A DNA stretch of 60,979 bases from a filamentous cyanobacterium CCP3 (GTDB lineage: Bacteria; Cyanobacteriota; Cyanobacteriia; Phormidesmidales; Phormidesmidaceae): the NCBI GenBank assembly GCA_003022385.1, contig PYGV01000006.1:1-60979 (forward strand), in the 5' to 3' direction. The notes under the pieces are model-generated. The model was not told where the DNA came from and did not search any database. It saw only the letters and a program-made list of their open reading frames with translations. Shown piece by piece: positions 1 to 60,979 of the stretch. Position numbers and translations under genes: made by a program. Positions within the stretch are counted from its first letter, which is position 1. Each line of letters begins with the position of its first letter.

Positions 1-324
1 CTCCAGCGCCGCCTCCAGCGCCGGGCCGGAGAAGGCGTTGCCGAGCGGCTCCGGCCCGATGCCGGACAACAGGCGGTGGTTCTCGACGTCGGCCGTCGGC
101 CACAGGTCCATCATCCCGAAGCGCCGGGCGTCGTTGAACCGCAGCCACCACCCCTTGTCGGTGCGCAGCACCACGTGGTCGTGCCGCTCCAGCACCGGGT
201 CGCCGCCGTTCGACAGCAGCATTCGGCCCGACATGCCGAGATGGATCAGCCAGCTGGTGGCATCGTCCAGGTCGCCCAGGATGTACTTGGCGCGGCGGCG
301 CAGCCCGATCACCCGGCGCCCGGT
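1..324 (-). CDS. mutM: Fragment of formamidopyrimidine-DNA glycosylase, fused in frame to gcvP
   Basis: Read on the minus strand, this stretch encodes the middle of an Fpg/MutM base-excision glycosylase, which removes oxidised purines. Recognisable pieces in order are [21 protein letters not shown], the HDHVVL strand and [14 protein letters not shown], all characteristic Fpg core motifs. The N-terminal proline-glutamate catalytic end and the C-terminal zinc finger are both missing. Base composition is unlike the rest of the window: 47 of the first 60 bases are G or C by my count, third positions are almost all G/C, and no HIP1 site is present. The wording resembles alphaproteobacterial Fpg (inference). 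It continues the gcvP frame without a stop, so the open frame is a GcvP-Fpg hybrid. An assembly join is far more likely than a real fusion gene. Confidence 0.85.
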
Positions 325-2847
325 CAGGCGCTGGGCGATGTAGTTGGCGTTGAGAATAGCTACTTCTGTTGCCCGCTTTAGCCCCGCGCCGCCCATCATG
401 GCGATATACATCCACGAAATCGGCAGAATGCTGGCGCTGCCCCAGGGGGCCGAGGTCACCGCGCCAATACCCTGACTGCCGCCAATCCCGCTGGCCAAAC
501 TGTGTCCTGGTAGATAGGGCACCAGGTGCGCCTTGACGCCAATTGGCCCCACTCCCGGCCCGCCGCCGCCGTGAGGGATACAGAAGGTTTTGTGCAGGTT
601 GAGATGGCAGACATCGGCTCCAAAATCGGCGGGGCGACAGAGGCCCACCTGGGCATTCATGTTGGCCCCATCCATGTACACCTGACCGCCTTGGGCGTGA
701 ACGATCGCGCAGATTTCCGCAATTTCGGCCTCAAAGACCCCGTGGGTGGAGGGGTAGGTGACCATGAGAGCCGCCAGGTTGTCGCCGTGTTTTTCGGCTT
801 TGGCCGCCAGATCGCCCACGTCGATGTTGCCGTCATCGTCGCAGGCGACGGCCACCACCTTCATGCCCGCCATCACCGCGCTAGCGGGGTTAGTGCCGTG
901 GGCCGACTGCGGAATCAGACAGATATGGCGGTGGGTATCACCCCGCTGCTGGTGGTACTCACGGATCACTAACAGCCCGGCGTACTCCCCTTGAGCCCCT
1001 GCGTTGGGCTGCAGCGAAACGCCGTCGAACCCGGTGATCTCAGCCAGCCAGGTTTCTAACTCGGTAAACAACTGCCGGTAGCCCTGGGCCTGCTCGGCGG
1101 GGGCAAAGGGGTGAATTTGGCCAAACTCCGGCCAGGTAATCGGCAGCATTTCGGCGGTGGCGTTGAGCTTCATGGTGCAAGAGCCCAGCGGAATCATCGC
1201 CGTCGCCAGGGAGAGATCCTTACCCTGTAACCGATACAGGTACCGCAGCATCTCAGTTTCGGAGTGGTAGCGGTTGAAAGTGGGGTGGGTGAGGTAGGGG
1301 GTGGTGCGGCGGAGGGCAGTGGGGAAAGTGAGGGGATGAGGGGATGAGGAGTCGCCGCTTGGTTCTGAATTTTGTAAGTCCTCCGGACTGGCTTCGCCTA
1401 CGCGCAGCGTCTCCGAAGGAGAAATTTTGAATTTTGAATTTTGAACTGAATCCCCGATAAAGACGGTGATGAGATCTTGAATATCTTGCTCGGTGACAGT
1501 TTCGTCGAGAGCAACAACGAGGGTTTCGGCATCCAGCACCCGGAGGTTAATGCGGCGCGCGGCGGCACGGGCAAGGATGGCGGCTTGAGCGTCGCCTACG
1601 GTTACCCGCAGCGTATCGAATACGGGCTCTTGACCGAGTTCAAAACCAGCTTCGGTCAGGGCTTGGGCCAGGGTTTGGGTCTGCTGGTGAAGGCGGGATG
1701 CGATCGCCCGCAGCCCCTCTGGCCCGTGGTAAACCGCGTACATACTGGCCATAATCGCCAGCAGCACCTGGGCAGTGCAGATGTTGCTGGTGGCGGCGTC
1801 GCGACGAATGTGCTGTTCGCGGGTTTGCAGGGTCAGGCGCAGGGCGGGGTTGCCGTAGGTGTCTTTAGAGACGCCCACCAGGCGACCGGGCAGCTTGCGG
1901 GCAAAGGCGTTGCAGGTGGCGAAGAAGGCGGCGTGAGGGCCACCGTAGCCCAGGGGCACGCCAAAGCGCTGGGTGTTGCCCACCACAATATCGGCTCCAA
2001 ATTCGCCAGGGGCACGCAGCAGGGTGAGGCTGAGCAGGTCGGCGGCGACGGTGACCAGGGCTTGGTGGGCGTGGGCCTGGGCCGTAAAGTCTGCGTAGTC
2101 GTAGATCGCGCCGTCGGTAGCGGGGTACTGCAGCAGCACTCCAAACACAGGCACATCAAAGTCAAAGCGGTGGTGGTCGCCTACCATCACCTCAATGCCC
2201 AGGGGCAACGCGCGGGTTTTGACCACATCAACGGTTTGGGGATGGCAGGTGGCGGAGACCCAGAAGGTTTTGGCCTCTTTCTGCTTGCGGGCATTGAAGG
2301 CCAGGGTCATGGCCTCGGCGGCGGCGGTGCCTTCGTCGAGCAGGGAGGCGTTGGCAATGTCCATCCCGGTCAGGTCGGTGACCAGGGTTTGAAAATTGAG
2401 CAGCGCCTCTAGCCTGCCCTGGGCAATCTCGGGCTGGTAGGGGGTGTACTGGGTGTACCAGCCGGGGTTTTCGAGCACGTTGCGCTGAATCACCGCCGGA
2501 GTGAGGGTGTTGGCGTAGCCCAGGCCCAGGTACGATCGCCACACCTGGTTCTGAGCCGCAATTCCTTTGAGCTGCTCAAGGGCAGCCGATTCACTCAGTC
2601 CCTGGGGCAGATCGAGAGTCTGCTTGAGCCGAATTCCAGCCGGTACCGTAGCCTCAATTAATGCCTCCAGAGAGGTGTAGCCCAACGCCTCCAGCATGGC
2701 TTCGACATCGCGTTCTGCTGGCCCCAGATGGCGAGCGACAAAGGGGCTGAGGGGCTCAGCCATAGGGGCGAGAGAGGCGCTGCCGTTGTGCCCTAACGAC
2801 AGGGTCGCGGTATCAAGGATGCTGGGCTCTGGAGAAAGTTGTGTCAT
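325..2847 (-). CDS. gcvP: Glycine dehydrogenase (decarboxylating), P-protein, 3' end lost at a chimeric join
   Basis: P-protein of the glycine cleavage system. It decarboxylates glycine with pyridoxal phosphate and passes the aminomethyl group to H-protein lipoamide, the key photorespiratory step in cyanobacteria. The start is the ATG at 2847. The N-terminal half reads normally ([19 protein letters not shown]). The C-terminal half carries the PLP-lysine motif [15 protein letters not shown], with Lys at about residue 753, later than in most homologues because of an insertion at about residues 467-510. That insertion is translated repeat DNA and keeps the frame. The genuine sequence ends after NANYIAQRL at about position 325, where about 140 C-terminal residues of a normal P-protein are replaced by Fpg sequence. 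No glycine riboswitch was recognised upstream (2848-2982). Confidence 0.93.
1321..1452. repeat. Intergenic-type repeat cluster inserted in frame inside gcvP
   Basis: A compact block of low-complexity and palindromic DNA lies between codons for the two halves of P-protein. It holds an AGGGGATG duplication (1331-1350), a palindrome-rich core with the hairpin TCTCC-GAA-GGAGA (1410-1422), and about three copies of an AATTTTG unit (1424-1444). Such motifs normally sit between cyanobacterial genes. Translated on the minus strand the block is open, giving a hydrophilic Ser/Pro/Glu-rich linker that homologues lack. Flanking P-protein sequence ([13 protein letters not shown] before, [19 protein letters not shown] after) resumes in the same frame. 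Confidence 0.8.
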
Positions 2848-2982
2848 ACCCGTCTGCGAATGGCTCCAAAATCAAAGGCCAAAATCAAAAAAATCGGTGC
2901 TGCTGAGGCGGTGGGCCTCCTTCATATCTTGAAACATTCGGGGCAAATCTGCCGCTGCTGGAGCCAGGGCGCTGCGCGATCG

Positions 2983-3873
2983 CTAAGCCAGCTTACCCAC
3001 GAAGGAAAGGATAGCAGCAGCCGTTGCCTGGGGCTTTTCCAGATGGGGTACGTGTCCGCACTGCGGAATCCAAACTAGCTCACTGTTGGCGATCGCCGCT
3101 GCAAACCGCCGGGCGTCTTTGGTGCCCAAAATCTTGTCCTGCTCGCCCCAAATGGTCAGGGTAGGGCAGGTGAGCTGAGGAATTTTTGCCGTCAAAAAGT
3201 TGTAGCCGCCGCTTTTGGTGAAGGCGATCAGCGCCTCCTTCCAACTGGGGCACTGCAGGTGCAGGGCTGCGCACAGTTCGGCATCGGGCGTTACAAAGGC
3301 TTTGTCAAAGTAGGCCTGGCGACTAATGCCGCGCCGCACTCTAGGGTTGCGCAAGAAGGCGGTAGCCCAGCTGTCGAGCGGTGGCACCATCAGGTTGCCC
3401 ATAGCGGGTCCGGCGGCAAAGCCCGCCGCGTCGATCAGCACCAGTCCGGCCACCGCGTCGGGGTAGGTGAGGGCAAAGTCGATGGCGGCGGCCCCACCCA
3501 TCGATGCGCCGACCAGCACTATGGGGCGATCGATCATCTGCTGCCAGAAGCTGTGCAGGTGCACCTTGATCGCCCCAGGGGAGAGGCTGGGGTAACGGGT
3601 GCGATCGCTAAACCCAAACCCCAGCAGATCCACGGCCCAGGCCTGGGGATTCAGCAGGGGCAGCAGCCGCCGAAACTCCAGCAGCGAGCTGTCAAATCCG
3701 GGAATCATCATCAGCGGCTGGCGGCCGCTATCAGCTCCTGCCACATAGGCCGTGGGAATAGGGGCATCGGCGAGCGGCGTGTCGATAGCCGCTACCTGGA
3801 CTTGAGCTGCCATAGCGATCGAGGTGGGTTCACTGAGTCCCGCAGCAGCGGCGGGCAATACTGAGACAGCCAT
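2983..3873 (-). CDS. Alpha/beta hydrolase fold protein
   Basis: 296-residue alpha/beta hydrolase with the full catalytic triad visible: nucleophile Ser124 in GASMGG, acid Asp246 in GEQD, and His274 in CGHVPHLEKP. The oxyanion region is MMIPGFDSS (about 55-63). The size and triad spacing fit the esterase/haloalkane dehalogenase/C-C hydrolase group, and the substrate cannot be told from sequence. A second ATG at codon 21 (MAAQVQ) is an equally reasonable start. The first 20 residues are hydrophobic but do not form a clear signal peptide. It lies between gcvP and the retropepsin-like gene on the same strand, with gaps of about 100-135 bp and no sign of a shared role. Confidence 0.85.
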   Translation of the reverse strand: MAVSVLPAAAAGLSEPTSIAMAAQVQVAAIDTPLADAPIPTAYVAGADSGRQPLMMIPGFDSSLLEFRRLLPLLNPQAWAVDLLGFGFSDRTRYPSLSPGAIKVHLHSFWQQMIDRPIVLVGASMGGAAAIDFALTYPDAVAGLVLIDAAGFAAGPAMGNLMVPPLDSWATAFLRNPRVRRGISRQAYFDKAFVTPDAELCAALHLQCPSWKEALIAFTKSGGYNFLTAKIPQLTCPTLTIWGEQDKILGTKDARRFAAAIANSELVWIPQCGHVPHLEKPQATAAAILSFVGKLA

Positions 3874-3967
3874 AGGTGAAAATTGTGCAGAACCTGCTGC
3901 CTATTCTCACGCATTCTTACGCCCCAGGCCAGACTACCCCAAGGATTTGCTCTCACTGGTGCAGGTC

Positions 3968-4810
3968 TCACTGGTGCAGGTTGATCTGGTGAGATCCAAT
4001 AGCAATGCCATAGTCCCCGTAGACGTCCTGCCCCAGCAGGCCGTAGCTGCCGCCAATGGCGACTATCACCTGTTCGCGACGCAGGCCACCCAATTCCACC
4101 GCATCCACATAGCCAACGGGCAGGCTCACCACGCTGCCGTCGGCGATTCTGGCCTGGACTGTGCCCACGGTGATAACCCCCACCGCCTGGGCCATCTCGG
4201 CGGTAATCAGGGTGCCAGTCGCCCCTGTGTCAAACAGCATGGGGAAAGTCTGAGTGCCGCTGCTGCCCCGCAGGGTAACGGACACGACAGGGGTACCCCC
4301 CTGTCGTCCCTCAATCGGGATTTGGGCAGCCAACCCAGCCGGTAAAACTGCTTTGGGAGCGGGGGTAAGGGCGGCCGCTGGCACGATAGAACCCGTAGCC
4401 CGGTTTTGAGCCGCCGCCAGGTGTTGCTTGTACTCCTGGGTTTTGGTTTGGGCCTGAGCGTGGTTAGGGCTGCTGCTGGGCACCTGCTCCATCAGGGCGA
4501 TCGCCTGCTGCCAGCGACTGGCCGCCAGCTGCCAGTCGTCCTTGGACTGGGCCGACTGGCCAATGGCAACGGCGCTAGTGGCCCGATTCACCGCCTCGCG
4601 AAAGGTATCTGGGGCCGAGGCAGGCGACACCGGGGCCGCCTCGGTGGCTATAGGTAAAACAACTGGTTCAGGGGCGATCGCCGCCGAGGTTTCCGTAGCC
4701 ACCTCGGCAGGGTCAACCGGCAGCATTGTGCTTGTCAGCAAGTCGCAGCCTGCCAAACCCGAGGCCACCGCTGCCAGCACAAACCGATTTGCGATCGCCC
4801 AGGTTCCCAT
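3968..4810 (-). CDS. Retropepsin-like aspartic protease, predicted lipoprotein
   Basis: 280 residues. The N-terminus has a hydrophobic stretch ending in SGLAGC, a lipobox with Cys22, so export and lipid anchoring are predicted. Residues about 65-137 are Ala/Gln-rich helices like a TPR pair. The C-terminal half (about 163-280) is a single retropepsin-type domain with the catalytic motif LFDTGATGTL (Asp194) and the later YGLLGQDVYGDYGI segment that forms the second half of the fold. Single-domain retropepsins act as dimers (family knowledge). Similar lipoprotein-anchored gag-asp proteins occur widely in cyanobacteria with unknown substrates. The gene is separated from carA by a 222-bp divergent region. 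Confidence 0.82.
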   Translation of the reverse strand: MGTWAIANRFVLAAVASGLAGCDLLTSTMLPVDPAEVATETSAAIAPEPVVLPIATEAAPVSPASAPDTFREAVNRATSAVAIGQSAQSKDDWQLAASRWQQAIALMEQVPSSSPNHAQAQTKTQEYKQHLAAAQNRATGSIVPAAALTPAPKAVLPAGLAAQIPIEGRQGGTPVVSVTLRGSSGTQTFPMLFDTGATGTLITAEMAQAVGVITVGTVQARIADGSVVSLPVGYVDAVELGGLRREQVIVAIGGSYGLLGQDVYGDYGIAIGSHQINLHQ

Positions 4811-5032
4811 AATTTGCTGTCCTACGGTTGCTAAATGCTCGTCTGAACAGCATTCCCTATTCGGTCGCCATCGTCGTCACGGCTCGCGCCAGCGCTGATC
4901 AAAACTGCACCGAGTTGGCCCCTGAGATGACTATTCAACGGAAATTAACGGGGAATGAAATGGCGAGCAAATGGCTGAAAGCTGTCCTTTAGCCTTACGA
5001 TAATAGCGATTCGTAGCGCTGAGCAAATCCCC

Positions 5033-6196
5033 ATGGTTTTTCCTGATGCCCCTCCCGCTGTGCTGGTTTTGGCCGATGGTTCGGTGTTTCAGGGCTGGTC
5101 GTTTGGAGCGCCGGGCACTGTCATGGGCGAGGTCGTTTTCAACACCGGCATGACGGGATATCAAGAAGTCATGACTGACCCCAGCTACTGCGGGCAAATT
5201 GTCACCTTCACGTACCCGGAGTTGGGCAATACCGGCGTTAACCCCGATGACGAAGAGTCGAGTCGGCCCCACATCAGCGGGGCGATCGCCCGCAATATCT
5301 GCGAAATTCCCAGCAACTGGCGCTCGACCCAGTCGCTGCCCAACTATCTCAAAACCCACAAAATTCCCGGCATTTTTGGCATTGATACTCGCGCCCTTAC
5401 CCGCAAGCTGCGCACCGCAGGATCCATGAACGGGGCCATTTCAACCACCGTGCTCGACCCCCAAGAGCTGCTGCGCCAGCTGCAAGATGCCCCTTCGATG
5501 ACGGGGCTAAATCTGGTCGACCAGGTCACAACCGCACAAATTTACGAATGGACTGAGGGTACCGACCCCGTTTGGGAATTTGGCCCCGCCACCCCAACCT
5601 CAGGGGATGAACCCCCGCTGACAGTAGTTGCCGTTGATTTTGGGGTGAAGCGCAACATTCTGCGCCGTTTGGCCAGCTACGGCTGTCGGGTGATTGTGGT
5701 ACCCGCCAGCACCACTCCCGAGCAAATTATGAGCTATCAGCCCGACGGCATTTTTCTCTCCAACGGCCCTGGCGACCCGGCGGCGGTGACTAAAGCCCCA
5801 GAGCTAGTGCAGGCGCTGCTAGATTACTCGCTGCCCACGTTTGGTATCTGTATGGGCCACCAGATTTTGGGGTTGTCCCTAGGGGCTTCAACATTTAAGC
5901 TGCGGTTTGGGCACCGGGGGCTCAACCAACCCTGCGGTTTAGAGCGCCAGGTCGAGATTACCAGCCAAAACCACGGGTTTGCCCTCGATGCCACCTCCAT
6001 TCCGAAAGACACGGTGACGGTGACCCACCTGAACCTGAACGACCAGACCGTAGCGGGACTGGCTCACAAGACCCTGCCGCTGTTTTCAGTGCAGTACCAC
6101 CCCGAGGCCAGCCCTGGCCCCCACGACGCCGACTATTTGTTTGCTAAATTTGTAGACACCATGCGCAGCCGTCGTCAGCAGCCTCTGCCCCTCTAG
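5033..6196 (+). CDS. carA: Carbamoyl-phosphate synthase small (glutaminase) subunit
   Basis: 387 residues, normal family length. It hydrolyses glutamine and channels ammonia to the large subunit CarB for arginine and pyrimidine synthesis. The N-terminal CPSase_sm_chain domain (about 8-140) contains [16 protein letters not shown]. The class I glutamine amidotransferase domain (about 196-380) carries the triad Cys273 in FGICMGHQ, with His356 and Glu358 in [13 protein letters not shown], plus FLSNGPGDP. The ATG at 5033 gives the usual N-terminus. No good Shine-Dalgarno sequence is visible, which is common in cyanobacteria. A GATAAT hexamer at 4999-5004 could be its -10 box. The neighbours do not include carB, as is typical of the scattered arrangement in this phylum. 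Confidence 0.96.
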
Positions 6197-6460
6197 CGTT
6201 TCTCGCTTGTTTTCCCTCCAGATGCAGGAGAGATCGAGCTGTTCTGACGCTCTTCTGTTCTGGCGCTCTTCTAAGGTTGCTAGAAAATTTTAGCCAAACC
6301 GCTATATGCTGTCTGTCTAAACTGGAGCGTTAGTTTTGGGCCTGCTTCAGGCCTGACTTGGTTTCCATTTTTGTAGCCCGCCGGTACGGTTTCACCCCTT
6401 GCAGGCGGTGGTATCCTGACCTATATTTAACGTCGAACTGGAGCACCTAGGAGGTTTCCC

Positions 6461-6838
6461 ATCGCTGAATCTCTAACCCTGACCGTAAGTTTACGAGGCA
6501 CTCGCGATGTCAGGGGAACTTATCAACTGTTTCGCCTCACCGGTCTTTTGGATGCGTTCTCGGAACCTGCCTTTCGCAAGGCGATGACCAAGTACGTAGA
6601 TGCCGGGCCGACCAACATCATTCTTGACCTGGCGGCTATTGACTTTGTCGATAGCTCTGGTCTAGGTGCGCTTGTGCAGCTGGTTAAAAAGGCCACCACC
6701 GAAGGGGGCACCGTCCAGGTGGTGACCAATCCCCGCGTGACCCAAACCGTCAAGCTGGTGCGGCTGGAGAAGTTTCTGTCGCTACAGCCCTCCGTGGATG
6801 ATGCGATCGCCAACCTCGAGAATCCGCCCAGTGAGTAG
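6461..6838 (+). CDS. STAS-domain protein (anti-sigma factor antagonist type), apparent ATC start
   Basis: About 125 residues forming a single STAS domain with the signature LAAIDFVDSSGLGALVQL, whose serine pair is the usual phosphorylation site of SpoIIAA-like proteins. Homology begins upstream of every ordinary start codon: the conserved segment TVSLRGTRDVRGTYQLFRLTG lies before the first in-frame TTG (6548). Back to the in-frame TAA at 6429 there is no ATG, GTG or TTG. The ATC at 6461 sits six bases after a strong ribosome-binding site, AGGAGG (6449-6454), so it is the best start. Mini-III RNase follows after 28 bp. Role is inferred: partner-switching signalling. Confidence 0.8.
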   Translation: MAESLTLTVSLRGTRDVRGTYQLFRLTGLLDAFSEPAFRKAMTKYVDAGPTNIILDLAAIDFVDSSGLGALVQLVKKATTEGGTVQVVTNPRVTQTVKLVRLEKFLSLQPSVDDAIANLENPPSE

Positions 6839-6866
6839 CCCCAGCAGTCCCTTCGCCTAGGCAGCG

Positions 6867-7322
6867 GTGGCCGATATGTCTGCCGAACCTTCCGCCAGCC
6901 TGCAGTGGTTGCTTCAGTTCAGCGCCCGTAGCCCTGTTCTATCCCTTTCCCCAGAGCAGGTAAATTCACTCTCGCCTGTCGCTTTAGCCTATATTGGCGA
7001 TGCCGTGTACGAGCTGTTTGTGCGGAGTACGTTCTTGCTGCCTCCCAAGCGCATTCAGTCTTTTCATCAGCAGGTCGTAAGCCAGGTGCGGGCGGAGCGG
7101 CAGGCCCAGCAGGTGCAGCAGCTCATGCCGCTGCTAACCGAGGCCGAGCAGGATTTGCTGCGTCGGGGGCGCAACGCTTCGTCGCGCGGGCCTCGACGAG
7201 TTGACAGCCAAATTTACCAGCAGTCCACCGGGTTTGAAGCCCTGGTGGGCTATCTTTATTTGACCAATCCCAGTCGTCTAGTAGATCTGCTGAGCGCGTT
7301 GGACCTATCAGCAACTGGGTAA
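6867..7322 (+). CDS. mrnC: Mini-ribonuclease III
   Basis: 151 residues with the compact RNase III catalytic domain and no dsRNA-binding domain, as in Mini-III enzymes that mature 23S rRNA ends. The catalytic signature is SPVALAYIGDAVYELFVR (about 35-52), with the second acidic cluster in STGFEALVGYLYL (about 120-132). The long helix with QVRAERQAQQVQQL matches the substrate-binding helix. The start is GTG at 6867, 28 bp after the STAS gene, so the two are probably cotranscribed. It converges with recQ, leaving 20 bp and no obvious terminator. Confidence 0.9.
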   Translation: MADMSAEPSASLQWLLQFSARSPVLSLSPEQVNSLSPVALAYIGDAVYELFVRSTFLLPPKRIQSFHQQVVSQVRAERQAQQVQQLMPLLTEAEQDLLRRGRNASSRGPRRVDSQIYQQSTGFEALVGYLYLTNPSRLVDLLSALDLSATG

Positions 7323-7342
7323 ACAAACAGGTTTTGGCTGCT

Positions 7343-9553
7343 CTAGGGTGACTGCTCCATCTGCCAGGCCGCGCGCACCAGGCGAATATCTTCATAGCTG
7401 AAAGCAGAGCCCAGGCGATCGCGAATTTCCGTCAGCGACGCATTTTCCATCTCTGCCAGCACCGTCCCAATGGTGCGCTGACGGTCAGTATCCACCAGCT
7501 GATCTACCTCCACGGTTTCACCCTGACGGATGAGCTGCTCCAGATGACTAGCAATGGTGGTGGCCTTGAGCCCGCGCTGGTCGGCAATCTCCTGTAGAGA
7601 CAACCCCTGGCGGTGCAAATCGAGGGTTTGCCGATGGGTATCGCCCACGGATTGCCGACGTTCTCGCACCGGACGCGATCGACGGGCCGCCGCCCCTGGG
7701 TCAGACTCTAACCCGTAGTCGGCGCAAAACTGGCGAATGGCATCGGTAAACACCTCGCCGTACTGGGCTAACTTGCGGCTGCCCACCCCCGATACCTGGC
7801 TAAAGGCCTCTAGGGTTTGGGGCCGGGTGCGGGCCATTTGCCGCAGGGCCGACTCCGGGAAGACCACGTAGGGCGGCACGCTCTGCTGGTCGGCCAGTTT
7901 TTTGCGCAGGGCTTTTAGCACCGTCAAGAGCTGAGCTACCTCGGTGGTGTCCTCGATTGTGGACGCTTCGGCTGGGCCAGGGGCAAAGTCTTTAGGGACG
8001 GCCACCTCGACGGTAATTTGCTTGCGCAGCACCTGCCAGCTGGCAGCGTTGAGCTTGAGTACCGGGTAGCCGTCGCTGGTTTCATCGACCAGCCGCTGGT
8101 GTAGCAGCGATCGCCCCAGTAATCTCCACTCCTCCACCGAGCGGTCTTTGCCAATGCCGTGGGTTGACAACTGGTCGTGCCGCAAATCCAAAATCTTCTG
8201 CTTTTTAGAGCCCCGCAGCACATCAATAATGTGGGCCATCCCAAACCGCTCCTGGCAGCGGGCCACGCAGGAGAGAAACTTTTGCGCCTCAACCGTCCAG
8301 TCCTCAATCGGCGGCGGGTTTAAGCAGTTATCGCACTGCTGGCACGGCCCCTCCACCAGGTCGAGTTCACCAAAGTAGCTGAGCTGCACCCGCCGCCGAC
8401 ACACGGTAGTTTCAGCATAGTCAACCATTTGCCTGAGCTGCTGGCGGGCGATGCGCTGCTCATCCGCATCGGGCTTTTGGCTAATCAAATATTCCGCCGT
8501 AGCCACATCGCCGTAGGCCAAATACAGCGTGCAGTGGGCCGGTTCGCCGTCGCGCCCCGCCCGTCCGCTCTCCTGGTAGTAGCCCTCAATGTTGCGGGGA
8601 ATATCGTAGTGAATAACGAACCGCACATCGGGCTTATTGATGCCCATGCCAAAGGCAACCGTCGCCACCATCAGCCGCACATCGTCGCGAATAAAGCGGG
8701 TTTGGTTTTCCCGGCGCGTGTCATCACTCAGCCCGGCGTGGTAGGGCAGCACCGACTCGCCATCTTCGGTCAGGCGCTGGGCCAGCTCGTCAACCCGCTT
8801 GCGGCTCAGGCAGTAGATAATGCCCGAGCCTGGGTGTTGCTTTACCTGTCGCCGCAGCTCCTGGTAGCCGTCGCGGCCCTTGGGGCGCACCTCATAAAAC
8901 AGATTGGGTCGGTTAAAGCTCGACACCTGGATCAGCGGATCGCGCAGCCGCAACTGCTGGGCAATATCGACTCGCACTCGCTCGGTAGCCGTGGCGGTGA
9001 GGCCCATCACCGGAATTTGCGGAAACCGCTCACGCAGCACCGATAGCTGCCGGTACTCGGGGCGAAAGTCGTGGCCCCATTCCGATACACAATGGGCTTC
9101 GTCAATCGCAAACCCGCTGACCCCCACGGTCTTAATCAGCTGCTCCAGCAGGCCAAAAAAGCCAGGACTCATCAGCCGCTCTGGCGACACGTAGAGCAGC
9201 TTGATGTTGCCCGCCAGCAGATCGGCTTCTCGCTGGCGAATGGTGCCGTAGTCGAGGGAGCTATTCAGGCAGGTAGCCACCACGCCGTTGTCGGTCAGGC
9301 TATCGACCTGATCTTGCATGAGGGCGATCAGCGGCGAAACTACCACCATCACCCCCAGCTTCAGCAGCGCTGGCAGCTGATAGCACAGCGATTTCCCGCC
9401 CCCGGTGGGCATAATTACCAGGGCGTCCTGGCTCTTGAGCACAGCCTCAATGACGGGTCGCTGGCCCAGTCGAAACCGATCGTAGCCAAAGTGATGTTTT
9501 AGGGCTGTTTCCAGGGAAGGAAACGCCGCCGTGGGTGATGCGACCCCAGCCAT
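7343..9553 (-). CDS. recQ: ATP-dependent DNA helicase RecQ
   Basis: 736 residues when begun at the ATG at 9553 (a TTG five codons upstream is possible). It is a superfamily 2 3'-5' helicase of recombination and fork repair. Walker A MPTGGGKS is near residues 48-55 and the DEAH box at 151-154 in FAIDEAHCVSEWGH. The second RecA lobe has MGINKPDVRFVIHYDIPRN and QESGRAGRDG. The zinc-binding segment (CRRRVQLSYFGE through CQQCDNC) and a winged-helix RQC region follow. The HRDC domain lies at about 555-625 (PQTLEAFSQVSGVGSRKLAQYG). An extra C-terminal helix-turn-helix (about 655-735, LSLQEIADQRGLKATTIASH) makes it longer than the E. coli type. Confidence 0.95.
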   Translation of the reverse strand: MAGVASPTAAFPSLETALKHHFGYDRFRLGQRPVIEAVLKSQDALVIMPTGGGKSLCYQLPALLKLGVMVVVSPLIALMQDQVDSLTDNGVVATCLNSSLDYGTIRQREADLLAGNIKLLYVSPERLMSPGFFGLLEQLIKTVGVSGFAIDEAHCVSEWGHDFRPEYRQLSVLRERFPQIPVMGLTATATERVRVDIAQQLRLRDPLIQVSSFNRPNLFYEVRPKGRDGYQELRRQVKQHPGSGIIYCLSRKRVDELAQRLTEDGESVLPYHAGLSDDTRRENQTRFIRDDVRLMVATVAFGMGINKPDVRFVIHYDIPRNIEGYYQESGRAGRDGEPAHCTLYLAYGDVATAEYLISQKPDADEQRIARQQLRQMVDYAETTVCRRRVQLSYFGELDLVEGPCQQCDNCLNPPPIEDWTVEAQKFLSCVARCQERFGMAHIIDVLRGSKKQKILDLRHDQLSTHGIGKDRSVEEWRLLGRSLLHQRLVDETSDGYPVLKLNAASWQVLRKQITVEVAVPKDFAPGPAEASTIEDTTEVAQLLTVLKALRKKLADQQSVPPYVVFPESALRQMARTRPQTLEAFSQVSGVGSRKLAQYGEVFTDAIRQFCADYGLESDPGAAARRSRPVRERRQSVGDTHRQTLDLHRQGLSLQEIADQRGLKATTIASHLEQLIRQGETVEVDQLVDTDRQRTIGTVLAEMENASLTEIRDRLGSAFSYEDIRLVRAAWQMEQSP

Positions 9554-9631
9554 AGGCACGCTTAGCAAACTATTTCAATGCGTTCAAGTGTACTCTGTCG
9601 CAGATTTTGTCGACCCCTAAATTACCTTAAC

Positions 9632-10012
9632 TTAGTGAGAATGGCTTACCTGGGCATAGCACCTGTAGGCTTCCGGATAGCGCCCCACACGATGCAGAGC
9701 GACACCTCGAAACAGCCAGCCCTGGGCATGATCGGGCGCGATCGCCAGTACCTGCTCGGTCAGCGCTAGCCCCTGCTTAGGTTGCCCTAAATGGATCAGG
9801 CACACCGCCTGGTAGATCAGTGCCGATACCGCCTGCGGGTCGACAATAGCCGCTTCTTCAAAGCAGCGCAGCGCCCGCTCGTAGGCTCCGGCATTGGCTA
9901 ATCTCTCCCCCTCGCCGTACCAGCGCTGAAACGAACTATCCTGCAAAGACGTCAGAGTCGCGGACTGAGAACTAAGGCCAGAGGGCGCGATCGGGGTAAC
10001 AGGGGGCTTCAT
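9632..10012 (-). CDS. Small TPR-repeat protein
   Basis: 126 residues from the ATG at 10012 (a TTG eight codons upstream is an alternative). Two to three tetratricopeptide repeats fill residues about 35-126: GERLANAGAYERALRCFEEA, then a repeat ending LTEQVLAIAPDHA, then WLFRGVALHRVGRYPEAYRCYAQ. The protein ends within the last repeat, so it is a minimal TPR adaptor with no enzymatic part. It sits 79 bp upstream of recQ on the same strand and could share a transcript. No function can be assigned beyond protein-protein contact. Confidence 0.75.
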   Translation of the reverse strand: MKPPVTPIAPSGLSSQSATLTSLQDSSFQRWYGEGERLANAGAYERALRCFEEAAIVDPQAVSALIYQAVCLIHLGQPKQGLALTEQVLAIAPDHAQGWLFRGVALHRVGRYPEAYRCYAQVSHSH

Positions 10013-10533
10013 GGCTGACAAATCACGACAGAACAATCACAGCATTCCCTTAGGCCAGCTCAACTGCCCAACCGGCAAAAATGCTCTAGATCAAGCGTCA
10101 AAGTCAGGCCAAGCATCCAGCCGACTCGCTGCGCTCCATCTCAATTCTCAAGAGCATAAACGCTCTGCCTGACGAGAATTCTCTGGCTGTCGCATAAGTT
10201 TACGTCTGCCCCACCGCAGCCCAGATCCCGCTACGGTAGTGATCTGGAACTGGCTCTACCAGCATCAGTCCCAACGACAGCTAGCCCAAACGTCGCTTTG
10301 AACAGCCCACGGTCTGCGGCAATCTTCTGTAGCGTGTAGCGACCTATCTCGGCAATCCACATCGGCATGCGCGCCCATGACGAACACCTACAGCGTCGGC
10401 CAGCTTAAGGAACCTTGCGGCCTGTAAAGCAATGTTACAAGAATGACGTCATGACAGCATACTGGCTTGACGGTAGCCGATATCCCATTTAAGTTATCTA
10501 CATACCCGGGTTACCCCTATTTAGAAAAGCGCT
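10013..10533. promoter_or_regulatory. Long divergent intergenic region upstream of the ribbon-helix-helix gene
   Basis: 521 bp without a coding region. Near its right end are a palindrome TGACGTCA (10444-10451) and a weak promoter candidate: TTGACG (10467-10472), 17 bp, TAAGTT (10490-10495), about 40 bp before the ATG at 10534. The first box is good and the second matches only three of six consensus bases. The left part of the gap shows nothing I recognise. Confidence 0.3.
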
Positions 10534-10893
10534 ATGGAAGAGCAAAAAGCTACCAAGGTCACACTGTATTTACCCCCTGACCTGCACCGTCAATTAAAAA
10601 TTCGCTCTGCCGTCGAGGGCGAAGCCATGTCTTCCATTGCCAAGCGTGCAATTGATTTTTATCTAGCCCACGGCGATGTGGTAGCCGAGAGTTTGGAGTC
10701 TTCCTTGGGTCAGACCCACCGTATTCACAGCTGCCCGAGCTGTGCGTCGACGGTGGTGCTGCGAGAAGGTGAGCTAGTTGAAGTAGCTCAAGCGGGTGGT
10801 GCTACCCAGGGCAGTGCATTAGACTCTGCCGTTGTTCCTGAGGTCGCTGCCAGCACTGGTTCCCGCGAAGAAGGGGAATTGGTTGTTTGCTAG
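10534..10893 (+). CDS. Ribbon-helix-helix (CopG/Arc type) protein with Cys-x-x-Cys tail
   Basis: 119 residues. Residues about 5-47 (KVTLYLPPDLHRQLKIRSA, then MSSIAKRAIDFYLA) fit a ribbon-helix-helix DNA-binding fold: one beta strand, then two helices with the usual RSAVEGEAMSS turn. After a linker comes HSCPSCASTVVL (Cys67-x2-Cys70 by position) and a terminal cysteine, which may be half of a zinc or redox site. The rest is low-complexity Ala/Gly/Ser. It is the first gene of a three-gene unit with the Ycf46-type ATPase and the DUF1257 protein. A role as the local regulator is inferred from fold and position. The arrangement resembles the stress-induced slr0373-slr0374-slr0376 operon of Synechocystis (recalled, not checked). 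Confidence 0.72.
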   Translation: MEEQKATKVTLYLPPDLHRQLKIRSAVEGEAMSSIAKRAIDFYLAHGDVVAESLESSLGQTHRIHSCPSCASTVVLREGELVEVAQAGGATQGSALDSAVVPEVAASTGSREEGELVVC

Positions 10894-10927
10894 GTACAGA
10901 TTTAATCGGCCTAGCTGTAGTTCACTA

Positions 10928-10958
10928 AGACAGTGCTGAGACAGTGCCCAGACAGTCA
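10928..10958. repeat. Three 11-bp direct repeats (AGACAGTG core) before the ycf46-like gene
   Basis: Units start at 10928, 10939 and 10950. The first two share AGACAGTGC exactly, and the third keeps AGACAGT. The 11-bp pitch puts the copies on the same face of the helix, as in operators bound side by side by small dimeric repressors. They lie between the ribbon-helix-helix gene and the ATPase start at 10994, about 36 bp before it. Confidence 0.6.
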
Positions 10959-10993
10959 TTTAACTGCCCCATAGCCTGAGAAGGGATTTGGTC

Positions 10994-12526
10994 ATGCGAG
11001 AGGATTTGAACGTACTAGTACAAGCCCAATATCCTCTGATCTACCTGGTCACTTTTGAGGAAGAGCGGGCAGAGCAAACCATTGCCACAGTGGCTCGTCA
11101 TCTCTCAAGGGAGCAAGACGTCAAAGCGCCCATGCGGCTCTTCACCTGGACGATGACTCGGGGTATGGTCGAGTTTGGCAGCCAGGGCACGGGTACTCAA
11201 AACAACAACACGGTTTCTCCCGAAGCGGCGGTGGAGTGGGTCATTCGTCAGCGCGAGCCCGGCATCTTTATCTTCAAAGACTTGCACCCCTTCAAAGATT
11301 CTCCTGCTGTTACTCGCTGCCTGCGAGACGCGATCGTATCCCTCAAGGGCACCCGCAAGACCATTGTGCTAATGTCTCCCGTGCAGGAAATTCCCATTGA
11401 GCTGGAGAAAGAGGTAGTAGTCCTCGACTTCCCACTGCCCAACATGTCTGAGTTGGATGAGGTGCTCTCGACTGAGATGAACCGGGCTCGCGGCAGCAGC
11501 ATTTCTACCGAGGAGCGCGAGAAGCTGCTAAAGGCCGCCCTGGGGCTAACCCGCGATGAGGCCGAAAAGGTCTACCGCAAGGCGCGGGTCATGGCTAAGC
11601 GGTTGACGGCTGAAGAGGTAGACATTGTTCTCTCCGAGAAAAAGCAGCTGATTCGCCGCAACGGCATTCTGGAGTTTATGGATGTCGATGAGACCATCAA
11701 CTCTGTGGGTGGCCTAGAGGAACTGAAGCACTGGCTCAAGCAGCGCTCTGACGCATTTACCGAGCGGGCTCGGGAATATGGTTTACCTCAGCCTAAAGGC
11801 ATGTTGATCCTGGGAGTACCCGGCTGCGGTAAGTCGCTAATCGCCAAGACCACATCTCGGTTGTGGGGCCTGCCGCTGCTGCGCCTCGACCTGGGTCGGG
11901 TGTACGACGGCTCAACGGTGGGTCGATCGGAGGCCAATTTACGCAACGCTCTGCGCACGGCTGAGTCAATTTCTCCCTGTATTCTCTTTATTGATGAGAT
12001 TGACAAAGCGTTTGCTGGTGGAGTTGGCTCCTCTGACTCCGATGGCGGTACTTCTAGCCGCATCTTCGGCACCTTCTTGACCTGGATGCAGGAGAAAACC
12101 TCTCCGGTGTTCGTGATGGCTACAGCCAACCGGGTTGAGAAGCTGCCCAGTGAGTTTCTGCGCAAGGGCCGCTTCGATGAAATCTTTTTTGTTGATCTGC
12201 CCAACGCTGAAGAGCGCAAGGACATTTTTCAAATCCATCTGCAAAAGCGCCGTCGCGACATTGAGCGCTTTGACCTCGACCAGTTGACCAAGGTCTGTGA
12301 TGGGTTCTCTGGAGCTGAAATCGAGCAGGGGCTGATTTCGGCTATGTATGAAGCTTTTGCCCAAGGACGTGAGTTCACTCAGCTCGACATTATTGCGGCG
12401 ATTCGCGCTACGCTGCCGCTGTCGAAGACCATGAGTGAGCAGGTCACTGCCCTGCGGGATTGGGCCCGCCAGCGGGCGCGTCCGGCGGCAGCCTCCGTCG
12501 CTGAATATCAGCGGATGGAGTTTTAA
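10994..12526 (+). CDS. ycf46: Ycf46-type AAA+ ATPase
   Basis: 510 residues from the ATG at 10994 (an in-frame TTG two codons earlier is less likely). The N-terminal 230 residues form the Ycf46-specific region beginning MREDLNVLVQAQYPLIYLVTFEEERAE (quoted here as MREDLNVLVQAQYPL). The AAA+ module (about 245-450) has Walker A GVPGCGKS, Walker B CILFIDEIDKAF, sensor-1 MATANR and the arginine finger in FLRKGRFDEIFF. There is no protease or transmembrane part, so it is not FtsH despite similarity in the ATPase core. Plastid ycf46 homologues are of unknown function, and cyanobacterial mutants link it to carbon/light responses (recalled). It sits between the ribbon-helix-helix gene and the DUF1257 gene. 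Confidence 0.9.
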   Translation: MREDLNVLVQAQYPLIYLVTFEEERAEQTIATVARHLSREQDVKAPMRLFTWTMTRGMVEFGSQGTGTQNNNTVSPEAAVEWVIRQREPGIFIFKDLHPFKDSPAVTRCLRDAIVSLKGTRKTIVLMSPVQEIPIELEKEVVVLDFPLPNMSELDEVLSTEMNRARGSSISTEEREKLLKAALGLTRDEAEKVYRKARVMAKRLTAEEVDIVLSEKKQLIRRNGILEFMDVDETINSVGGLEELKHWLKQRSDAFTERAREYGLPQPKGMLILGVPGCGKSLIAKTTSRLWGLPLLRLDLGRVYDGSTVGRSEANLRNALRTAESISPCILFIDEIDKAFAGGVGSSDSDGGTSSRIFGTFLTWMQEKTSPVFVMATANRVEKLPSEFLRKGRFDEIFFVDLPNAEERKDIFQIHLQKRRRDIERFDLDQLTKVCDGFSGAEIEQGLISAMYEAFAQGREFTQLDIIAAIRATLPLSKTMSEQVTALRDWARQRARPAAASVAEYQRMEF

Positions 12527-12540
12527 CAGGCTTTCCTCCC

Positions 12541-12640
12541 GGCGGTATCCGGGGGAAGGGCTAGCGTTTGCTAGCAGTTAGTATCCAGCTAGCCACGGGC
12601 TATCTGGTTTGTCTCTCTCAAACCTCGTTGTCTCTCTCAA
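12541..12640 (+). promoter_or_regulatory. Intercistronic hairpin and 13-bp direct repeat before the DUF1257 gene
   Basis: The 136-bp gap between the ATPase and the DUF1257 gene holds an imperfect G/C-rich stem (about 12532-12560, CTCCCGG against CCGGGGG) and two perfect copies of TTGTCTCTCTCAA (12609-12621 and 12628-12640). The second copy ends just before the ribosome-binding site AGGAGG (12650-12655). The arrangement suggests processing or translational control of the downstream gene (inference). Confidence 0.45.
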
Positions 12641-12662
12641 TTTCCCTACAGGAGGAAACACC

Positions 12663-13013
12663 ATGTCTCACTTCAGCACCCTTCGCACCAAAGTGACCGA
12701 TGCTGAGATTCTCAAGCAGTCTCTGGCTGACTTGGGTATCGCTACCAAGACCGAAGCTGATGTACGCGGTTACAACGGCCAGCGTGTTCGCGCCGACCTT
12801 GTCGCCGTTCTGGATGGTGAGTACGATCTAGGTTGGTCTCGTAATGCCGATGGCTCCTTTGATCTGATCGCTGACCTCTGGGGTGTGGCTAAAAAGCACA
12901 ACCAGACTGAGCTGATCAACTCCATCAACCAAAAGTACGCGGTCAACAAGACCCTGGCTGAGGTTAAGCGTCCTGGCCTGCAGAACGCCAACGTCAAGCT
13001 GGTGCTTCAGTAA
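12663..13013 (+). CDS. DUF1257 / Ycf35-like protein
   Basis: 116 residues from the ATG at 12663, which follows a strong AGGAGG site at the right spacing. A longer reading from a TTG at 12609 would cross that site and is rejected. The protein opens MSHFSTLRTKVTDAEILKQSL and contains GYNGQRVRADLVAVL and YDLGWSRNADGSFDLIADLWG, the hallmarks of the small DUF1257 family found in cyanobacteria, plastids (ycf35) and their phages. No catalytic residues are known. It is the last gene of the ribbon-helix-helix/Ycf46 unit and is closed by a strong terminator, so it probably acts in the same stress or photosynthesis-linked process (inference). Confidence 0.85.
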   Translation: MSHFSTLRTKVTDAEILKQSLADLGIATKTEADVRGYNGQRVRADLVAVLDGEYDLGWSRNADGSFDLIADLWGVAKKHNQTELINSINQKYAVNKTLAEVKRPGLQNANVKLVLQ

Positions 13014-13035
13014 GCCCGTATCGCGTTCCCTAATG

Positions 13036-13071
13036 TGGGATGGCTAGCATGCGCTAGCCATCCCATTTTTT
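13036..13071 (+). terminator. Strong intrinsic terminator of the ycf46-like operon
   Basis: Perfect 13-bp inverted repeat (13036-13048 with 13053-13065), tetraloop ATGC, followed by a run of six T. It ends the three-gene unit on the plus strand. Confidence 0.93.
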
Positions 13072-13212
13072 ATGCTCAATTGAAGTGGTATTCTGCCACA
13101 GAGCCAGACTACACTGACGAAGAGGCAAGATTGCTCAGCTACCAGATGTACCTGGTACGGGGGTTGCCTAAAAGTGTTACCCCAAGCCGGGGATCGCGTG
13201 GTTTAGCCTGGT

Positions 13213-14100
13213 ATGTCCCCCATTAGCCCGTCTGATTTATCGGCCCTGCATCAGCTGCTGATTGCCTGTGGCGACTATGCTAGCCAGCAGTCTCAACAGT
13301 CGTTTCAGGTGTTTGAGAAGGGGGTTGACGACTACGTGACTACTGTTGATCAACTGCTGGATCAAAAGCTACTGGTCGGTATGCAGGCGCTCTTTCCGGC
13401 AGACGGCATTATTACTGAAGAGAACCGGGCTACCGCTGAGCAGTTTCGCCGGGGGGATGGTCAAGGAGGGCCGGGAGGCGATCGCCCCCTGTGGTTTGTC
13501 GATCCTATTGACGGCACTGATGACTTTATTCAGGGCCGAGACCACTATGCGGTCATGGTGGGGAGAGTCGTCGGCGGAATGCCTGAGGCGGGCTGGATCT
13601 ACGCCCCCGTAGAGCGACATTTGGTTTGGGGTGGTCCTGGCTGGGGCCTTTTTGAGCAGACGGGTGGTGGCCTTTCGACCCCGCTGATTCCTCAACAGCC
13701 GCCCTTTGCCCCTGAGCGAGGCTGGGCGATGGTAATTGGCGATAAGGATGAGCGGCGGTTTGGGGCTGCGATCGCCCAGCGCTTTCCCACCGTCGAGTTC
13801 CTCTCGTTGGGCAGCTTTGGCCTCAAAGTGCTGGCGGTCATCACCGGCCAAGCTGGCCTCTACATTTACCTCAACGGCCGAGTCAAACTGTGGGATACCA
13901 CTGGCCCCCTGGCCCTGGCGCAGGCGGCTGGATTGGTGTGCTGCGACCTGACAGGGCGGCCCATTCGCTTTACAAAACCCGATGTCGCCCCCCAGACACT
14001 GATTCACCGCCAGCCGATTGTGGTGGGGTGGCCCAGCTACGTGGAGGCGCTGCTGTCGCCCCTTAGCGAAATCGCAGCCGCGATCGGCCTGCCGCAGTAG
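13213..14100 (+). CDS. Inositol-monophosphatase-family phosphatase
   Basis: 295 residues with the metal-binding motifs of the IMPase/FBPase/CysQ fold: Glu69-Glu70 in GIITEEN, the signature DPIDGTDDF (Asp97, Asp100, Asp103), and the later WDTTGPLALAQAAG segment. These bind Mg2+ and position the water that hydrolyses a sugar or nucleotide phosphate. Which phosphate is used (inositol phosphate, histidinol phosphate, PAP or fructose bisphosphate) cannot be decided here. The sequence around GGPGGD (about 84-90) is a Gly-rich surface loop. The start ATG at 13213 has no clear ribosome-binding site. It is followed by a Crp-family regulator on the same strand after 103 bp. Confidence 0.85.
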   Translation: MSPISPSDLSALHQLLIACGDYASQQSQQSFQVFEKGVDDYVTTVDQLLDQKLLVGMQALFPADGIITEENRATAEQFRRGDGQGGPGGDRPLWFVDPIDGTDDFIQGRDHYAVMVGRVVGGMPEAGWIYAPVERHLVWGGPGWGLFEQTGGGLSTPLIPQQPPFAPERGWAMVIGDKDERRFGAAIAQRFPTVEFLSLGSFGLKVLAVITGQAGLYIYLNGRVKLWDTTGPLALAQAAGLVCCDLTGRPIRFTKPDVAPQTLIHRQPIVVGWPSYVEALLSPLSEIAAAIGLPQ

Positions 14101-14130
14101 GGACTCTGATTCGGTCTACCCTAGGTTTCT

Positions 14131-14151
14131 GGGTACCATGGGAAGGTACCC
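14131..14151. promoter_or_regulatory. Perfect inverted repeat upstream of the Crp-family gene
   Basis: GGGTACC (14131-14137) and GGTACCC (14145-14151) form perfect 7-bp arms around ATGGGAA. There is no T run, so it is not a terminator. It lies 53 bp before the start of the Crp-family gene and could be an autoregulatory operator. If translation instead starts at the ATG at 14138, the repeat would span that start. Confidence 0.4.
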
Positions 14152-14203
14152 TGTCATCGCAAGTCTGGCCTCTACCAGCCCTTGGCGTCGTCACCCTTTT
14201 ACC

Positions 14204-14896
14204 ATGCCTTCTATGCAAGCCGATACGCTGAGCGAACTGTATCCCCTATTCCAAACTGCGAGCCCCGAAACCGTTGACTGGCTCATGTCTGTGGCTACCC
14301 ACCACGACTACCCTGCCAATCGGGCCGTGGTGATGGAAGATGCCTGGGGCAACGCCGTTTACTTTATCGAGTCTGGCTGGGTAAAAGTGCGTCGCCATGC
14401 CGAAGACAGCTCTATCACTCTGGCGGTTCTGGGCAAAGGCGACTTCTTCGGTGAAATGGCCATTCTCGATGAATCTCCCCGCTCTACCGATGTAGTGGCG
14501 ATGACCGCCGTTAAGCTCATGAGCATATCGGCTCAGCGATTTATTCAAACCCTGTTCAAAGATCCTCAGCTGCACCACCGGCTGTTGCAGCTGATGGTGC
14601 AGCGGCTGCGCCAGACCAACCTGCGGTTTCAGCTGCGTCACCAGCCCCCCGCGGTTAAGTTAGCCAACACGCTAACGGCTATTCAAGCGGCCTATGGCGA
14701 ATCGGTGGAGGACGGCGTTGAGCTGTTCAACATTCCCCGCAAAGACCTGGCCGATCTGGCCGATATCACCCCCGACGAAGCCGAAAAGATTGTGGGCAAG
14801 CTGATCGAAAAAGGCTGGATTGTGGAGGATACGGCGCGATCGGTGCTGCGACTCAAAAACACTCGCCAGCTGGCACACCTGGCAGGGCGGCTGTAG
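14204..14896 (+). CDS. Crp/Fnr-family transcription regulator
   Basis: 230 residues. The cyclic-nucleotide-binding jelly roll occupies about 10-125 (VYFIESGWVKV, then VLGKGDFFGEMAILDESPRSTDV, the phosphate-binding cassette position). The cassette reads GEMAILDESPRS, close to but not the same as cAMP-binding Crp, so the ligand is uncertain. A long dimer helix (QLMVQRLRQTNLRFQL) leads to a winged helix at about 155-225 with IPRKDLADLADITPDEAEKIVGKLIEKGWI as recognition region (given here as ITPDEAEKIVGKL). The ATG at 14204 is chosen because homology starts soon after. Starts at 14138 and 14213 are possible. An inverted repeat upstream may be its own operator. Confidence 0.87.
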   Translation: MPSMQADTLSELYPLFQTASPETVDWLMSVATHHDYPANRAVVMEDAWGNAVYFIESGWVKVRRHAEDSSITLAVLGKGDFFGEMAILDESPRSTDVVAMTAVKLMSISAQRFIQTLFKDPQLHHRLLQLMVQRLRQTNLRFQLRHQPPAVKLANTLTAIQAAYGESVEDGVELFNIPRKDLADLADITPDEAEKIVGKLIEKGWIVEDTARSVLRLKNTRQLAHLAGRL

Positions 14897-15016
14897 GGTT
14901 GCTGCCGTGATCCTTTGAATTTGTAGAGATTGCTAAAGTTACCCGGCCCCTTCGGCTCTCCGTGGTAGGTTGTCATCATCAGCTACCCGACGTAGTTCAC
15001 TACCCCGGAGCCTGCT

Positions 15017-15505
15017 ATGCCAATACAACCTCCCTCGCCGCCGTCCATTAGCCCCAGCCAGATGACGCTGCTGCGCATTGTCTCAACTATGGCCTGGAGC
15101 GACGGCCACCTGGCCGACGAAGAAGTCGACGTGATGCTAGATCAGTTTAGCCACCTGTTTGCCAGTAATCCTGGTCAACAGGCTGAGCTGCGCGACGAGC
15201 TGCGCGACTATTTAATGCAAAACCTGCCCCTCGAAGAATTGGTGCCCAAGCTGACCAGCGCTGCCGAGCGAGAGCTAGTGCTCAAGCTCGGCCACCAGGT
15301 AATCAGCGCCAGTGCCCGCACCCCCGGCGAAGACCCCATCAACGCAGAGGAGGCGGACGCCTACAGCCGTTTGGTGTCATTACTCAACCTGCCTGACGAC
15401 GTGGTACAGCGGGTTGAGCAGGAAAGTGGTCAGCCCGCTGCCAATCACAACAACCTAATTGAACAACTGACGGCGGAGATCAAGACTTTTGTGGACGAGC
15501 ATTAG
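15017..15505 (+). CDS. TerB-family protein
   Basis: 162 residues, nearly all helical, with the TerB-type opening LLRIVSTMAWSDGHLADEEVDVMLDQF (about 19-45; key motif AWSDGHLADEE). In TerB proteins the acidic residues here form a metal-binding site at the membrane-facing side. Cyanobacterial single-domain TerB proteins are common and are not proof of tellurite resistance, and no other ter genes are present nearby. The tail from about residue 135 is a charged helix. It converges with nadA, leaving only 4 bp between stop codons and no visible terminator. Confidence 0.82.
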   Translation: MPIQPPSPPSISPSQMTLLRIVSTMAWSDGHLADEEVDVMLDQFSHLFASNPGQQAELRDELRDYLMQNLPLEELVPKLTSAAERELVLKLGHQVISASARTPGEDPINAEEADAYSRLVSLLNLPDDVVQRVEQESGQPAANHNNLIEQLTAEIKTFVDEH

Positions 15506-15509
15506 GCTG

Positions 15510-16469
15510 TTAAGCACTCATCTCTAGCATGCGCTGAATTGGTTTGAGAGCCTGCTGCTGTAGCTCAGGACTCAGGACGATTTCGGGCTGGCGATTTTTC
15601 ATGGCTAAATAGAGCTTTTCAAGCGTGTTGAGCCGCATATGGGGGCATTCATTGCAGGCGCAGGTTGCCGCTGGCGGAGCAGGAATAAAGACCTTTTCCG
15701 GAGCCTGCTTTTGCATCTGGTGAAGGATACCGGACTCTGTCACTACAATGAATTCGGATTTCGCGCTCTGTTGAGCGTAGTTAAGCAACGCTGTGGTCGA
15801 GCCAATGAAGTGTGCATGGCGCAGCACCGCCTCCTCGCACTCTGGGTGCGCAATCACGTCCGCGTTGGGATAGGCGCTTTGCAGCTGCACCAGCTTTTTT
15901 TCGGAAAAGGTTTCGTGGACCATGCAGCTGCCCTGCCACAGCACCATATCGCGGCCCGTTTGCTGCATCACGTAGCGGCCTAGATTGCGATCGGGGGCAA
16001 AAATAATTTTTTGGTCAGCGGGCAGCTGCTGCACAATGCTGACGGCGTTGGAGCTGGTGCAGATGATATCGCTCATGGCCTTAATCGCAGCCGTGCAGTT
16101 GATGTAAGAAATGACCAGGTGATTGGGGTGGGCGGCCTTAAACGCCGCAAAGGCATCGGGGGGGCAGCTGTCAGCCAGGGAACAGCCCGCATTGAGGTCG
16201 GGCAGCAGCACCTGCTTGTCAGGGTTGAGGATTTTTGCGGTCTCGGCCATAAAGTGTACGCCCGCAAAGACAATTACGTCGGCACTGGTAGCCGCGGCCT
16301 GCCGGGACAGCCCCAGCGAGTCACCAATGTAGTCGGCAACATCTTGAATATCAGACTCTTGGTAGTAGTGGGCCAAAACAACCGCATTGAGTTCGCGCTT
16401 GAGCGCTTCAATGGCTTCAACCAGGTCGTAGGTTGGCAGCGTAGCAGCAGGCGTTAGGGTGGTGAACAC
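15510..16469 (-). CDS. nadA: Quinolinate synthase A
   Basis: 319 residues, normal family length. It condenses iminoaspartate with dihydroxyacetone phosphate to quinolinate in de novo NAD synthesis, using an oxygen-sensitive [4Fe-4S] cluster. Cluster-type cysteines are visible in [11 protein letters not shown] (Cys96, Cys102), in VIAHPECEE, and in the C-terminal [18 protein letters not shown]. The substrate-binding segments [17 protein letters not shown] and [10 protein letters not shown] are intact. The start ATG at 16469 gives a typical N-terminus. nadB and nadC are not in the window. Confidence 0.96.
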
Positions 16470-16677
16470 GATAGTAGACGAACCGAAGACTAGTGCAATT
16501 CGAATTATAGTTTAATTCACCAAAACTCGCCATGGCCACACTCTACCAGCATTTCTGCGATCGCACCAGAAGCCAGGCGCGCCCCGACCGCAGCAGACCC
16601 ATACAGGCTTTGTGCTGAGCCCTGGTATCGCCTTGAGAACTGTAGCTATCAATCGAATAGAGGGTTTGAGATAAGAC

Positions 16678-17427
16678 CTAGCTCAATGAGGAGGAGGCCA
16701 GGCTAGGACTCACTCGTGGACTGTGGCCGTTGGATTCTGCGGTGGCGCGCTCGACGTTGAAGCGGTAGCCCACATTGCGCACCGTTTGAATGATGTTGGG
16801 CTGTCTTGGGTCGATCTCAATTTTTTTGCGCAGAGAAAGAATGTGGGTATCAACGGTCCTGGGATTGTCGATCGCATCGGGCCAGGCACGGCGCAAGAGG
16901 TCGGTGCGACTGAGGGGCGCCCCTGCCGCCTGGGTCAGCACGTAGAGCAGGCTAAATTCTTGAGGGGTTAGATCGATGTAGTCGCCGCGAAAGTTGACCC
17001 GCCGCTGCACCAAATCAATGTTTAAGTCGCCGTAGGTCAGCGACGCCGGGGCGCTCATCAGCCGCACTCGCCGGGTGAGCGCCTCCACTCGGGCCAAAAA
17101 CTCCTGCATACCAAAGGGCTTAGTGAGATAGTCGTCGGCGCCAGCCCGCAGCCCGGTCACAATGTCGGTTTCGGTATTGCAGGCCGAAAGAATCATGATC
17201 AGCGGTTGTCCCTGACTGTGCAGCCACTTACACAGCTCTACCCCATCCCCGTCAGGTAGCTGCGAGTCTAAAATCACTAGGTCGGGCTGGCGACTCTGAA
17301 AAACATCGCGGGTGCGCACTATATCTGACGACTGAAAAACTCTGTAGCCAGCTTGCTGAAGATGCCAGCCTAGGAGCGATCGCAGATGAGGATTCCCCTC
17401 AATAATCTGTACAGATACAGAGCCCAC
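16678..17427 (-). CDS. OmpR/PhoB-family response regulator with incomplete acidic pocket
   Basis: 249 residues from a GTG at 17427; the upstream ATG at 17440 is out of frame. The receiver domain (about 5-118) keeps the phosphoacceptor Asp54 (LVILDSQLPDGDG), the switch Ser81 and Lys103 (DYLTKPFG), but the usual Asp/Glu pair at the start is Glu10-Gly11, so one metal ligand is missing. The C-terminal winged helix (about 130-228) has LTPQEFSLLYVL, RTVDTHILSLRKKIE and TVRNVGYRF. No histidine kinase is adjacent. NblR-like or other orphan cyanobacterial regulators are possible assignments but not proven. It is divergent from the degenerate receiver protein at 17807. Confidence 0.88.
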   Translation of the reverse strand: MGSVSVQIIEGNPHLRSLLGWHLQQAGYRVFQSSDIVRTRDVFQSRQPDLVILDSQLPDGDGVELCKWLHSQGQPLIMILSACNTETDIVTGLRAGADDYLTKPFGMQEFLARVEALTRRVRLMSAPASLTYGDLNIDLVQRRVNFRGDYIDLTPQEFSLLYVLTQAAGAPLSRTDLLRRAWPDAIDNPRTVDTHILSLRKKIEIDPRQPNIIQTVRNVGYRFNVERATAESNGHSPRVSPSLASSSLS

Positions 17428-17470
17428 TGGATTTCGTCATAAACAGCAATTTTTATTTGCTAAACATAGC

Positions 17471-17490
17471 AAAGCCCCTCTAGGGGTTTT
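17471..17490 (+). terminator. Hairpin with T tail in the divergent gap (plus-strand polarity)
   Basis: AAAGCCCCT (17471-17479) pairs with AGGGGTTTT (17482-17490) over nine positions, one a G-T wobble, with a two-base loop. The T-rich side is on the plus strand, although no plus-strand gene ends here. It lies 44 bp before the GTG of the response regulator, in its leader. It may end an antisense or small RNA, or simply be a leader structure. Confidence 0.45.
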
Positions 17491-17620
17491 GTAGCTAGGG
17501 TTACTCAACTCTCAGGTCAGCGGCACACCCCGATCGCTACATGATGGGGACAAAACGTTGCCAACAGTAGTCAACCAACTATTTGCAGATCAATTGTTTG
17601 CATAACTTAAATATAGTTTG

Positions 17621-17670
17621 GCTTTCGAAAGAAAGCGGCTTTGGAAAGCCTTTAGAGAGGCTAAAAAAAA
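17621..17670 (+). promoter_or_regulatory. Cluster of small hairpins in the leader of the receiver gene
   Basis: GCTTTC-GAAA-GAAAGC (17621-17636) is a six-base stem capped by a GNRA-type tetraloop. Directly after it come GGCTTT-GG-AAAGCC (17637-17650) and an alternative stem AGCCT/AGGCT (17647-17651 with 17658-17662) followed by eight A. The last two share bases and so exclude each other. The rest of the 366-bp divergent gap is A/T-rich with no gene. Confidence 0.4.
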
Positions 17671-17806
17671 CAAAAGAATGAAGTTTGGTCAATCATCTGA
17701 AATACCTTGAAAAACCGCAATATACAGGCAAAAAGAGCGGCAGCACCGAGAGTAAAGACGATTTTTGATCTAGGTAATATAGAAGTCAACTGCGTCGTTT
17801 CTAATC

Positions 17807-18196
17807 ATGACTTTGTCCCAAGGCTATATCCTTGTGCTCGATCTTGAGCGTTGTCACCCTGGCGACGCTCACCCCCTGGTGACTAACCTGCAATACCCTG
17901 TGTTTGTAGCCAGCTCTACCGAGCAAGCGGTAACTCGGGTGAGTCAAGGTCCTCCCTGCCTAGTCATTTTGATGGGCAACAATTTTCAGGCCTGGTCGCA
18001 GCCGTTAGTCAAGCAGCTGAGGCAGTACAGCCATGCTCCCGATATGACGATTGTGGCGCTCACCGATTCGGCCAGTCCTCAGTGGAACTACAGCGAGGAC
18101 ACGCCGGGGTTAGACGGCCTGCTGGTGCAGCCCCTCAGCACGGATATTCTGCGATCGCTGGTAGAGTCAGCCTTTGCCCGCAGCATCTGCCACTGA
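17807..18196 (+). CDS. Degenerate receiver-domain protein
   Basis: 129 residues with the layout of a CheY-like receiver (YILVLDLERCHPGD, then the beta-3 strand CLVILMGNNF, then IVALTDS and GLLVQPLSTDIL), but the phosphoacceptor position holds MGNN instead of Asp, and the Lys of the KP motif is Gln (VQPL). It therefore should not be phosphorylated and may act as a phosphorylation-independent adaptor (inference). It is a stand-alone domain. It is transcribed away from the OmpR-family regulator across a structured 380-bp region. Confidence 0.68.
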   Translation: MTLSQGYILVLDLERCHPGDAHPLVTNLQYPVFVASSTEQAVTRVSQGPPCLVILMGNNFQAWSQPLVKQLRQYSHAPDMTIVALTDSASPQWNYSEDTPGLDGLLVQPLSTDILRSLVESAFARSICH

Positions 18197-18321
18197 AAAA
18201 ATTGAGAATGAGCTGTACTTGGGGCCGCTAATTTGTGGCCAGACAATGACCACATCTACCCGGACATCAGCATTTGTTAGACCAGCTGGGTATGCTGAGA
18301 CCAGGTTAAGAGAGAGCCTTC

Positions 18322-18618
18322 ATGCTGCCCAAGGTTTTACCCGAAAGTCGAATTCAGGTGTTCAAATTTTGGTTCAACGGCGCCCTGCAGGATGGCACTC
18401 ACTACGGCAATGAGCTGTACTACCGAGCGTTGACCGTTGAAGCAGACAAACGCACCCGTCTGTACCACTTAGCCTGCAAGTTTTCAGAACAGCAGGCCGG
18501 GGCGCTAGTCTCGATCGCAGACGACCAGTGCAGCCTGTGGATCAGTCTGCGCAGCCAGATGATGGCGGCTCAGCTGCTTCAGCAGCGGGTGGCCGGCCTG
18601 CCCCGGCCCCGACTCTAG
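18322..18618 (+). CDS. Conserved-type small hypothetical protein
   Basis: 98 residues from the ATG at 18322, preceded by GAGAG at a plausible distance. The sequence (starting MLPKVLPESRIQVFKFWFNG, ending in an Arg/Leu-rich tail) has mixed alpha/beta character and no membrane segment or known motif. I do not recognise a named family. Real coding is supported by balanced composition and by its fit between the receiver gene and nagA. Its stop overlaps the 3' end of nagA on the opposite strand by 4 bp. Confidence 0.6.
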   Translation: MLPKVLPESRIQVFKFWFNGALQDGTHYGNELYYRALTVEADKRTRLYHLACKFSEQQAGALVSIADDQCSLWISLRSQMMAAQLLQQRVAGLPRPRL

Positions 18619-19868
18619 CCAAACGGCCTAAAATCAGCGCTGCACCAGGCGGGTTGACCCTGGTCAATACAGCCTTTGACCTGAAACGTAGCCAGATCAA
18701 ACAGAACCAAATTGGCCTGATAGCCCGCCGCCAGCAGCCCAAGGCCGCGATCTACGCCAATGGCCCGCGCCGGATACAGAGTCGCCATCCGCAGCGCCTC
18801 CGCGAGAGGTATACCCACCTGGTGCACGCAGTTGGCCACCGCTTCCATTAGCGTTAGCGCCGCCCCACCCAGGGTGCCGTCGGCCGATATGCACCTGCCG
18901 TCGCGATAAAACACCTGCTGCCCCCCGATTACAAATGACTCTAGATGGGTGCCTACCGGCGGTGTAGCATCGCTGACCAAGACCAGGCGGTCTTGCTTAA
19001 TGCGCTTGGCCAGATCAACAGAGCCGTAGTGAACATGGTGACCGTCGACGATAATGCCGGCATAAACGCCGGGTCGGCTAAAGACAGCCCCCACCAGCCC
19101 TGGGCTGCGCCCCTGCCAGGCCGACATCGCATTAAACAAATGGGTCACCATGGCGATGCCTGCGTCAAAGCCGGCCAACGCGGCTTCAAAACTGGCGTCT
19201 GTGTGCCCGGCAGCCACTACAATGCCCGCCTGGGCCAGCTGTTGAATGTACTCTGAGGACACCATTTCAGGCGCTAGCGTGACTAGCTTAACCACCGCTG
19301 GCCCCGCCTCAACCAGACGGCGAACCATAGCCCTATCGGCTGAGCGGACATAGGCTTTGTTGTGAATGCCGCTGCGTTTTGGGTTAAGGTAGGGGCCTTC
19401 TAAATGTAGCCCCAGCACCCGCTGCGGATGGCGGCGACGGTACTCAGTGACCAGAGCGATCGCAGACTCCATAGCCGCGTCGGATGTAGTAATGAGCGTA
19501 GGCAAAAAGCTGGTCGTACCGCTCTGAAGATTGGTACGGTGCATGGTATCGAGGGTATCAGCGGTAATCTCGTCATTGAACATCACGCCACCACAGCCGT
19601 TGAGCTGGAGATCGATAAATCCAGGAGCTGCGGCCCAACCCCGACCGTCGAGCCGGGGCAAATCTGGGGCCAGGTGGGCGATGGGTACCAGGTCAAGAAT
19701 GCTAGCCGCCTCAATGACGAGGGCATGGTTTTGCAGAACCTGATGCCCGGTGTAGAGGGTACAGTTGGTAAGGGCATAGCGAGGATAGTGGGTCTGCCTG
19801 GCTTGGCTACTCAACCCCTCGGCCCTCAGCTCTGGTGTAACCCCGTCTGTTGTAACCCTAGAGGACAT
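18615..19868 (-). CDS. nagA: N-acetylglucosamine-6-phosphate deacetylase
   Basis: 417 residues in the longest reading. An amidohydrolase-fold enzyme that turns GlcNAc-6-phosphate into GlcN-6-phosphate, feeding peptidoglycan sugar recycling. Visible motifs are FIDLQLNGCGG, the metal-binding LHLEGPYLNPKRSGIHNKAY region, AAGHTDASFE, THLFNAMSAWQGR and LVSDATPP with the catalytic Asp. The N-terminal 25 residues before YPRYALTNCTLYTG look dispensable, and a TTG at codon 19 is an alternative start. With the ATG at 19868, the start codon overlaps an ATG of the neighbouring plus-strand gene in a CATG sequence. No nagB is adjacent. Confidence 0.92.
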   Translation of the reverse strand: MSSRVTTDGVTPELRAEGLSSQARQTHYPRYALTNCTLYTGHQVLQNHALVIEAASILDLVPIAHLAPDLPRLDGRGWAAAPGFIDLQLNGCGGVMFNDEITADTLDTMHRTNLQSGTTSFLPTLITTSDAAMESAIALVTEYRRRHPQRVLGLHLEGPYLNPKRSGIHNKAYVRSADRAMVRRLVEAGPAVVKLVTLAPEMVSSEYIQQLAQAGIVVAAGHTDASFEAALAGFDAGIAMVTHLFNAMSAWQGRSPGLVGAVFSRPGVYAGIIVDGHHVHYGSVDLAKRIKQDRLVLVSDATPPVGTHLESFVIGGQQVFYRDGRCISADGTLGGAALTLMEAVANCVHQVGIPLAEALRMATLYPARAIGVDRGLGLLAAGYQANLVLFDLATFQVKGCIDQGQPAWCSADFRPFG

Positions 19869-19872
19869 GGTG

Positions 19873-20331
19873 ATGCTTCGTCCCTTTCATGTAGCGTTTC
19901 CAGTGTACGACCTGTCTAGCACCCGTCACTTTTACGAAACGGTCCTGGGCTGCTCCGTAGGGCGCACCTCCGATCGCTGGATTGACTTTAACCTGTTTGG
20001 TCATCAAATCACGGCTCACCTGGTGGATGAAGCCTGCTCTGCTGTACCGAAGAACGCCGTCGATGGACACGGGGTTCCAGTTAGCCACTGGGGCGTGATT
20101 TTAACGCCAGCGGTATGGCAGAGTTTGGCCGATCGCCTGCGTCAGGCCCAGGTCAACTTTCTCATTGAGCCCTACCAGCGGTTTGTGGGCCAGGTAGGAG
20201 AACAGGCCACGCTCTTCATTACTGACCCCAGCGGTAACGCCCTGGAGTTTAAGGCCTTTGCCCAGGACGAGAGCATTTTTGCTCCCTCTGAACCCACTTT
20301 GAGTAGCTCTGGCGCCCAACCCCAGTCCTAG
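19873..20331 (+). CDS. VOC-family (glyoxalase/dioxygenase-like) protein
   Basis: 152 residues from the ATG at 19873, chosen because GAGG (19861-19864) is eight bases upstream. An ATG two codons earlier is too close. One complete VOC domain with two beta-alpha-beta-beta-beta modules: FHVAFPVYDLSSTRHFYETVLGC gives the first His, WIDFNLFGHQITAHLV the middle, SHWGVILTP the second His, and ITDPSGNALEFK the last metal-binding Glu. The substrate is unknown, and many cyanobacterial relatives are called glyoxalase or extradiol-dioxygenase-like without proof. It is divergent from nagA with essentially no spacer. Confidence 0.85.
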   Translation: MLRPFHVAFPVYDLSSTRHFYETVLGCSVGRTSDRWIDFNLFGHQITAHLVDEACSAVPKNAVDGHGVPVSHWGVILTPAVWQSLADRLRQAQVNFLIEPYQRFVGQVGEQATLFITDPSGNALEFKAFAQDESIFAPSEPTLSSSGAQPQS

Positions 20332-20342
20332 CCAGGCTGCCG

Positions 20343-20783
20343 CTAGCGCTGCCACCGCTGTCCCCGATAGATACCCTCAACCGTATTAGCGGGCGTATTG
20401 GCGGAGGCAGAAGAATCGCCCTCAGATTTAGCGGTGGAAGTCGTCTCTGGGCTAGTGTGAGACGATCGGTAGCGAATGCCGCGATAGGTGAGCTCATAGC
20501 CATCGTCAGCGACGTCTGTAGTCGCCTCAGCCACTGCACTTGCGGTTGAGGCAATTTCTATAGGGTCCGGCTGGGCCGAGACTTTGGCTACAGTAGCATC
20601 GGGCGCGATATCGCTGGCCTGTGCTACCAATTCGCTGGCCCGAATCTGCCGCTGTAGCGCGTAGAGAGCCGCCAAAAGGCCCAACAGCAGAACCTGCCAG
20701 GGGGTTTCCACCAGACCCACTATTACCAACCCCAGGGCAGAGATAATCCCCACCGCAGTTGCTAATAAGGTAATAAAAGCCAT
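20343..20783 (-). CDS. Membrane protein with C-terminal DUF4278-like motifs
   Basis: 146 residues. The first 45 residues form two hydrophobic helices (LLATAVGIISALGLVIVGLV and WQVLLLGLLAALYAL), followed by a polar Ala/Thr/Ser linker. Two short motifs near the end, YRGIRYRS (about residue 100) and IYRGQRWQR at the C-terminus, match the YRGxxY/W pattern of the cyanobacterial DUF4278 family. The function of that family is unknown. It converges with the VOC gene, leaving 11 bp. Confidence 0.72.
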   Translation of the reverse strand: MAFITLLATAVGIISALGLVIVGLVETPWQVLLLGLLAALYALQRQIRASELVAQASDIAPDATVAKVSAQPDPIEIASTASAVAEATTDVADDGYELTYRGIRYRSSHTSPETTSTAKSEGDSSASANTPANTVEGIYRGQRWQR

Positions 20784-20896
20784 AGATCCCCCTTACAGAG
20801 AGCTGCACCGCACGCCCCAGGTACCCTTACATTACCGGAAGCACCTAGGCTTGTCATCTGCCCATTCATGGTTCCTAGGGAGTAGGCTTAAACACT

Positions 20897-20926
20897 AAAG
20901 CCCTGTAGCGACCGCTACAGGGCTTT
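20897..20926 (-). terminator. Intrinsic terminator of tRNA-Glu
   Basis: Perfect 13-bp inverted repeat (20897-20909 with 20914-20926) with a four-base loop, 20 bp beyond the tRNA 3' end in the minus direction. The T tail is short (TTT), so termination efficiency is inferred. Confidence 0.85.
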
Positions 20927-20945
20927 AAACTGCTCTCTTTTACGA

Positions 20946-21018
20946 TACCCCCAGGGGAATTCGAATCCCCGTCGCCTCCGTGAAAGGGAGGTGTCCTAGG
21001 CCTCTAGACGATGGGGGC
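20946..21018 (-). tRNA. tRNA-Glu (UUC)
   Basis: 73 bases with a full cloverleaf: acceptor GCCCCCA/TGGGGGT (21018-21012 with 20953-20947), D arm with TCTAGAGGCCTAGGA, anticodon TTC in the loop CTTTCAC (complement GAA at 20982-20984), T arm GGGG-ATTCGAA-TCCCC-type, and discriminator A at 20946. CCA is not encoded. In cyanobacteria this tRNA also supplies glutamate for 5-aminolevulinate, the precursor of chlorophyll and phycobilins. Confidence 0.96.
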
Positions 21019-21039
21019 CTGGTTTTTTCAACAATCCTC

Positions 21040-21068
21040 AGTATAGATAAAGGGGAAACCCTTGTCAA
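21040..21068 (-). promoter_or_regulatory. Near-consensus sigma70 promoter of tRNA-Glu
   Basis: On the minus strand TTGACA (21068-21063), a 17-bp spacer, and TATACT (21045-21040). The tRNA 5' end is 21 bases further on. The -35 box is perfect and the -10 box matches five of six, the best promoter in the window. Confidence 0.88.
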
Positions 21069-21214
21069 ACCAAGTTATGTTTTTTTGAGCCATCTATTTT
21101 GGGCGAGAACCGCGGGCCAGATGCCTGGCGCAAGCAGGCCTCGCCTAGTGGAGCTCTCAACTATTCTAAACCGACAGGGGCTAAATCGATAGGGATAATT
21201 TGGAAACAACTCGG

Positions 21215-22177
21215 TTAAGAAGATATGGTCTGATGCAGGCGCTTGAGGCTATACATGGCACGATCGGCGTTGGCCCAGGCCCATCGCAGCCCCTGGCTCG
21301 GGTGACGTCCAGCAATGCCCACCGAAGCCGGCAGCTGGCTATCGGCCAGAGCCTGCTCCAGACGGATTTTTAGAGGTTCGCCTTCGTCTAGGGAGCAATC
21401 CACACAAAGTATGGCAAATTCATCGCCGCCAATGCGAGCAACGACATCTTGCTTGCGGGTCGTCTGCCGCAGCACAGCGGTAGTCTGCTGTAGGAGCTGA
21501 TCTCCGGCGGCGTGGCCCTGGCTGTCGTTGACGATCTTCAGCCCGTCTATGTCGATGACAATAATGCAGGCTGGATAGCCGTAGATAGTGCAGCGTTCTT
21601 CTTCGCTGTCGAGCAGCTGATCCCAACCACGGCGGTTGTAAAGCCCGGTCAGTCCGTCAGTGAGGGCCTCTGTCTGCAACCGTTCGGCTAGACGAGCCTG
21701 CTCAGCAGCTTTGGTATCGGCATGAAGAATGCGGCTCAACAGCTGGGCCAGCAGCTCGATCAGGGGGAGTTCTTGTTGAATAGCGGAGGGCTGGGGAGCC
21801 GGATCGATGGCGCACAGGGTACCAAACAGGGAGCCATCTTCATTGACCAGGGGAACACCGACGTAGGCACCAATTTTGACCTGTTGACCAATGGGCGCTT
21901 GGATGTAGGCAGGTACGTCGCTAGAGCAAGGAGCAATGCGGGGTCCTTCGCATTTAATCATGCGAGAACAAAACGAATCAGTCCAGCTAAAGACGTCCCC
22001 GGCTTTTACCCCATAGCTCTGATCATTGGCCTGCAGGACAATCCAATCGTCGCCCTCGGTGCGGGTAATCATCCACAGGTCAAAACCTAGTCGATCGTGG
22101 AGGTGGGTCAGGACGGCTAGTGCAGCGGTATTGAAGTCAAGCAGTTGACTGGTTTCGAAGGTGGGCAGGGATTTCAT
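21215..22177 (-). CDS. GAF-GGDEF diguanylate cyclase
   Basis: 320 residues. An N-terminal GAF domain (about 18-155, with WIVLQANDQSYGVKAG and AYVGVPLVNEDGSLFGTLCAID) senses an unknown ligand. The C-terminal GGDEF domain (about 168-318) has DGLTGLYNRRGW, IDIDGLKIVND and the catalytic signature GGDEF at 250-254. The inhibitory I-site RxxD is present as RKQD (241-244), exactly five residues before it. The enzyme should therefore make cyclic di-GMP from GTP and be feedback-inhibited. The GAF part lacks the conserved Cys of phytochromes, though Cys84 in APCSSDV is notable. Transcribed alone. Confidence 0.93.
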   Translation of the reverse strand: MKSLPTFETSQLLDFNTAALAVLTHLHDRLGFDLWMITRTEGDDWIVLQANDQSYGVKAGDVFSWTDSFCSRMIKCEGPRIAPCSSDVPAYIQAPIGQQVKIGAYVGVPLVNEDGSLFGTLCAIDPAPQPSAIQQELPLIELLAQLLSRILHADTKAAEQARLAERLQTEALTDGLTGLYNRRGWDQLLDSEEERCTIYGYPACIIVIDIDGLKIVNDSQGHAAGDQLLQQTTAVLRQTTRKQDVVARIGGDEFAILCVDCSLDEGEPLKIRLEQALADSQLPASVGIAGRHPSQGLRWAWANADRAMYSLKRLHQTISS

Positions 22178-22227
22178 TAACGGTGACTTTTCTTGTAAAG
22201 GGCGCTGAAAGCCTCTACATTAATAGT

Positions 22228-22328
22228 GCCCTTTGACCATCAGGAAGCCATCAAAAATTCAATCAGAAATAGCGCCTAACTTACTTGTTCAGATGTGGAG
22301 TAAAGCCTGCTTGAGCGGGCGCTTTTTA
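22228..22328 (+). ncRNA. Candidate small RNA, about 100 nt
   Basis: A possible promoter, TTGTAA (22193-22198), 17 bp, TACATT (22216-22221), each box four of six, is followed about 80 bp later by an intrinsic-terminator-like hairpin GCCTGC-TTGA-GCGGGC (22305-22320) and GCTTTTT. The T run is on the plus strand, where no gene ends. No open frame of note lies between. Its start is predicted and its role unknown. The rest of the 22178-22735 gap shows no gene. Confidence 0.35.
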
Positions 22329-22628
22329 ACGTTGATCTGTGTTCTCGACTCCTTACTTGACAGGCTTCTAACGGTCATCTGCAAGTCATCTAGATCATTC
22401 TGAGACAGGTGTTTTAAGCACTCTCTTGAGCCTAACCCCAAAACTTAGATCAGGCAATTCACGCCAGGACAGGCTGTTATTAGCTTAAACCTGAGCTAAT
22501 GGACTAAGATTACTTGACTTTTATAACAATATCTTGCGTTTTCGAAGCTTTGCTGTTAGGTTTTTTTGGCTGCCGCAAACATTGGCCAGGTAGATGTTTA
22601 ACCCGCGATCGCAGCAGGTTTAGCACCT

Positions 22629-22655
22629 AAAAAAGCAGGCCATAGATTGGCCTGC
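22629..22655 (-). terminator. Intrinsic terminator of the large 5'-nucleotidase gene
   Basis: On the minus strand a perfect 7-bp stem GCAGGCC/GGCCTGC (22655-22649 with 22641-22635) is followed directly by six T (22634-22629). It lies 80 bp after the stop codon at 22736. Confidence 0.9.
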
Positions 22656-22735
22656 GATCGCCGTATTGGGCCAAAAGGGACCTTGGTAGCGGGAATGGCT
22701 TAGGTTTATGCCACTCCCGCCAACTGAACTAGCCC

Positions 22736-25700
22736 CTAAGCTGGTGTTGAAATCGTGACAACCAGATCATTGAAGTCGTTGTCGCCGCCGCCAAACTGAT
22801 CCTCAAATCCAATTGCCCCATCCACAACGCGCACGTGCTCAGCGCCATCAGGGTTAGCCGCCCCAAAGGCAAAGTACACCCGGCTGGCGTTGAAACCGTC
22901 TGGGGTACCGTTGACGATCAGGAAGGGAGCGTAAAGGCTACCCCCAGCTACATCTGACTCAAAGACAGACTCAGTTAAGTTGCTCGTGGTTAGCGCTACA
23001 GTCTCAGCGCGAGCGGCTAGAGCGGCCTCGGTATAGCCCGCTTGGCCAGGAGTAAGGTCAGCCGTTCCATTGCCGTTGATGTCGATGCCGCCGTTGGTGT
23101 CGGTAACCCGATAGAAGCCTACGAAGTTGTCGAAGGCAGCTTCCCGGTTAACCGCAAAGGTAGTAGCCACGTCGCCCGTGATGTCGCGCAGGTCAAGGAA
23201 TACATCAGGCACCTCAGGCTCGGGTTCACCCAGCCCAACTAAGCCGCTGGCGTCAAACACCGTAGTGCTACCGCTAACTTCGTTAGCTACCACCACCAAG
23301 GGGTTACCGTTAGGACTATCGCTGGAGCCGATAAACACCAGCCCTTCAGCCCCTAGGTCGCCTGCAGTTCCGGCTTCGGCATCGCCTGCAAAGTTGCGGT
23401 TGTTAACCAAGTCAACAAAGAATGCATTAGCCGGATCGGTGATGTCGTAGGTCATGACCCCACCAAAGCGCTCCAGGCCAATAAACGCGTAGGTACGCCC
23501 ATCGATTTCGCCAATAGTCACGCCCTCAGGTTCAGGCCCTTTGTTGTCGCTGCGATTGTCGAAGGTACCATTTTCGTCATTGTTGGCGTTAAAGTCGGCG
23601 GGGAAGCGTTCGGCAATAATTTGCTCAAACTCCGCGCCGCTGTCGTAGACTAAATTGCCCTGGGTATCCCAAATTGAGAAGGATCGACCGCCAAAAGCGT
23701 AGAGCTCTTCGTAAAGGCCATCGCCATTGGCGTCGCCTAGGGTGGTCGTCACTGTAAGTCGGCCCAGGGCCTCATCGGCCTGAAGCTCAGCGGCGTTGGG
23801 AAAGGCCACCGGATCCAACGCTAGGTCGCTTACCCGTGCTTCTTCGTTAAAGAAGACCCCCTCCTCAGCAATGACGTTGCCGGCTTCATCTTCTAGGTCA
23901 CCATCCGGGCGGATGCGGGCATCGCCCTCATTGGCGGTGACAATATAGGTTTCGCCGCCAACTTCGTAAAGGGAAATGGCGTCAGGCATATACATGCCAA
24001 ACAGGTTGGGGTAGGTGGCGATGTTAATGGCATCATCACGATCGCTGGCATCCAGCGGAGACACCGAATGATCCTTGAAGCCCAGAGGCAAAATATCTGT
24101 CACGGTACTCGACGCAATGTCGACCACCGCCAGAGCGTTGTTCTCCTGCAGAGCCACATAGGCGGTGCTGGAGTCGCTGGTGATGGCAATGTACTCAGGC
24201 TCTACATCCTGGGCAACGGTGGCGTTGAGGCCAAAAATCCGCACCCCAGCAGCGCGCAGCGTCTCGATCTGGCTGTTAAAGGCTGTGAAATCAGCGGTGG
24301 TGACGTTGGCCTGGGAGAGGTTTTCGAGCCCGCCGGAGAGGTCAATAATGCTGATTGAGCCTTCGGGGTCAATGGTGTAGTCGTCGTTGGGCTCCCCTTC
24401 GTTAGCCACCAGTACCTTGGTGCCATCGGGGGTAAAGGTCAGCATGTCAGGCAGGGCACCCACCGTAACGGCATTTAAGAAGTTGCCGTCGATATCAAAG
24501 AAGACCACGCTGCCGGGGTCAGTTTTTTCTGCGGCTTCGATCGCCACTGCAACAATACCGTTAGCAACCGCTACGCTGTTAGCGCCAGCCCCAAAAGCCG
24601 AGGGGTCAATCTCAAAAAGCTTAGTGGGGGCACTGGGGTCACTGATATCCAGCACTTCCACCGCTGGAACCTGGGCATTGACGACGAACAGCCTTTGGGT
24701 TTCGGGGTCATAGACCACAATTTCTGCTGCGCTTTCATCAAACACACCCGTTTCGTAGGTGCCAATCGGAGTCAAGATCGAGGGGACTGAGGGGGTAGGA
24801 TCGACAGGGTCAACCGGAACCACACTGTCAATGACGGTATCGCTGCGGAAGGCCAGGTTTTGAACTCGGGTGTCTAGGCTGCGATCGGTCTCAGCTGCCT
24901 CAAAGGGAGTGGCTGCCCCAAAGTTGTCGAACAGATATTCAGCCAGCGCATCCTGCTCGGTAAAGTCGGCAGCAAAGGTGGCATTACCCGTAGCGGCTGC
25001 CGTTTCATCGACAAGGTCAATGCGGTTGGCGCTGTCACCCGTGGGGAACGGATAGCCGTCGCCACCGTCAGCCAAAAAGCTCAGCGTTACCATGCGGAAG
25101 GTGCGGCTGGGGTCACCGACGATCTCGCCGTTCTGCACTACGACATCGATATCTGTACCGTCTTCAGCTTCGATCGCCAGGGACTGAACGCGATCGCCCG
25201 GTGCAGCGGTGGCATCGAAGCTAAAGGAAAACCCACCAATTTGAGGAAACTGGCCCGGCTGAACACTGTCATCTAGGCTGCTGGCCGAAACGCCGTGCTC
25301 AATCAGGGCCACCAGTTCTGCGGCGGTAACCGTAATCAGCGATAGCTCGTTGTTAAACTGCAGCGTATTCTCAATGTCGGTTTGAGAAATACCGCCCGCC
25401 GGCTTCACTCCAGGGATTTCCTCGTTAGGCAAGAGTTCAGCGTCTCCGGTGCCGCCAGCGGGCACCACGACCTGACCAATCGGGTTGCGAATGCCGCCGC
25501 CGTTCTTGAGCGAAATGACGGTGGTAGGATCAACCTCTCGGGCAACGGCCAGATTGGCATCGGCGGTCAGGTTACCCAGGTTGGTTTCTTCGGTGCGCAC
25601 CGCGCCGCGCCGCCCCTCTAAAAAGACGTCGCTAACGCCAAAGACATTGCTCTCGGTAGCAATGATGACCTCGCGCAGGGCATCGGTAATCGCCACGATT

Positions 25701-26746
25701 GTCGGATCGGCCAATCCTGCCCCGCCAAGCTCAGCAACGCCCTGCTCGTCGGTGGCGTAAGCTCCGCTGATGGTTGGGTCGTAGCTCTCCGGCAGCAGAA
25801 CGCCGTTTTCGTCAAAGTCGATCACCAGACGACCGACATACTTGTAGTTGCCGTCGGTGTTGACCACCGCAACAGGGTTGCCGTCGGCCCCAGTTTGGAT
25901 GATGGGATAGACCCCCTGGGCGGTGTCGCCCGCGCGGAGGCGGTCGGTTTCATCCAGCAGGCGGGTGTTTGAGCCACCAGCGACGATGATATCGACATTC
26001 GACAGCCGCTGGGCCAGCTCTTGTTCAATGGCGATTTGCTGCATGTGGGCGAGCAGCACAACTTTGTTGATGTCAGGGTTGGCGGCTAGCAGGGCATCGA
26101 CATCGGCCTGAATTTCAGCCGCCAGAGCATCAAGCTGCTCTGGCGTAGGGCTGCTATCGAAGGGCCGGGGCAGCACTGTAACATCGCCAGGGCTGGCAAT
26201 GCGCACATTGACGTTGCTGATAGTCGGGGTGGTCGCTCCAACAACCCCAATTCTTTCGCCGTTGACCTCAATTACGGTAGAGGCAGCAATGCTGTTGGGT
26301 ACGGGCGTCTGGGCATCGGGCACGACTAGGCCAGCCAGGTTTGCATCGGTGCTAAAGTCGAGGTTGCTGCTCAGGTAGGGGAAGGCTGTCCCCGCAAAAG
26401 ACCCGTCTTCGCTAGCCCCGATCAAGCCGGCGACCACGGCAGTACCCAGGTCAAATTCATGGTTACCGAAGGCGATCGCCTGAAAGCCCAGAGCGTTTTG
26501 AATTAAGATATCGCCGCGACCAGCCCCGCCAAAAGCCTCACCGCTGGCACTGAAAAATACACCGGGAATATAGGCATCTCCAGAAGACAAAACCAGGGTA
26601 TTGGCAAAGCCAGCAACACCGTCACCGTCAATATCTTGGTTTTTTAGCGCATTCAGTACAGCAGAGAACCGGGGGGCATCATCCAGGGCAGAAATATTAC
26701 CCTCTTGATCGGCCGCGTGAAAGAGTTGGAGCGTAAAGTCAGCCAT
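22736..26746 (-). CDS. Large 5'-nucleotidase / choice-of-anchor I / DUF4114 protein
   Basis: 1336 residues from the ATG at 26746, where homology begins (MADFTLQLFHAADQEGN); a TTG at 26815 would add 23 unlikely residues. Domains in order: calcineurin-like phosphoesterase (about 1-310; FGNHEFDLG and LLAHMQQ present, but the usual GHxH metal motif reads AGGSNTRLL); 5'-nucleotidase C-terminal domain (about 370-620); a beta-propeller-like choice-of-anchor I region (about 640-1195; LFVVNAQVPAVEVLDISDPS, FTPDGTKVLVANEGEPND); and a C-terminal DUF4114 domain ending in FGGGDNDFNDLVVTI. There is no classical signal peptide, and the acidic, calcium-type composition suggests type I secretion (inference). 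A likely role is extracellular phosphate scavenging. No pho box was identified with confidence. Confidence 0.85.
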   Translation of the reverse strand: MADFTLQLFHAADQEGNISALDDAPRFSAVLNALKNQDIDGDGVAGFANTLVLSSGDAYIPGVFFSASGEAFGGAGRGDILIQNALGFQAIAFGNHEFDLGTAVVAGLIGASEDGSFAGTAFPYLSSNLDFSTDANLAGLVVPDAQTPVPNSIAASTVIEVNGERIGVVGATTPTISNVNVRIASPGDVTVLPRPFDSSPTPEQLDALAAEIQADVDALLAANPDINKVVLLAHMQQIAIEQELAQRLSNVDIIVAGGSNTRLLDETDRLRAGDTAQGVYPIIQTGADGNPVAVVNTDGNYKYVGRLVIDFDENGVLLPESYDPTISGAYATDEQGVAELGGAGLADPTIVAITDALREVIIATESNVFGVSDVFLEGRRGAVRTEETNLGNLTADANLAVAREVDPTTVISLKNGGGIRNPIGQVVVPAGGTGDAELLPNEEIPGVKPAGGISQTDIENTLQFNNELSLITVTAAELVALIEHGVSASSLDDSVQPGQFPQIGGFSFSFDATAAPGDRVQSLAIEAEDGTDIDVVVQNGEIVGDPSRTFRMVTLSFLADGGDGYPFPTGDSANRIDLVDETAAATGNATFAADFTEQDALAEYLFDNFGAATPFEAAETDRSLDTRVQNLAFRSDTVIDSVVPVDPVDPTPSVPSILTPIGTYETGVFDESAAEIVVYDPETQRLFVVNAQVPAVEVLDISDPSAPTKLFEIDPSAFGAGANSVAVANGIVAVAIEAAEKTDPGSVVFFDIDGNFLNAVTVGALPDMLTFTPDGTKVLVANEGEPNDDYTIDPEGSISIIDLSGGLENLSQANVTTADFTAFNSQIETLRAAGVRIFGLNATVAQDVEPEYIAITSDSSTAYVALQENNALAVVDIASSTVTDILPLGFKDHSVSPLDASDRDDAINIATYPNLFGMYMPDAISLYEVGGETYIVTANEGDARIRPDGDLEDEAGNVIAEEGVFFNEEARVSDLALDPVAFPNAAELQADEALGRLTVTTTLGDANGDGLYEELYAFGGRSFSIWDTQGNLVYDSGAEFEQIIAERFPADFNANNDENGTFDNRSDNKGPEPEGVTIGEIDGRTYAFIGLERFGGVMTYDITDPANAFFVDLVNNRNFAGDAEAGTAGDLGAEGLVFIGSSDSPNGNPLVVVANEVSGSTTVFDASGLVGLGEPEPEVPDVFLDLRDITGDVATTFAVNREAAFDNFVGFYRVTDTNGGIDINGNGTADLTPGQAGYTEAALAARAETVALTTSNLTESVFESDVAGGSLYAPFLIVNGTPDGFNASRVYFAFGAANPDGAEHVRVVDGAIGFEDQFGGGDNDFNDLVVTISTPA

Positions 26747-27068
26747 AGATAACACTTGGGGGTTACATCCTGTAGCTATTGCTACGGGGCTATCTTCAGC
26801 CATTACGCACGGCAAAGCTTCATGGGAGGACTAAGCGGGCGGTAAGCTTTGGTTAAAAGTTATTTAAGCGAGGCCAGGGCGGCGCTAGCCCCTTTAACCC
26901 GCAGCGTTTTCTTTCTGTAAGACAACCTCGCCAAGAGATAAAAAGTTGGTGACTCTAACCATTAGATATCGGGGTGGGTCTGGGGCTAAAGCTAAAATGG
27001 CATCACTCGGCCAGCACTACATCGAGTCTGCGGCTTAGCTAGTACTGCACACCCTAGAGATAATTCCT
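26747..27068. promoter_or_regulatory. Divergent region between the nucleotidase and galE
   Basis: 322 bp that must hold both promoters. I see no clear -35/-10 pair, no strong hairpin and no reading frame with coding character. The galE start is preceded only by a weak AGAG. Confidence 0.3.
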
Positions 27069-28067
27069 ATGACAACCGATACAAAAACCATCCTGGTGAC
27101 CGGGGGGGCTGGCTACATCGGCAGCCACGCTGTGATGGCCCTCCAGCAGGCGGGCTACCGGGTTTTGATTTTAGATAATTTGGTCTACGGCCATCGTGAC
27201 CTGGTCGAGACTGTGCTAAAAACCGAGCTGATTGAGGGCAGCACCCTCGATAAAGCGCTGCTCAAGTCGATCTTTGACCGCTACGACATCAGCGCAGTCA
27301 TGCACTTTTCGGCCTACGCCTACGTGGGCGAGTCGGTCAGCGACCCCAGCAAATATTACGAAAATAACGTGGTGGGAACCCTATCGCTGCTCGATGCCAT
27401 GGTGGAGGCCGGAATCCAAAACATCGTGTTTTCTTCGACCTGCGCCACCTACGGCGTACCTCAAGAAATGCCGATAACCGAGACTCACCCACAAAACCCG
27501 ATCAACCCCTACGGTGCCACCAAGCTGATGGTGGAGCGCATCTTAACCGACTACGACAAAGCCTACGATCTGCGATCGGTACGCTTTCGCTATTTCAATG
27601 CAGCCGGTGCTCACCCCAATGGGCTACTGGGCGAAGACCACAACCCCGAAACCCACCTGATCCCCCTAGTGCTACAAACCGCCCTGGGCAAGCGCGAGTC
27701 AATTAGCGTTTTCGGCACCGACTACCCCACCCCCGACGGCACCTGCGTGCGTGACTACATCCACGTGTGCGACCTGGCCGATGCCCACATTTTGGGCCTG
27801 GAATATCTGCTCAAAGGCGGCGAGAGCAACGTCTTTAACCTCGGCAACGGCAGCGGTTTCTCGGTGCGCGAGGTGATCGATGCGGCAGTACGAGTGACGG
27901 GTAAGACTATCCCGGTGGTAGAAGTTGAGCGCCGCCCCGGCGATCCGCCAGCGCTGGTGGGAGGCAGCGATCGCGCCCGCAGCATCCTCGGCTGGAACCC
28001 GCAATACGCCGACATTGACACCATCTTGACCCACGCCTGGGCCTGGCACCAAAAGCGCCACGGTTAA
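27069..28067 (+). CDS. galE: UDP-glucose 4-epimerase
   Basis: 332 residues, usual length. It interconverts UDP-glucose and UDP-galactose with a tightly bound NAD, supplying galactose for galactolipids and surface polysaccharides. It is an extended short-chain dehydrogenase: NAD-binding GGAGYIG (12-18), HFSAYAYVGESV, catalytic FSSTCATYG and the Tyr148-x3-Lys152 pair in PYGATK. Sugar-nucleotide contacts follow in RYFNAAGAHPNGLLGEDH and YIHVCDLADAH. It stands alone and is followed by a terminator shared with the convergent ATP synthase operon. Confidence 0.95.
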   Translation: MTTDTKTILVTGGAGYIGSHAVMALQQAGYRVLILDNLVYGHRDLVETVLKTELIEGSTLDKALLKSIFDRYDISAVMHFSAYAYVGESVSDPSKYYENNVVGTLSLLDAMVEAGIQNIVFSSTCATYGVPQEMPITETHPQNPINPYGATKLMVERILTDYDKAYDLRSVRFRYFNAAGAHPNGLLGEDHNPETHLIPLVLQTALGKRESISVFGTDYPTPDGTCVRDYIHVCDLADAHILGLEYLLKGGESNVFNLGNGSGFSVREVIDAAVRVTGKTIPVVEVERRPGDPPALVGGSDRARSILGWNPQYADIDTILTHAWAWHQKRHG

Positions 28068-28171
28068 AGATCTGCCCTGGAGAAGCGTTCTCCAGGGCAG
28101 ACGCTTCTCGAATGGATAGCTGTCCCAGACTTCATTCAGACTCTAGGGCTACTACCAGTCATTAAAAAAAG

Positions 28172-28201
28172 AAAAGCCCGTCACACCTGTGATGGGCTTT
28201 T
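28172..28201. terminator. Bidirectional terminator between galE and the atp operon
   Basis: A 14-bp stem with one G-T wobble (28172-28185 with 28188-28201) and a two-base loop. A tracts on the left and T tracts on the right serve both converging transcripts. Confidence 0.92.
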
Positions 28202-28228
28202 GAGTCGTGAATGTAGGTTGTTTCAGGC

Positions 28229-29176
28229 TTACAGCGAATTCGCCCCGGCTACCACTTCCAAAATTTCCTGGGTAATGGCGGCCTGACGAGCCTTGTTGTA
28301 GGTCAAGTTGAGCGTTTTAGCCAGCTCCTTCGCGTTGTCGCTGGCGTTGTTCATCGCCGTCATCCGGGCGGCCAGTTCGCTTGCCGCCGACTCCTGCAGC
28401 GCCCGCAGAATCTGGTTGTTCAGATACAGAGGCAGCAGCGCATCTAGAATCTGCACCGGATCTTGCTCGAAAATCATGTCCTGGGGAAACTCCGTTGGAG
28501 TTGGCCCAGCCACCTTCTCGCGCTCTACCTGGAAAACACCACCTCGGGTCGTGAGCCGGAAAATTTCGTCATCCGATACCTCTAGACCCTGGGGATCGAG
28601 GGGCAGCAGCGTTTGAATCACCGGGCGAGAGCTGACCAGCGACACAAACCGGGTGTAAATCAGCTCAACGCGATCGACTTCGTCGGAGAGAAACAGCGAC
28701 AGCAGTTCGTCGGCGATCGTTGAGGCTTCGGCCGCAGTTGGGATCTGCTCCATACCGATAAAGCTGGACTCAATCGGCTGGTCGCGACGCTTAAAGTACT
28801 GGTTGGCTTTGCGACCGACGATGACAAATTTGTAGTTTAAGCCCTCAGCCGCCAGTTCCTGAGCCCGGATTTCGGCCCGACGAATGACGTTGGTGTTGTA
28901 CCCGCCGCAGAGGCCGCGATCGCCCGAGATAACCAGCAGAGCCACGGTTTGAACATCACGCTGCTTCAGCAGAGGCAGATCGGCTTCCTCAAACCGGAGT
29001 CGGCTTTGCAAACCGTAGAGCACCTGGGCCAGGCGATCGGCAAAGGGGCGGGTGGCAATCACCTGCTCCTGGGCGCGACGCACCTTAGCCGCCGCCACCA
29101 GCCGCATAGCTTCGGTAATTTTGCGAGTATTTTTAACAGACTTAATGCGGTCTCGAATCGCTTTTAGGTTAGGCAT
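28229..29176 (-). CDS. atpG: ATP synthase gamma subunit
   Basis: 315 residues from the ATG at 29176 ([20 protein letters not shown]); a longer frame to 29320 is 5' untranslated sequence. Gamma is the rotating shaft of F1 that couples proton flow to catalysis in alpha3-beta3. N- and C-terminal coiled-coil helices are visible (start as above; end [20 protein letters not shown]). The central part [11 protein letters not shown] is conserved. At about 195-235 it shows the short cyanobacterial form without the plant redox Cys pair: I see no Cys-x5-Cys element. It is the last gene of the operon. Confidence 0.95.
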
Positions 29177-29246
29177 AGTGGAATCCCTAAGGGGTCGTCG
29201 AGAGCCGGGGTATGGCCTGAGGCCGCACCCCGACCAAAACAGGAGA

Positions 29247-30836
<1,590 letters not shown>

Positions 30837-30845
30837 TCAACGGGG

Positions 30846-31403
30846 CTAGGCGGTAGCCGCCAGCTGCATACCGATGCGACGTAGCTGCCCCCGGAGGCTG
30901 GCGTCGATCACCTGAGAGCCAACCTTAATGATCAGCCCTCCAATCAGGGATGGGTCGATTTGGATCGACAGCTCGACGCTGTTGGCTCCGGTCATAGTTT
31001 TGACGCGATCGCGAATCGCGTTCTGCTGATCGTCGCTCAGCTCGACAGCAGAAGTCACATCGGCCAAAACCGTCTGGTTCCGCTCTCTCAGCAGAGCTTG
31101 GTACTGCTGAAGCACGGGCCGCAGAAAGGCTATCCGCCCCCTATCAACCAGCAGCATCAGAAAGTTCAGCAAAAAACCGCTCACGTTTCCTTCAGCAATC
31201 TGGCGCAGCACTTCTTTTTTAGAATCGGGAGCCATCAGTGGGTTAGCCAGAAACCCAATTAGCTCGTCAGAACTAGCCAGCACCTCCAGCAGATTGGCGA
31301 CTTCGCCACCTACCTGATCAGCAGCATTGTTATCATCAGCCACCGACATCAGCGCCTTGGCGTAGGGACCGGCAATTTCAGAACTCAGTGATGTGTCGTT
31401 CAT
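30846..31403 (-). CDS. atpH: ATP synthase delta subunit
   Basis: 185 residues. Delta sits on top of F1 and ties alpha to the b/b' peripheral stalk (OSCP-like). The N-terminal helical domain starts SEIAGPYAKALMSVADDN, and the C-terminal part has GGLIIKVGSQVIDASLRGQLRRI (key motif GSQVIDASLRGQL), the family signature. The ATG at 31403 is only 2 bp after the atpF stop, and the GGAG site lies inside the end of atpF, so translation is probably coupled. Confidence 0.95.
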   Translation of the reverse strand: MNDTSLSSEIAGPYAKALMSVADDNNAADQVGGEVANLLEVLASSDELIGFLANPLMAPDSKKEVLRQIAEGNVSGFLLNFLMLLVDRGRIAFLRPVLQQYQALLRERNQTVLADVTSAVELSDDQQNAIRDRVKTMTGANSVELSIQIDPSLIGGLIIKVGSQVIDASLRGQLRRIGMQLAATA

Positions 31404-31405
31404 GG

Positions 31406-31927
31406 CTATTCTCCTTTAAGCGAGGCAATACTGGAATCCACCAGACGCCGCTGCAAATCGTCGTTCAGCCGATCCGGCAAAGCGGCTTCGCTGCGCTCGA
31501 TGGCCAGGGCTGCAATTCGCTGCTGCAGCTCTCGCATGACCCGAGCCTCCTGAGAGCTGAGGTCTTGAGCGGCATTAGCTCGCATGCGCTCTACGTCGAT
31601 CTGAGACTGCTTTAAGATCTCGTCGCGGGTACGCTCTGCTGTTGTTTGAGCTTCGGCCAAAATCTTCTTAGCTTCTGTTTGAGCCTGGGCCAGCTTTTGC
31701 TGCTGCTCTGCCAGCGCGGCGGCCGCCTCTTTCTTACGCTGCTCGGCCTCAACAATCGCTGTTTTAATCGCCGACTGGCGGGTCGATAGGGTTTTCCCTA
31801 AAAACTTGCCGCCAAAGTAATACAGCACGCCAATAATAATGACCAAATTAATCAGGTTGGTTTCTAGAATGTTGAAATCCACACCAAAACCACCTGCTTC
31901 CGCCGCCAGTAACCAACCAATAGTCAT
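31406..31927 (-). CDS. atpF: ATP synthase subunit b
   Basis: 173 residues from the ATG at 31927 (MTIGWLLAAEAGGFGVDFN); an upstream GTG-type start at 31957 would add ten residues without homology. One membrane helix (LINLVIIIGVLYYFGG, about 24-39) is followed by a long Ala/Gln/Glu-rich coiled coil that forms half of the peripheral stalk with b'. The N-terminal segment before the helix is the length processed in many cyanobacteria. It is tightly linked to atpH downstream and 68 bp after the b' gene. Confidence 0.95.
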   Translation of the reverse strand: MTIGWLLAAEAGGFGVDFNILETNLINLVIIIGVLYYFGGKFLGKTLSTRQSAIKTAIVEAEQRKKEAAAALAEQQQKLAQAQTEAKKILAEAQTTAERTRDEILKQSQIDVERMRANAAQDLSSQEARVMRELQQRIAALAIERSEAALPDRLNDDLQRRLVDSSIASLKGE

Positions 31928-31995
31928 ATCCCTACTTTCCGTCAACGACGTGGGCAACTCTAGAAGGGCTAAACCACCCCAGCGTTGCCAATAGC

Positions 31996-32487
31996 CTAGG
32001 CCGCTAAAGAACCCAGCAGCTTGTCTAAAATTTGCTGACTCAGGCCATCCACCTGCTGCTCTAGGGTGGCCATCGCCTGACTCTTTTGCTCGTCTAGCTC
32101 GCGCTGCACCTGCTCGCGCTGGGCCTGAGCCTCCTGCTGAGCAGCCGCAACGGTTTGAGACGCAATTTTTTGTGCTTCTTCCTGAGCCCCGGCAATTACC
32201 GTTTGGGCCTGGCGACGGGTTTCAGCCAGCTCTTGCTGATACTGCTTGGCAATTTGCTCAGCCTTGGCTAGGCGCTCTGCCGCATCAACCTGGTTGGAAC
32301 TAATATAGCCATCACGCTCGTCTAAAACTTTACCCAGAGGCTTGTAGAACAGCACGTTTAGCGCCACTGCCAGCAACACAAACTGCACTGCCATCAGCGG
32401 CAGAGTGGCATCTAGGTCAAATAGACCACCGCCTTCTTCAACCGTTTCAGCGGCCTCAACCGCCAGTAACCAGACAAAATTCATCAT
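31996..32487 (-). CDS. ATP synthase subunit b'
   Basis: 163 residues. This is the second, diverged b-type stalk subunit present in photosynthetic organisms (gene name atpG' or atpX). One membrane helix ([20 protein letters not shown], about 29-48) is followed by [15 protein letters not shown] and a coiled coil rich in Gln and Glu. Two adjacent ATGs begin the gene; the first (32487) is reported. Its presence with atpF gives the heterodimeric b/b' stalk of the cyanobacterial enzyme. Confidence 0.95.
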
Positions 32488-32611
32488 TGTGGGTATGCCC
32501 TTTAACCCGGCCCAGGGCCAGCACTACAGAGTGAACTTCCACAGGGGGAAATCGCCAGTGTCGAAAGGCAGGGAAAGGCACATCACCCCTCCCTGGCCCG
32601 TCGATAACTAT

Positions 32612-32860
<249 letters not shown>

Positions 32861-33019
32861 TTACCTCGATTTGGACAATCAACAACTCGTTAAATCAGGT
32901 CGTAGACAACGCTCGATAGGCGTTTCTTGTGGGTGCGGCCCTAAGACCACGTCGGCTGGCAGCACCTGCCCCACCAGCCAATACAAACTGAATGCCCCCA
33001 AGCGGAATTCACTTCGGGA

Positions 33020-33769
33020 TCATCCATGCTCTTCACCACCATGCCCCTCGATGGCCTCGCCGATGTAGGCCGCCGCCAGGGTCGCAAAGATCAGCGCCTG
33101 AATAGCACTGGTAAACAAACCCAGGACCATAACCGGCAGCGGCACGAAGAGAGGTACCAGCAAAACCAGCACGGCGACCACCAGCTCATCGGCCAGGATG
33201 TTTCCAAACAGACGGAAACTGAGGGAGAGAGGCTTGGTGAAATCTTCCAAAATGTTGATGGGCAGCAAGATTGGCGTTGGCTCAATGTACTTGGCAAAGT
33301 ACCCCAACCCGCGCTTGCTGAAACCAGCGTAGAAATAGGCCAAGGACGTCAGCAGCGCCAGCGCCACGGTGGTGTTGATGTCGTTGGTGGGAGCGGCCAG
33401 TTCACCTGACGGCAAGTGAATCAGCTTCCACGGAATCAGCGCTCCGGACCAGTTAGAGACAAAGATGAACAGAAACAAGGTGCCAACAAAAGGAACCCAG
33501 GGCCTATACTCTTTCTCGCCAATCTGGTTTTTGGCCAGGTCGCGAATGAACTCCAGGGCATACTCCATAAAGTTTTGGAGGCCAGAGGGTATCCGCTGAA
33601 TATTGCGAGTGGCCAAGAACGACACCAGCAGCAGAGCACCAATGACAAACCAGGAGGTAAGAAATACCTGGCCGTGGAGCTTAAGTCCACCGATCTGCCA
33701 GTACAAATGCTCGCCAACCTCTAGCTTTGCCAGGACTAAGGGATGAATCATTAACATATTGAGCGCCAT
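33020..33769 (-). CDS. atpB: ATP synthase subunit a
   Basis: 249 residues, multi-pass membrane protein forming the proton half-channels beside the c-ring. The essential arginine is in [16 protein letters not shown], and the last helices read [23 protein letters not shown]. The [25 protein letters not shown] stretch is typical for cyanobacteria and plastids. A second ATG at codon 5 (MLMIHPL) could also be used. It follows atpI by 80 bp. Confidence 0.96.
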
Positions 33770-33849
33770 CTCTTAAATCAACTTCTCCTTAAGGCCTACC
33801 AGGAAAAAGCATGCTATGCTGGGGAACCACCGATCTAGGTCGAACCAAG

Positions 33850-34326
33850 TTACTGGAATGACTCTGCCGATGATTTTGGCAGCACTGCAGTCCAGAGGGT
33901 GTAAGCAATTAACGCCCCCTTGTAGGTCAAGAAACCCAGAAAAACGGGTACGACCTGAAGCTGCTGCCACTGAGTAGCTACCAGCACCAAACCAACGACA
34001 AGGGCCAATCGCCCACTGCCCAGCTTGGCGCCGCCGCGCCCAATGTTGGCCACGCTTTTTGCCAACATCCTCAAGTAAACCACACCACCGCACGCTCCTA
34101 TTAAATAATTCAAAGCAATTGGTAGAGAGTAGGCTAGCCAGACAGAGACAAAGATCACGCCGCTGAATGACAGGGTGGTCAGCAACAAGTTTTGCTGCAG
34201 CTGATAGTACTCTGCCATAGCATTGACTGAAGCCGGAGGAAGCCCTTGACCGTCGGGTTGACCTGGGTCTAGGTCTGCCTCAGCTGGAGCGATGGGGTCG
34301 GTGTGTTCGGAGGGCAATGGGGCCAC
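33850..34326 (-). CDS. atpI: ATP synthase-associated protein AtpI (Atp1)
   Basis: 158 residues. The first gene of the ATP synthase operon, an assembly-type factor related to the CGL160 membrane domain, thought to help form the c-ring. The N-terminal 40 residues are polar and Pro/Asp-rich. Four hydrophobic helices follow (LLLTTLSFSGVIFVSVWLAY, IALNYLIGACGGVVYLRML, ALVVGLVLVATQW, VFLGFLTYKGALIAYTLW). Sequence conservation in this family is low, so identity rests on topology and place in the operon. Confidence 0.85.
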   Translation of the reverse strand: MAPLPSEHTDPIAPAEADLDPGQPDGQGLPPASVNAMAEYYQLQQNLLLTTLSFSGVIFVSVWLAYSLPIALNYLIGACGGVVYLRMLAKSVANIGRGGAKLGSGRLALVVGLVLVATQWQQLQVVPVFLGFLTYKGALIAYTLWTAVLPKSSAESFQ

Positions 34327-34451
34327 GAAAGCGCCTAATCCTTAGCCGTTAAAGGGTTTGACCTGCGCATACAGGCCATGGGAGATCATATCACGGCAAT
34401 AATACTTAATAGACGCTTCCCAAAAGTAAATCCGCTATCTTCGGCCTAACT

Positions 34452-35684
34452 TTACGGATTGTGCTGTGGCACATGCAACAAGATCAGCTGGCGCTGGTGC
34501 AGTTGGCGCACGTCTTCAAGGCTTAACCCGCTTTGGCTAAGCAGGTCTGAGACCGTTGCAGGAGGGCGATCGCCCCCTAGGGTCGGCGCTTGACCATCGC
34601 AGGCCTGCAAGAACTCAAACTCTTTTTGCTCTAACGAAATGATCTGATAGTTGTGATCGAAGATGCTCTGGCTGGGCCAGCCCTCCATACAGGGATTGCG
34701 GGTGGGGACTGCGGCGAGCAGCGTAGTGTCATCTTCCCAGGTTTGGTGAGGGTAGGGGGGACGGGCCAGGAACCACTCAAAGTGAGTAATTTCTGGATCC
34801 AGAAGCTCGACTAAGCGGTACTGGTCCTTTTCTGAGAGCTGTTTGGCGCGGTCTAATAAGACTAGGTCTTGCCCAAGCAGGCGATCGAGCTGCCATATCT
34901 CTGGGTTTGAGAAGCCCACAAACTCTAGCCCCGAAGCGTCAATCAGCTTGAACAGATCGTCGAGGGTGTAGTCGACCTCCTGGGGATGCACGTACATATC
35001 GGCAAAACACTCGTCGCGCTGATTTTCCATCGCCCAGCGATCGCGCTCTCGCTGCTTAAGTCGGTTGCCCTCGGGTAGAGTAGCGAAAATTTGCCGACCC
35101 ACCTGTACGCCATCACGGTAGTCGCCCCGCTGGCTGCCCTGTACCAGGGCGATCGCTCGCTGCATCAGCGAAATTTCCCAGCGGCCAATGGCCGCGTAGA
35201 CAAATAAATGAATAAACCCGCCCGGGGCTAGCTTGGTTGCCAGCGCCTGCAGCCCCTTGAGCGGATCGGGCATGTGGTGAATAACGCCGACGCAGTTGAT
35301 CCAGTCGAACTCGCCTTCAATTTGATCAACGTCGTAGATGCTGAGCTGACGGAACTGAACGTTGGTAGCCCCAGAGGACTGGCAGCGCTGAGTGGCTGTG
35401 GCGATCGCCCGCTCGCTCAGATCAATGCCCAGCACCTCAGCATCTGGGTTCAGATGGCTAATGTATTCAGTACTCACCCCGGTGCCACACCCTGCATCCA
35501 GCACCCGCACCTTATTGCTGATTGGAGCTGCCCCCGTGCAAAAGTTGTGCACCGTAGGCCAGTACCAGCGCCAGTTGTACCCCGGCGGGGCCTCGTCGAG
35601 AATCGGCTCAGGTGGAAAGGGATAGGTGTTGTAGAGGCGAGCTACCGCATCGCTGATCACCTGGGTTGTTTTCGAGTCATCCAT
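34452..35684 (-). CDS. SAM-dependent class I methyltransferase
   Basis: 410 residues. The methyltransferase core (about 35-200) has motif I RVLDAGCGTGVSTEYI, the acidic strand-2 end VLGIDLSERAI and post-motif GVIHHMPDP, typical of class I enzymes acting on small molecules or side chains. The N-terminus (VARLYNTYPFPPEPILDE) and a C-terminal 200-residue extension ending QLILLHVPQ resemble proteins annotated as winged-helix-like tails in cyanobacterial methyltransferases. The substrate is unknown. The gene lies 126 bp upstream of atpI on the same strand, so read-through into the ATP synthase operon is possible. Confidence 0.83.
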   Translation of the reverse strand: MDDSKTTQVISDAVARLYNTYPFPPEPILDEAPPGYNWRWYWPTVHNFCTGAAPISNKVRVLDAGCGTGVSTEYISHLNPDAEVLGIDLSERAIATATQRCQSSGATNVQFRQLSIYDVDQIEGEFDWINCVGVIHHMPDPLKGLQALATKLAPGGFIHLFVYAAIGRWEISLMQRAIALVQGSQRGDYRDGVQVGRQIFATLPEGNRLKQRERDRWAMENQRDECFADMYVHPQEVDYTLDDLFKLIDASGLEFVGFSNPEIWQLDRLLGQDLVLLDRAKQLSEKDQYRLVELLDPEITHFEWFLARPPYPHQTWEDDTTLLAAVPTRNPCMEGWPSQSIFDHNYQIISLEQKEFEFLQACDGQAPTLGGDRPPATVSDLLSQSGLSLEDVRQLHQRQLILLHVPQHNP

Positions 35685-39481
<3,797 letters not shown>

Positions 39482-39491
39482 ACGCTAATGC

Positions 39492-39526
39492 TTCAAGGGG
39501 GACGGCCCAAAACCATCCCCCTTGAA
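39492..39526 (+). terminator. Hairpin after apcE
   Basis: Perfect 11-bp arms TTCAAGGGGGA/TCCCCCTTGAA (39492-39502 with 39516-39526) with a 13-base loop, starting 10 bp after the apcE stop. It lacks a T run, so it may stabilise the apcE 3' end or only attenuate. Confidence 0.6.
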
Positions 39527-39625
39527 ACTACTATAGCCGCACGAGTTTAGTGGGTCAGAACAGACTGGTTTTTAGCAAAGTATCGCCTCAGCCATAAACT
39601 CACCTGAATTTGTTGCGAAATATTA

Positions 39626-39663
39626 AAACCGGACTCTAAAACGTCTCCGGTTTATAGTTTTTT
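39626..39663 (+). terminator. Second hairpin with T run between apcE and apcA
   Basis: AAACCGGA/TCCGGTTT (39626-39633 with 39646-39653) followed by six T at 39658-39663. It is probably the true intrinsic terminator of apcE transcripts, leaving about 230 bp for a separate apcA promoter. A further imperfect stem (GAGGC/GCCTC, about 39664-39690) follows. Confidence 0.72.
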
Positions 39664-39894
39664 GAGGCCTTAGGTATTTCACTAAGCCTCTAAGATGGCT
39701 TTGCTGCCAACCTTTAGGGATCCTGAGGAAAACTGTTACAAAATATTTCGCGGCTTTGAAGAAGGCTGACGCAATACCGGACAATTAATCGGGAAGGCCG
39801 CCAGATCTGAGGTTCTATATAGAGTTAGCTCTGGCCCTGCACCTTAAATGCCAGTTTCATACTATCTGGTCATATTTTTCGGAGGAATCCATCA

Positions 39895-40380
39895 ATGAGT
39901 ATTGTCACGAAGTCAATCGTGAATGCCGATGCTGAGGCTCGTTACCTCAGCCCCGGTGAGCTGGATCGCATCAAGGGCTTTGTTACCTCTGGCGAGCGCC
40001 GTCTGCGGATTGCTCAGGTGCTGACCGAATCCCGCGAGCGCATCGTTAAGGAAGCGGGCAACCAGCTGTTCCAAAAGCGCCCCGATGTTGTTTCTCCCGG
40101 TGGCAATGCCTACGGCGAAGAAATGACCGCCACCTGCCTGCGCGACATGGACTACTACCTGCGTCTGATCACCTACGGTGTGGTCGCTGGTGACGTTACC
40201 CCCATCGAAGAAATCGGTCTGGTGGGCGTGCGTGAAATGTACAACTCCCTGGGCACCCCTATTCCCGCTGTGGCTGAGTCTGTGCGCTCCATGAAAGCTG
40301 TTGCAACCGGTCTGCTGTCCAGCGATGATGCCGCTGAAGCCGCATCCTACTTCGACTATGTTGTCGGCGCTATGCAGTAG
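39895..40380 (+). CDS. apcA: Allophycocyanin alpha subunit
   Basis: 161 residues, exact family length. It carries phycocyanobilin on Cys81 ([14 protein letters not shown]) and builds the phycobilisome core cylinders with ApcB. The start [20 protein letters not shown] is canonical and is preceded by GGAGGA (39881-39886) at good spacing. High use of strongly expressed codons is visible. Cotranscribed with apcB (64-bp gap). Confidence 0.99.
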
Positions 40381-40444
40381 TCGCAGCTGCGCTACTCCGT
40401 CGATTCGTTGTTGAGATTACGTCAGTTCTAAGGAAGCTTCACCA

Positions 40445-40930
40445 ATGCAAGACGCCATTACTTCTGTTATCAATTCCTCCGACGTGCAGGGCAAGTACCT
40501 GGACGGCTCCGCCCTCGATAAGCTCAAGGCCTACTTCCAAACCGGTGAACTGCGGGTTCGTGCCGCTAGCACCATCAGCGCTAACGCCGCTGAAATCGTG
40601 AAGGAAGCCGTGGCTAAGTCCCTGCTGTACTCCGATATCACCCGCCCCGGTGGCAACATGTACACCACCCGTCGCTATGCAGCCTGCATTCGCGACCTCG
40701 ACTACTACCTGCGCTACGCCACCTACGCCATGCTAGCTGGGGATCCTTCTATCCTGGATGAGCGCGTGCTGAACGGCCTCAAGGAAACCTACAACTCCCT
40801 GGGTGTACCCATCGGCGCTACTGTTAACTCGATCCAAGCCATGAAAGAAGTCACCGCTAGCCTGGTGGGCGCTGACGCCGGTAAAGAAATGGGTGTTTAC
40901 TTCGACTACATCTGCTCTGGCTTGAGCTAG
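40445..40930 (+). CDS. apcB: Allophycocyanin beta subunit
   Basis: 161 residues. Partner of ApcA in core trimers. The bilin-binding Cys81 is in [16 protein letters not shown] and the methylated asparagine position is Asn71 in RPGGNMYTT. An AAGGAAG site precedes the ATG. It ends 253 bp before apcC, with a hairpin in between. Confidence 0.99.
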
Positions 40931-40951
40931 TCCAGGCTCATCCATTGCGCT

Positions 40952-40966
40952 TTAGCCATGGGCTAA
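40952..40966 (+). promoter_or_regulatory. Hairpin between apcB and apcC
   Basis: TTAGCC-ATG-GGCTAA (40952-40957 with 40961-40966), extended by a few imperfect pairs, 21 bp after the apcB stop and without a T run. It probably acts as an mRNA stabiliser or attenuator that keeps apcC expression below apcAB (inference from apc operons elsewhere). Confidence 0.5.
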
Positions 40967-41183
40967 GGCAAATGTAGGCCAGAGTCAGGGGCGAGTGTTG
41001 AGGACACTGGGTTGTGCTGTACTGTCTTCCTGCTGTCCATAGCATTGGCTTTCGACTCTGGCTTTTCAGTGTTCCTAATTCGGTTCGTTTCAAGGTTTGC
41101 TGTCCTTACCGTCGGCAACCTTCAGTTTTGAACCTAGATTGGATTGACATCTGTCCCGTGAGATAGCAGGAGAGTTTTCGGCC

Positions 41184-41387
41184 ATGCGCATGTTTAAGAT
41201 CACCGCTTGTGTTCCTAGCCAAACCAGGATTCGTACCCAGCGGGAACTGCAAAATACCTTTTTTACTAAGCTGGTGCCCTACGACAACTGGTTTAAAGAG
41301 CAGCAGCGAATTCAAAAGATGGGCGGCAAAATCGTTAAGGTTGAACTGGCTACGGGTCGGCAAGGGGCCAACACTGGCTTGCTCTAG
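41184..41387 (+). CDS. apcC: Phycobilisome core linker, 7.8 kDa type
   Basis: 67 residues, exact size. A small linker that caps the outer trimers of core cylinders. The sequence MRMFKITACVPSQTRIRTQ, then ELQNTFFTKLVPYDNWFKEQQRI, is a full CpcD-like linker domain. AGGAGAG (41169-41175) precedes the ATG at proper spacing. Confidence 0.97.
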   Translation: MRMFKITACVPSQTRIRTQRELQNTFFTKLVPYDNWFKEQQRIQKMGGKIVKVELATGRQGANTGLL

Positions 41388-41476
41388 TGGCTTAATTCCG
41401 GACGGTTCCCTAGAGGGGGGCGTAAGCCTATCCAATAAAAATTTTTACTGCATTATTTATAATGCTGCGATACGTG

Positions 41477-41512
41477 CAGGGTCAGCCAAAGGGCTAGCCC
41501 TGCCGTTGTTTT
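41477..41512 (+). terminator. Probable terminator of the apc locus
   Basis: Imperfect 11-bp stem CAGGG..AGCC/GGCT..CCCTG (41477-41487 with 41492-41502, two internal mismatches) with a four-base loop, followed by CCGTTGTTTT. It closes the apcABC transcript before ftsW. Confidence 0.65.
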
Positions 41513-41622
41513 AAGGGTAATTTCTGTGAATTTTTAGCCCGATCAAAAATCCACAAAAAGAGTCCCCTCCGCTATACTTGGCGCTTGAAAGAGTTGACCA
41601 TTGGGCGCATGGGGTTAAGGTA

Positions 41623-42840
41623 GTGAACATTGCTCGTTTAGTTCCATGGGTTGACCCCACAGTAGGTCAGTGGTCAGCGGAAGCGCGCTGGCTGCGGTGG
41701 TTAACCTTTCTATGGCTGGGAGGCGGTTTATTGGTGCTGTTTTCAGCCTCCTACGCGGTGGCGGTTGTGGAGCATGGCTATGGGCTGCACTACGTCATAG
41801 TGCAGCTGCTTTGGGTCGCCATTGGGTTAGTCATTTTTAATCGCATTGTCCATACGTCTTTAGACCGTTTACTCCAGGGATCGGGCATTGTGCTGCTGGT
41901 GCTGGTAGGGCTGGTGGGGCTGACCTTAATTCCGTCGCTTGGTGTAACGGTGAATGGAGCGACTCGATGGCTACCCCTGGGGCCCTTTATGATTCAGCCC
42001 TCAGAACTCATTAAGCCCTGTCTGATTCTGCAGGGGGCGCGGTTGTTTGGCCGCTGGCCGCAGCTCACCTGGACCACTCGTCTCACCTGGCTAGGTGTCT
42101 TCGCGGCCATTCTGGGGCTAATTTTGATTCAGCCTAACCTGAGTACGGCGGCCATTTGTGGCCTTACCCTCTGGCTAATTGCCTTAGCCGCAGGCATTCC
42201 CTACAGCTACTTGCTGCTGACCGCTGGCGGTGGCCTGCTGACCGCTGGGGTCAGTATTAGTCTGAAGGCCTACCAGCGCCAGCGCATTGTTTCATTTTTA
42301 AACCCCTGGGCTGACTCTGGCGACCAGGGATACCAGCTGGTGCAGAGCCTGCTAGCGATTGGTTCGGGCGGCTTTTGGGGACAGGGGTTCGGGCTATCTC
42401 AGCAAAAGCTGTATTCGCTGCCAATTCAGTACACCGATTTTATTTTTGCGGTCTTTGCTGAAGAGTTTGGCTTTATAGGCTGTTTGGTGCTGCTGGGGCT
42501 ATTGGGTGTCTATGCGTCTGTAGCATTGCTGGTGGCGCTGCGGCTAAAACAACCCCTGCATCGATTAGTCGCGGTAGGAGCCATGGTGATATTGGTGGGA
42601 CAAGCGCTGCTCAATATGGGAGTAGCGACCGGGGTACTGCCTACGACAGGGCTGCCCTTTCCCCTGCTGAGCTACGGCGGTAGCTCGATGGTGGCTAGTC
42701 TGGTGACGGCGGCATTGCTGGTGCGGGCAGCGCGGGAAATCAATCTGGAGGCACCGGTACCGCTGCGGCGCAGGGCAGACGCTAACGCTCGGGAGCGCTT
42801 GTCTCTACACATTTTCGACGGTGGCAATCTTACCCCTTAA
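41623..42840 (+). CDS. ftsW: Cell division protein FtsW (SEDS family)
   Basis: 405 residues from a GTG at 41623; a TTG at 41578 would add 15 residues. A ten-helix membrane SEDS glycosyltransferase that polymerises septal peptidoglycan with its cognate PBP. Signature pieces are NGATRWLPLGPFMIQPSEL, LNPWADSGDQGYQLVQSLLAIGSGG, the catalytic-pocket region YTDFIFAVFAEEFGF, and the ending GLPFPLLSYGGSSMVASL. RodA is the close alternative. FtsW is preferred because cyanobacterial FtsW often precedes ccdA (recalled). Confidence 0.88.
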   Translation: MNIARLVPWVDPTVGQWSAEARWLRWLTFLWLGGGLLVLFSASYAVAVVEHGYGLHYVIVQLLWVAIGLVIFNRIVHTSLDRLLQGSGIVLLVLVGLVGLTLIPSLGVTVNGATRWLPLGPFMIQPSELIKPCLILQGARLFGRWPQLTWTTRLTWLGVFAAILGLILIQPNLSTAAICGLTLWLIALAAGIPYSYLLLTAGGGLLTAGVSISLKAYQRQRIVSFLNPWADSGDQGYQLVQSLLAIGSGGFWGQGFGLSQQKLYSLPIQYTDFIFAVFAEEFGFIGCLVLLGLLGVYASVALLVALRLKQPLHRLVAVGAMVILVGQALLNMGVATGVLPTTGLPFPLLSYGGSSMVASLVTAALLVRAAREINLEAPVPLRRRADANARERLSLHIFDGGNLTP

Positions 42841-42914
42841 AGTGAGGCTAAAAACCTGAGAGCGGGTTGCGAGATTGTTACAATAGGGGTTGCTGCACGC
42901 TATTAACTCCGGCA

Positions 42915-43658
42915 ATGCTTCAGAGCCTTCAGCTTTACCTGTATGACATTGCCCAGTGGGCCAATCAGCTCGTCAACGATCAGCTAACTCATATATCTTG
43001 GATTAGTCTTTCGGTAGTGGGGCTGGCGGGTTTGCTGACTAGTCTGTCGCCCTGCCTGCTATCGATGTTGCCCATTATGGTGGGCTACATGGGAGGTTAT
43101 GAAAGCGATCGCCGCCGTGATGCCGTAGCGCGATCGCTCTCCTTTGCCCTTGGTTTAGCTACTACCCTGGCGGTGCTAGGGCTAATTGCTGGGCTGTTTG
43201 GCTACGTCTACGGCCAGGTAGCCTGGGGGCTGCCGGTCTTGGTGAGCCTGGTGGCTATTGTGATGGGGCTCAATCTTTTAGGAATTGTGCCTTTGGCCTT
43301 ACCCGCCGGAGCAGGCCCTACCTTTGACCGCTGGAATTTGCCCACCTGGCTGCGGGCCTATGCCCTGGGCCTGACTTTTGGCATTGTGGCGTCGCCGTGC
43401 AGCACTCCGGTGCTGGCCACCCTGCTGGCCTGGATCTCGACGACGCAGGACCCTGTTTTGGGCAGTGCGCTGCTGCTGGCCTACGCCGTGGGCTACGTCA
43501 CTCCCCTGGTGCTGGCGGGCCCCTTTACCGCCAGTCTCAAGCGGCTGCTGGATCTGCGCCAGTGGTCAAGCTGGGTAACGCCCGCTAGCGGGGCGCTGCT
43601 GCTGGGGTTTGGGGTCGTTTCGCTGCTGTCGCGGCTGCTGCCAGCGGCCTTAGTCTAA
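42915..43658 (+). CDS. ccdA: Cytochrome c biogenesis protein CcdA
   Basis: 247 residues from the ATG at 42915, the normal size; an upstream frame to 42867 is not conserved. A thylakoid membrane thiol carrier that passes reducing power across the membrane for c-type cytochrome haem attachment. The two redox cysteines lie in LSPCLLSML and VASPCSTPVLATLL, with about six helices. It is followed after 76 bp by ccsB, and the two act together in System II. Confidence 0.94.
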   Translation: MLQSLQLYLYDIAQWANQLVNDQLTHISWISLSVVGLAGLLTSLSPCLLSMLPIMVGYMGGYESDRRRDAVARSLSFALGLATTLAVLGLIAGLFGYVYGQVAWGLPVLVSLVAIVMGLNLLGIVPLALPAGAGPTFDRWNLPTWLRAYALGLTFGIVASPCSTPVLATLLAWISTTQDPVLGSALLLAYAVGYVTPLVLAGPFTASLKRLLDLRQWSSWVTPASGALLLGFGVVSLLSRLLPAALV

Positions 43659-43734
43659 ACGTCAAAATTTATAAGGATGAGTGCAGGGATGACCAGTGTA
43701 TTTGTGCTGACCTTCGAGGGATACTAAAGGTTAT

Positions 43735-45153
43735 ATGGCCTCATCTGATGCTCCCAGCGGCTCCCTATGGCATGGAGTGCGCACCTACTTTCGGCAAGAC
43801 CTGCTGCCGCTGCTGGCCGATCTGCGGCTGGCGATTTTGCTGCTGCTGGCGATCGCGGCCTTTAGCGTCAGCGGTACCGTAATTGAGCAGGGCCAAACCC
43901 TGGAGTTTTATCAGGCTAACTACCCCGACGATCCGGCTCTGTTCGGCTTTTTGAGCTGGAAGGTAATTTTGATCAGCGGGCTAGACCACGTCTACCGCAC
44001 CTGGTGGTTTCTAGCCCTGCTGATTGTGTTTGGGGCCAGCCTGATTGCCTGCACCTTTACCCGCCAGTTTCCGGCCTTGGGCGCAGCTCAAAACTGGAAG
44101 TACTACAGCCAGCCGCGCCAGTTTCAAAAGCTAGCCCTGAGTGCCGAACTGAGCGAGACCGACCTAGCCGCGCTCTCCGGCCAGCTGGTCAAAAGGCGCT
44201 ATCGGGTGTTTCAGGATAGTTCCCAGCTCTACGGGCGCAAGGGCATCGTGGGCCGTATTGGCCCAATTGTGGTGCACGCCAGCATGATCCTGATTTTACT
44301 GGGAGCCATTTGGGGGGCGATGACCGGCTTTTTTGCCCAGGAACTGGTGCCCAGTGGCGAAACGTTCCAAATTCGCAATATTTTTGATGCCGGTCCCTGG
44401 GCTGAACCTCAAATTCCTAAAGATTGGTCGGTGCGGGTCAACCGCTTTTGGATTGACTACACGCCCGAAGGCAAGATTGACCAGTTTTACTCTGATCTAT
44501 CGGTGCTAGACCAGGCGGGCGAAGAGGTCGATCGCAAGACCATTCACGTCAATGAGCCCCTGCGCCACCGGGGCGTGACGCTCTACCAGGCCGACTGGGG
44601 GATTGCGGCGGTGCAGGTCAAGCTCAACAACAGCCCTGTGCTACAGCTGCCCATGCAGCCGCTCGAAAACGACGGCCCTCGCTTTTGGGGCACCTGGCTG
44701 CCTACCCGACCTGATATGAGCGAGGGCGTCACTCTGCTGGCCAGCGACCTACAGGGGTCGGTGCTGATCTATGACAATGCGGGGCAGCTGATTTCTACCG
44801 TTCGCAGGAATATGGCGACAGAGGTCAACGGCATCAGGCTAACCCTGGTAGATGTCATCGGCAGCACCGGCCTCCAGATTAAAGCTGACCCCGGTATTCC
44901 TATGGTGTATGGCGGCTTTGGCCTGCTCATGCTGGGGGTCATGATGAGCTACGTCTCTCACTCTCAGGTGTGGGCATTGGAGCGAGAGGGCACCCTCTAC
45001 GTGGGCGGCAGAACCAACCGTGCTCAGGTGGCCTTTGAACGTGAACTACTGGCGCTGCTGGCTGACCTATCAGAGGATGACCGCAGGGAGGCCGATCGAA
45101 TCTCTCATTCAAAGACTAGCCCAACCGAATTGACCGAAGCCCCGCTGGGTTGA
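43735..45153 (+). CDS. ccsB: Cytochrome c biogenesis protein CcsB (Ccs1/ResB)
   Basis: 472 residues. ResB/Ccs1 component of the System II haem lyase that, with CcsA, delivers haem to apocytochromes f, c6 and c550. N-terminal membrane helices ([21 protein letters not shown], then [19 protein letters not shown]), a third at about 180-200 ([19 protein letters not shown]) and a last one at about 385-405 flank a large lumenal domain with [19 protein letters not shown] (key [12 protein letters not shown]). CcsA is not in the window. Start at the ATG at 43735. Confidence 0.95.
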
Positions 45154-45331
45154 ACCAGCTCAGCTAATTTGAGCGAGGTCGGGGTAGGCAGTTAACAACC
45201 GCCCCTTGGTACCGCCGCCCGAGCCGTTTTGGGTGCTATTTCGTTTCTACCTCTTCAGGCAGATTGAGAGTATAGTCCAGGAGTGATGGTATAGATTAGG
45301 CATTTAACAAACGACATCCTACCTGAAGGCC

Positions 45332-47461
45332 ATGATTTACCTAGGGCTGGAATTTCACGCGGCGATCGCCGCGTCAGGGGCTTTCGGTAGGGCGCTCCCC
45401 TTACCCCTGGGTCAACTTTTACAGGAGCCCATCACCGACCCGGTCGCGATCTTTCTCACAATTTTGGCCATCATGCTGGTCGCCCCGCTGCTGGTCGAGC
45501 GACTGCGGCTGCCGGGCATTATCGGCCTAATTTTGGCTGGTGTGGTGGTCGGGCCTTACGGATTGGGGATCTTGGAGCGCGACAGCACGATTGTGCTGCT
45601 GGGCACGGTGGGGCTACTGTTTCTCATGTTTTTGGGCGGCCTCGAAACCAGTCTCGATGACCTCAAGCGCAACGCCGATAAACCGATTATTTTTGGGCTG
45701 TCTACGTTTGTAGTGCCTATGGTAATCGGCACTGGAGTGATGGTGGCGCTGGGCTACGGGTTTTGGGCGGCGGTACTGGTCGCCTCCTGTTTCGCCTCTC
45801 ACACCCTGGTGGCCCTGCCCGTGCTCAACAAGCTGGGCATTATGCGTCACCCGGCTTCTACCGCCACCCTGGGAGCTACGCTGATCACCAACGTGCTGGC
45901 GCTGCTGGTGCTGGCCGTGGTGGTCAAGGCTGACCAGGGCGACCTTACCCTCGGCTTTTGGCTCTTTCTAATTCCAGCCCTGACAATTTACACCTTTGCG
46001 GTGCTGTGGGGCGTGCCTAAGCTCGGTCGCTGGTTTTTTAAGCAGTTTGGCCACGATGAAGGGGCCGAATTTACGTTTGTGCTGGCGGCCCTGTTTGTGG
46101 CTTCGTACCTGGCCAGCCTGATTGAGATTGAACCCATTGTGGGCGCCTTTTTGGCCGGGGTCGCAATTACCCAGATCATCCCTCGCCTGAGTCCGCTGAT
46201 GAATCGGGTGCAGTTTATTGGCAACACTCTGTTTGTACCCATTTTTTTGATTTCGGTGGGTATGCTGGTCGACCCGCTAATTTTGGTGCGCGAGCCTCAG
46301 ACGCTGCTGTTGGTCAGCATCATTGTGCTGGCGGAGCTAGCCAGTAAGTTTTTTGCGGCCTGGGTGGCGGCTCGCTGGTTTAAGTGGAAATTGCCCAGCA
46401 CGATGGTGATGTTTGGCCTGTCGATGGCCCAGGCCGCTTCGACTCTAGCCGCTATTACCATTGCCTTCGACATTGGGCTGGTGGATGAGGTGGTGGTCAA
46501 CGCCATTATTGTGATGATTTTGGTCAGCTGCGTGCTGTCGCCGTGGGTCGTCGCGCGCTGGGGGGCGCAGATCCAAACCGAGCCGGTCGAGGCCAACGCT
46601 GCCTCATTCGACGGTTCGAATACACCAACGGCTTCGGCCCTGGGCCAGCGCGTTTTGATTCCGGTAGCGAATCCCAGTACTGAAGACAACCTGCTACAGC
46701 TGGCGATTATTTTGACCAAGCGGGTAGAGGGCACCCTGCTGCCCCTGCACGTGCTGCCCGATCGCAACCAGCCCATTGCCGAGGCCGATAAAACCCGCCA
46801 AAACCGCCTGCTCGACACCGCCGAAACCATTGCCCACGCCGCCACGATTCCGGTCGAAACCATTGGCCGCATTGACGACTCCATTGCCTGGGGTATTTTG
46901 CGCACCATTCAAGAACGCAATGCCGACCTGCTGATCTGCGGCTGGAAGGGCTTTTCGACCTATCGAGAGAATTTCTTTGGCAGCGTCATCGACACCATCG
47001 TGCGATCGGCGACCATTCCGGTGCTGATCAGCCGCTTTCCGCAGCCGATTGAGAATACCGAAAAAGTAGTGCTGGCCATTACCGGCAGGCAGGCGAATCT
47101 GGGGCAAATTAAGCAGACCCTAACCATTACTCAATGTCTAGCCGAAGAGCTGAAGGCCCCGCTCCAGGTCGTGCAAATGACCGTGGGCTCGGCCCGCGAT
47201 TCTGGAACGGATCGCTCTGCGAATCGCAAGCTCACCGCTCTGCTGCAGGAGAAGGACATTGCCGTGCAGCCCGTGCAGGGCAACACCGTTAAGCGGGTGT
47301 CAGAGGCGGTGCAGCCCAACACCCTGCTGGTGCTCATCGCCAGCACCCGCATTGTTGGCCAGTCGGCCCTGGGTCGAGAGCCCGAGGCTATTACCAAAGC
47401 CAACTGGGATACCAACATTCTGGTGCTGCACTTTCCCGCTCAACCCACAAAGCACGCCTAA
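45332..47461 (+). CDS. CPA2-family cation:proton antiporter with C-terminal UspA-like region
   Basis: 709 residues. About twelve membrane helices in residues 35-415 form a CPA2 Na+(K+)/H+ antiporter (LRLPGIIGLILAGVVVGPYGLG, LFLMFLGGLE, VASCFASHTLVALPVLNKLG, IEPIVGAFLAGVAITQIIP). The cytoplasmic tail (about 435-705) has two universal-stress-protein-like lobes: QRVLIPVANPSTEDNLLQLA with DLLICGWKGFS, and VVLAITGRQANLGQIKQTL with LLVLIASTRIVGQSALG. This is a domain order seen in cyanobacterial NhaS5-like proteins (recalled). The ion and regulatory ligand are not determined. Single gene. Confidence 0.88.
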   Translation: MIYLGLEFHAAIAASGAFGRALPLPLGQLLQEPITDPVAIFLTILAIMLVAPLLVERLRLPGIIGLILAGVVVGPYGLGILERDSTIVLLGTVGLLFLMFLGGLETSLDDLKRNADKPIIFGLSTFVVPMVIGTGVMVALGYGFWAAVLVASCFASHTLVALPVLNKLGIMRHPASTATLGATLITNVLALLVLAVVVKADQGDLTLGFWLFLIPALTIYTFAVLWGVPKLGRWFFKQFGHDEGAEFTFVLAALFVASYLASLIEIEPIVGAFLAGVAITQIIPRLSPLMNRVQFIGNTLFVPIFLISVGMLVDPLILVREPQTLLLVSIIVLAELASKFFAAWVAARWFKWKLPSTMVMFGLSMAQAASTLAAITIAFDIGLVDEVVVNAIIVMILVSCVLSPWVVARWGAQIQTEPVEANAASFDGSNTPTASALGQRVLIPVANPSTEDNLLQLAIILTKRVEGTLLPLHVLPDRNQPIAEADKTRQNRLLDTAETIAHAATIPVETIGRIDDSIAWGILRTIQERNADLLICGWKGFSTYRENFFGSVIDTIVRSATIPVLISRFPQPIENTEKVVLAITGRQANLGQIKQTLTITQCLAEELKAPLQVVQMTVGSARDSGTDRSANRKLTALLQEKDIAVQPVQGNTVKRVSEAVQPNTLLVLIASTRIVGQSALGREPEAITKANWDTNILVLHFPAQPTKHA

Positions 47462-47471
47462 GGTGAACTTT

Positions 47472-47615
47472 GGACTGGCGATTTTCGATTTTGGTTCAGG
47501 CGAAAGGTATCCGGCGCAGGCTCACCTACCATCTCTAATGCCAAACAGGGTCTCACAATTGCCGAGGTTAGCGCATTTCGTAATCACAATTGACCAAAAT
47601 CGCCAATCCAAAATC
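47472..47615. repeat. Imperfect inverted repeat with GGCGATTTT/AAAATCGCC arms
   Basis: TGGACTGGCGATTTTCGATT (from 47471) and, on the other strand, the similar block around 47593-47615 (ACCAAAATCGCCAATCC) form partly matching ends of a 145-bp segment filling the gap between the converging antiporter and amidase genes. Related CCAAAATC repeats occur upstream of gcvP (about 2868-2890). It may be a decayed mobile repeat. Confidence 0.4.
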
Positions 47616-47626
47616 TATACACTTCC

Positions 47627-49258
47627 CTAGGGCCGACCGTTCAGGTAGTTAATAATGCCCTGGGCGATCGCCTGCCCCATTTGGGCCTGCCAGCGGGGGT
47701 CGCGCAGCTTTGGCGCATCGATCGCTCCGGTGACAAAGCCAATTTCGATCAGGGCCGCAGGCATAGAGGTGCGGCGCAGCACCAAAAACCGGGCCTGGCG
47801 GACGCCGCGATCGTTCATGGCCATCGTTCCTAGGACCTGTCTCTGTAGGGCGGTCGCCAACACCTGGCCTGAATCCGAGTAGTAGTAGGTTTCCAGGCCA
47901 TTGACCTCTGGGCGCTGCATATTGACCGCGTTGGCGTGAATGCTGACAAACACCGTCGCCCGCGCCGTCTCCGCCATAGTGGCGCGGGGCTGTAGGTCAA
48001 CCGTTTGGTCGCTCTGGCGTGTCATCTGCACCGCAATGCCCTGAGCCTGCAGGGCCGCCGCCGTGTGCTGGGCCACTGCCAGCACCACGCCCTTTTCCTG
48101 CAGGCCGCCAATGCCTACGGCCCCCGGGTCAACCCCGCCGTGACCCGGATCGAGCATGACCAGCACCTGGCCTCGACTCGGTGCGCTGGGGGCAACCGTG
48201 GGCTGCGGCACTGGGGTGGCTACCACCGGGGGAGCGGCGGTGCGCTGGACCGGCGGCGCGGCCCCCCCGTTAATAACCGGCAGCACCACCGTGGTCGGCG
48301 GAGCGGCAATCTGACTGGGAGCCATGCCAATGGGCGTCACCCAGATACCGCCGCTGGCCAGGGGCGTAATTTGCCAGTCGGGGCTGTGCCCATCCAGCGT
48401 CAGGGTGACGCGAATGGCTGGCGGAGCCGTTGCGAACTGAATCAGACTCCAGCGGGAGATGCCGTAGCGCCCCTGGGGCAGCGCCGCAGCCACCAGCCCT
48501 GGGGCAATGGCCGCATCTAGCAGGTCAATGACAATCTGCCGCGACTGACTCGCATCGCGGGTGCGGTACACATGCACCTGGGGGGCAGCCCCAGCGGTGG
48601 GAATAAAAAACCCTTCAGCGGTGGTCTGAACGCCGCGCAGCACTGTAGCCGTAGCCCTGACCGCCGCCGCCGTCACCTGGTTGCGGCTAATCAGCGGCGG
48701 CAGCGGCTCGGTGCCTACCGCCGTCAGGGACCGCGAGGCGATCGCTTTAGAGAGGTCAGGAATGGTTAAAGCGCTATCGGGAAACGCGCTGCTGGGGCCG
48801 CCAGTCTCAGTAGCGCTGGGCAGCTGCACGACCCACTGCTGGTTGGTCATCCCCCAAACCTTTACCTGTTTGGGGTCAAGGCTGTAGTCGGGGCTGAGCG
48901 CTAGCACCATGCGGGTAGTGCGAGGGTTGAGCTGGGTTACCCGCACCGCCTGCACCGGCCCACCAATCATCTGATTGCCCAAAGCGTCATCCGACACAAT
49001 GCCCGGCAGGTCGATCACCAGCTGATGGGCGCTGGCCAACAGACTGACCTGGGGCTGAACCCCACTCTCAGTAGTAAAAATCAGGCGGTTTTGGCCAGTG
49101 TCAAACTGCCAAGCCTGTAGCCGTGCGCTGGCCCGAGCCGGGAGGCTTCCCAACAGGCACACCCCAGCCACGCCAACTACCCCAGAAAAAAACTGCCTTA
49201 GCCGCAATTGGGCCAATCTCCCACACACCACAGAATTCGGCCTGTCTTCTAACCGCAC
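47627..49258 (-). CDS. amiC: N-acetylmuramoyl-L-alanine amidase with AMIN domain
   Basis: 543 residues. The N-terminal signal segment (about 20-45, FFSGVVGVAGVCLLGSLPARA) is followed by an AMIN domain (about 45-140, peptidoglycan targeting). A second AMIN-like stretch (about 200-310) leads to a Pro/Ala-rich linker and an Amidase_3 catalytic domain (about 365-540). Zinc ligands are visible: His in MLDPGHGGVDPGA, Glu in GGLQEKGVVL and His in VSIHANAV; the catalytic Glu is in ALIEIGFVTG. It cleaves the stem peptide from MurNAc at septa, and in filamentous cyanobacteria AmiC enzymes also drill septal nanopores (family knowledge). Confidence 0.93.
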   Translation of the reverse strand: MRLEDRPNSVVCGRLAQLRLRQFFSGVVGVAGVCLLGSLPARASARLQAWQFDTGQNRLIFTTESGVQPQVSLLASAHQLVIDLPGIVSDDALGNQMIGGPVQAVRVTQLNPRTTRMVLALSPDYSLDPKQVKVWGMTNQQWVVQLPSATETGGPSSAFPDSALTIPDLSKAIASRSLTAVGTEPLPPLISRNQVTAAAVRATATVLRGVQTTAEGFFIPTAGAAPQVHVYRTRDASQSRQIVIDLLDAAIAPGLVAAALPQGRYGISRWSLIQFATAPPAIRVTLTLDGHSPDWQITPLASGGIWVTPIGMAPSQIAAPPTTVVLPVINGGAAPPVQRTAAPPVVATPVPQPTVAPSAPSRGQVLVMLDPGHGGVDPGAVGIGGLQEKGVVLAVAQHTAAALQAQGIAVQMTRQSDQTVDLQPRATMAETARATVFVSIHANAVNMQRPEVNGLETYYYSDSGQVLATALQRQVLGTMAMNDRGVRQARFLVLRRTSMPAALIEIGFVTGAIDAPKLRDPRWQAQMGQAIAQGIINYLNGRP

Positions 49259-49549
49259 GGCACGGCGATCGCAGCCAGTTTACTACGCCAGCTCCAGCTT
49301 TCTGTAAACGTTCGATTTGAGCGTCAGAAATTGGCCCTCACGCGCCAAAATAGCCGTTTAAGCCCCTGCTGAGCGGCTGAATTGGCTCGATATTAGCTCA
49401 CTTTTGATGAAGTAAAACCGCAATTGTTTAGCTGCGGTAAAACTTTAACCGCCCCGGCCAAAACTGACCCACACCTCTCTCTAGAGTCGCTACGATGGCC
49501 CGAGGACGCTGGTCAACGCTTTGATTGCAGGTATTGGCGATAACCAGCA

Positions 49550-49615
49550 GCGCCAAAGTAGCGCCAGGTTATCGCCAGATCAGCGCCAGATCAGCGCCAA
49601 AGTATCGTCAGCGTG
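49550..49615. repeat. Six tandem 11-bp repeats upstream of the GH9 gene
   Basis: Successive 11-mers begin at 49550, 49561, 49572, 49583, 49594 and 49605, on the pattern (G/T)CGCCA then four variable bases. Units one and five are identical (GCGCCAAAGTA) and units three and four differ only in their first base. The array ends 23 bp before the GH9 ATG. The 11-bp pitch suggests co-facial protein binding. The remaining part of the gap (49259-49549) shows no gene or clear promoter. Confidence 0.75.
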
Positions 49616-49638
49616 CAATAGCTTAAAGGGGGTCTGAA

Positions 49639-52041
49639 ATGTTGTCGAAGCTCTACCGCTGGCCGCGTAGAACAGCGCTCTGGTTTGGCATCCTGGCCTT
49701 TGCTATGGCCTGTACGGCGGGCACACTCGGCCGTCTACCCACGGCCAAGTCCGAGCAGCCCGATCTAAGCGTGGGCGTTATTAGCCCCGAAGTTGTCGTG
49801 GTTTCGATGCGCGAGGGCGAGGTTACCCACGCCCGGCAGGTCCCCTACGAGGCCGAACCCCAGGACCGCTTAGAAACCTCGGGCAGCGACACCTGGGTGA
49901 TTCGGCGGGGGCAGACCCTCGGTACGCTGGTGGGCCCCAACCAGGATATTCTCTATGGGTTCGATCGCTACACCGAAACACCCTTCAACGCCAATCGCGC
50001 CGGTCAGTCCAGCAGCTACCGCATTCAATCTAAAAACGACGCCAGCTACCGACAGCCTGCGACCCCCGCTGAAGTCTATCGCAAAAGCAAGCCAATAGAT
50101 CTCGCTCGCATTTCGCGGGGGGGCGATCTGCGCTGGGCCATGGAGCATCGCTTTTATCTGCGGCTGCCTACTCCCCTGACGCCAGGAAAAACCTACACCA
50201 TTGAGCTAACGGGCCAAGAGCAGCCACCGCTTACCCTCACCTACCAGCCCGATCGCCAGACCAGCGAAGCGGTGCACATATCTGCGGTCGGCTTTCGCCC
50301 CGACGACCCGGTGAAAGTCGGCTTTTTGTCGACCTGGATGGGCACGGGGGGTGGGCTTAGTTACCCAGAGGGGCTGTCGTTTCAGGTGATTGACGAGGCC
50401 AGCCAGCGAACCGTCTTTACCGGGCAGGCGAAGCGCCGCTACCGCGACGGCGATAGTGAGGACGCCCGCGATCGCACCTACACCCTCGCCGATGTTGACC
50501 AGCTCGACTTTAGCAACCTCGATCGGCCCGGCCGCTACCGCCTCTGCGTCGATACCGTCGGCTGCTCTACCCCGTTTGCGATCGCGGACGATGCCTGGCA
50601 GCAGGCCTTTAACCTGGCCGCGAGGGGGTTTTATCACCAGCGCAGCGGCATTGAGCTAGGACCTCCCTATACCGATGTGGTGCGCCCCCGGCCTTTTCAT
50701 CCCGACGATGGGGTGATTGTGTACCAGTCAAGCGCAGGGCTGGTGAACACGGGCAACGGCCTCAACGCCCAGGGCACGGACGAAGGCAACTTTGCCAACC
50801 TGGTGCAGGGCAGAACCAATACGACCGTGGCCAACGCCTGGGGCGGCTACTTCGATGCGGGCGACTGGGACCGCCGAGTGCAGCACCTGGATATCGCTCG
50901 CTGGCTGCTAGAGCTGCTGGAGCTTTTCCCTGAGCCGATGGAGCTGGCGCTCAATATTCCAGAATCCGATAACGACCGGCCCGATCTGCTCGACGAAGTG
51001 CTGTGGGGGGTCGACTTCTTCCGCCGCCTGCAAACCCCCGAAGGCGGCGTTCGCGGCGGCATTGAGTCGGCGAACCATCCCCGTCGGGGCGAGACCAGCT
51101 GGCAGGAGACGCTGCCGATTATGGCCTATGCCCCCGACCCCTGGAGCAGCTACATTTACGCTGGAGTCGCCGCCCGCACCGCCCTAGTCATGGGCACCTA
51201 CGCCCCCGACCAGGTGCAGGGCTACCGCGACAGCGCCCTGGCAGCGATGAACTGGGCCGAAGCCCGTCACAGCGAAGGCATTGAAGCCCTCGACTGGGCC
51301 CAGCACAGAATTGAGGCCGATCGCGCCCTGGCGGCCCTGGAGATCTACCGACTGACGGGCGATCGCGCCTGGCACGATCGCTTTGTCGCAGCCCAGTCGG
51401 CCCTTCCCGCCGAGGCCCGCGAGGACTACCGCGTTGCCAATCCGCAGCGAGAAATTGCCTTCCTCTATGGCCGCATGCCCGCTGAGCAGGTCGATGTCGA
51501 CCGGCAGGCCGAGCTGCGAGCGTCACTGCTGGCCGAAGCCGATGCCGCCGTAGGAACCGGTCAGACGACCGCCTTTGGCTGGACAAAGCTGATTCCCTCG
51601 ACCCCTGTGGGCTGGGGCGATGGGCTGGGCTCACCCAAGGCCCGTACCCTGCTGCGAGCCCATGCGCTAACAGGTAGCGATCGCTACCTTGAGGCCGCCC
51701 TACTAGCCTGCCAGTTCTCCGCCGGAGCTAACCCCGACAACATGACCTACACCACTGGCCTTGGCCCCAAATCGCCCCAGAACCCGCTGATTGTCGATCA
51801 GCGCATCACTGGCGACCTGCTGCCGGGCATCACGCTGTATGGCCCCATCGACACCGGCCTGTATGGCGACCAGTGGTTCTTTGATGTGCTCGAATCGGTG
51901 GCGGTCCCTCCGGCCCGCGAGTGGCCCTCTATTGAGACCTACTTTGATATCTACTTTGTGCCCAATATCAACGAATTCACCGTTATGCAGAGCATGGCCG
52001 ATGCCGCCTACGCCTGGGGCTATCTGACCGGGCGAGGGTAA
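49639..52041 (+). CDS. Glycoside hydrolase family 9 protein (cellulase-like)
   Basis: 800 residues. The N-terminal membrane/signal segment is TALWFGILAFAMACTAGTLG (about 12-31), with a possible but weak lipobox at AMAC. An Ig-like CelD_N domain lies at about 205-315 (VHISAVGFRPDDPVKVGFLS). The GH9 (alpha/alpha)6 catalytic domain spans about 330-800, with the nucleophile/base motif YFDAGDWDRR (Asp406, Asp409) and the proton-donor Glu779 in PNINEFTVM. The upstream 150-residue region contains EVVVVSMREGEV and is of unknown role. It is an inverting endo- or exo-beta-1,4-glucanase by family. Uncommon in cyanobacteria; cellulose or matrix remodelling is inferred. GGGGGT precedes the ATG. 11-bp repeats lie upstream. 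Confidence 0.88.
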   Translation: MLSKLYRWPRRTALWFGILAFAMACTAGTLGRLPTAKSEQPDLSVGVISPEVVVVSMREGEVTHARQVPYEAEPQDRLETSGSDTWVIRRGQTLGTLVGPNQDILYGFDRYTETPFNANRAGQSSSYRIQSKNDASYRQPATPAEVYRKSKPIDLARISRGGDLRWAMEHRFYLRLPTPLTPGKTYTIELTGQEQPPLTLTYQPDRQTSEAVHISAVGFRPDDPVKVGFLSTWMGTGGGLSYPEGLSFQVIDEASQRTVFTGQAKRRYRDGDSEDARDRTYTLADVDQLDFSNLDRPGRYRLCVDTVGCSTPFAIADDAWQQAFNLAARGFYHQRSGIELGPPYTDVVRPRPFHPDDGVIVYQSSAGLVNTGNGLNAQGTDEGNFANLVQGRTNTTVANAWGGYFDAGDWDRRVQHLDIARWLLELLELFPEPMELALNIPESDNDRPDLLDEVLWGVDFFRRLQTPEGGVRGGIESANHPRRGETSWQETLPIMAYAPDPWSSYIYAGVAARTALVMGTYAPDQVQGYRDSALAAMNWAEARHSEGIEALDWAQHRIEADRALAALEIYRLTGDRAWHDRFVAAQSALPAEAREDYRVANPQREIAFLYGRMPAEQVDVDRQAELRASLLAEADAAVGTGQTTAFGWTKLIPSTPVGWGDGLGSPKARTLLRAHALTGSDRYLEAALLACQFSAGANPDNMTYTTGLGPKSPQNPLIVDQRITGDLLPGITLYGPIDTGLYGDQWFFDVLESVAVPPAREWPSIETYFDIYFVPNINEFTVMQSMADAAYAWGYLTGRG

Positions 52042-52052
52042 ATCGACAGCAC

Positions 52053-52120
52053 AAACCCCCGGTTTCTCGGCTAGCACGCCCGTCATACTAGTCGGGCAGC
52101 GACAGAGAAACCGGGGGTTT
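52053..52120. repeat. Perfect 16-bp inverted repeat (hairpin 1 of an island)
   Basis: Arms 52053-52068 and 52105-52120 (AAACCCCCGGTTTCTC and its complement) match 16 of 16. The inner part holds a smaller stem GCCCG/CGGGC. It begins 11 bp after the GH9 stop and could terminate it, but lacks a T run beyond TTT. Confidence 0.85.
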
Positions 52121-52178
52121 AACCCGACTATATTGAAGCCCTGAAAATTGAGGCTTTAGAACGCTGGTTCAGTATTTG

Positions 52179-52219
52179 CTGCCTCTCCTTCCAACGCTCT
52201 GCATTGGAAGGAGAGGCAG
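52179..52219. repeat. Perfect 16-bp inverted repeat (hairpin 2 of an island)
   Basis: Arms 52179-52194 and 52204-52219 (CTGCCTCTCCTTCCAA and its complement) with a nine-base loop. It is not related in sequence to hairpin 1. Confidence 0.88.
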
Positions 52220-52262
52220 AAGCCCTGCCTCCTAAGGATCGCGAATCAAATCATGTGGGATA

Positions 52263-52302
52263 GCCGCCCCGGCTGTCCAGGGTCAGGCAAGATGCCTGAC
52301 CC
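52263..52302. repeat. Two G/C-rich hairpins (third part of the island)
   Basis: AGCCG-CCC-CGGCT (52262-52274) and the perfect 10-bp stem GGGTCAGGCA/TGCCTGACCC (52280-52289 with 52293-52302). The second resembles a short interspersed repeat I recall from several cyanobacterial genomes. It ends 48 bp before the folE stop. Confidence 0.75.
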
Positions 52303-52350
52303 ACAAGAATTGCACCTTAAAAAATCCACGTTCCTAAGCCGGATACCGGA

Positions 52351-53058
52351 CTAGAAGAACGACGGCTGGTGACGAATCAGGCTGAGAAACTCTTCCCGCG
52401 TCTTCGAATCTTCCTGAAACACCCCCAGCATGGCGCTGGTCACCGTCCAGGAGCCGGGCTTTTGCACCCCGCGCATGACCATGCACATGTGGCTGGCTTC
52501 CACCACCACGGCTACACCCTTAGGGTCTAGAATTTCCTGCACGGCCTCAGCAATCTGGCGGTTGAGGCGCTCCTGCACCTGTAAACGGCGGGAGTACATC
52601 TCAACAATGCGGGCCAGCTTGCTCAGGCCCACCACCCGCTGATTGGGAATGTAGGCGACATGGGCACGCCCCATGAAGGGCAGCATGTGGTGCTCACAGA
52701 GGCTAAACAGATTGATGTCGCGCACCAGCACCATCTCGTTGTGGCCCTCGTCGAAGATAGCGCCGTTGACCAGCTCTTCTAGCGACTGCTGGTAGCCGCT
52801 GGTGAGAAACCGCATGGCCTCGGCGACCCGCTTCGGCGTTTTGAGCAGCCCCTCGCGCTCGGGGTCTTCGCCTACCGACAGCAGCATGGTGCGCACGGCG
52901 TCGGCCATGCCTTCGTGGCTGGTTTCGGGAATCGGGTACTGATCCGCATCGTCGCGGTAGCTGCGGGTGCGATCGGGGCGAACTTCAGGCTGGACGATTT
53001 TGGGACCGCCATTGGCGGCAATTTGGTCGTTAAGGCTGTTTGAGGATGCAATAGTCAT
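52351..53058 (-). CDS. folE: GTP cyclohydrolase I (zinc type)
   Basis: 235 residues. It converts GTP to dihydroneopterin triphosphate, the entry to folate and pterins. The N-terminal 45 residues are variable. The core has [13 protein letters not shown], the zinc site in [13 protein letters not shown] and [10 protein letters not shown] (Cys, His, Cys), and [22 protein letters not shown] with the GTP-binding Arg/Lys. Presence of both cysteines marks the zinc-dependent FolE1A type. It follows the SDR gene on the same strand after 80 bp, suggesting joint expression. Confidence 0.95.
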
Positions 53059-53138
53059 AGGGGTTCAAAACACGCTAAAGGTTCAACAGAAAAGAGGCCA
53101 CTCGCTGAGTTGGCCAGGCGCTACAGGGTAAAAACTTG

Positions 53139-53903
53139 CTACAGGGCTCCGCCAGCGGGCATCAGGGTGAGGTCTTCAATCACCGCTTGGGAGGGCAGGA
53201 GAATGGTGTGCAGAACGGTTTGCGCCACCACCTCCGGAGACAGCATGGACGATCGATCGAAGTCGGCTTGCACCGTGTCGGTATCCCAAATAGGCGTATT
53301 GACAGCGCCTGGGGAAACGGTAACCACGCGAATACCGTGGCTCCGTTCTTCGACCGCTAGCACCCGCGACAGCGCCACCAACGCAGCTTTGCTCACGCTG
53401 TAGGCTCCCCAGTCTGGGAAAGCAGACTTCGCGGCAACGGAGGAAATGTTGACAATCGTGCCGCCACCCCCGGCCCGCAGCGTTGGCAACACCGCCTGAA
53501 TGCACTGGAATACGCTGGTCAGGTTGAGGTCTATCACCCGCTGCCAGTCGGCCAGGGGCGTGGTGGCGATCGCTCCGGTGTAGCCCATGCCAGCGTTGTT
53601 GACCACGACGCTGAGGGAGCCAAAGTCGGCCAGCACCTCTGCTATACGGCCCTGCAAGCCCTCTGTGTGGGCCAGGTCAACGGCGTAAGCCTTGGCGACA
53701 ACACCGCAGGCGGCTAATTCCTCCTGCACCGGCTGGAGCGAGTCGAGGGAGCGGCTGATTAAAGCAACATCGTAGCCCGACCGGGCCAAAGCATGGGCGA
53801 TCGCGCGACCAATACCACGGCTGGCCCCGGTTACCAGGGCGCGACGCGGCAGGTCAGGAAACGTAGAAGTCTGCAATAGAAAATACCCATCAACAAAGAA
53901 CAT
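53139..53903 (-). CDS. Short-chain dehydrogenase/reductase, next to folE
   Basis: 254 residues from the ATG at 53903; a frame to 53987 adds 28 residues without homology. A classical SDR: dinucleotide motif TGASRGIG (25-32), NNAGMG (102-107), catalytic Ser154/155 in NISSVAAKS and Tyr168-x3-Lys172 in GAYSVSKAA. Arg51 and the RSLD region after beta-2 favour NADP(H) (inference). The substrate is unknown. Position immediately upstream of folE on the same strand raises the possibility of a pterin reductase of the sepiapterin-reductase kind, but fatty-acid-type SDRs look similar. Confidence 0.87.
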   Translation of the reverse strand: MFFVDGYFLLQTSTFPDLPRRALVTGASRGIGRAIAHALARSGYDVALISRSLDSLQPVQEELAACGVVAKAYAVDLAHTEGLQGRIAEVLADFGSLSVVVNNAGMGYTGAIATTPLADWQRVIDLNLTSVFQCIQAVLPTLRAGGGGTIVNISSVAAKSAFPDWGAYSVSKAALVALSRVLAVEERSHGIRVVTVSPGAVNTPIWDTDTVQADFDRSSMLSPEVVAQTVLHTILLPSQAVIEDLTLMPAGGAL

Positions 53904-54161
53904 GGGGGCGCTAGTAACCGGGGTCGCAAGCTGAAACAAGCCGCTCCAGCTCAGGGCTTCATCCGACCTCATTAACCATGTTAACAAATGTAAACCATTT
54001 ATTAACGTAGTTATAGCTGACCAGCGCTCGGGATTGTTCTACCCTAGCGCTAGCCTCAAACCGATACATGAATAGATGATTAACTCCTTGATCTTTACTA
54101 GTTCTGGAAATTGACGGGATATGGTTGCCGCAGCGCAGGACACAGATTGCCCCAGAATGCC

Positions 54162-55142
54162 CTAAGCAGCTTCAGCAAAGACACCTATCTGACGGTATTT
54201 TTGGTAGCGGAGCTGCTGCCGCGCGGCTGGAGTCAGCTGAGATAACTCGGCTAGCTGCTCGATAAGCGCCTGCTTAAGACTGTCTGCCGCCTCAATCGGG
54301 TGAGCGTGGGCGCCACCCACGGGTTCGCTCAGCAGCACATCTAAAAGGCCCAGCTGTTTTAGGTCCCAGGAGGTAATCTTGAGGGCTTCGGCGGCTTCTC
54401 CAGAGCGGGCGGCGTCTTTCCACAAAATGGCAGCGCAGGCTTCGGGACTGGCGACGGTGTACACCGAGTGCTCAAACATCATCAGGCGATCGCCCACCCC
54501 AATGCCCAGCGCCCCGCCCGAGCCGCCCTCGCCAATGATGGTGCAAACGATGGGGACCGAGAGGCCAAACATTTCGCGCAGGTTGTAGGCGATCGCCTCA
54601 CCCTGGCCCATTTCTTCGGCTTCGTAGCCGGGGTAGGCCCCTGGGGTATCAATAAACGTAATGATTGGCATAGAAAACCGATCGGCGTGGCGCATCAGCC
54701 GCATCGCTTTGCGGTAGCCCCCCGGCGAGGCCATACCAAAGTTGCGGGCCACGTTGTCTTTGGTGTCGCGCCCCTTTTGATGGCCCAAAATCACGACGGG
54801 GCGACCGTCCAATCGGGCCACGCCGCCCACGAGGGCCGGGTCGTCTTTGCCAGAGCCGCGATCGCCGTGCAGCTCTATCCACTCGTCGGTAATGGCCTGA
54901 ATGTAGTCGAGGGTGCTGGGGCGGCGGGGATGGCGCGCCACCTGCAGACGCTGAGCCGGCGTCAGGTTAGAGAAAATTTCCTGGCGCAGGTGAGTCGCAC
55001 GGGCCTCTAGCTGGCGCAGCTGAGCCGAGACATCGACATCGTTTTCCTCAGCCAGATCGCGAATTTGATCAATGCGGGCCTCCAGTTCAACCAGGGGCTT
55101 TTCAAACGACAGCAAAATCGACTTGCGCTCAGGTAGGGCCAT
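54162..55142 (-). CDS. accA: Acetyl-CoA carboxylase carboxyltransferase, alpha subunit
   Basis: 326 residues from the ATG at 55142 ([20 protein letters not shown]). With AccD it moves the carboxyl group from biotin to acetyl-CoA, making malonyl-CoA, the committed step to fatty acids and polyketides. Visible are the coiled N-terminus, [51 protein letters not shown] (key DTPGAYPG) and the oxyanion-forming [15 protein letters not shown]. Encoded downstream of the DUF6208-type gene and polyketide synthase on the same strand, 238 bp after the former. Confidence 0.97.
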
Positions 55143-55351
55143 AGCCAAGGGGGATACACAGATAGATACGAGGCAGCTTAACCAAGAATCTTCCAGCCGT
55201 CTGGAGGAGAATCCCGATCCATTCGCATCCTAGAATACCAAGCCAACGCCCCGATCGCCTAAACCCATCGCCTGGGGATGACCCTACCCAACCGGGGAAA
55301 AGCCTCCTGGCCAAACTCAAGCCCCCAGAAGAAACGCAATCACCTGACGCT

Positions 55352-55375
55352 TTTACACAGTAGTTTACACAGTAG
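55352..55375. repeat. Tandem 12-bp duplication after the DUF6208-type gene
   Basis: TTTACACAGTAG occurs twice head to tail (55352-55363, 55364-55375), five bases beyond the stop codon. The remaining gap to accA (55143-55351) shows no gene; a short imperfect stem GGCTT/AAGCC-type around 55290-55335 is the only structure seen. Confidence 0.7.
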
Positions 55376-55380
55376 ATAGA

Positions 55381-56328
55381 TCACTCGACGTTTGGGCCAG
55401 ATCGCAGGAACTTGACCAATGGGGCCGCCATACCCAGCATCTCTGGTGTTTTGGGATGGACTCGCAGAATGTAGACGCCCTGTTCGGTCATCGGAGCAGT
55501 GGTGTGGTGGTCTTGGGTGATGGGGTACCAGTCGTAGGGAAAACAGTCGCGGCTGTAGAGGCTGAAATAGAGGCGGTGGGTATCTAGCAGGTGGGCAGGC
55601 AGGTCAATGGTGAGCTGCTCGCCTCGATCTAGAGCCCCATAGAAAAAGTGGGTTTCGGGGTTGGGCACGGGCAAAAAAGTCGGTTTCACAAAGGAGCGGG
55701 GTAGCCACTGCATCCAGCGCAGCAGCGGGTAGACGTAGAAATTTAGCGCGCTAAATAGCAGACCCCGGCGGGCCGCCAGCCCGCGATAGAACTGGTTGAA
55801 GTCGGGCGGGGCCGATCGCGACTCCGAGGCTAGGGCGGGGGTGCCGTCTACGGCAATGGCGGGCAGCTGCACCGGGTCGCGCCAGTCGTAGTGGCGCAAC
55901 CCCACCAGGTAGCGCCCTGGGGGCAGGGTAATGGTGGCGGTATCTTGGTCGGGGGGCACCGTGAGCGAGCTGATGCTGGTCAGGGTTTTGTAGCCCTTGA
56001 GGGTGTAGATCACCGCCGTCCAGGTGGGGGCCGACTGCCAGAGCGATCGCACATCCAGCGTAATGGTGGACTGCACGGTGAAGGGGCCTGCGATCGCAAT
56101 CAGCGCGTGCAGGTTCCACCGCGCCCGACTCATGGTCCACAGCAGCTTGAGGGGCGACTTCAAAAAGTCTGCCGACACAATTTGCCAGTCAGCCTCAACC
56201 TTGGTGTCGGTGGGGTTGTAGTAGCGGCTGATCAGCGTCAGGGTAGCTTTCACCCCCCGCGAAAAGCCATAGGACAGTAGCCCTAGCGGAATTTCCCACA
56301 GTACGGCCAGCGGGCGGGTGAGGGTCAT
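55381..56328 (-). CDS. DUF6208-type protein coupled to the polyketide synthase
   Basis: 315 residues. The N-terminus starts MTLTRPLAVLWEIPLGLLSY, with an amphipathic/hydrophobic stretch, then YYNPTDTKVEADWQ and long beta-rich segments (TVPPDQDTATITLPPGRYLVGLRHYDWRD; key PPGRYLVGLRHYDWRD) and a second hydrophobic part at about 190-215 (LLFSALNFYVYPLLRWMQWL). Near the end are FFYGALDRGEQLTIDLP and DCFPYDWYPITQD. I believe this is the cyanobacterial family now called DUF6208 (recalled). No enzyme fold is evident. The ATG overlaps the polyketide synthase TGA (ATGA), so the two are translationally coupled and probably act in one pathway. Confidence 0.75.
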   Translation of the reverse strand: MTLTRPLAVLWEIPLGLLSYGFSRGVKATLTLISRYYNPTDTKVEADWQIVSADFLKSPLKLLWTMSRARWNLHALIAIAGPFTVQSTITLDVRSLWQSAPTWTAVIYTLKGYKTLTSISSLTVPPDQDTATITLPPGRYLVGLRHYDWRDPVQLPAIAVDGTPALASESRSAPPDFNQFYRGLAARRGLLFSALNFYVYPLLRWMQWLPRSFVKPTFLPVPNPETHFFYGALDRGEQLTIDLPAHLLDTHRLYFSLYSRDCFPYDWYPITQDHHTTAPMTEQGVYILRVHPKTPEMLGMAAPLVKFLRSGPNVE

Positions 56329-59300
56329 GGATGGTGCTCCGATAGGGGAATCGACGCCTGACCCTCGGGGGCAATGGCGGCGTGGATGATACGGGCTAAT
56401 CCCCCAGGGGTTTCCAGGGGTAAGTCATGCCCCCCGGCCAGGGATACCTGGCTCGCCTGGGGCAGATGCTCTTGCAGAAAGGCCAGATCTTCAGGCCGAT
56501 TGAACTGGCTATGCTGGCCAAATACTACCGTAGTGGGCCGCTGAATGCCCCGCAGAATTTGGCCGTAGCCCTGGCGATCGAGCAGACCGCCGCTGAGGCC
56601 CAGGGTCGTGCGGGTCTGCAACCGCGGATCGCTGCGCCAGATCACCCCTCCTTCTACTGGCTGGGTCAGGCGCCGAGCCATCGCCTCGGCCAGAGGCTGA
56701 CTCAGATAGGGCTTGAGGGCCAACAGTCGCTCGGTGGCCGCCGCCACTGAGGCCATCGCGGTCGGCTGAGGCGCATTGGCCAGGGCATTGAGGTGGGCCA
56801 CCAGCTGAGTAGCGGGGTCTAGAGATGGACCAGGGGCAAGTACCACCGGCTCTACCAGAACCAGTCGCTGCACTCGCTCAGGCCGTAGACTGGTCAACAC
56901 TGCCCCCAGCACCGCCCCCATCGAATGCCCCACCAGCACGACGGGGTCAGAGCTTAGAGTTGCAGTCAGGCTGTCGAGGTCGCCCAGAAAGTCGAGCAGC
57001 TGGTAGCCGCCGTCGGCGTGGGCTGAGCGACCGTGCCCTCTCAAGTCAGGGGCGATCGCATGGTAACCCTGGTCGGCCAGGGCCGTCGCCACCCCATCCC
57101 AGGCGGCTCCGTGCTCCAAAATGCCGTGGAGACAGAGCACTTTGAGTCCATCCTCCGGCCCCCAGTGGCACAGGTAATACGGTTGCTCCCGCAGCCAGAT
57201 CTTTTCCTCTCGCATGGCTCCCAGCGGCACATAGTGGGGAGATAGGGCAACTGACTCGGCCCGCACGGTTGCAGAGGGGGCCGGGGTCAACGTCTGTTCT
57301 TGAGGTAGGGGATAGTCAAACTGGGCCGCCAGGGCCTGACTGGTGGAGTTCAGCCGGTGGGGCAGCTGAATGCCCTGCCAGATCTTGGCCAGGTGGGCCT
57401 CAATGCGGCTGCGCTGACGAAAATTGGGGTCATCCACGGCCATAGACTGGGCGCTGACGCCGTCGGTCATGCGCCGTCCCTCGTAGGGGGTCAGCACCGC
57501 TGGATCGAAGGGCAGCTCCAGAAAGGCACACAGGTCGCGCATGGCTGGTTCTGGATCGACCACCAGATCTTCGTAGCGCAGGGTGTAGTGGCGATCGGCA
57601 TCCAGGGAACTGGCAAAGGTGCGAATGTTTTGGTTACAGGCCTGCCACACCTGTTCCGCCAGCTGGTAAGGAGCATCGGGCTCCAGGTCAAAGATTTTGT
57701 ACATGCGGTTGTGCACAAAAGACTCGATCACCGCGTAGGGATGGCGCACCAGATGGATGTATTTCGCTCCCTCAAACATCTGTTCGGCCCGCTCCAGGGT
57801 TTCCAGGCTGAGACTGTAGGTAGGGGATTTATCGACTAACAGCCGCCCCCCGGCCATTTGCTGGAGTTTGTCATACACCGCTGGCACCGTAGTCTGGTGC
57901 TGCCGCCATTCACTCAGCAAAGCGGCAGCCTGGTCGGCGTTCACCTGCAGAAGCTCCATCACCGCCCGCTGCAGACCCTCTTGCAGGTAGCTGTAGCCCA
58001 GGGCCGCTGCCTGGGCTTCTAATGTGTTAAAGGGCAGCAGGTGTAGCTCTGGAGGGCAGAACAACTGGGGATGGCCCGCCAGCATTACCCGCAGCAGGGT
58101 GGACCCCGACCGGGGAGCTGACAGCAAAAAGACCATCGGCGGGTTGCGGCGGGCGGGCAGTGGCTCCAGCGGAGCCGGGGCCTGCCAGGGGCTCTTGGGT
58201 AGATTTGCGTCTGCCTTTTCTGATAACCCTACCGCCGCTAAACCTGCGTCATGCCGATCGCTGACGGGTCGGTGCACCCGCACCAGCTCCCGAGCGATGT
58301 AGGCCGCCAGCGCCCCTACGGTGGGATGGGCCAGCACCTCGCGGGGGTAGAGCACCAGATCGAGATCTTGCTTGCACAGGGTCAGCAGTTCCATGGTCAT
58401 CAGCGAGTCGATGCCTAAATCCATCAGGGGCGCATCGACGGGAACTGCCTCCGACAGCCCCATTACTGTAGCTACCTGGGCTTGCAAGTAGGCTGTCACC
58501 GTGACGAGCCGCTCGGCCTCGGGCTGCGCCAAAATCTGCTCCAGGGATGGCGCGATCGCTTGCTGACCATCGGCCTGCTTGCCAACAGGTTCAATCGCCT
58601 GACGCTGTGGAGCCGACACTTCCTCACTAACAAACGCCGAGACGATCGCTGGCGGGCGATCGGTGGGCAGGTAGCGGAGCAATCGAGGCCAGTCTAGGCG
58701 GGCGATCGCCACTGTGGCGGGTGACTCTGTTGCTAACAGTCGCCCCAGCCACTGCCACGCCTCAGAGGCTTTCAGGGGCGGCATGCCGCGCTGAGTCAGA
58801 GCCGTCGCGCTCTGGTGGGCGGCCATACCGGCCCCCTGCCAGGGCCCCCAGTTGATGCTTAGAGCCGGTAGCCCTTGCTGGCGGCGGTACTGGGCCAGAG
58901 CATCCAGGCCCGCGTTGGCCGCCCCGTAGTTGCCCTGGCCAGGGGAACCCAGCACCGACGTAATTGACGAGAACAGCACAAACCAGTCCAAATCAAGGGT
59001 CTGGGTAAGCTGGTGCAGGTTCCAGGCCCCCTGCAGCTTGGCGGGCATGACCTGGTGGAACTGCTCGACCGATTGATTGGCCACAAAACCATTCGCCAAA
59101 ACGCCTGCTGCATGGAACACCCCGCGCAGGGGGGGCAACTGCTCTATGCGATCGAGCAGGGTGGCCAGGGCGGCGCGATCGCTCCCATCCACCGACTCCA
59201 CCCACACGCTGGCCCCGGCCTGCCGCAGCGGCTCCAGGCTTTTTTCTAGCTCGGCGCTGCTGCCCCGGCGGCCCGTGAGCACCAGATGGCGGGCACCCTG

Positions 59301-60977
59301 CTCAACCAGCCAGGCCGCCAGCTGCTGGCCCAGAGCGCCGGTACCGCCGGTAATCAAATAGGTAGCCTCTGCCTGAATGGCCTGGGTTTCAGCCTTGGCC
59401 ACGGCGGCAAAATCCAGCGCCTGGAGCCGAGGTACCCAAGTCTGCTCCAGGCGCAGGGCGACCTCATCTTCGCCCTGGGAATTCGTGATCTGGGCAACCA
59501 GGTTGTCTGACCAGGGAGCCGCTGCTGACGCATCCGCCGCTCCGGGCAAATCGATCAGCCCGCCCCAAAATTCGGGATGCTCCAGGCGCAGGGTGCGACC
59601 CAGGCCCCACAGCACGGCCTGCTGTGGGGCGGCGACGGTATCGGCGGCATTCACAGCCTGGGCCCCCGTCGTCACTAGCCAGAGTTTGGGCTGACTAGGG
59701 CCAGAGGACTGGGCCAGTTCCTTCACCCAGTGCAGAACTGGTGCGGCGATCGCCTCAGAACCGGACTCGTTTGCGGTGTCCTCAGGAGTCAGGACAAGAA
59801 GGTTCACAATCCGCTCCGTTTGGAGAGTCTCCATCAGCGCTGCGAAGGGCCTTTCCTGGGCTAACGATACCTGGTAGTGGTTGGGCTGAAGGGACTGGAA
59901 GCGATCGCCCGCCGCCACTCGAATGGCCTCAATTTTCTGCTTCCGCAGGGTCTGGCTCAGGCTGTCCCAGAGGGCATCGCTGGCCCCCCAGATCAGCCAT
60001 TGTTCGCCCGCTGCCGCTCCGGCTGCCGGGGCGATCGCCTGGGGCTGCCAGACAATGCTATAGGCAGCACTGGGAACGGGATCCGGTGCATCATCGACTA
60101 CCGCTGCGCTGCGCTGGGGCAGCGCCAGGTCGATCCAGTAGCGCTGCCGCTGGAAAGGATAGGTGGGCAAGCTCAGCCACTGGCGCTGGTAGGGACGATC
60201 GAAACTGGCCCAGTCGATAGTAAGCCCCTGCTGGTAGAGATGGCCCAGGCTGGTGAGCAGGGTTTGCCAGTCCGACTGGGCGCGGCGCAGGGAGGGTAGC
60301 CAGGTGTGGGTACCGTGGGCGACACAGCGCTTGCCCATGGCGCTGAGCACCGGATGGGGGCCAACCTCCAGAAACAGGGTGTGACCGGCGGCGTGCAGGG
60401 CGGCGATCGCCTCGGCAAACCGCACCGGCTGACGAGCGTGACGTCGCCAGTAGCGAGCATCCATAGGCAGATCGGGGCCGACAAACTCACCAGTCAAGTT
60501 AGACACCAGCGGCAGCGTCGGGGCGTGGAAGTTGATGCCCTGGGCGCTCTGCTCAAACACGTTGAGAATAGGATCCATCAACGCCGAGTGAAAGGCGTGG
60601 GACACCTGGAGAGGCTTGGTGCGAATGCCCTGGCTGTGGAGGTCGTCGATTACAGTCTCCAGGTCAGTCTGAGGGCCAGCGATAACGGTGTTATCTGGCC
60701 CATTCAGGGTGGCCAGAGAGACGGTACTGGGCAGCACTGCCGCCACGGTATCGGCATCGGCAAACACCGCCACCATGCCGCCGCTGGCGGGCAGGGTCTG
60801 CATCAGCCGTCCTCGCAGGGCCATCAGCCGCAGGCCGTCCTCCAGGCTAAAGACTCCGGCCACGCAGGCGGCCACGTATTCGCCCACGCTGTGCCCCATC
60901 ACCGCTGCTGGGCGAATGCCCCAGGCGATCCACAGCTGAGCCAGGGCGTATTCCAGGGCGAACAGGGCGGGCTGGGT
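56325..60977 (-). CDS. ols: Olefin synthase-type polyketide synthase, C-terminal part (AT-KR-ACP-ST-TE)
   Basis: 1550 residues visible; the 5' part runs off the window. Domains in order: acyltransferase (to about 280; GHSVGEY nucleophile Ser, HAFHS typical of malonyl-CoA); ketoreductase (about 500-740; ITGGTGALGQQLA, catalytic Ser in VLFSSITS, Tyr in GNYGAANAG); acyl carrier protein (about 815-890; phosphopantetheine Ser in GIDSLMTM); PAPS-dependent sulfotransferase (about 945-1215; LLSAPRSGSTLLR loop); alpha/beta thioesterase (about 1280-1545; Ser about 1352 in VGHSMGA, Glu in LVEPVVL as acid, His in AGGHDLP). The reaction in this family is sulfation of a beta-hydroxyacyl-ACP, then hydrolysis with decarboxylation and loss of sulfate to a terminal alkene. 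KS, first ACP and FAAL domains are expected outside the window. Confidence 0.93.
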   Translation of the reverse strand, partial: TQPALFALEYALAQLWIAWGIRPAAVMGHSVGEYVAACVAGVFSLEDGLRLMALRGRLMQTLPASGGMVAVFADADTVAAVLPSTVSLATLNGPDNTVIAGPQTDLETVIDDLHSQGIRTKPLQVSHAFHSALMDPILNVFEQSAQGINFHAPTLPLVSNLTGEFVGPDLPMDARYWRRHARQPVRFAEAIAALHAAGHTLFLEVGPHPVLSAMGKRCVAHGTHTWLPSLRRAQSDWQTLLTSLGHLYQQGLTIDWASFDRPYQRQWLSLPTYPFQRQRYWIDLALPQRSAAVVDDAPDPVPSAAYSIVWQPQAIAPAAGAAAGEQWLIWGASDALWDSLSQTLRKQKIEAIRVAAGDRFQSLQPNHYQVSLAQERPFAALMETLQTERIVNLLVLTPEDTANESGSEAIAAPVLHWVKELAQSSGPSQPKLWLVTTGAQAVNAADTVAAPQQAVLWGLGRTLRLEHPEFWGGLIDLPGAADASAAAPWSDNLVAQITNSQGEDEVALRLEQTWVPRLQALDFAAVAKAETQAIQAEATYLITGGTGALGQQLAAWLVEQGARHLVLTGRRGSSAELEKSLEPLRQAGASVWVESVDGSDRAALATLLDRIEQLPPLRGVFHAAGVLANGFVANQSVEQFHQVMPAKLQGAWNLHQLTQTLDLDWFVLFSSITSVLGSPGQGNYGAANAGLDALAQYRRQQGLPALSINWGPWQGAGMAAHQSATALTQRGMPPLKASEAWQWLGRLLATESPATVAIARLDWPRLLRYLPTDRPPAIVSAFVSEEVSAPQRQAIEPVGKQADGQQAIAPSLEQILAQPEAERLVTVTAYLQAQVATVMGLSEAVPVDAPLMDLGIDSLMTMELLTLCKQDLDLVLYPREVLAHPTVGALAAYIARELVRVHRPVSDRHDAGLAAVGLSEKADANLPKSPWQAPAPLEPLPARRNPPMVFLLSAPRSGSTLLRVMLAGHPQLFCPPELHLLPFNTLEAQAAALGYSYLQEGLQRAVMELLQVNADQAAALLSEWRQHQTTVPAVYDKLQQMAGGRLLVDKSPTYSLSLETLERAEQMFEGAKYIHLVRHPYAVIESFVHNRMYKIFDLEPDAPYQLAEQVWQACNQNIRTFASSLDADRHYTLRYEDLVVDPEPAMRDLCAFLELPFDPAVLTPYEGRRMTDGVSAQSMAVDDPNFRQRSRIEAHLAKIWQGIQLPHRLNSTSQALAAQFDYPLPQEQTLTPAPSATVRAESVALSPHYVPLGAMREEKIWLREQPYYLCHWGPEDGLKVLCLHGILEHGAAWDGVATALADQGYHAIAPDLRGHGRSAHADGGYQLLDFLGDLDSLTATLSSDPVVLVGHSMGAVLGAVLTSLRPERVQRLVLVEPVVLAPGPSLDPATQLVAHLNALANAPQPTAMASVAAATERLLALKPYLSQPLAEAMARRLTQPVEGGVIWRSDPRLQTRTTLGLSGGLLDRQGYGQILRGIQRPTTVVFGQHSQFNRPEDLAFLQEHLPQASQVSLAGGHDLPLETPGGLARIIHAAIAPEGQASIPLSEHHP

Positions 60978-60979
60978 GT

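Follow-up and report, generated by a model that had tools for sequence, protein, structure and literature searches.

Our analysis supports a specific coupling of the DUF6208 protein to the cyanobacterial olefin synthase (Ols), and the near-constant presence of the two together, even in genomes where their genes lie far apart, points to DUF6208 as an overlooked working partner of the synthase. We document the coupling in the gene anatomy of one locus, in the co-occurrence and co-variation of the two genes, and in the position of the pair, which occupies the place of ado and aar in a resident alkane locus. Two hydrocarbon pathways have been described in cyanobacteria, and Ols, a biofuel target that converts fatty acids to hydrocarbons, is one of them; a near-constant partner is a possible lever for heterologous alkene production and, if the partnership is real, olefin synthase has been studied so far without one of its parts. 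The available portions of PMC3903477, PMC6361979, PMC7381351 and PMC8472315 make no mention of an Ols partner gene, and the word DUF6208 is absent from the literature searched, which included parts of PMC4094844, PMC6256058 and PMC9118987 (the Zhu 2018 olefin-synthase survey lies outside this scope).

The window (the whole stretch of DNA analyzed, 60,979 bp, identical to contig C444 of genome G000) ends inside the synthase gene, and the olefin synthase open reading frame (ORF) is therefore incomplete in it. The domain matches are those of the KR-ACP-ST-TE end of a type I polyketide synthase (PKS), in agreement with the preliminary description, which had read the gene as an olefin synthase ending in a sulfotransferase-thioesterase (ST-TE) pair (Table 1). 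The overlap of the PKS stop with the DUF6208 start that it had reported is confirmed, as is its placing of accA next on the same strand; the gap between DUF6208 and accA measures 232 bp. In this gap a consensus scan of positions 53900-56500 (weak evidence) picked up neither a sigma70-like promoter, of which chance would give 0.9, nor a terminator-like site.

Table 1. Features of the Ols-DUF6208 locus in the window
Feature	Coordinates	Strand	Evidence
Olefin synthase PKS, C-terminal part (AT partial, KR, ACP, ST, TE)	56325..60977	-	ORF open at contig end
Acyltransferase domain (AT), N-terminal part absent	60237..60977	-	PF00698 Acyl_transf_1, residues 1-247
Ketoreductase domain (KR)	58836..59366	-	PF08659, residues 538-714
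Acyl carrier protein domain (ACP)	58296..58490	-	PF00550 PP-binding, residues 830-894
Sulfotransferase domain (ST), Ols/CurM type	57501..58139	-	PF13469 Sulfotransfer_3, residues 947-1159
Alpha/beta-hydrolase thioesterase domain (TE)	56412..57140	-	PF00561 Abhydrolase_1, residues 1280-1522
ATGA common to PKS stop and DUF6208 ATG	56325..56328	-	Sequence
DUF6208 gene, 315 aa	55381..56328	-	PF19713, 262.1 bits (cut-off 25), E 6.9e-78
accA	54162..55148	-	PF03255, 461 bits; TIGR00513, 497 bits
Short-chain dehydrogenase (SDR), PRK07454-like	53139..53987	-	Match starts only at residue 48, so true start probably further in
folE, GTP cyclohydrolase I, final gene of resident cluster	52351..53058	-	Follows SDR in the accA-SDR-folE order

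FAAL and KS, which the preliminary description had proposed to seek beyond the window, were found at the end of a second contig of the same genome (C150), whose terminus carries a FAAL ORF followed by 536 aa of PKS. Compared with a near relative (locus L049), in which FAAL and KS are contiguous with the rest of the synthase, the FAAL is 84% identical (462 residues compared) and the PKS part 91% identical, with about 90 residues (L049 residues 537-626) absent between C150 and C444; the first ACP after FAAL was spotted by eye only, where the FAAL ORF of L049 ends. The genome thus has FAAL, KS, AT, KR, ACP, ST and TE, as do the known Ols of Synechococcus PCC 7002, Moorea and Leptolyngbya PCC 6406. 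FAAL occupies its own ORF, as the accessible part of PMC3903477 describes for Moorea and Leptolyngbya PCC 6406, and the GC content of 64% equals that given for the PCC 6406 pathway in the portion of the source at hand. The same paper, as far as available, gives the decarboxylative release of a polyketide by ST-TE that CurM (curacin A) has in common with the Ols found here. The accessible descriptions of Ols name no partner gene; here DUF6208 appears as a near-constant companion, and the cassette lies inside an ado-aar locus.

We evaluated this companionship in a phylum-wide sample of 386 genomes, in which DUF6208 is present in 13 and Ols-type ST-TE in 12, all 12 of them within those 13 (Fisher p 7e-22, relatedness ignored). 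The preliminary description had named, as an outcome that would speak against the link, DUF6208 genes equally common in genomes lacking ols; the survey says otherwise, with ST-TE in 12 of the 13 DUF6208 genomes. The initial ST-TE screen scored three candidates per genome, and the one sampled DUF6208 genome without Ols-type ST-TE (G157) was rescored over 25 of 25 candidates (best E 6e-17); its DUF6208 gene has a dN/dS of 0.25, which is purifying selection. Another 12 genomes with an ST-only match (nine, one with a weak TE fragment) or a TE-only match (three) all lack DUF6208, and in each of the families f1, f7, f11, f13 and f16 sampled members with both genes stand beside members with neither. 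The two genes come together repeatedly within the phylum, as well as in records that carry the label of other phyla, and for this reason the pairing is not due to chance. Hyella patelloides LEGE 07179, for example, carries DUF6208 together with a full ST-TE, and is reported in the available part of PMC7381351 to produce 1-pentadecene.

Physical linkage alone lacks the power to explain this co-occurrence, because the two genes are adjacent in only 3 of the 12 sampled genomes that have both; in 2 they lie no more than 25 kb from each other, and in 7 they are separated or on different contigs. Picosynechococcus PCC 7117 (locus L105), of the same genus as PCC 7002, likewise has its DUF6208 gene at a distance from Ols. 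In 79 named DUF6208 loci, a sample that overlaps the 386 genomes, the flank contains ST-TE in 40, and in 29 DUF6208 lies within 300 bp of the synthase, with ST-TE upstream on the same strand; with start codons assigned by a rule, the two genes overlap or are at most 30 bp apart in 15 of these 29. Full-length ST-TE was found elsewhere in 29 of the 39 remaining named genomes and fragmented ST-TE in 3, whereas the search returned none in 4 (all metagenome-assembled genomes [MAGs]) and a lone ST or TE in 3. A few of these 29 to 32 cases are the same cluster lying further off or split by contig ends. Apart from DUF6208 itself, no neighbor recurs in more than 5 of 30 compared DUF6208 loci, most of them apart from Ols.

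The DUF6208 and Ols trees correlate with r 0.916 (28 genomes in which the two genes are not in one sequence stretch), and 41 of 65 splits are common to both (68 genomes), whereas none of 200 label shuffles gave more than 3; the agreement is partly shared descent. DUF6208 has a dN/dS of 0.06-0.25 in six pairs, indicating purifying selection. It is scarcely credible, given these data, that DUF6208 is a passenger of the Ols cassette with no role in the pathway: the pair often moves jointly, and is found also on a plasmid typed as mobilizable, but 7 of the 12 sampled genomes keep DUF6208 away from the synthase, the synthase lies outside the examined flank in the 29 to 32 of 39 named genomes, and selection maintains the protein.

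No convincing sequence link of DUF6208 to a characterized family emerged, and profile searches recognized no catalytic family. A structural model (pLDDT 92) has an N-terminal hydrophobic helix (residues 5-33) with two beta-sandwiches behind it and a predicted hydrophobic helical insert (residues 177-218). The hydrophobicity of the N-terminal helix is conserved and borderline: with a transmembrane criterion of a 19-residue segment of mean hydropathy at least 1.6, the N-terminal region qualifies in 32 of 76 homologues, and the window protein has no clear transmembrane segment by hydropathy (mean of 0.95 on the Kyte-Doolittle scale for residues 8-26). Across 63 DUF6208 sequences 15 columns are invariant, W48, R70, W71, N72, R145, Y147, Y198 and R289 among them, and H74, D161, N178 and Y258 are nearly so. 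These features bear on the idea that DUF6208 is an anchor or scaffold tying the synthase to the thylakoid or the cytoplasmic membrane, which we consider unlikely: the conserved N-terminal helix, the hydrophobic insert, the ATGA coupling in the window and the tight spacing in the 15 of 29 adjacent loci agree with it, but of the invariant columns that helix contains S19 alone, its hydrophobicity is borderline, and so many invariant polar residues are not expected of a mere anchor.

The best fold match over both domains is 6ANS from Burkholderia (Z 11.6, 251 aligned residues, 5.4 A), which ranked first with an earlier DUF6208 model too (Z 11.7), followed by the VPA0735/VPA0106 structures 2P3Y, 3VB9 and 3U07 (Z 9.3-9.7; next match 6.5). 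Together these matches align 226-251 residues at an rmsd of 5.4-6.4 A and 8-9% identity, and the likeness is modest by Foldseek (TM about 0.46). We take all four structures to be DUF1254/DUF1214-type proteins. The tandem beta-sandwich likeness has no counterpart in profiles, since hmmscan of 13 DUF6208 members at E up to 10 (filters drop most above 0.1) returned neither DUF1254 nor DUF1214, and fold alone settles no membership. Six genomes yielded no DUF1214 protein for profile comparison, and a sequence search for relatives of solved structure gave three chance-level matches only. The top match in a viral structure library (TM 0.42) was uninformative.

As a tentative reading, somewhat short of an even chance, we propose a two-part alkene module of Ols (FAAL; KS-AT-KR-ACP-ST-TE) and DUF6208 in the ado/aar place, upstream of accA-SDR-folE, in which DUF6208 would be a membrane-near hand-over protein for ST-TE chain release. 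ST-TE would sulfonate the chain and then hydrolyze and decarboxylate it, with DUF6208 as a dedicated accessory; the hydrophobic N-terminal helix would most likely place DUF6208 at or near the membrane, and the two beta-sandwiches and the insert might take the hydrophobic product, or the beta-sulfooxy acid, from TE and might then pass it on to the membrane. The preliminary description had suggested that the protein may handle or export the hydrocarbon or hold the synthase at the membrane; of these candidate roles, handling near the membrane is our best guess. G157, the borderline hydropathy, the modest fold match and the MAGs without ST-TE count against the hand-over reading, and a passive carrier accounts for the invariant Arg/Trp/Asn/Tyr set no better than an anion or substrate site does.

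The invariant polar residues R70, N72, R145, Y147 and R289, with the nearly invariant H74, D161, N178 and Y258, suggest an anionic-ligand site and would also suit a pathway enzyme acting on the ST-TE intermediate or product, an alternative that we regard as rather unlikely; its activity might be, for example, to complete desulfation and decarboxylation of the released beta-sulfooxy acid, to clear stalled acyl-ACP, or to modify the alkene. The association tracks the tandem of ST and TE, not ST by itself, and extends to multimodular PKSs whose examined stretches show no FAAL match, both in keeping with an enzyme. The available text of PMC3903477, however, credits ST and TE with the entire release chemistry, DUF6208 has no recognized catalytic family, and G157 keeps it without ST-TE. 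A broader version of our proposal, which we hold as possible without calling it probable, is that DUF6208 is an obligatory second protein of ST-TE terminal-alkene formation, whether the pathway makes hydrocarbons or polyketides, acting as an enzyme or acceptor that binds the sulfated intermediate or nascent alkene and brings it to the membrane, and that the pair replaced ado-aar in place, gene by gene, in several cyanobacterial lineages.

According to the part of PMC4094844 available, ado and aar occur jointly with accA and SDR in 111 of 181 cyanobacterial genomes. In the window, accA, SDR and folE keep the order and the strand of that locus, whereas ado and aar were not found and Ols-DUF6208 stands in their position. 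G000 (98% complete) gave no ADO match and no AAR match, and the 232-bp gap holds no AAR remnant above chance. Two ADO genomes of the same family (G170 and G215) carry the identical accA-SDR-folE arrangement, and the window accA groups with theirs and not with the accA of most other Ols loci (support 0.93). The malonyl-CoA supply that the preliminary description had assigned to accA consequently gives way to a resident gene of an ado-aar-accA-sdr-folE cluster. It is very improbable that accA was recruited to feed Ols, the three genes forming one purpose-built operon: they share a strand with no promoter-like match in the gap, and 14 of the 79 named loci have accA no more than 4 kb downstream, but accA-SDR-folE is a conserved ado-aar flank in cyanobacteria (PMC4094844, as far as available) that G170 and G215 share, the window accA clusters with accA of relatives of that type, and among the 35 named loci whose examined flank shows no ST-TE, only L087 (with 1 kb of upstream sequence only) has accA downstream.

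Why genomes carry one hydrocarbon pathway or the other is unexplained in the accessible part of PMC3903477, and engineered coexistence of both is tolerated according to the portion of PMC6361979 at hand. Together with Ols-DUF6208 in the ado-aar locus, the half-replaced ado-aar states seen in relatives suggest how one pathway may displace the other. In three MAGs (G434-G436) FAAL-Ols lies next to an ado gene; AAR was sought and not found in them, and they therefore do not demonstrate coexistence of a complete alkane pathway with Ols. G262 and G300 have ADO too, and their ST-TE is part of multimodular PKSs.

The minus strand at the right end of the window encodes the C-terminal 1,550 residues of the PKS, comprising AT (partial), KR, ACP, sulfotransferase (ST) and alpha/beta-hydrolase thioesterase (TE), then a 315-residue DUF6208 protein, its start ATG and the stop codon of the PKS overlapping in ATGA, and then accA, a short-chain dehydrogenase gene (SDR) and folE; the row of olefin synthase (Ols), DUF6208 and accA in the preliminary description was thus borne out. 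The window is one contig in full (C444) of a cyanobacterial genome (G000), and the search beyond it suggested there recovered the missing synthase front on another contig of that genome, C150: a fatty-acid loader (FAAL) ORF and 536 PKS residues that run up to the edge of C150. Compared with the complete locus of Nodosilinea WJT8 (L049), the FAAL is 84% identical (over 462 residues) and the PKS portion 91%; about 90 PKS residues fall between C150 and the window. With this front the synthase can be called complete in kind; its FAAL is encoded by a separate ORF, as PMC3903477 reports for Moorea and Leptolyngbya PCC 6406. The genome also holds a further large PKS cluster with seven KS matches, and an ORF facing folE in the window, which also adjoins folE in L048, L049 and L050, resembles family 9 glycoside hydrolases as judged by eye (see table).

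We searched one set of 386 genomes of the phylum for DUF6208, the ST-TE of the window and ADO, an alkane pathway enzyme. DUF6208 was present in 13 genomes and ST plus TE in 12 (three candidates scored per genome; distant ST-TE may be missed), and all 12 fall among the 13 (Fisher's exact p = 7e-22, relatedness ignored). DUF6208 was absent from all 12 additional genomes with weaker matches, whether ST only (nine, one with a weak TE fragment) or TE only (three). The proposal that DUF6208 belongs with the synthase, rather than being equally common in genomes lacking ols, therefore survives, and we consider this coupling strongly supported and very probably real. Sampled members of five families (f1, f7, f11, f13 and f16) include some with both genes and others with neither. 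G000, G131 and G360 have the two genes side by side; a distance of 14-22 kb separates them in G262 and G300, and in the other seven of the 12 they are widely spaced or sit on different contigs.

When 84,980 species genomes were scanned by a pattern-based method with the alignment of the 13 sequences as query, 79 loci emerged; the two sets overlap (for example, G058, G070, G131, G262, G300 and G360 are in both), so their counts are not independent. DUF6208 lies at most 300 bp downstream of ST-TE in 29 of the 79 loci, at 0.3-3 kb in eight and at 3-10 kb in two; one pair is convergent, four loci hold only partial DUF6208, and in 35 ST-TE was not found in the flank examined (four with less than 1 kb of upstream sequence). 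When the 39 genomes of these last two classes were searched, full-length ST-TE was found elsewhere in 29, fragmented ST-TE in three, ST or TE alone in three, and neither in four, all MAGs. Adjacent pairs also occur in Oxalobacteraceae BJB404 (L120), a record without a MAG label, and in MAG records labelled Phycisphaerae, Crocinitomicaceae, Acidobacteria and Actinobacteria, labels that may be wrong. The DUF6208 and ST-TE trees correlate across 68 genomes (r 0.795) and across 28 whose genes are not in one examined stretch (r 0.916; this subset includes at least G262 and G300, with genes just 14-22 kb apart), and have 41 of 65 splits in common (maximum 3 in 200 shuffles); shared descent explains part of this agreement, the comparison having been made without a vertical control gene. 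Two diverged relatives were seen in passing: one 3' of ST, with TE not detected, in a Williamsia E01 MAG (24% identity), and a second match on the opposite strand in Symploca SIO1C2 (25%).

The association is not confined to hydrocarbon pathways: DUF6208 also occurs within or next to multimodular PKS clusters that carry ST-TE, in G262, G300 (where it is divergent from the PKS genes) and a plasmid of Calothrix brevissima NIES-22 (plasmid4, typed as mobilizable), which has a homologous pair on an Aulosira laxa NIES-50 plasmid. No FAAL match was found in the examined stretches of the first three clusters, so DUF6208 tracks the ST-TE tandem, not the loader. The main fact against strict dependence on ST-TE is G157, the sole genome of the 13 without an Ols-type ST-TE (all 25 candidates scored). 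Its multimodular cluster (L166 and L180, contig C56) is related to that of G262 (L164 and L165, contig C15); both are headed by DUF6208 and share the same head, and the G157 ending is different and lacks ST-TE, which looks like a natural exchange of the chain-release step. The G157 gene is under purifying selection (dN/dS 0.25 against G262; 0.06-0.23 for five other pairs).

The available parts of PMC4094844 describe ado, aar, accA, SDR and folE as a conserved cyanobacterial cluster; 111 of 181 genomes have the first four together, and folE comes next in most. This order is present in G170 and G215, of the same family as the window. In the window, Ols-DUF6208 occupies the ado/aar position; neither ado nor aar was found in a search of G000. 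In a tree of 19 accA sequences, only two of them from ADO genomes, the window and its close relatives group with those two, G170 and G215 (support 0.93), adjacent to G434-G436 and apart from the Moorena, Symploca, Coleofasciculus and Prochloraceae Ols loci. This grouping suggests a native flank into which the synthase would have come; accA, previously proposed to supply malonyl-CoA to Ols, belongs instead to the conserved ado-aar flank. Ten genomes of the class to which G000 belongs, G000 included, are without ADO in the 386-genome sample, and every one of them carries Ols and DUF6208. We regard in-place replacement of ado-aar as well supported and probable; accA lies within 4 kb downstream of Ols-DUF6208 in 14 of the 79 loci, an arrangement that may reflect one ancient insertion or several events.

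Some relatives appear half replaced. Three loci retain an open aar, an orphan aldehyde-forming enzyme beside Ols, and no ADO match was found in the L048 genome, the one of the three searched. A desaturase-like ORF in L050, with histidine motifs judged by eye, possibly acts on the alkene or its precursor. Conversely, three MAGs (G434, G435 and G436) carry a divergent ado next to FAAL-Ols, with the di-iron ligand positions conserved, and no aar match was found in these genomes. The statement in the accessible text of PMC4094844 that aar and ado never occur one without the other (181 genomes) does not hold for these relatives. The mutual exclusion of alkane and Ols pathways, as given in the available part of PMC3903477, is bent, not broken, because a complete alkane pathway was never found beside Ols.

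Coordinates of features discussed in the text
Feature	Locus	Coordinates	Remark
aar	L048	6003-7064	between DUF6208 and accA
aar	L049	11083-12243	between DUF6208 and accA
aar	L050	12481-13542	between DUF6208 and accA
Divergent ado	L117 (G435)	114-767	directly upstream of FAAL-Ols
Divergent ado	L181 (G436)	4849-5511	directly upstream of FAAL-Ols
Divergent ado	L182 (G434)	5563-6231	directly upstream of FAAL-Ols
Desaturase-like ORF	L050	11282-12169	between DUF6208 and AAR
Distant DUF6208 relative, downstream of ST	L126 (Williamsia E01 MAG)	7670-10816	
Second DUF6208-like match beside the first	L118 (Symploca SIO1C2)	7343-8110 and 9962-10954	
PKS with ST-TE, then DUF6208	L207 (NIES-22 plasmid4)	2402-15954	NIES22_72070-72100
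Multi-KS PKS cluster	G000:C353	27-66 kb	
ORF facing folE	window	49639-52041	800 aa

An AlphaFold2 model of DUF6208 from 63 homologues (pLDDT 91.9, pTM 0.88) predicts a helix at residues 5-33 followed by two beta-sandwiches, at about 47-171 and at 227-310, with a helical stretch (177-218) between them. The best fold matches, 6ANS (Z 11.6 with 251 residues aligned at 5.4 A) and VPA0735/VPA0106 (Z 9.3-9.7; the following row 6.5), are presumably DUF1254/DUF1214-type proteins; Foldseek TM for them is just about 0.46, and no profile link to their families was found among scattered weak Pfam matches (best E 0.013). The N-terminal helix is hydrophobic and borderline as a membrane-spanning segment, with 32 of 76 homologues passing; a role as an anchor is possible. 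Invariant in the 63 sequences are S19, W48, R70, W71, N72, G138, Y140, R145, Y147, P156, Y198, L219, P220, F228 and R289, and the polar residues among them favor a close rival reading, that DUF6208 is an enzyme. The best-fitting reading in our judgement, a tentative one, is that DUF6208 may be a membrane-near handler of the product or an intermediate.

The word DUF6208 is absent from the literature searched, and no partner gene is mentioned in the available portions of the Ols papers (PMC3903477, PMC6361979, PMC6256058, PMC7381351, PMC8472315 and PMC9118987; the Zhu 2018 survey was not covered) or of the ado-aar paper PMC4094844. Hyella patelloides, whose genome carries DUF6208 and ST-TE, makes 1-pentadecene and 2-pentadecene according to the accessible text of PMC7381351.
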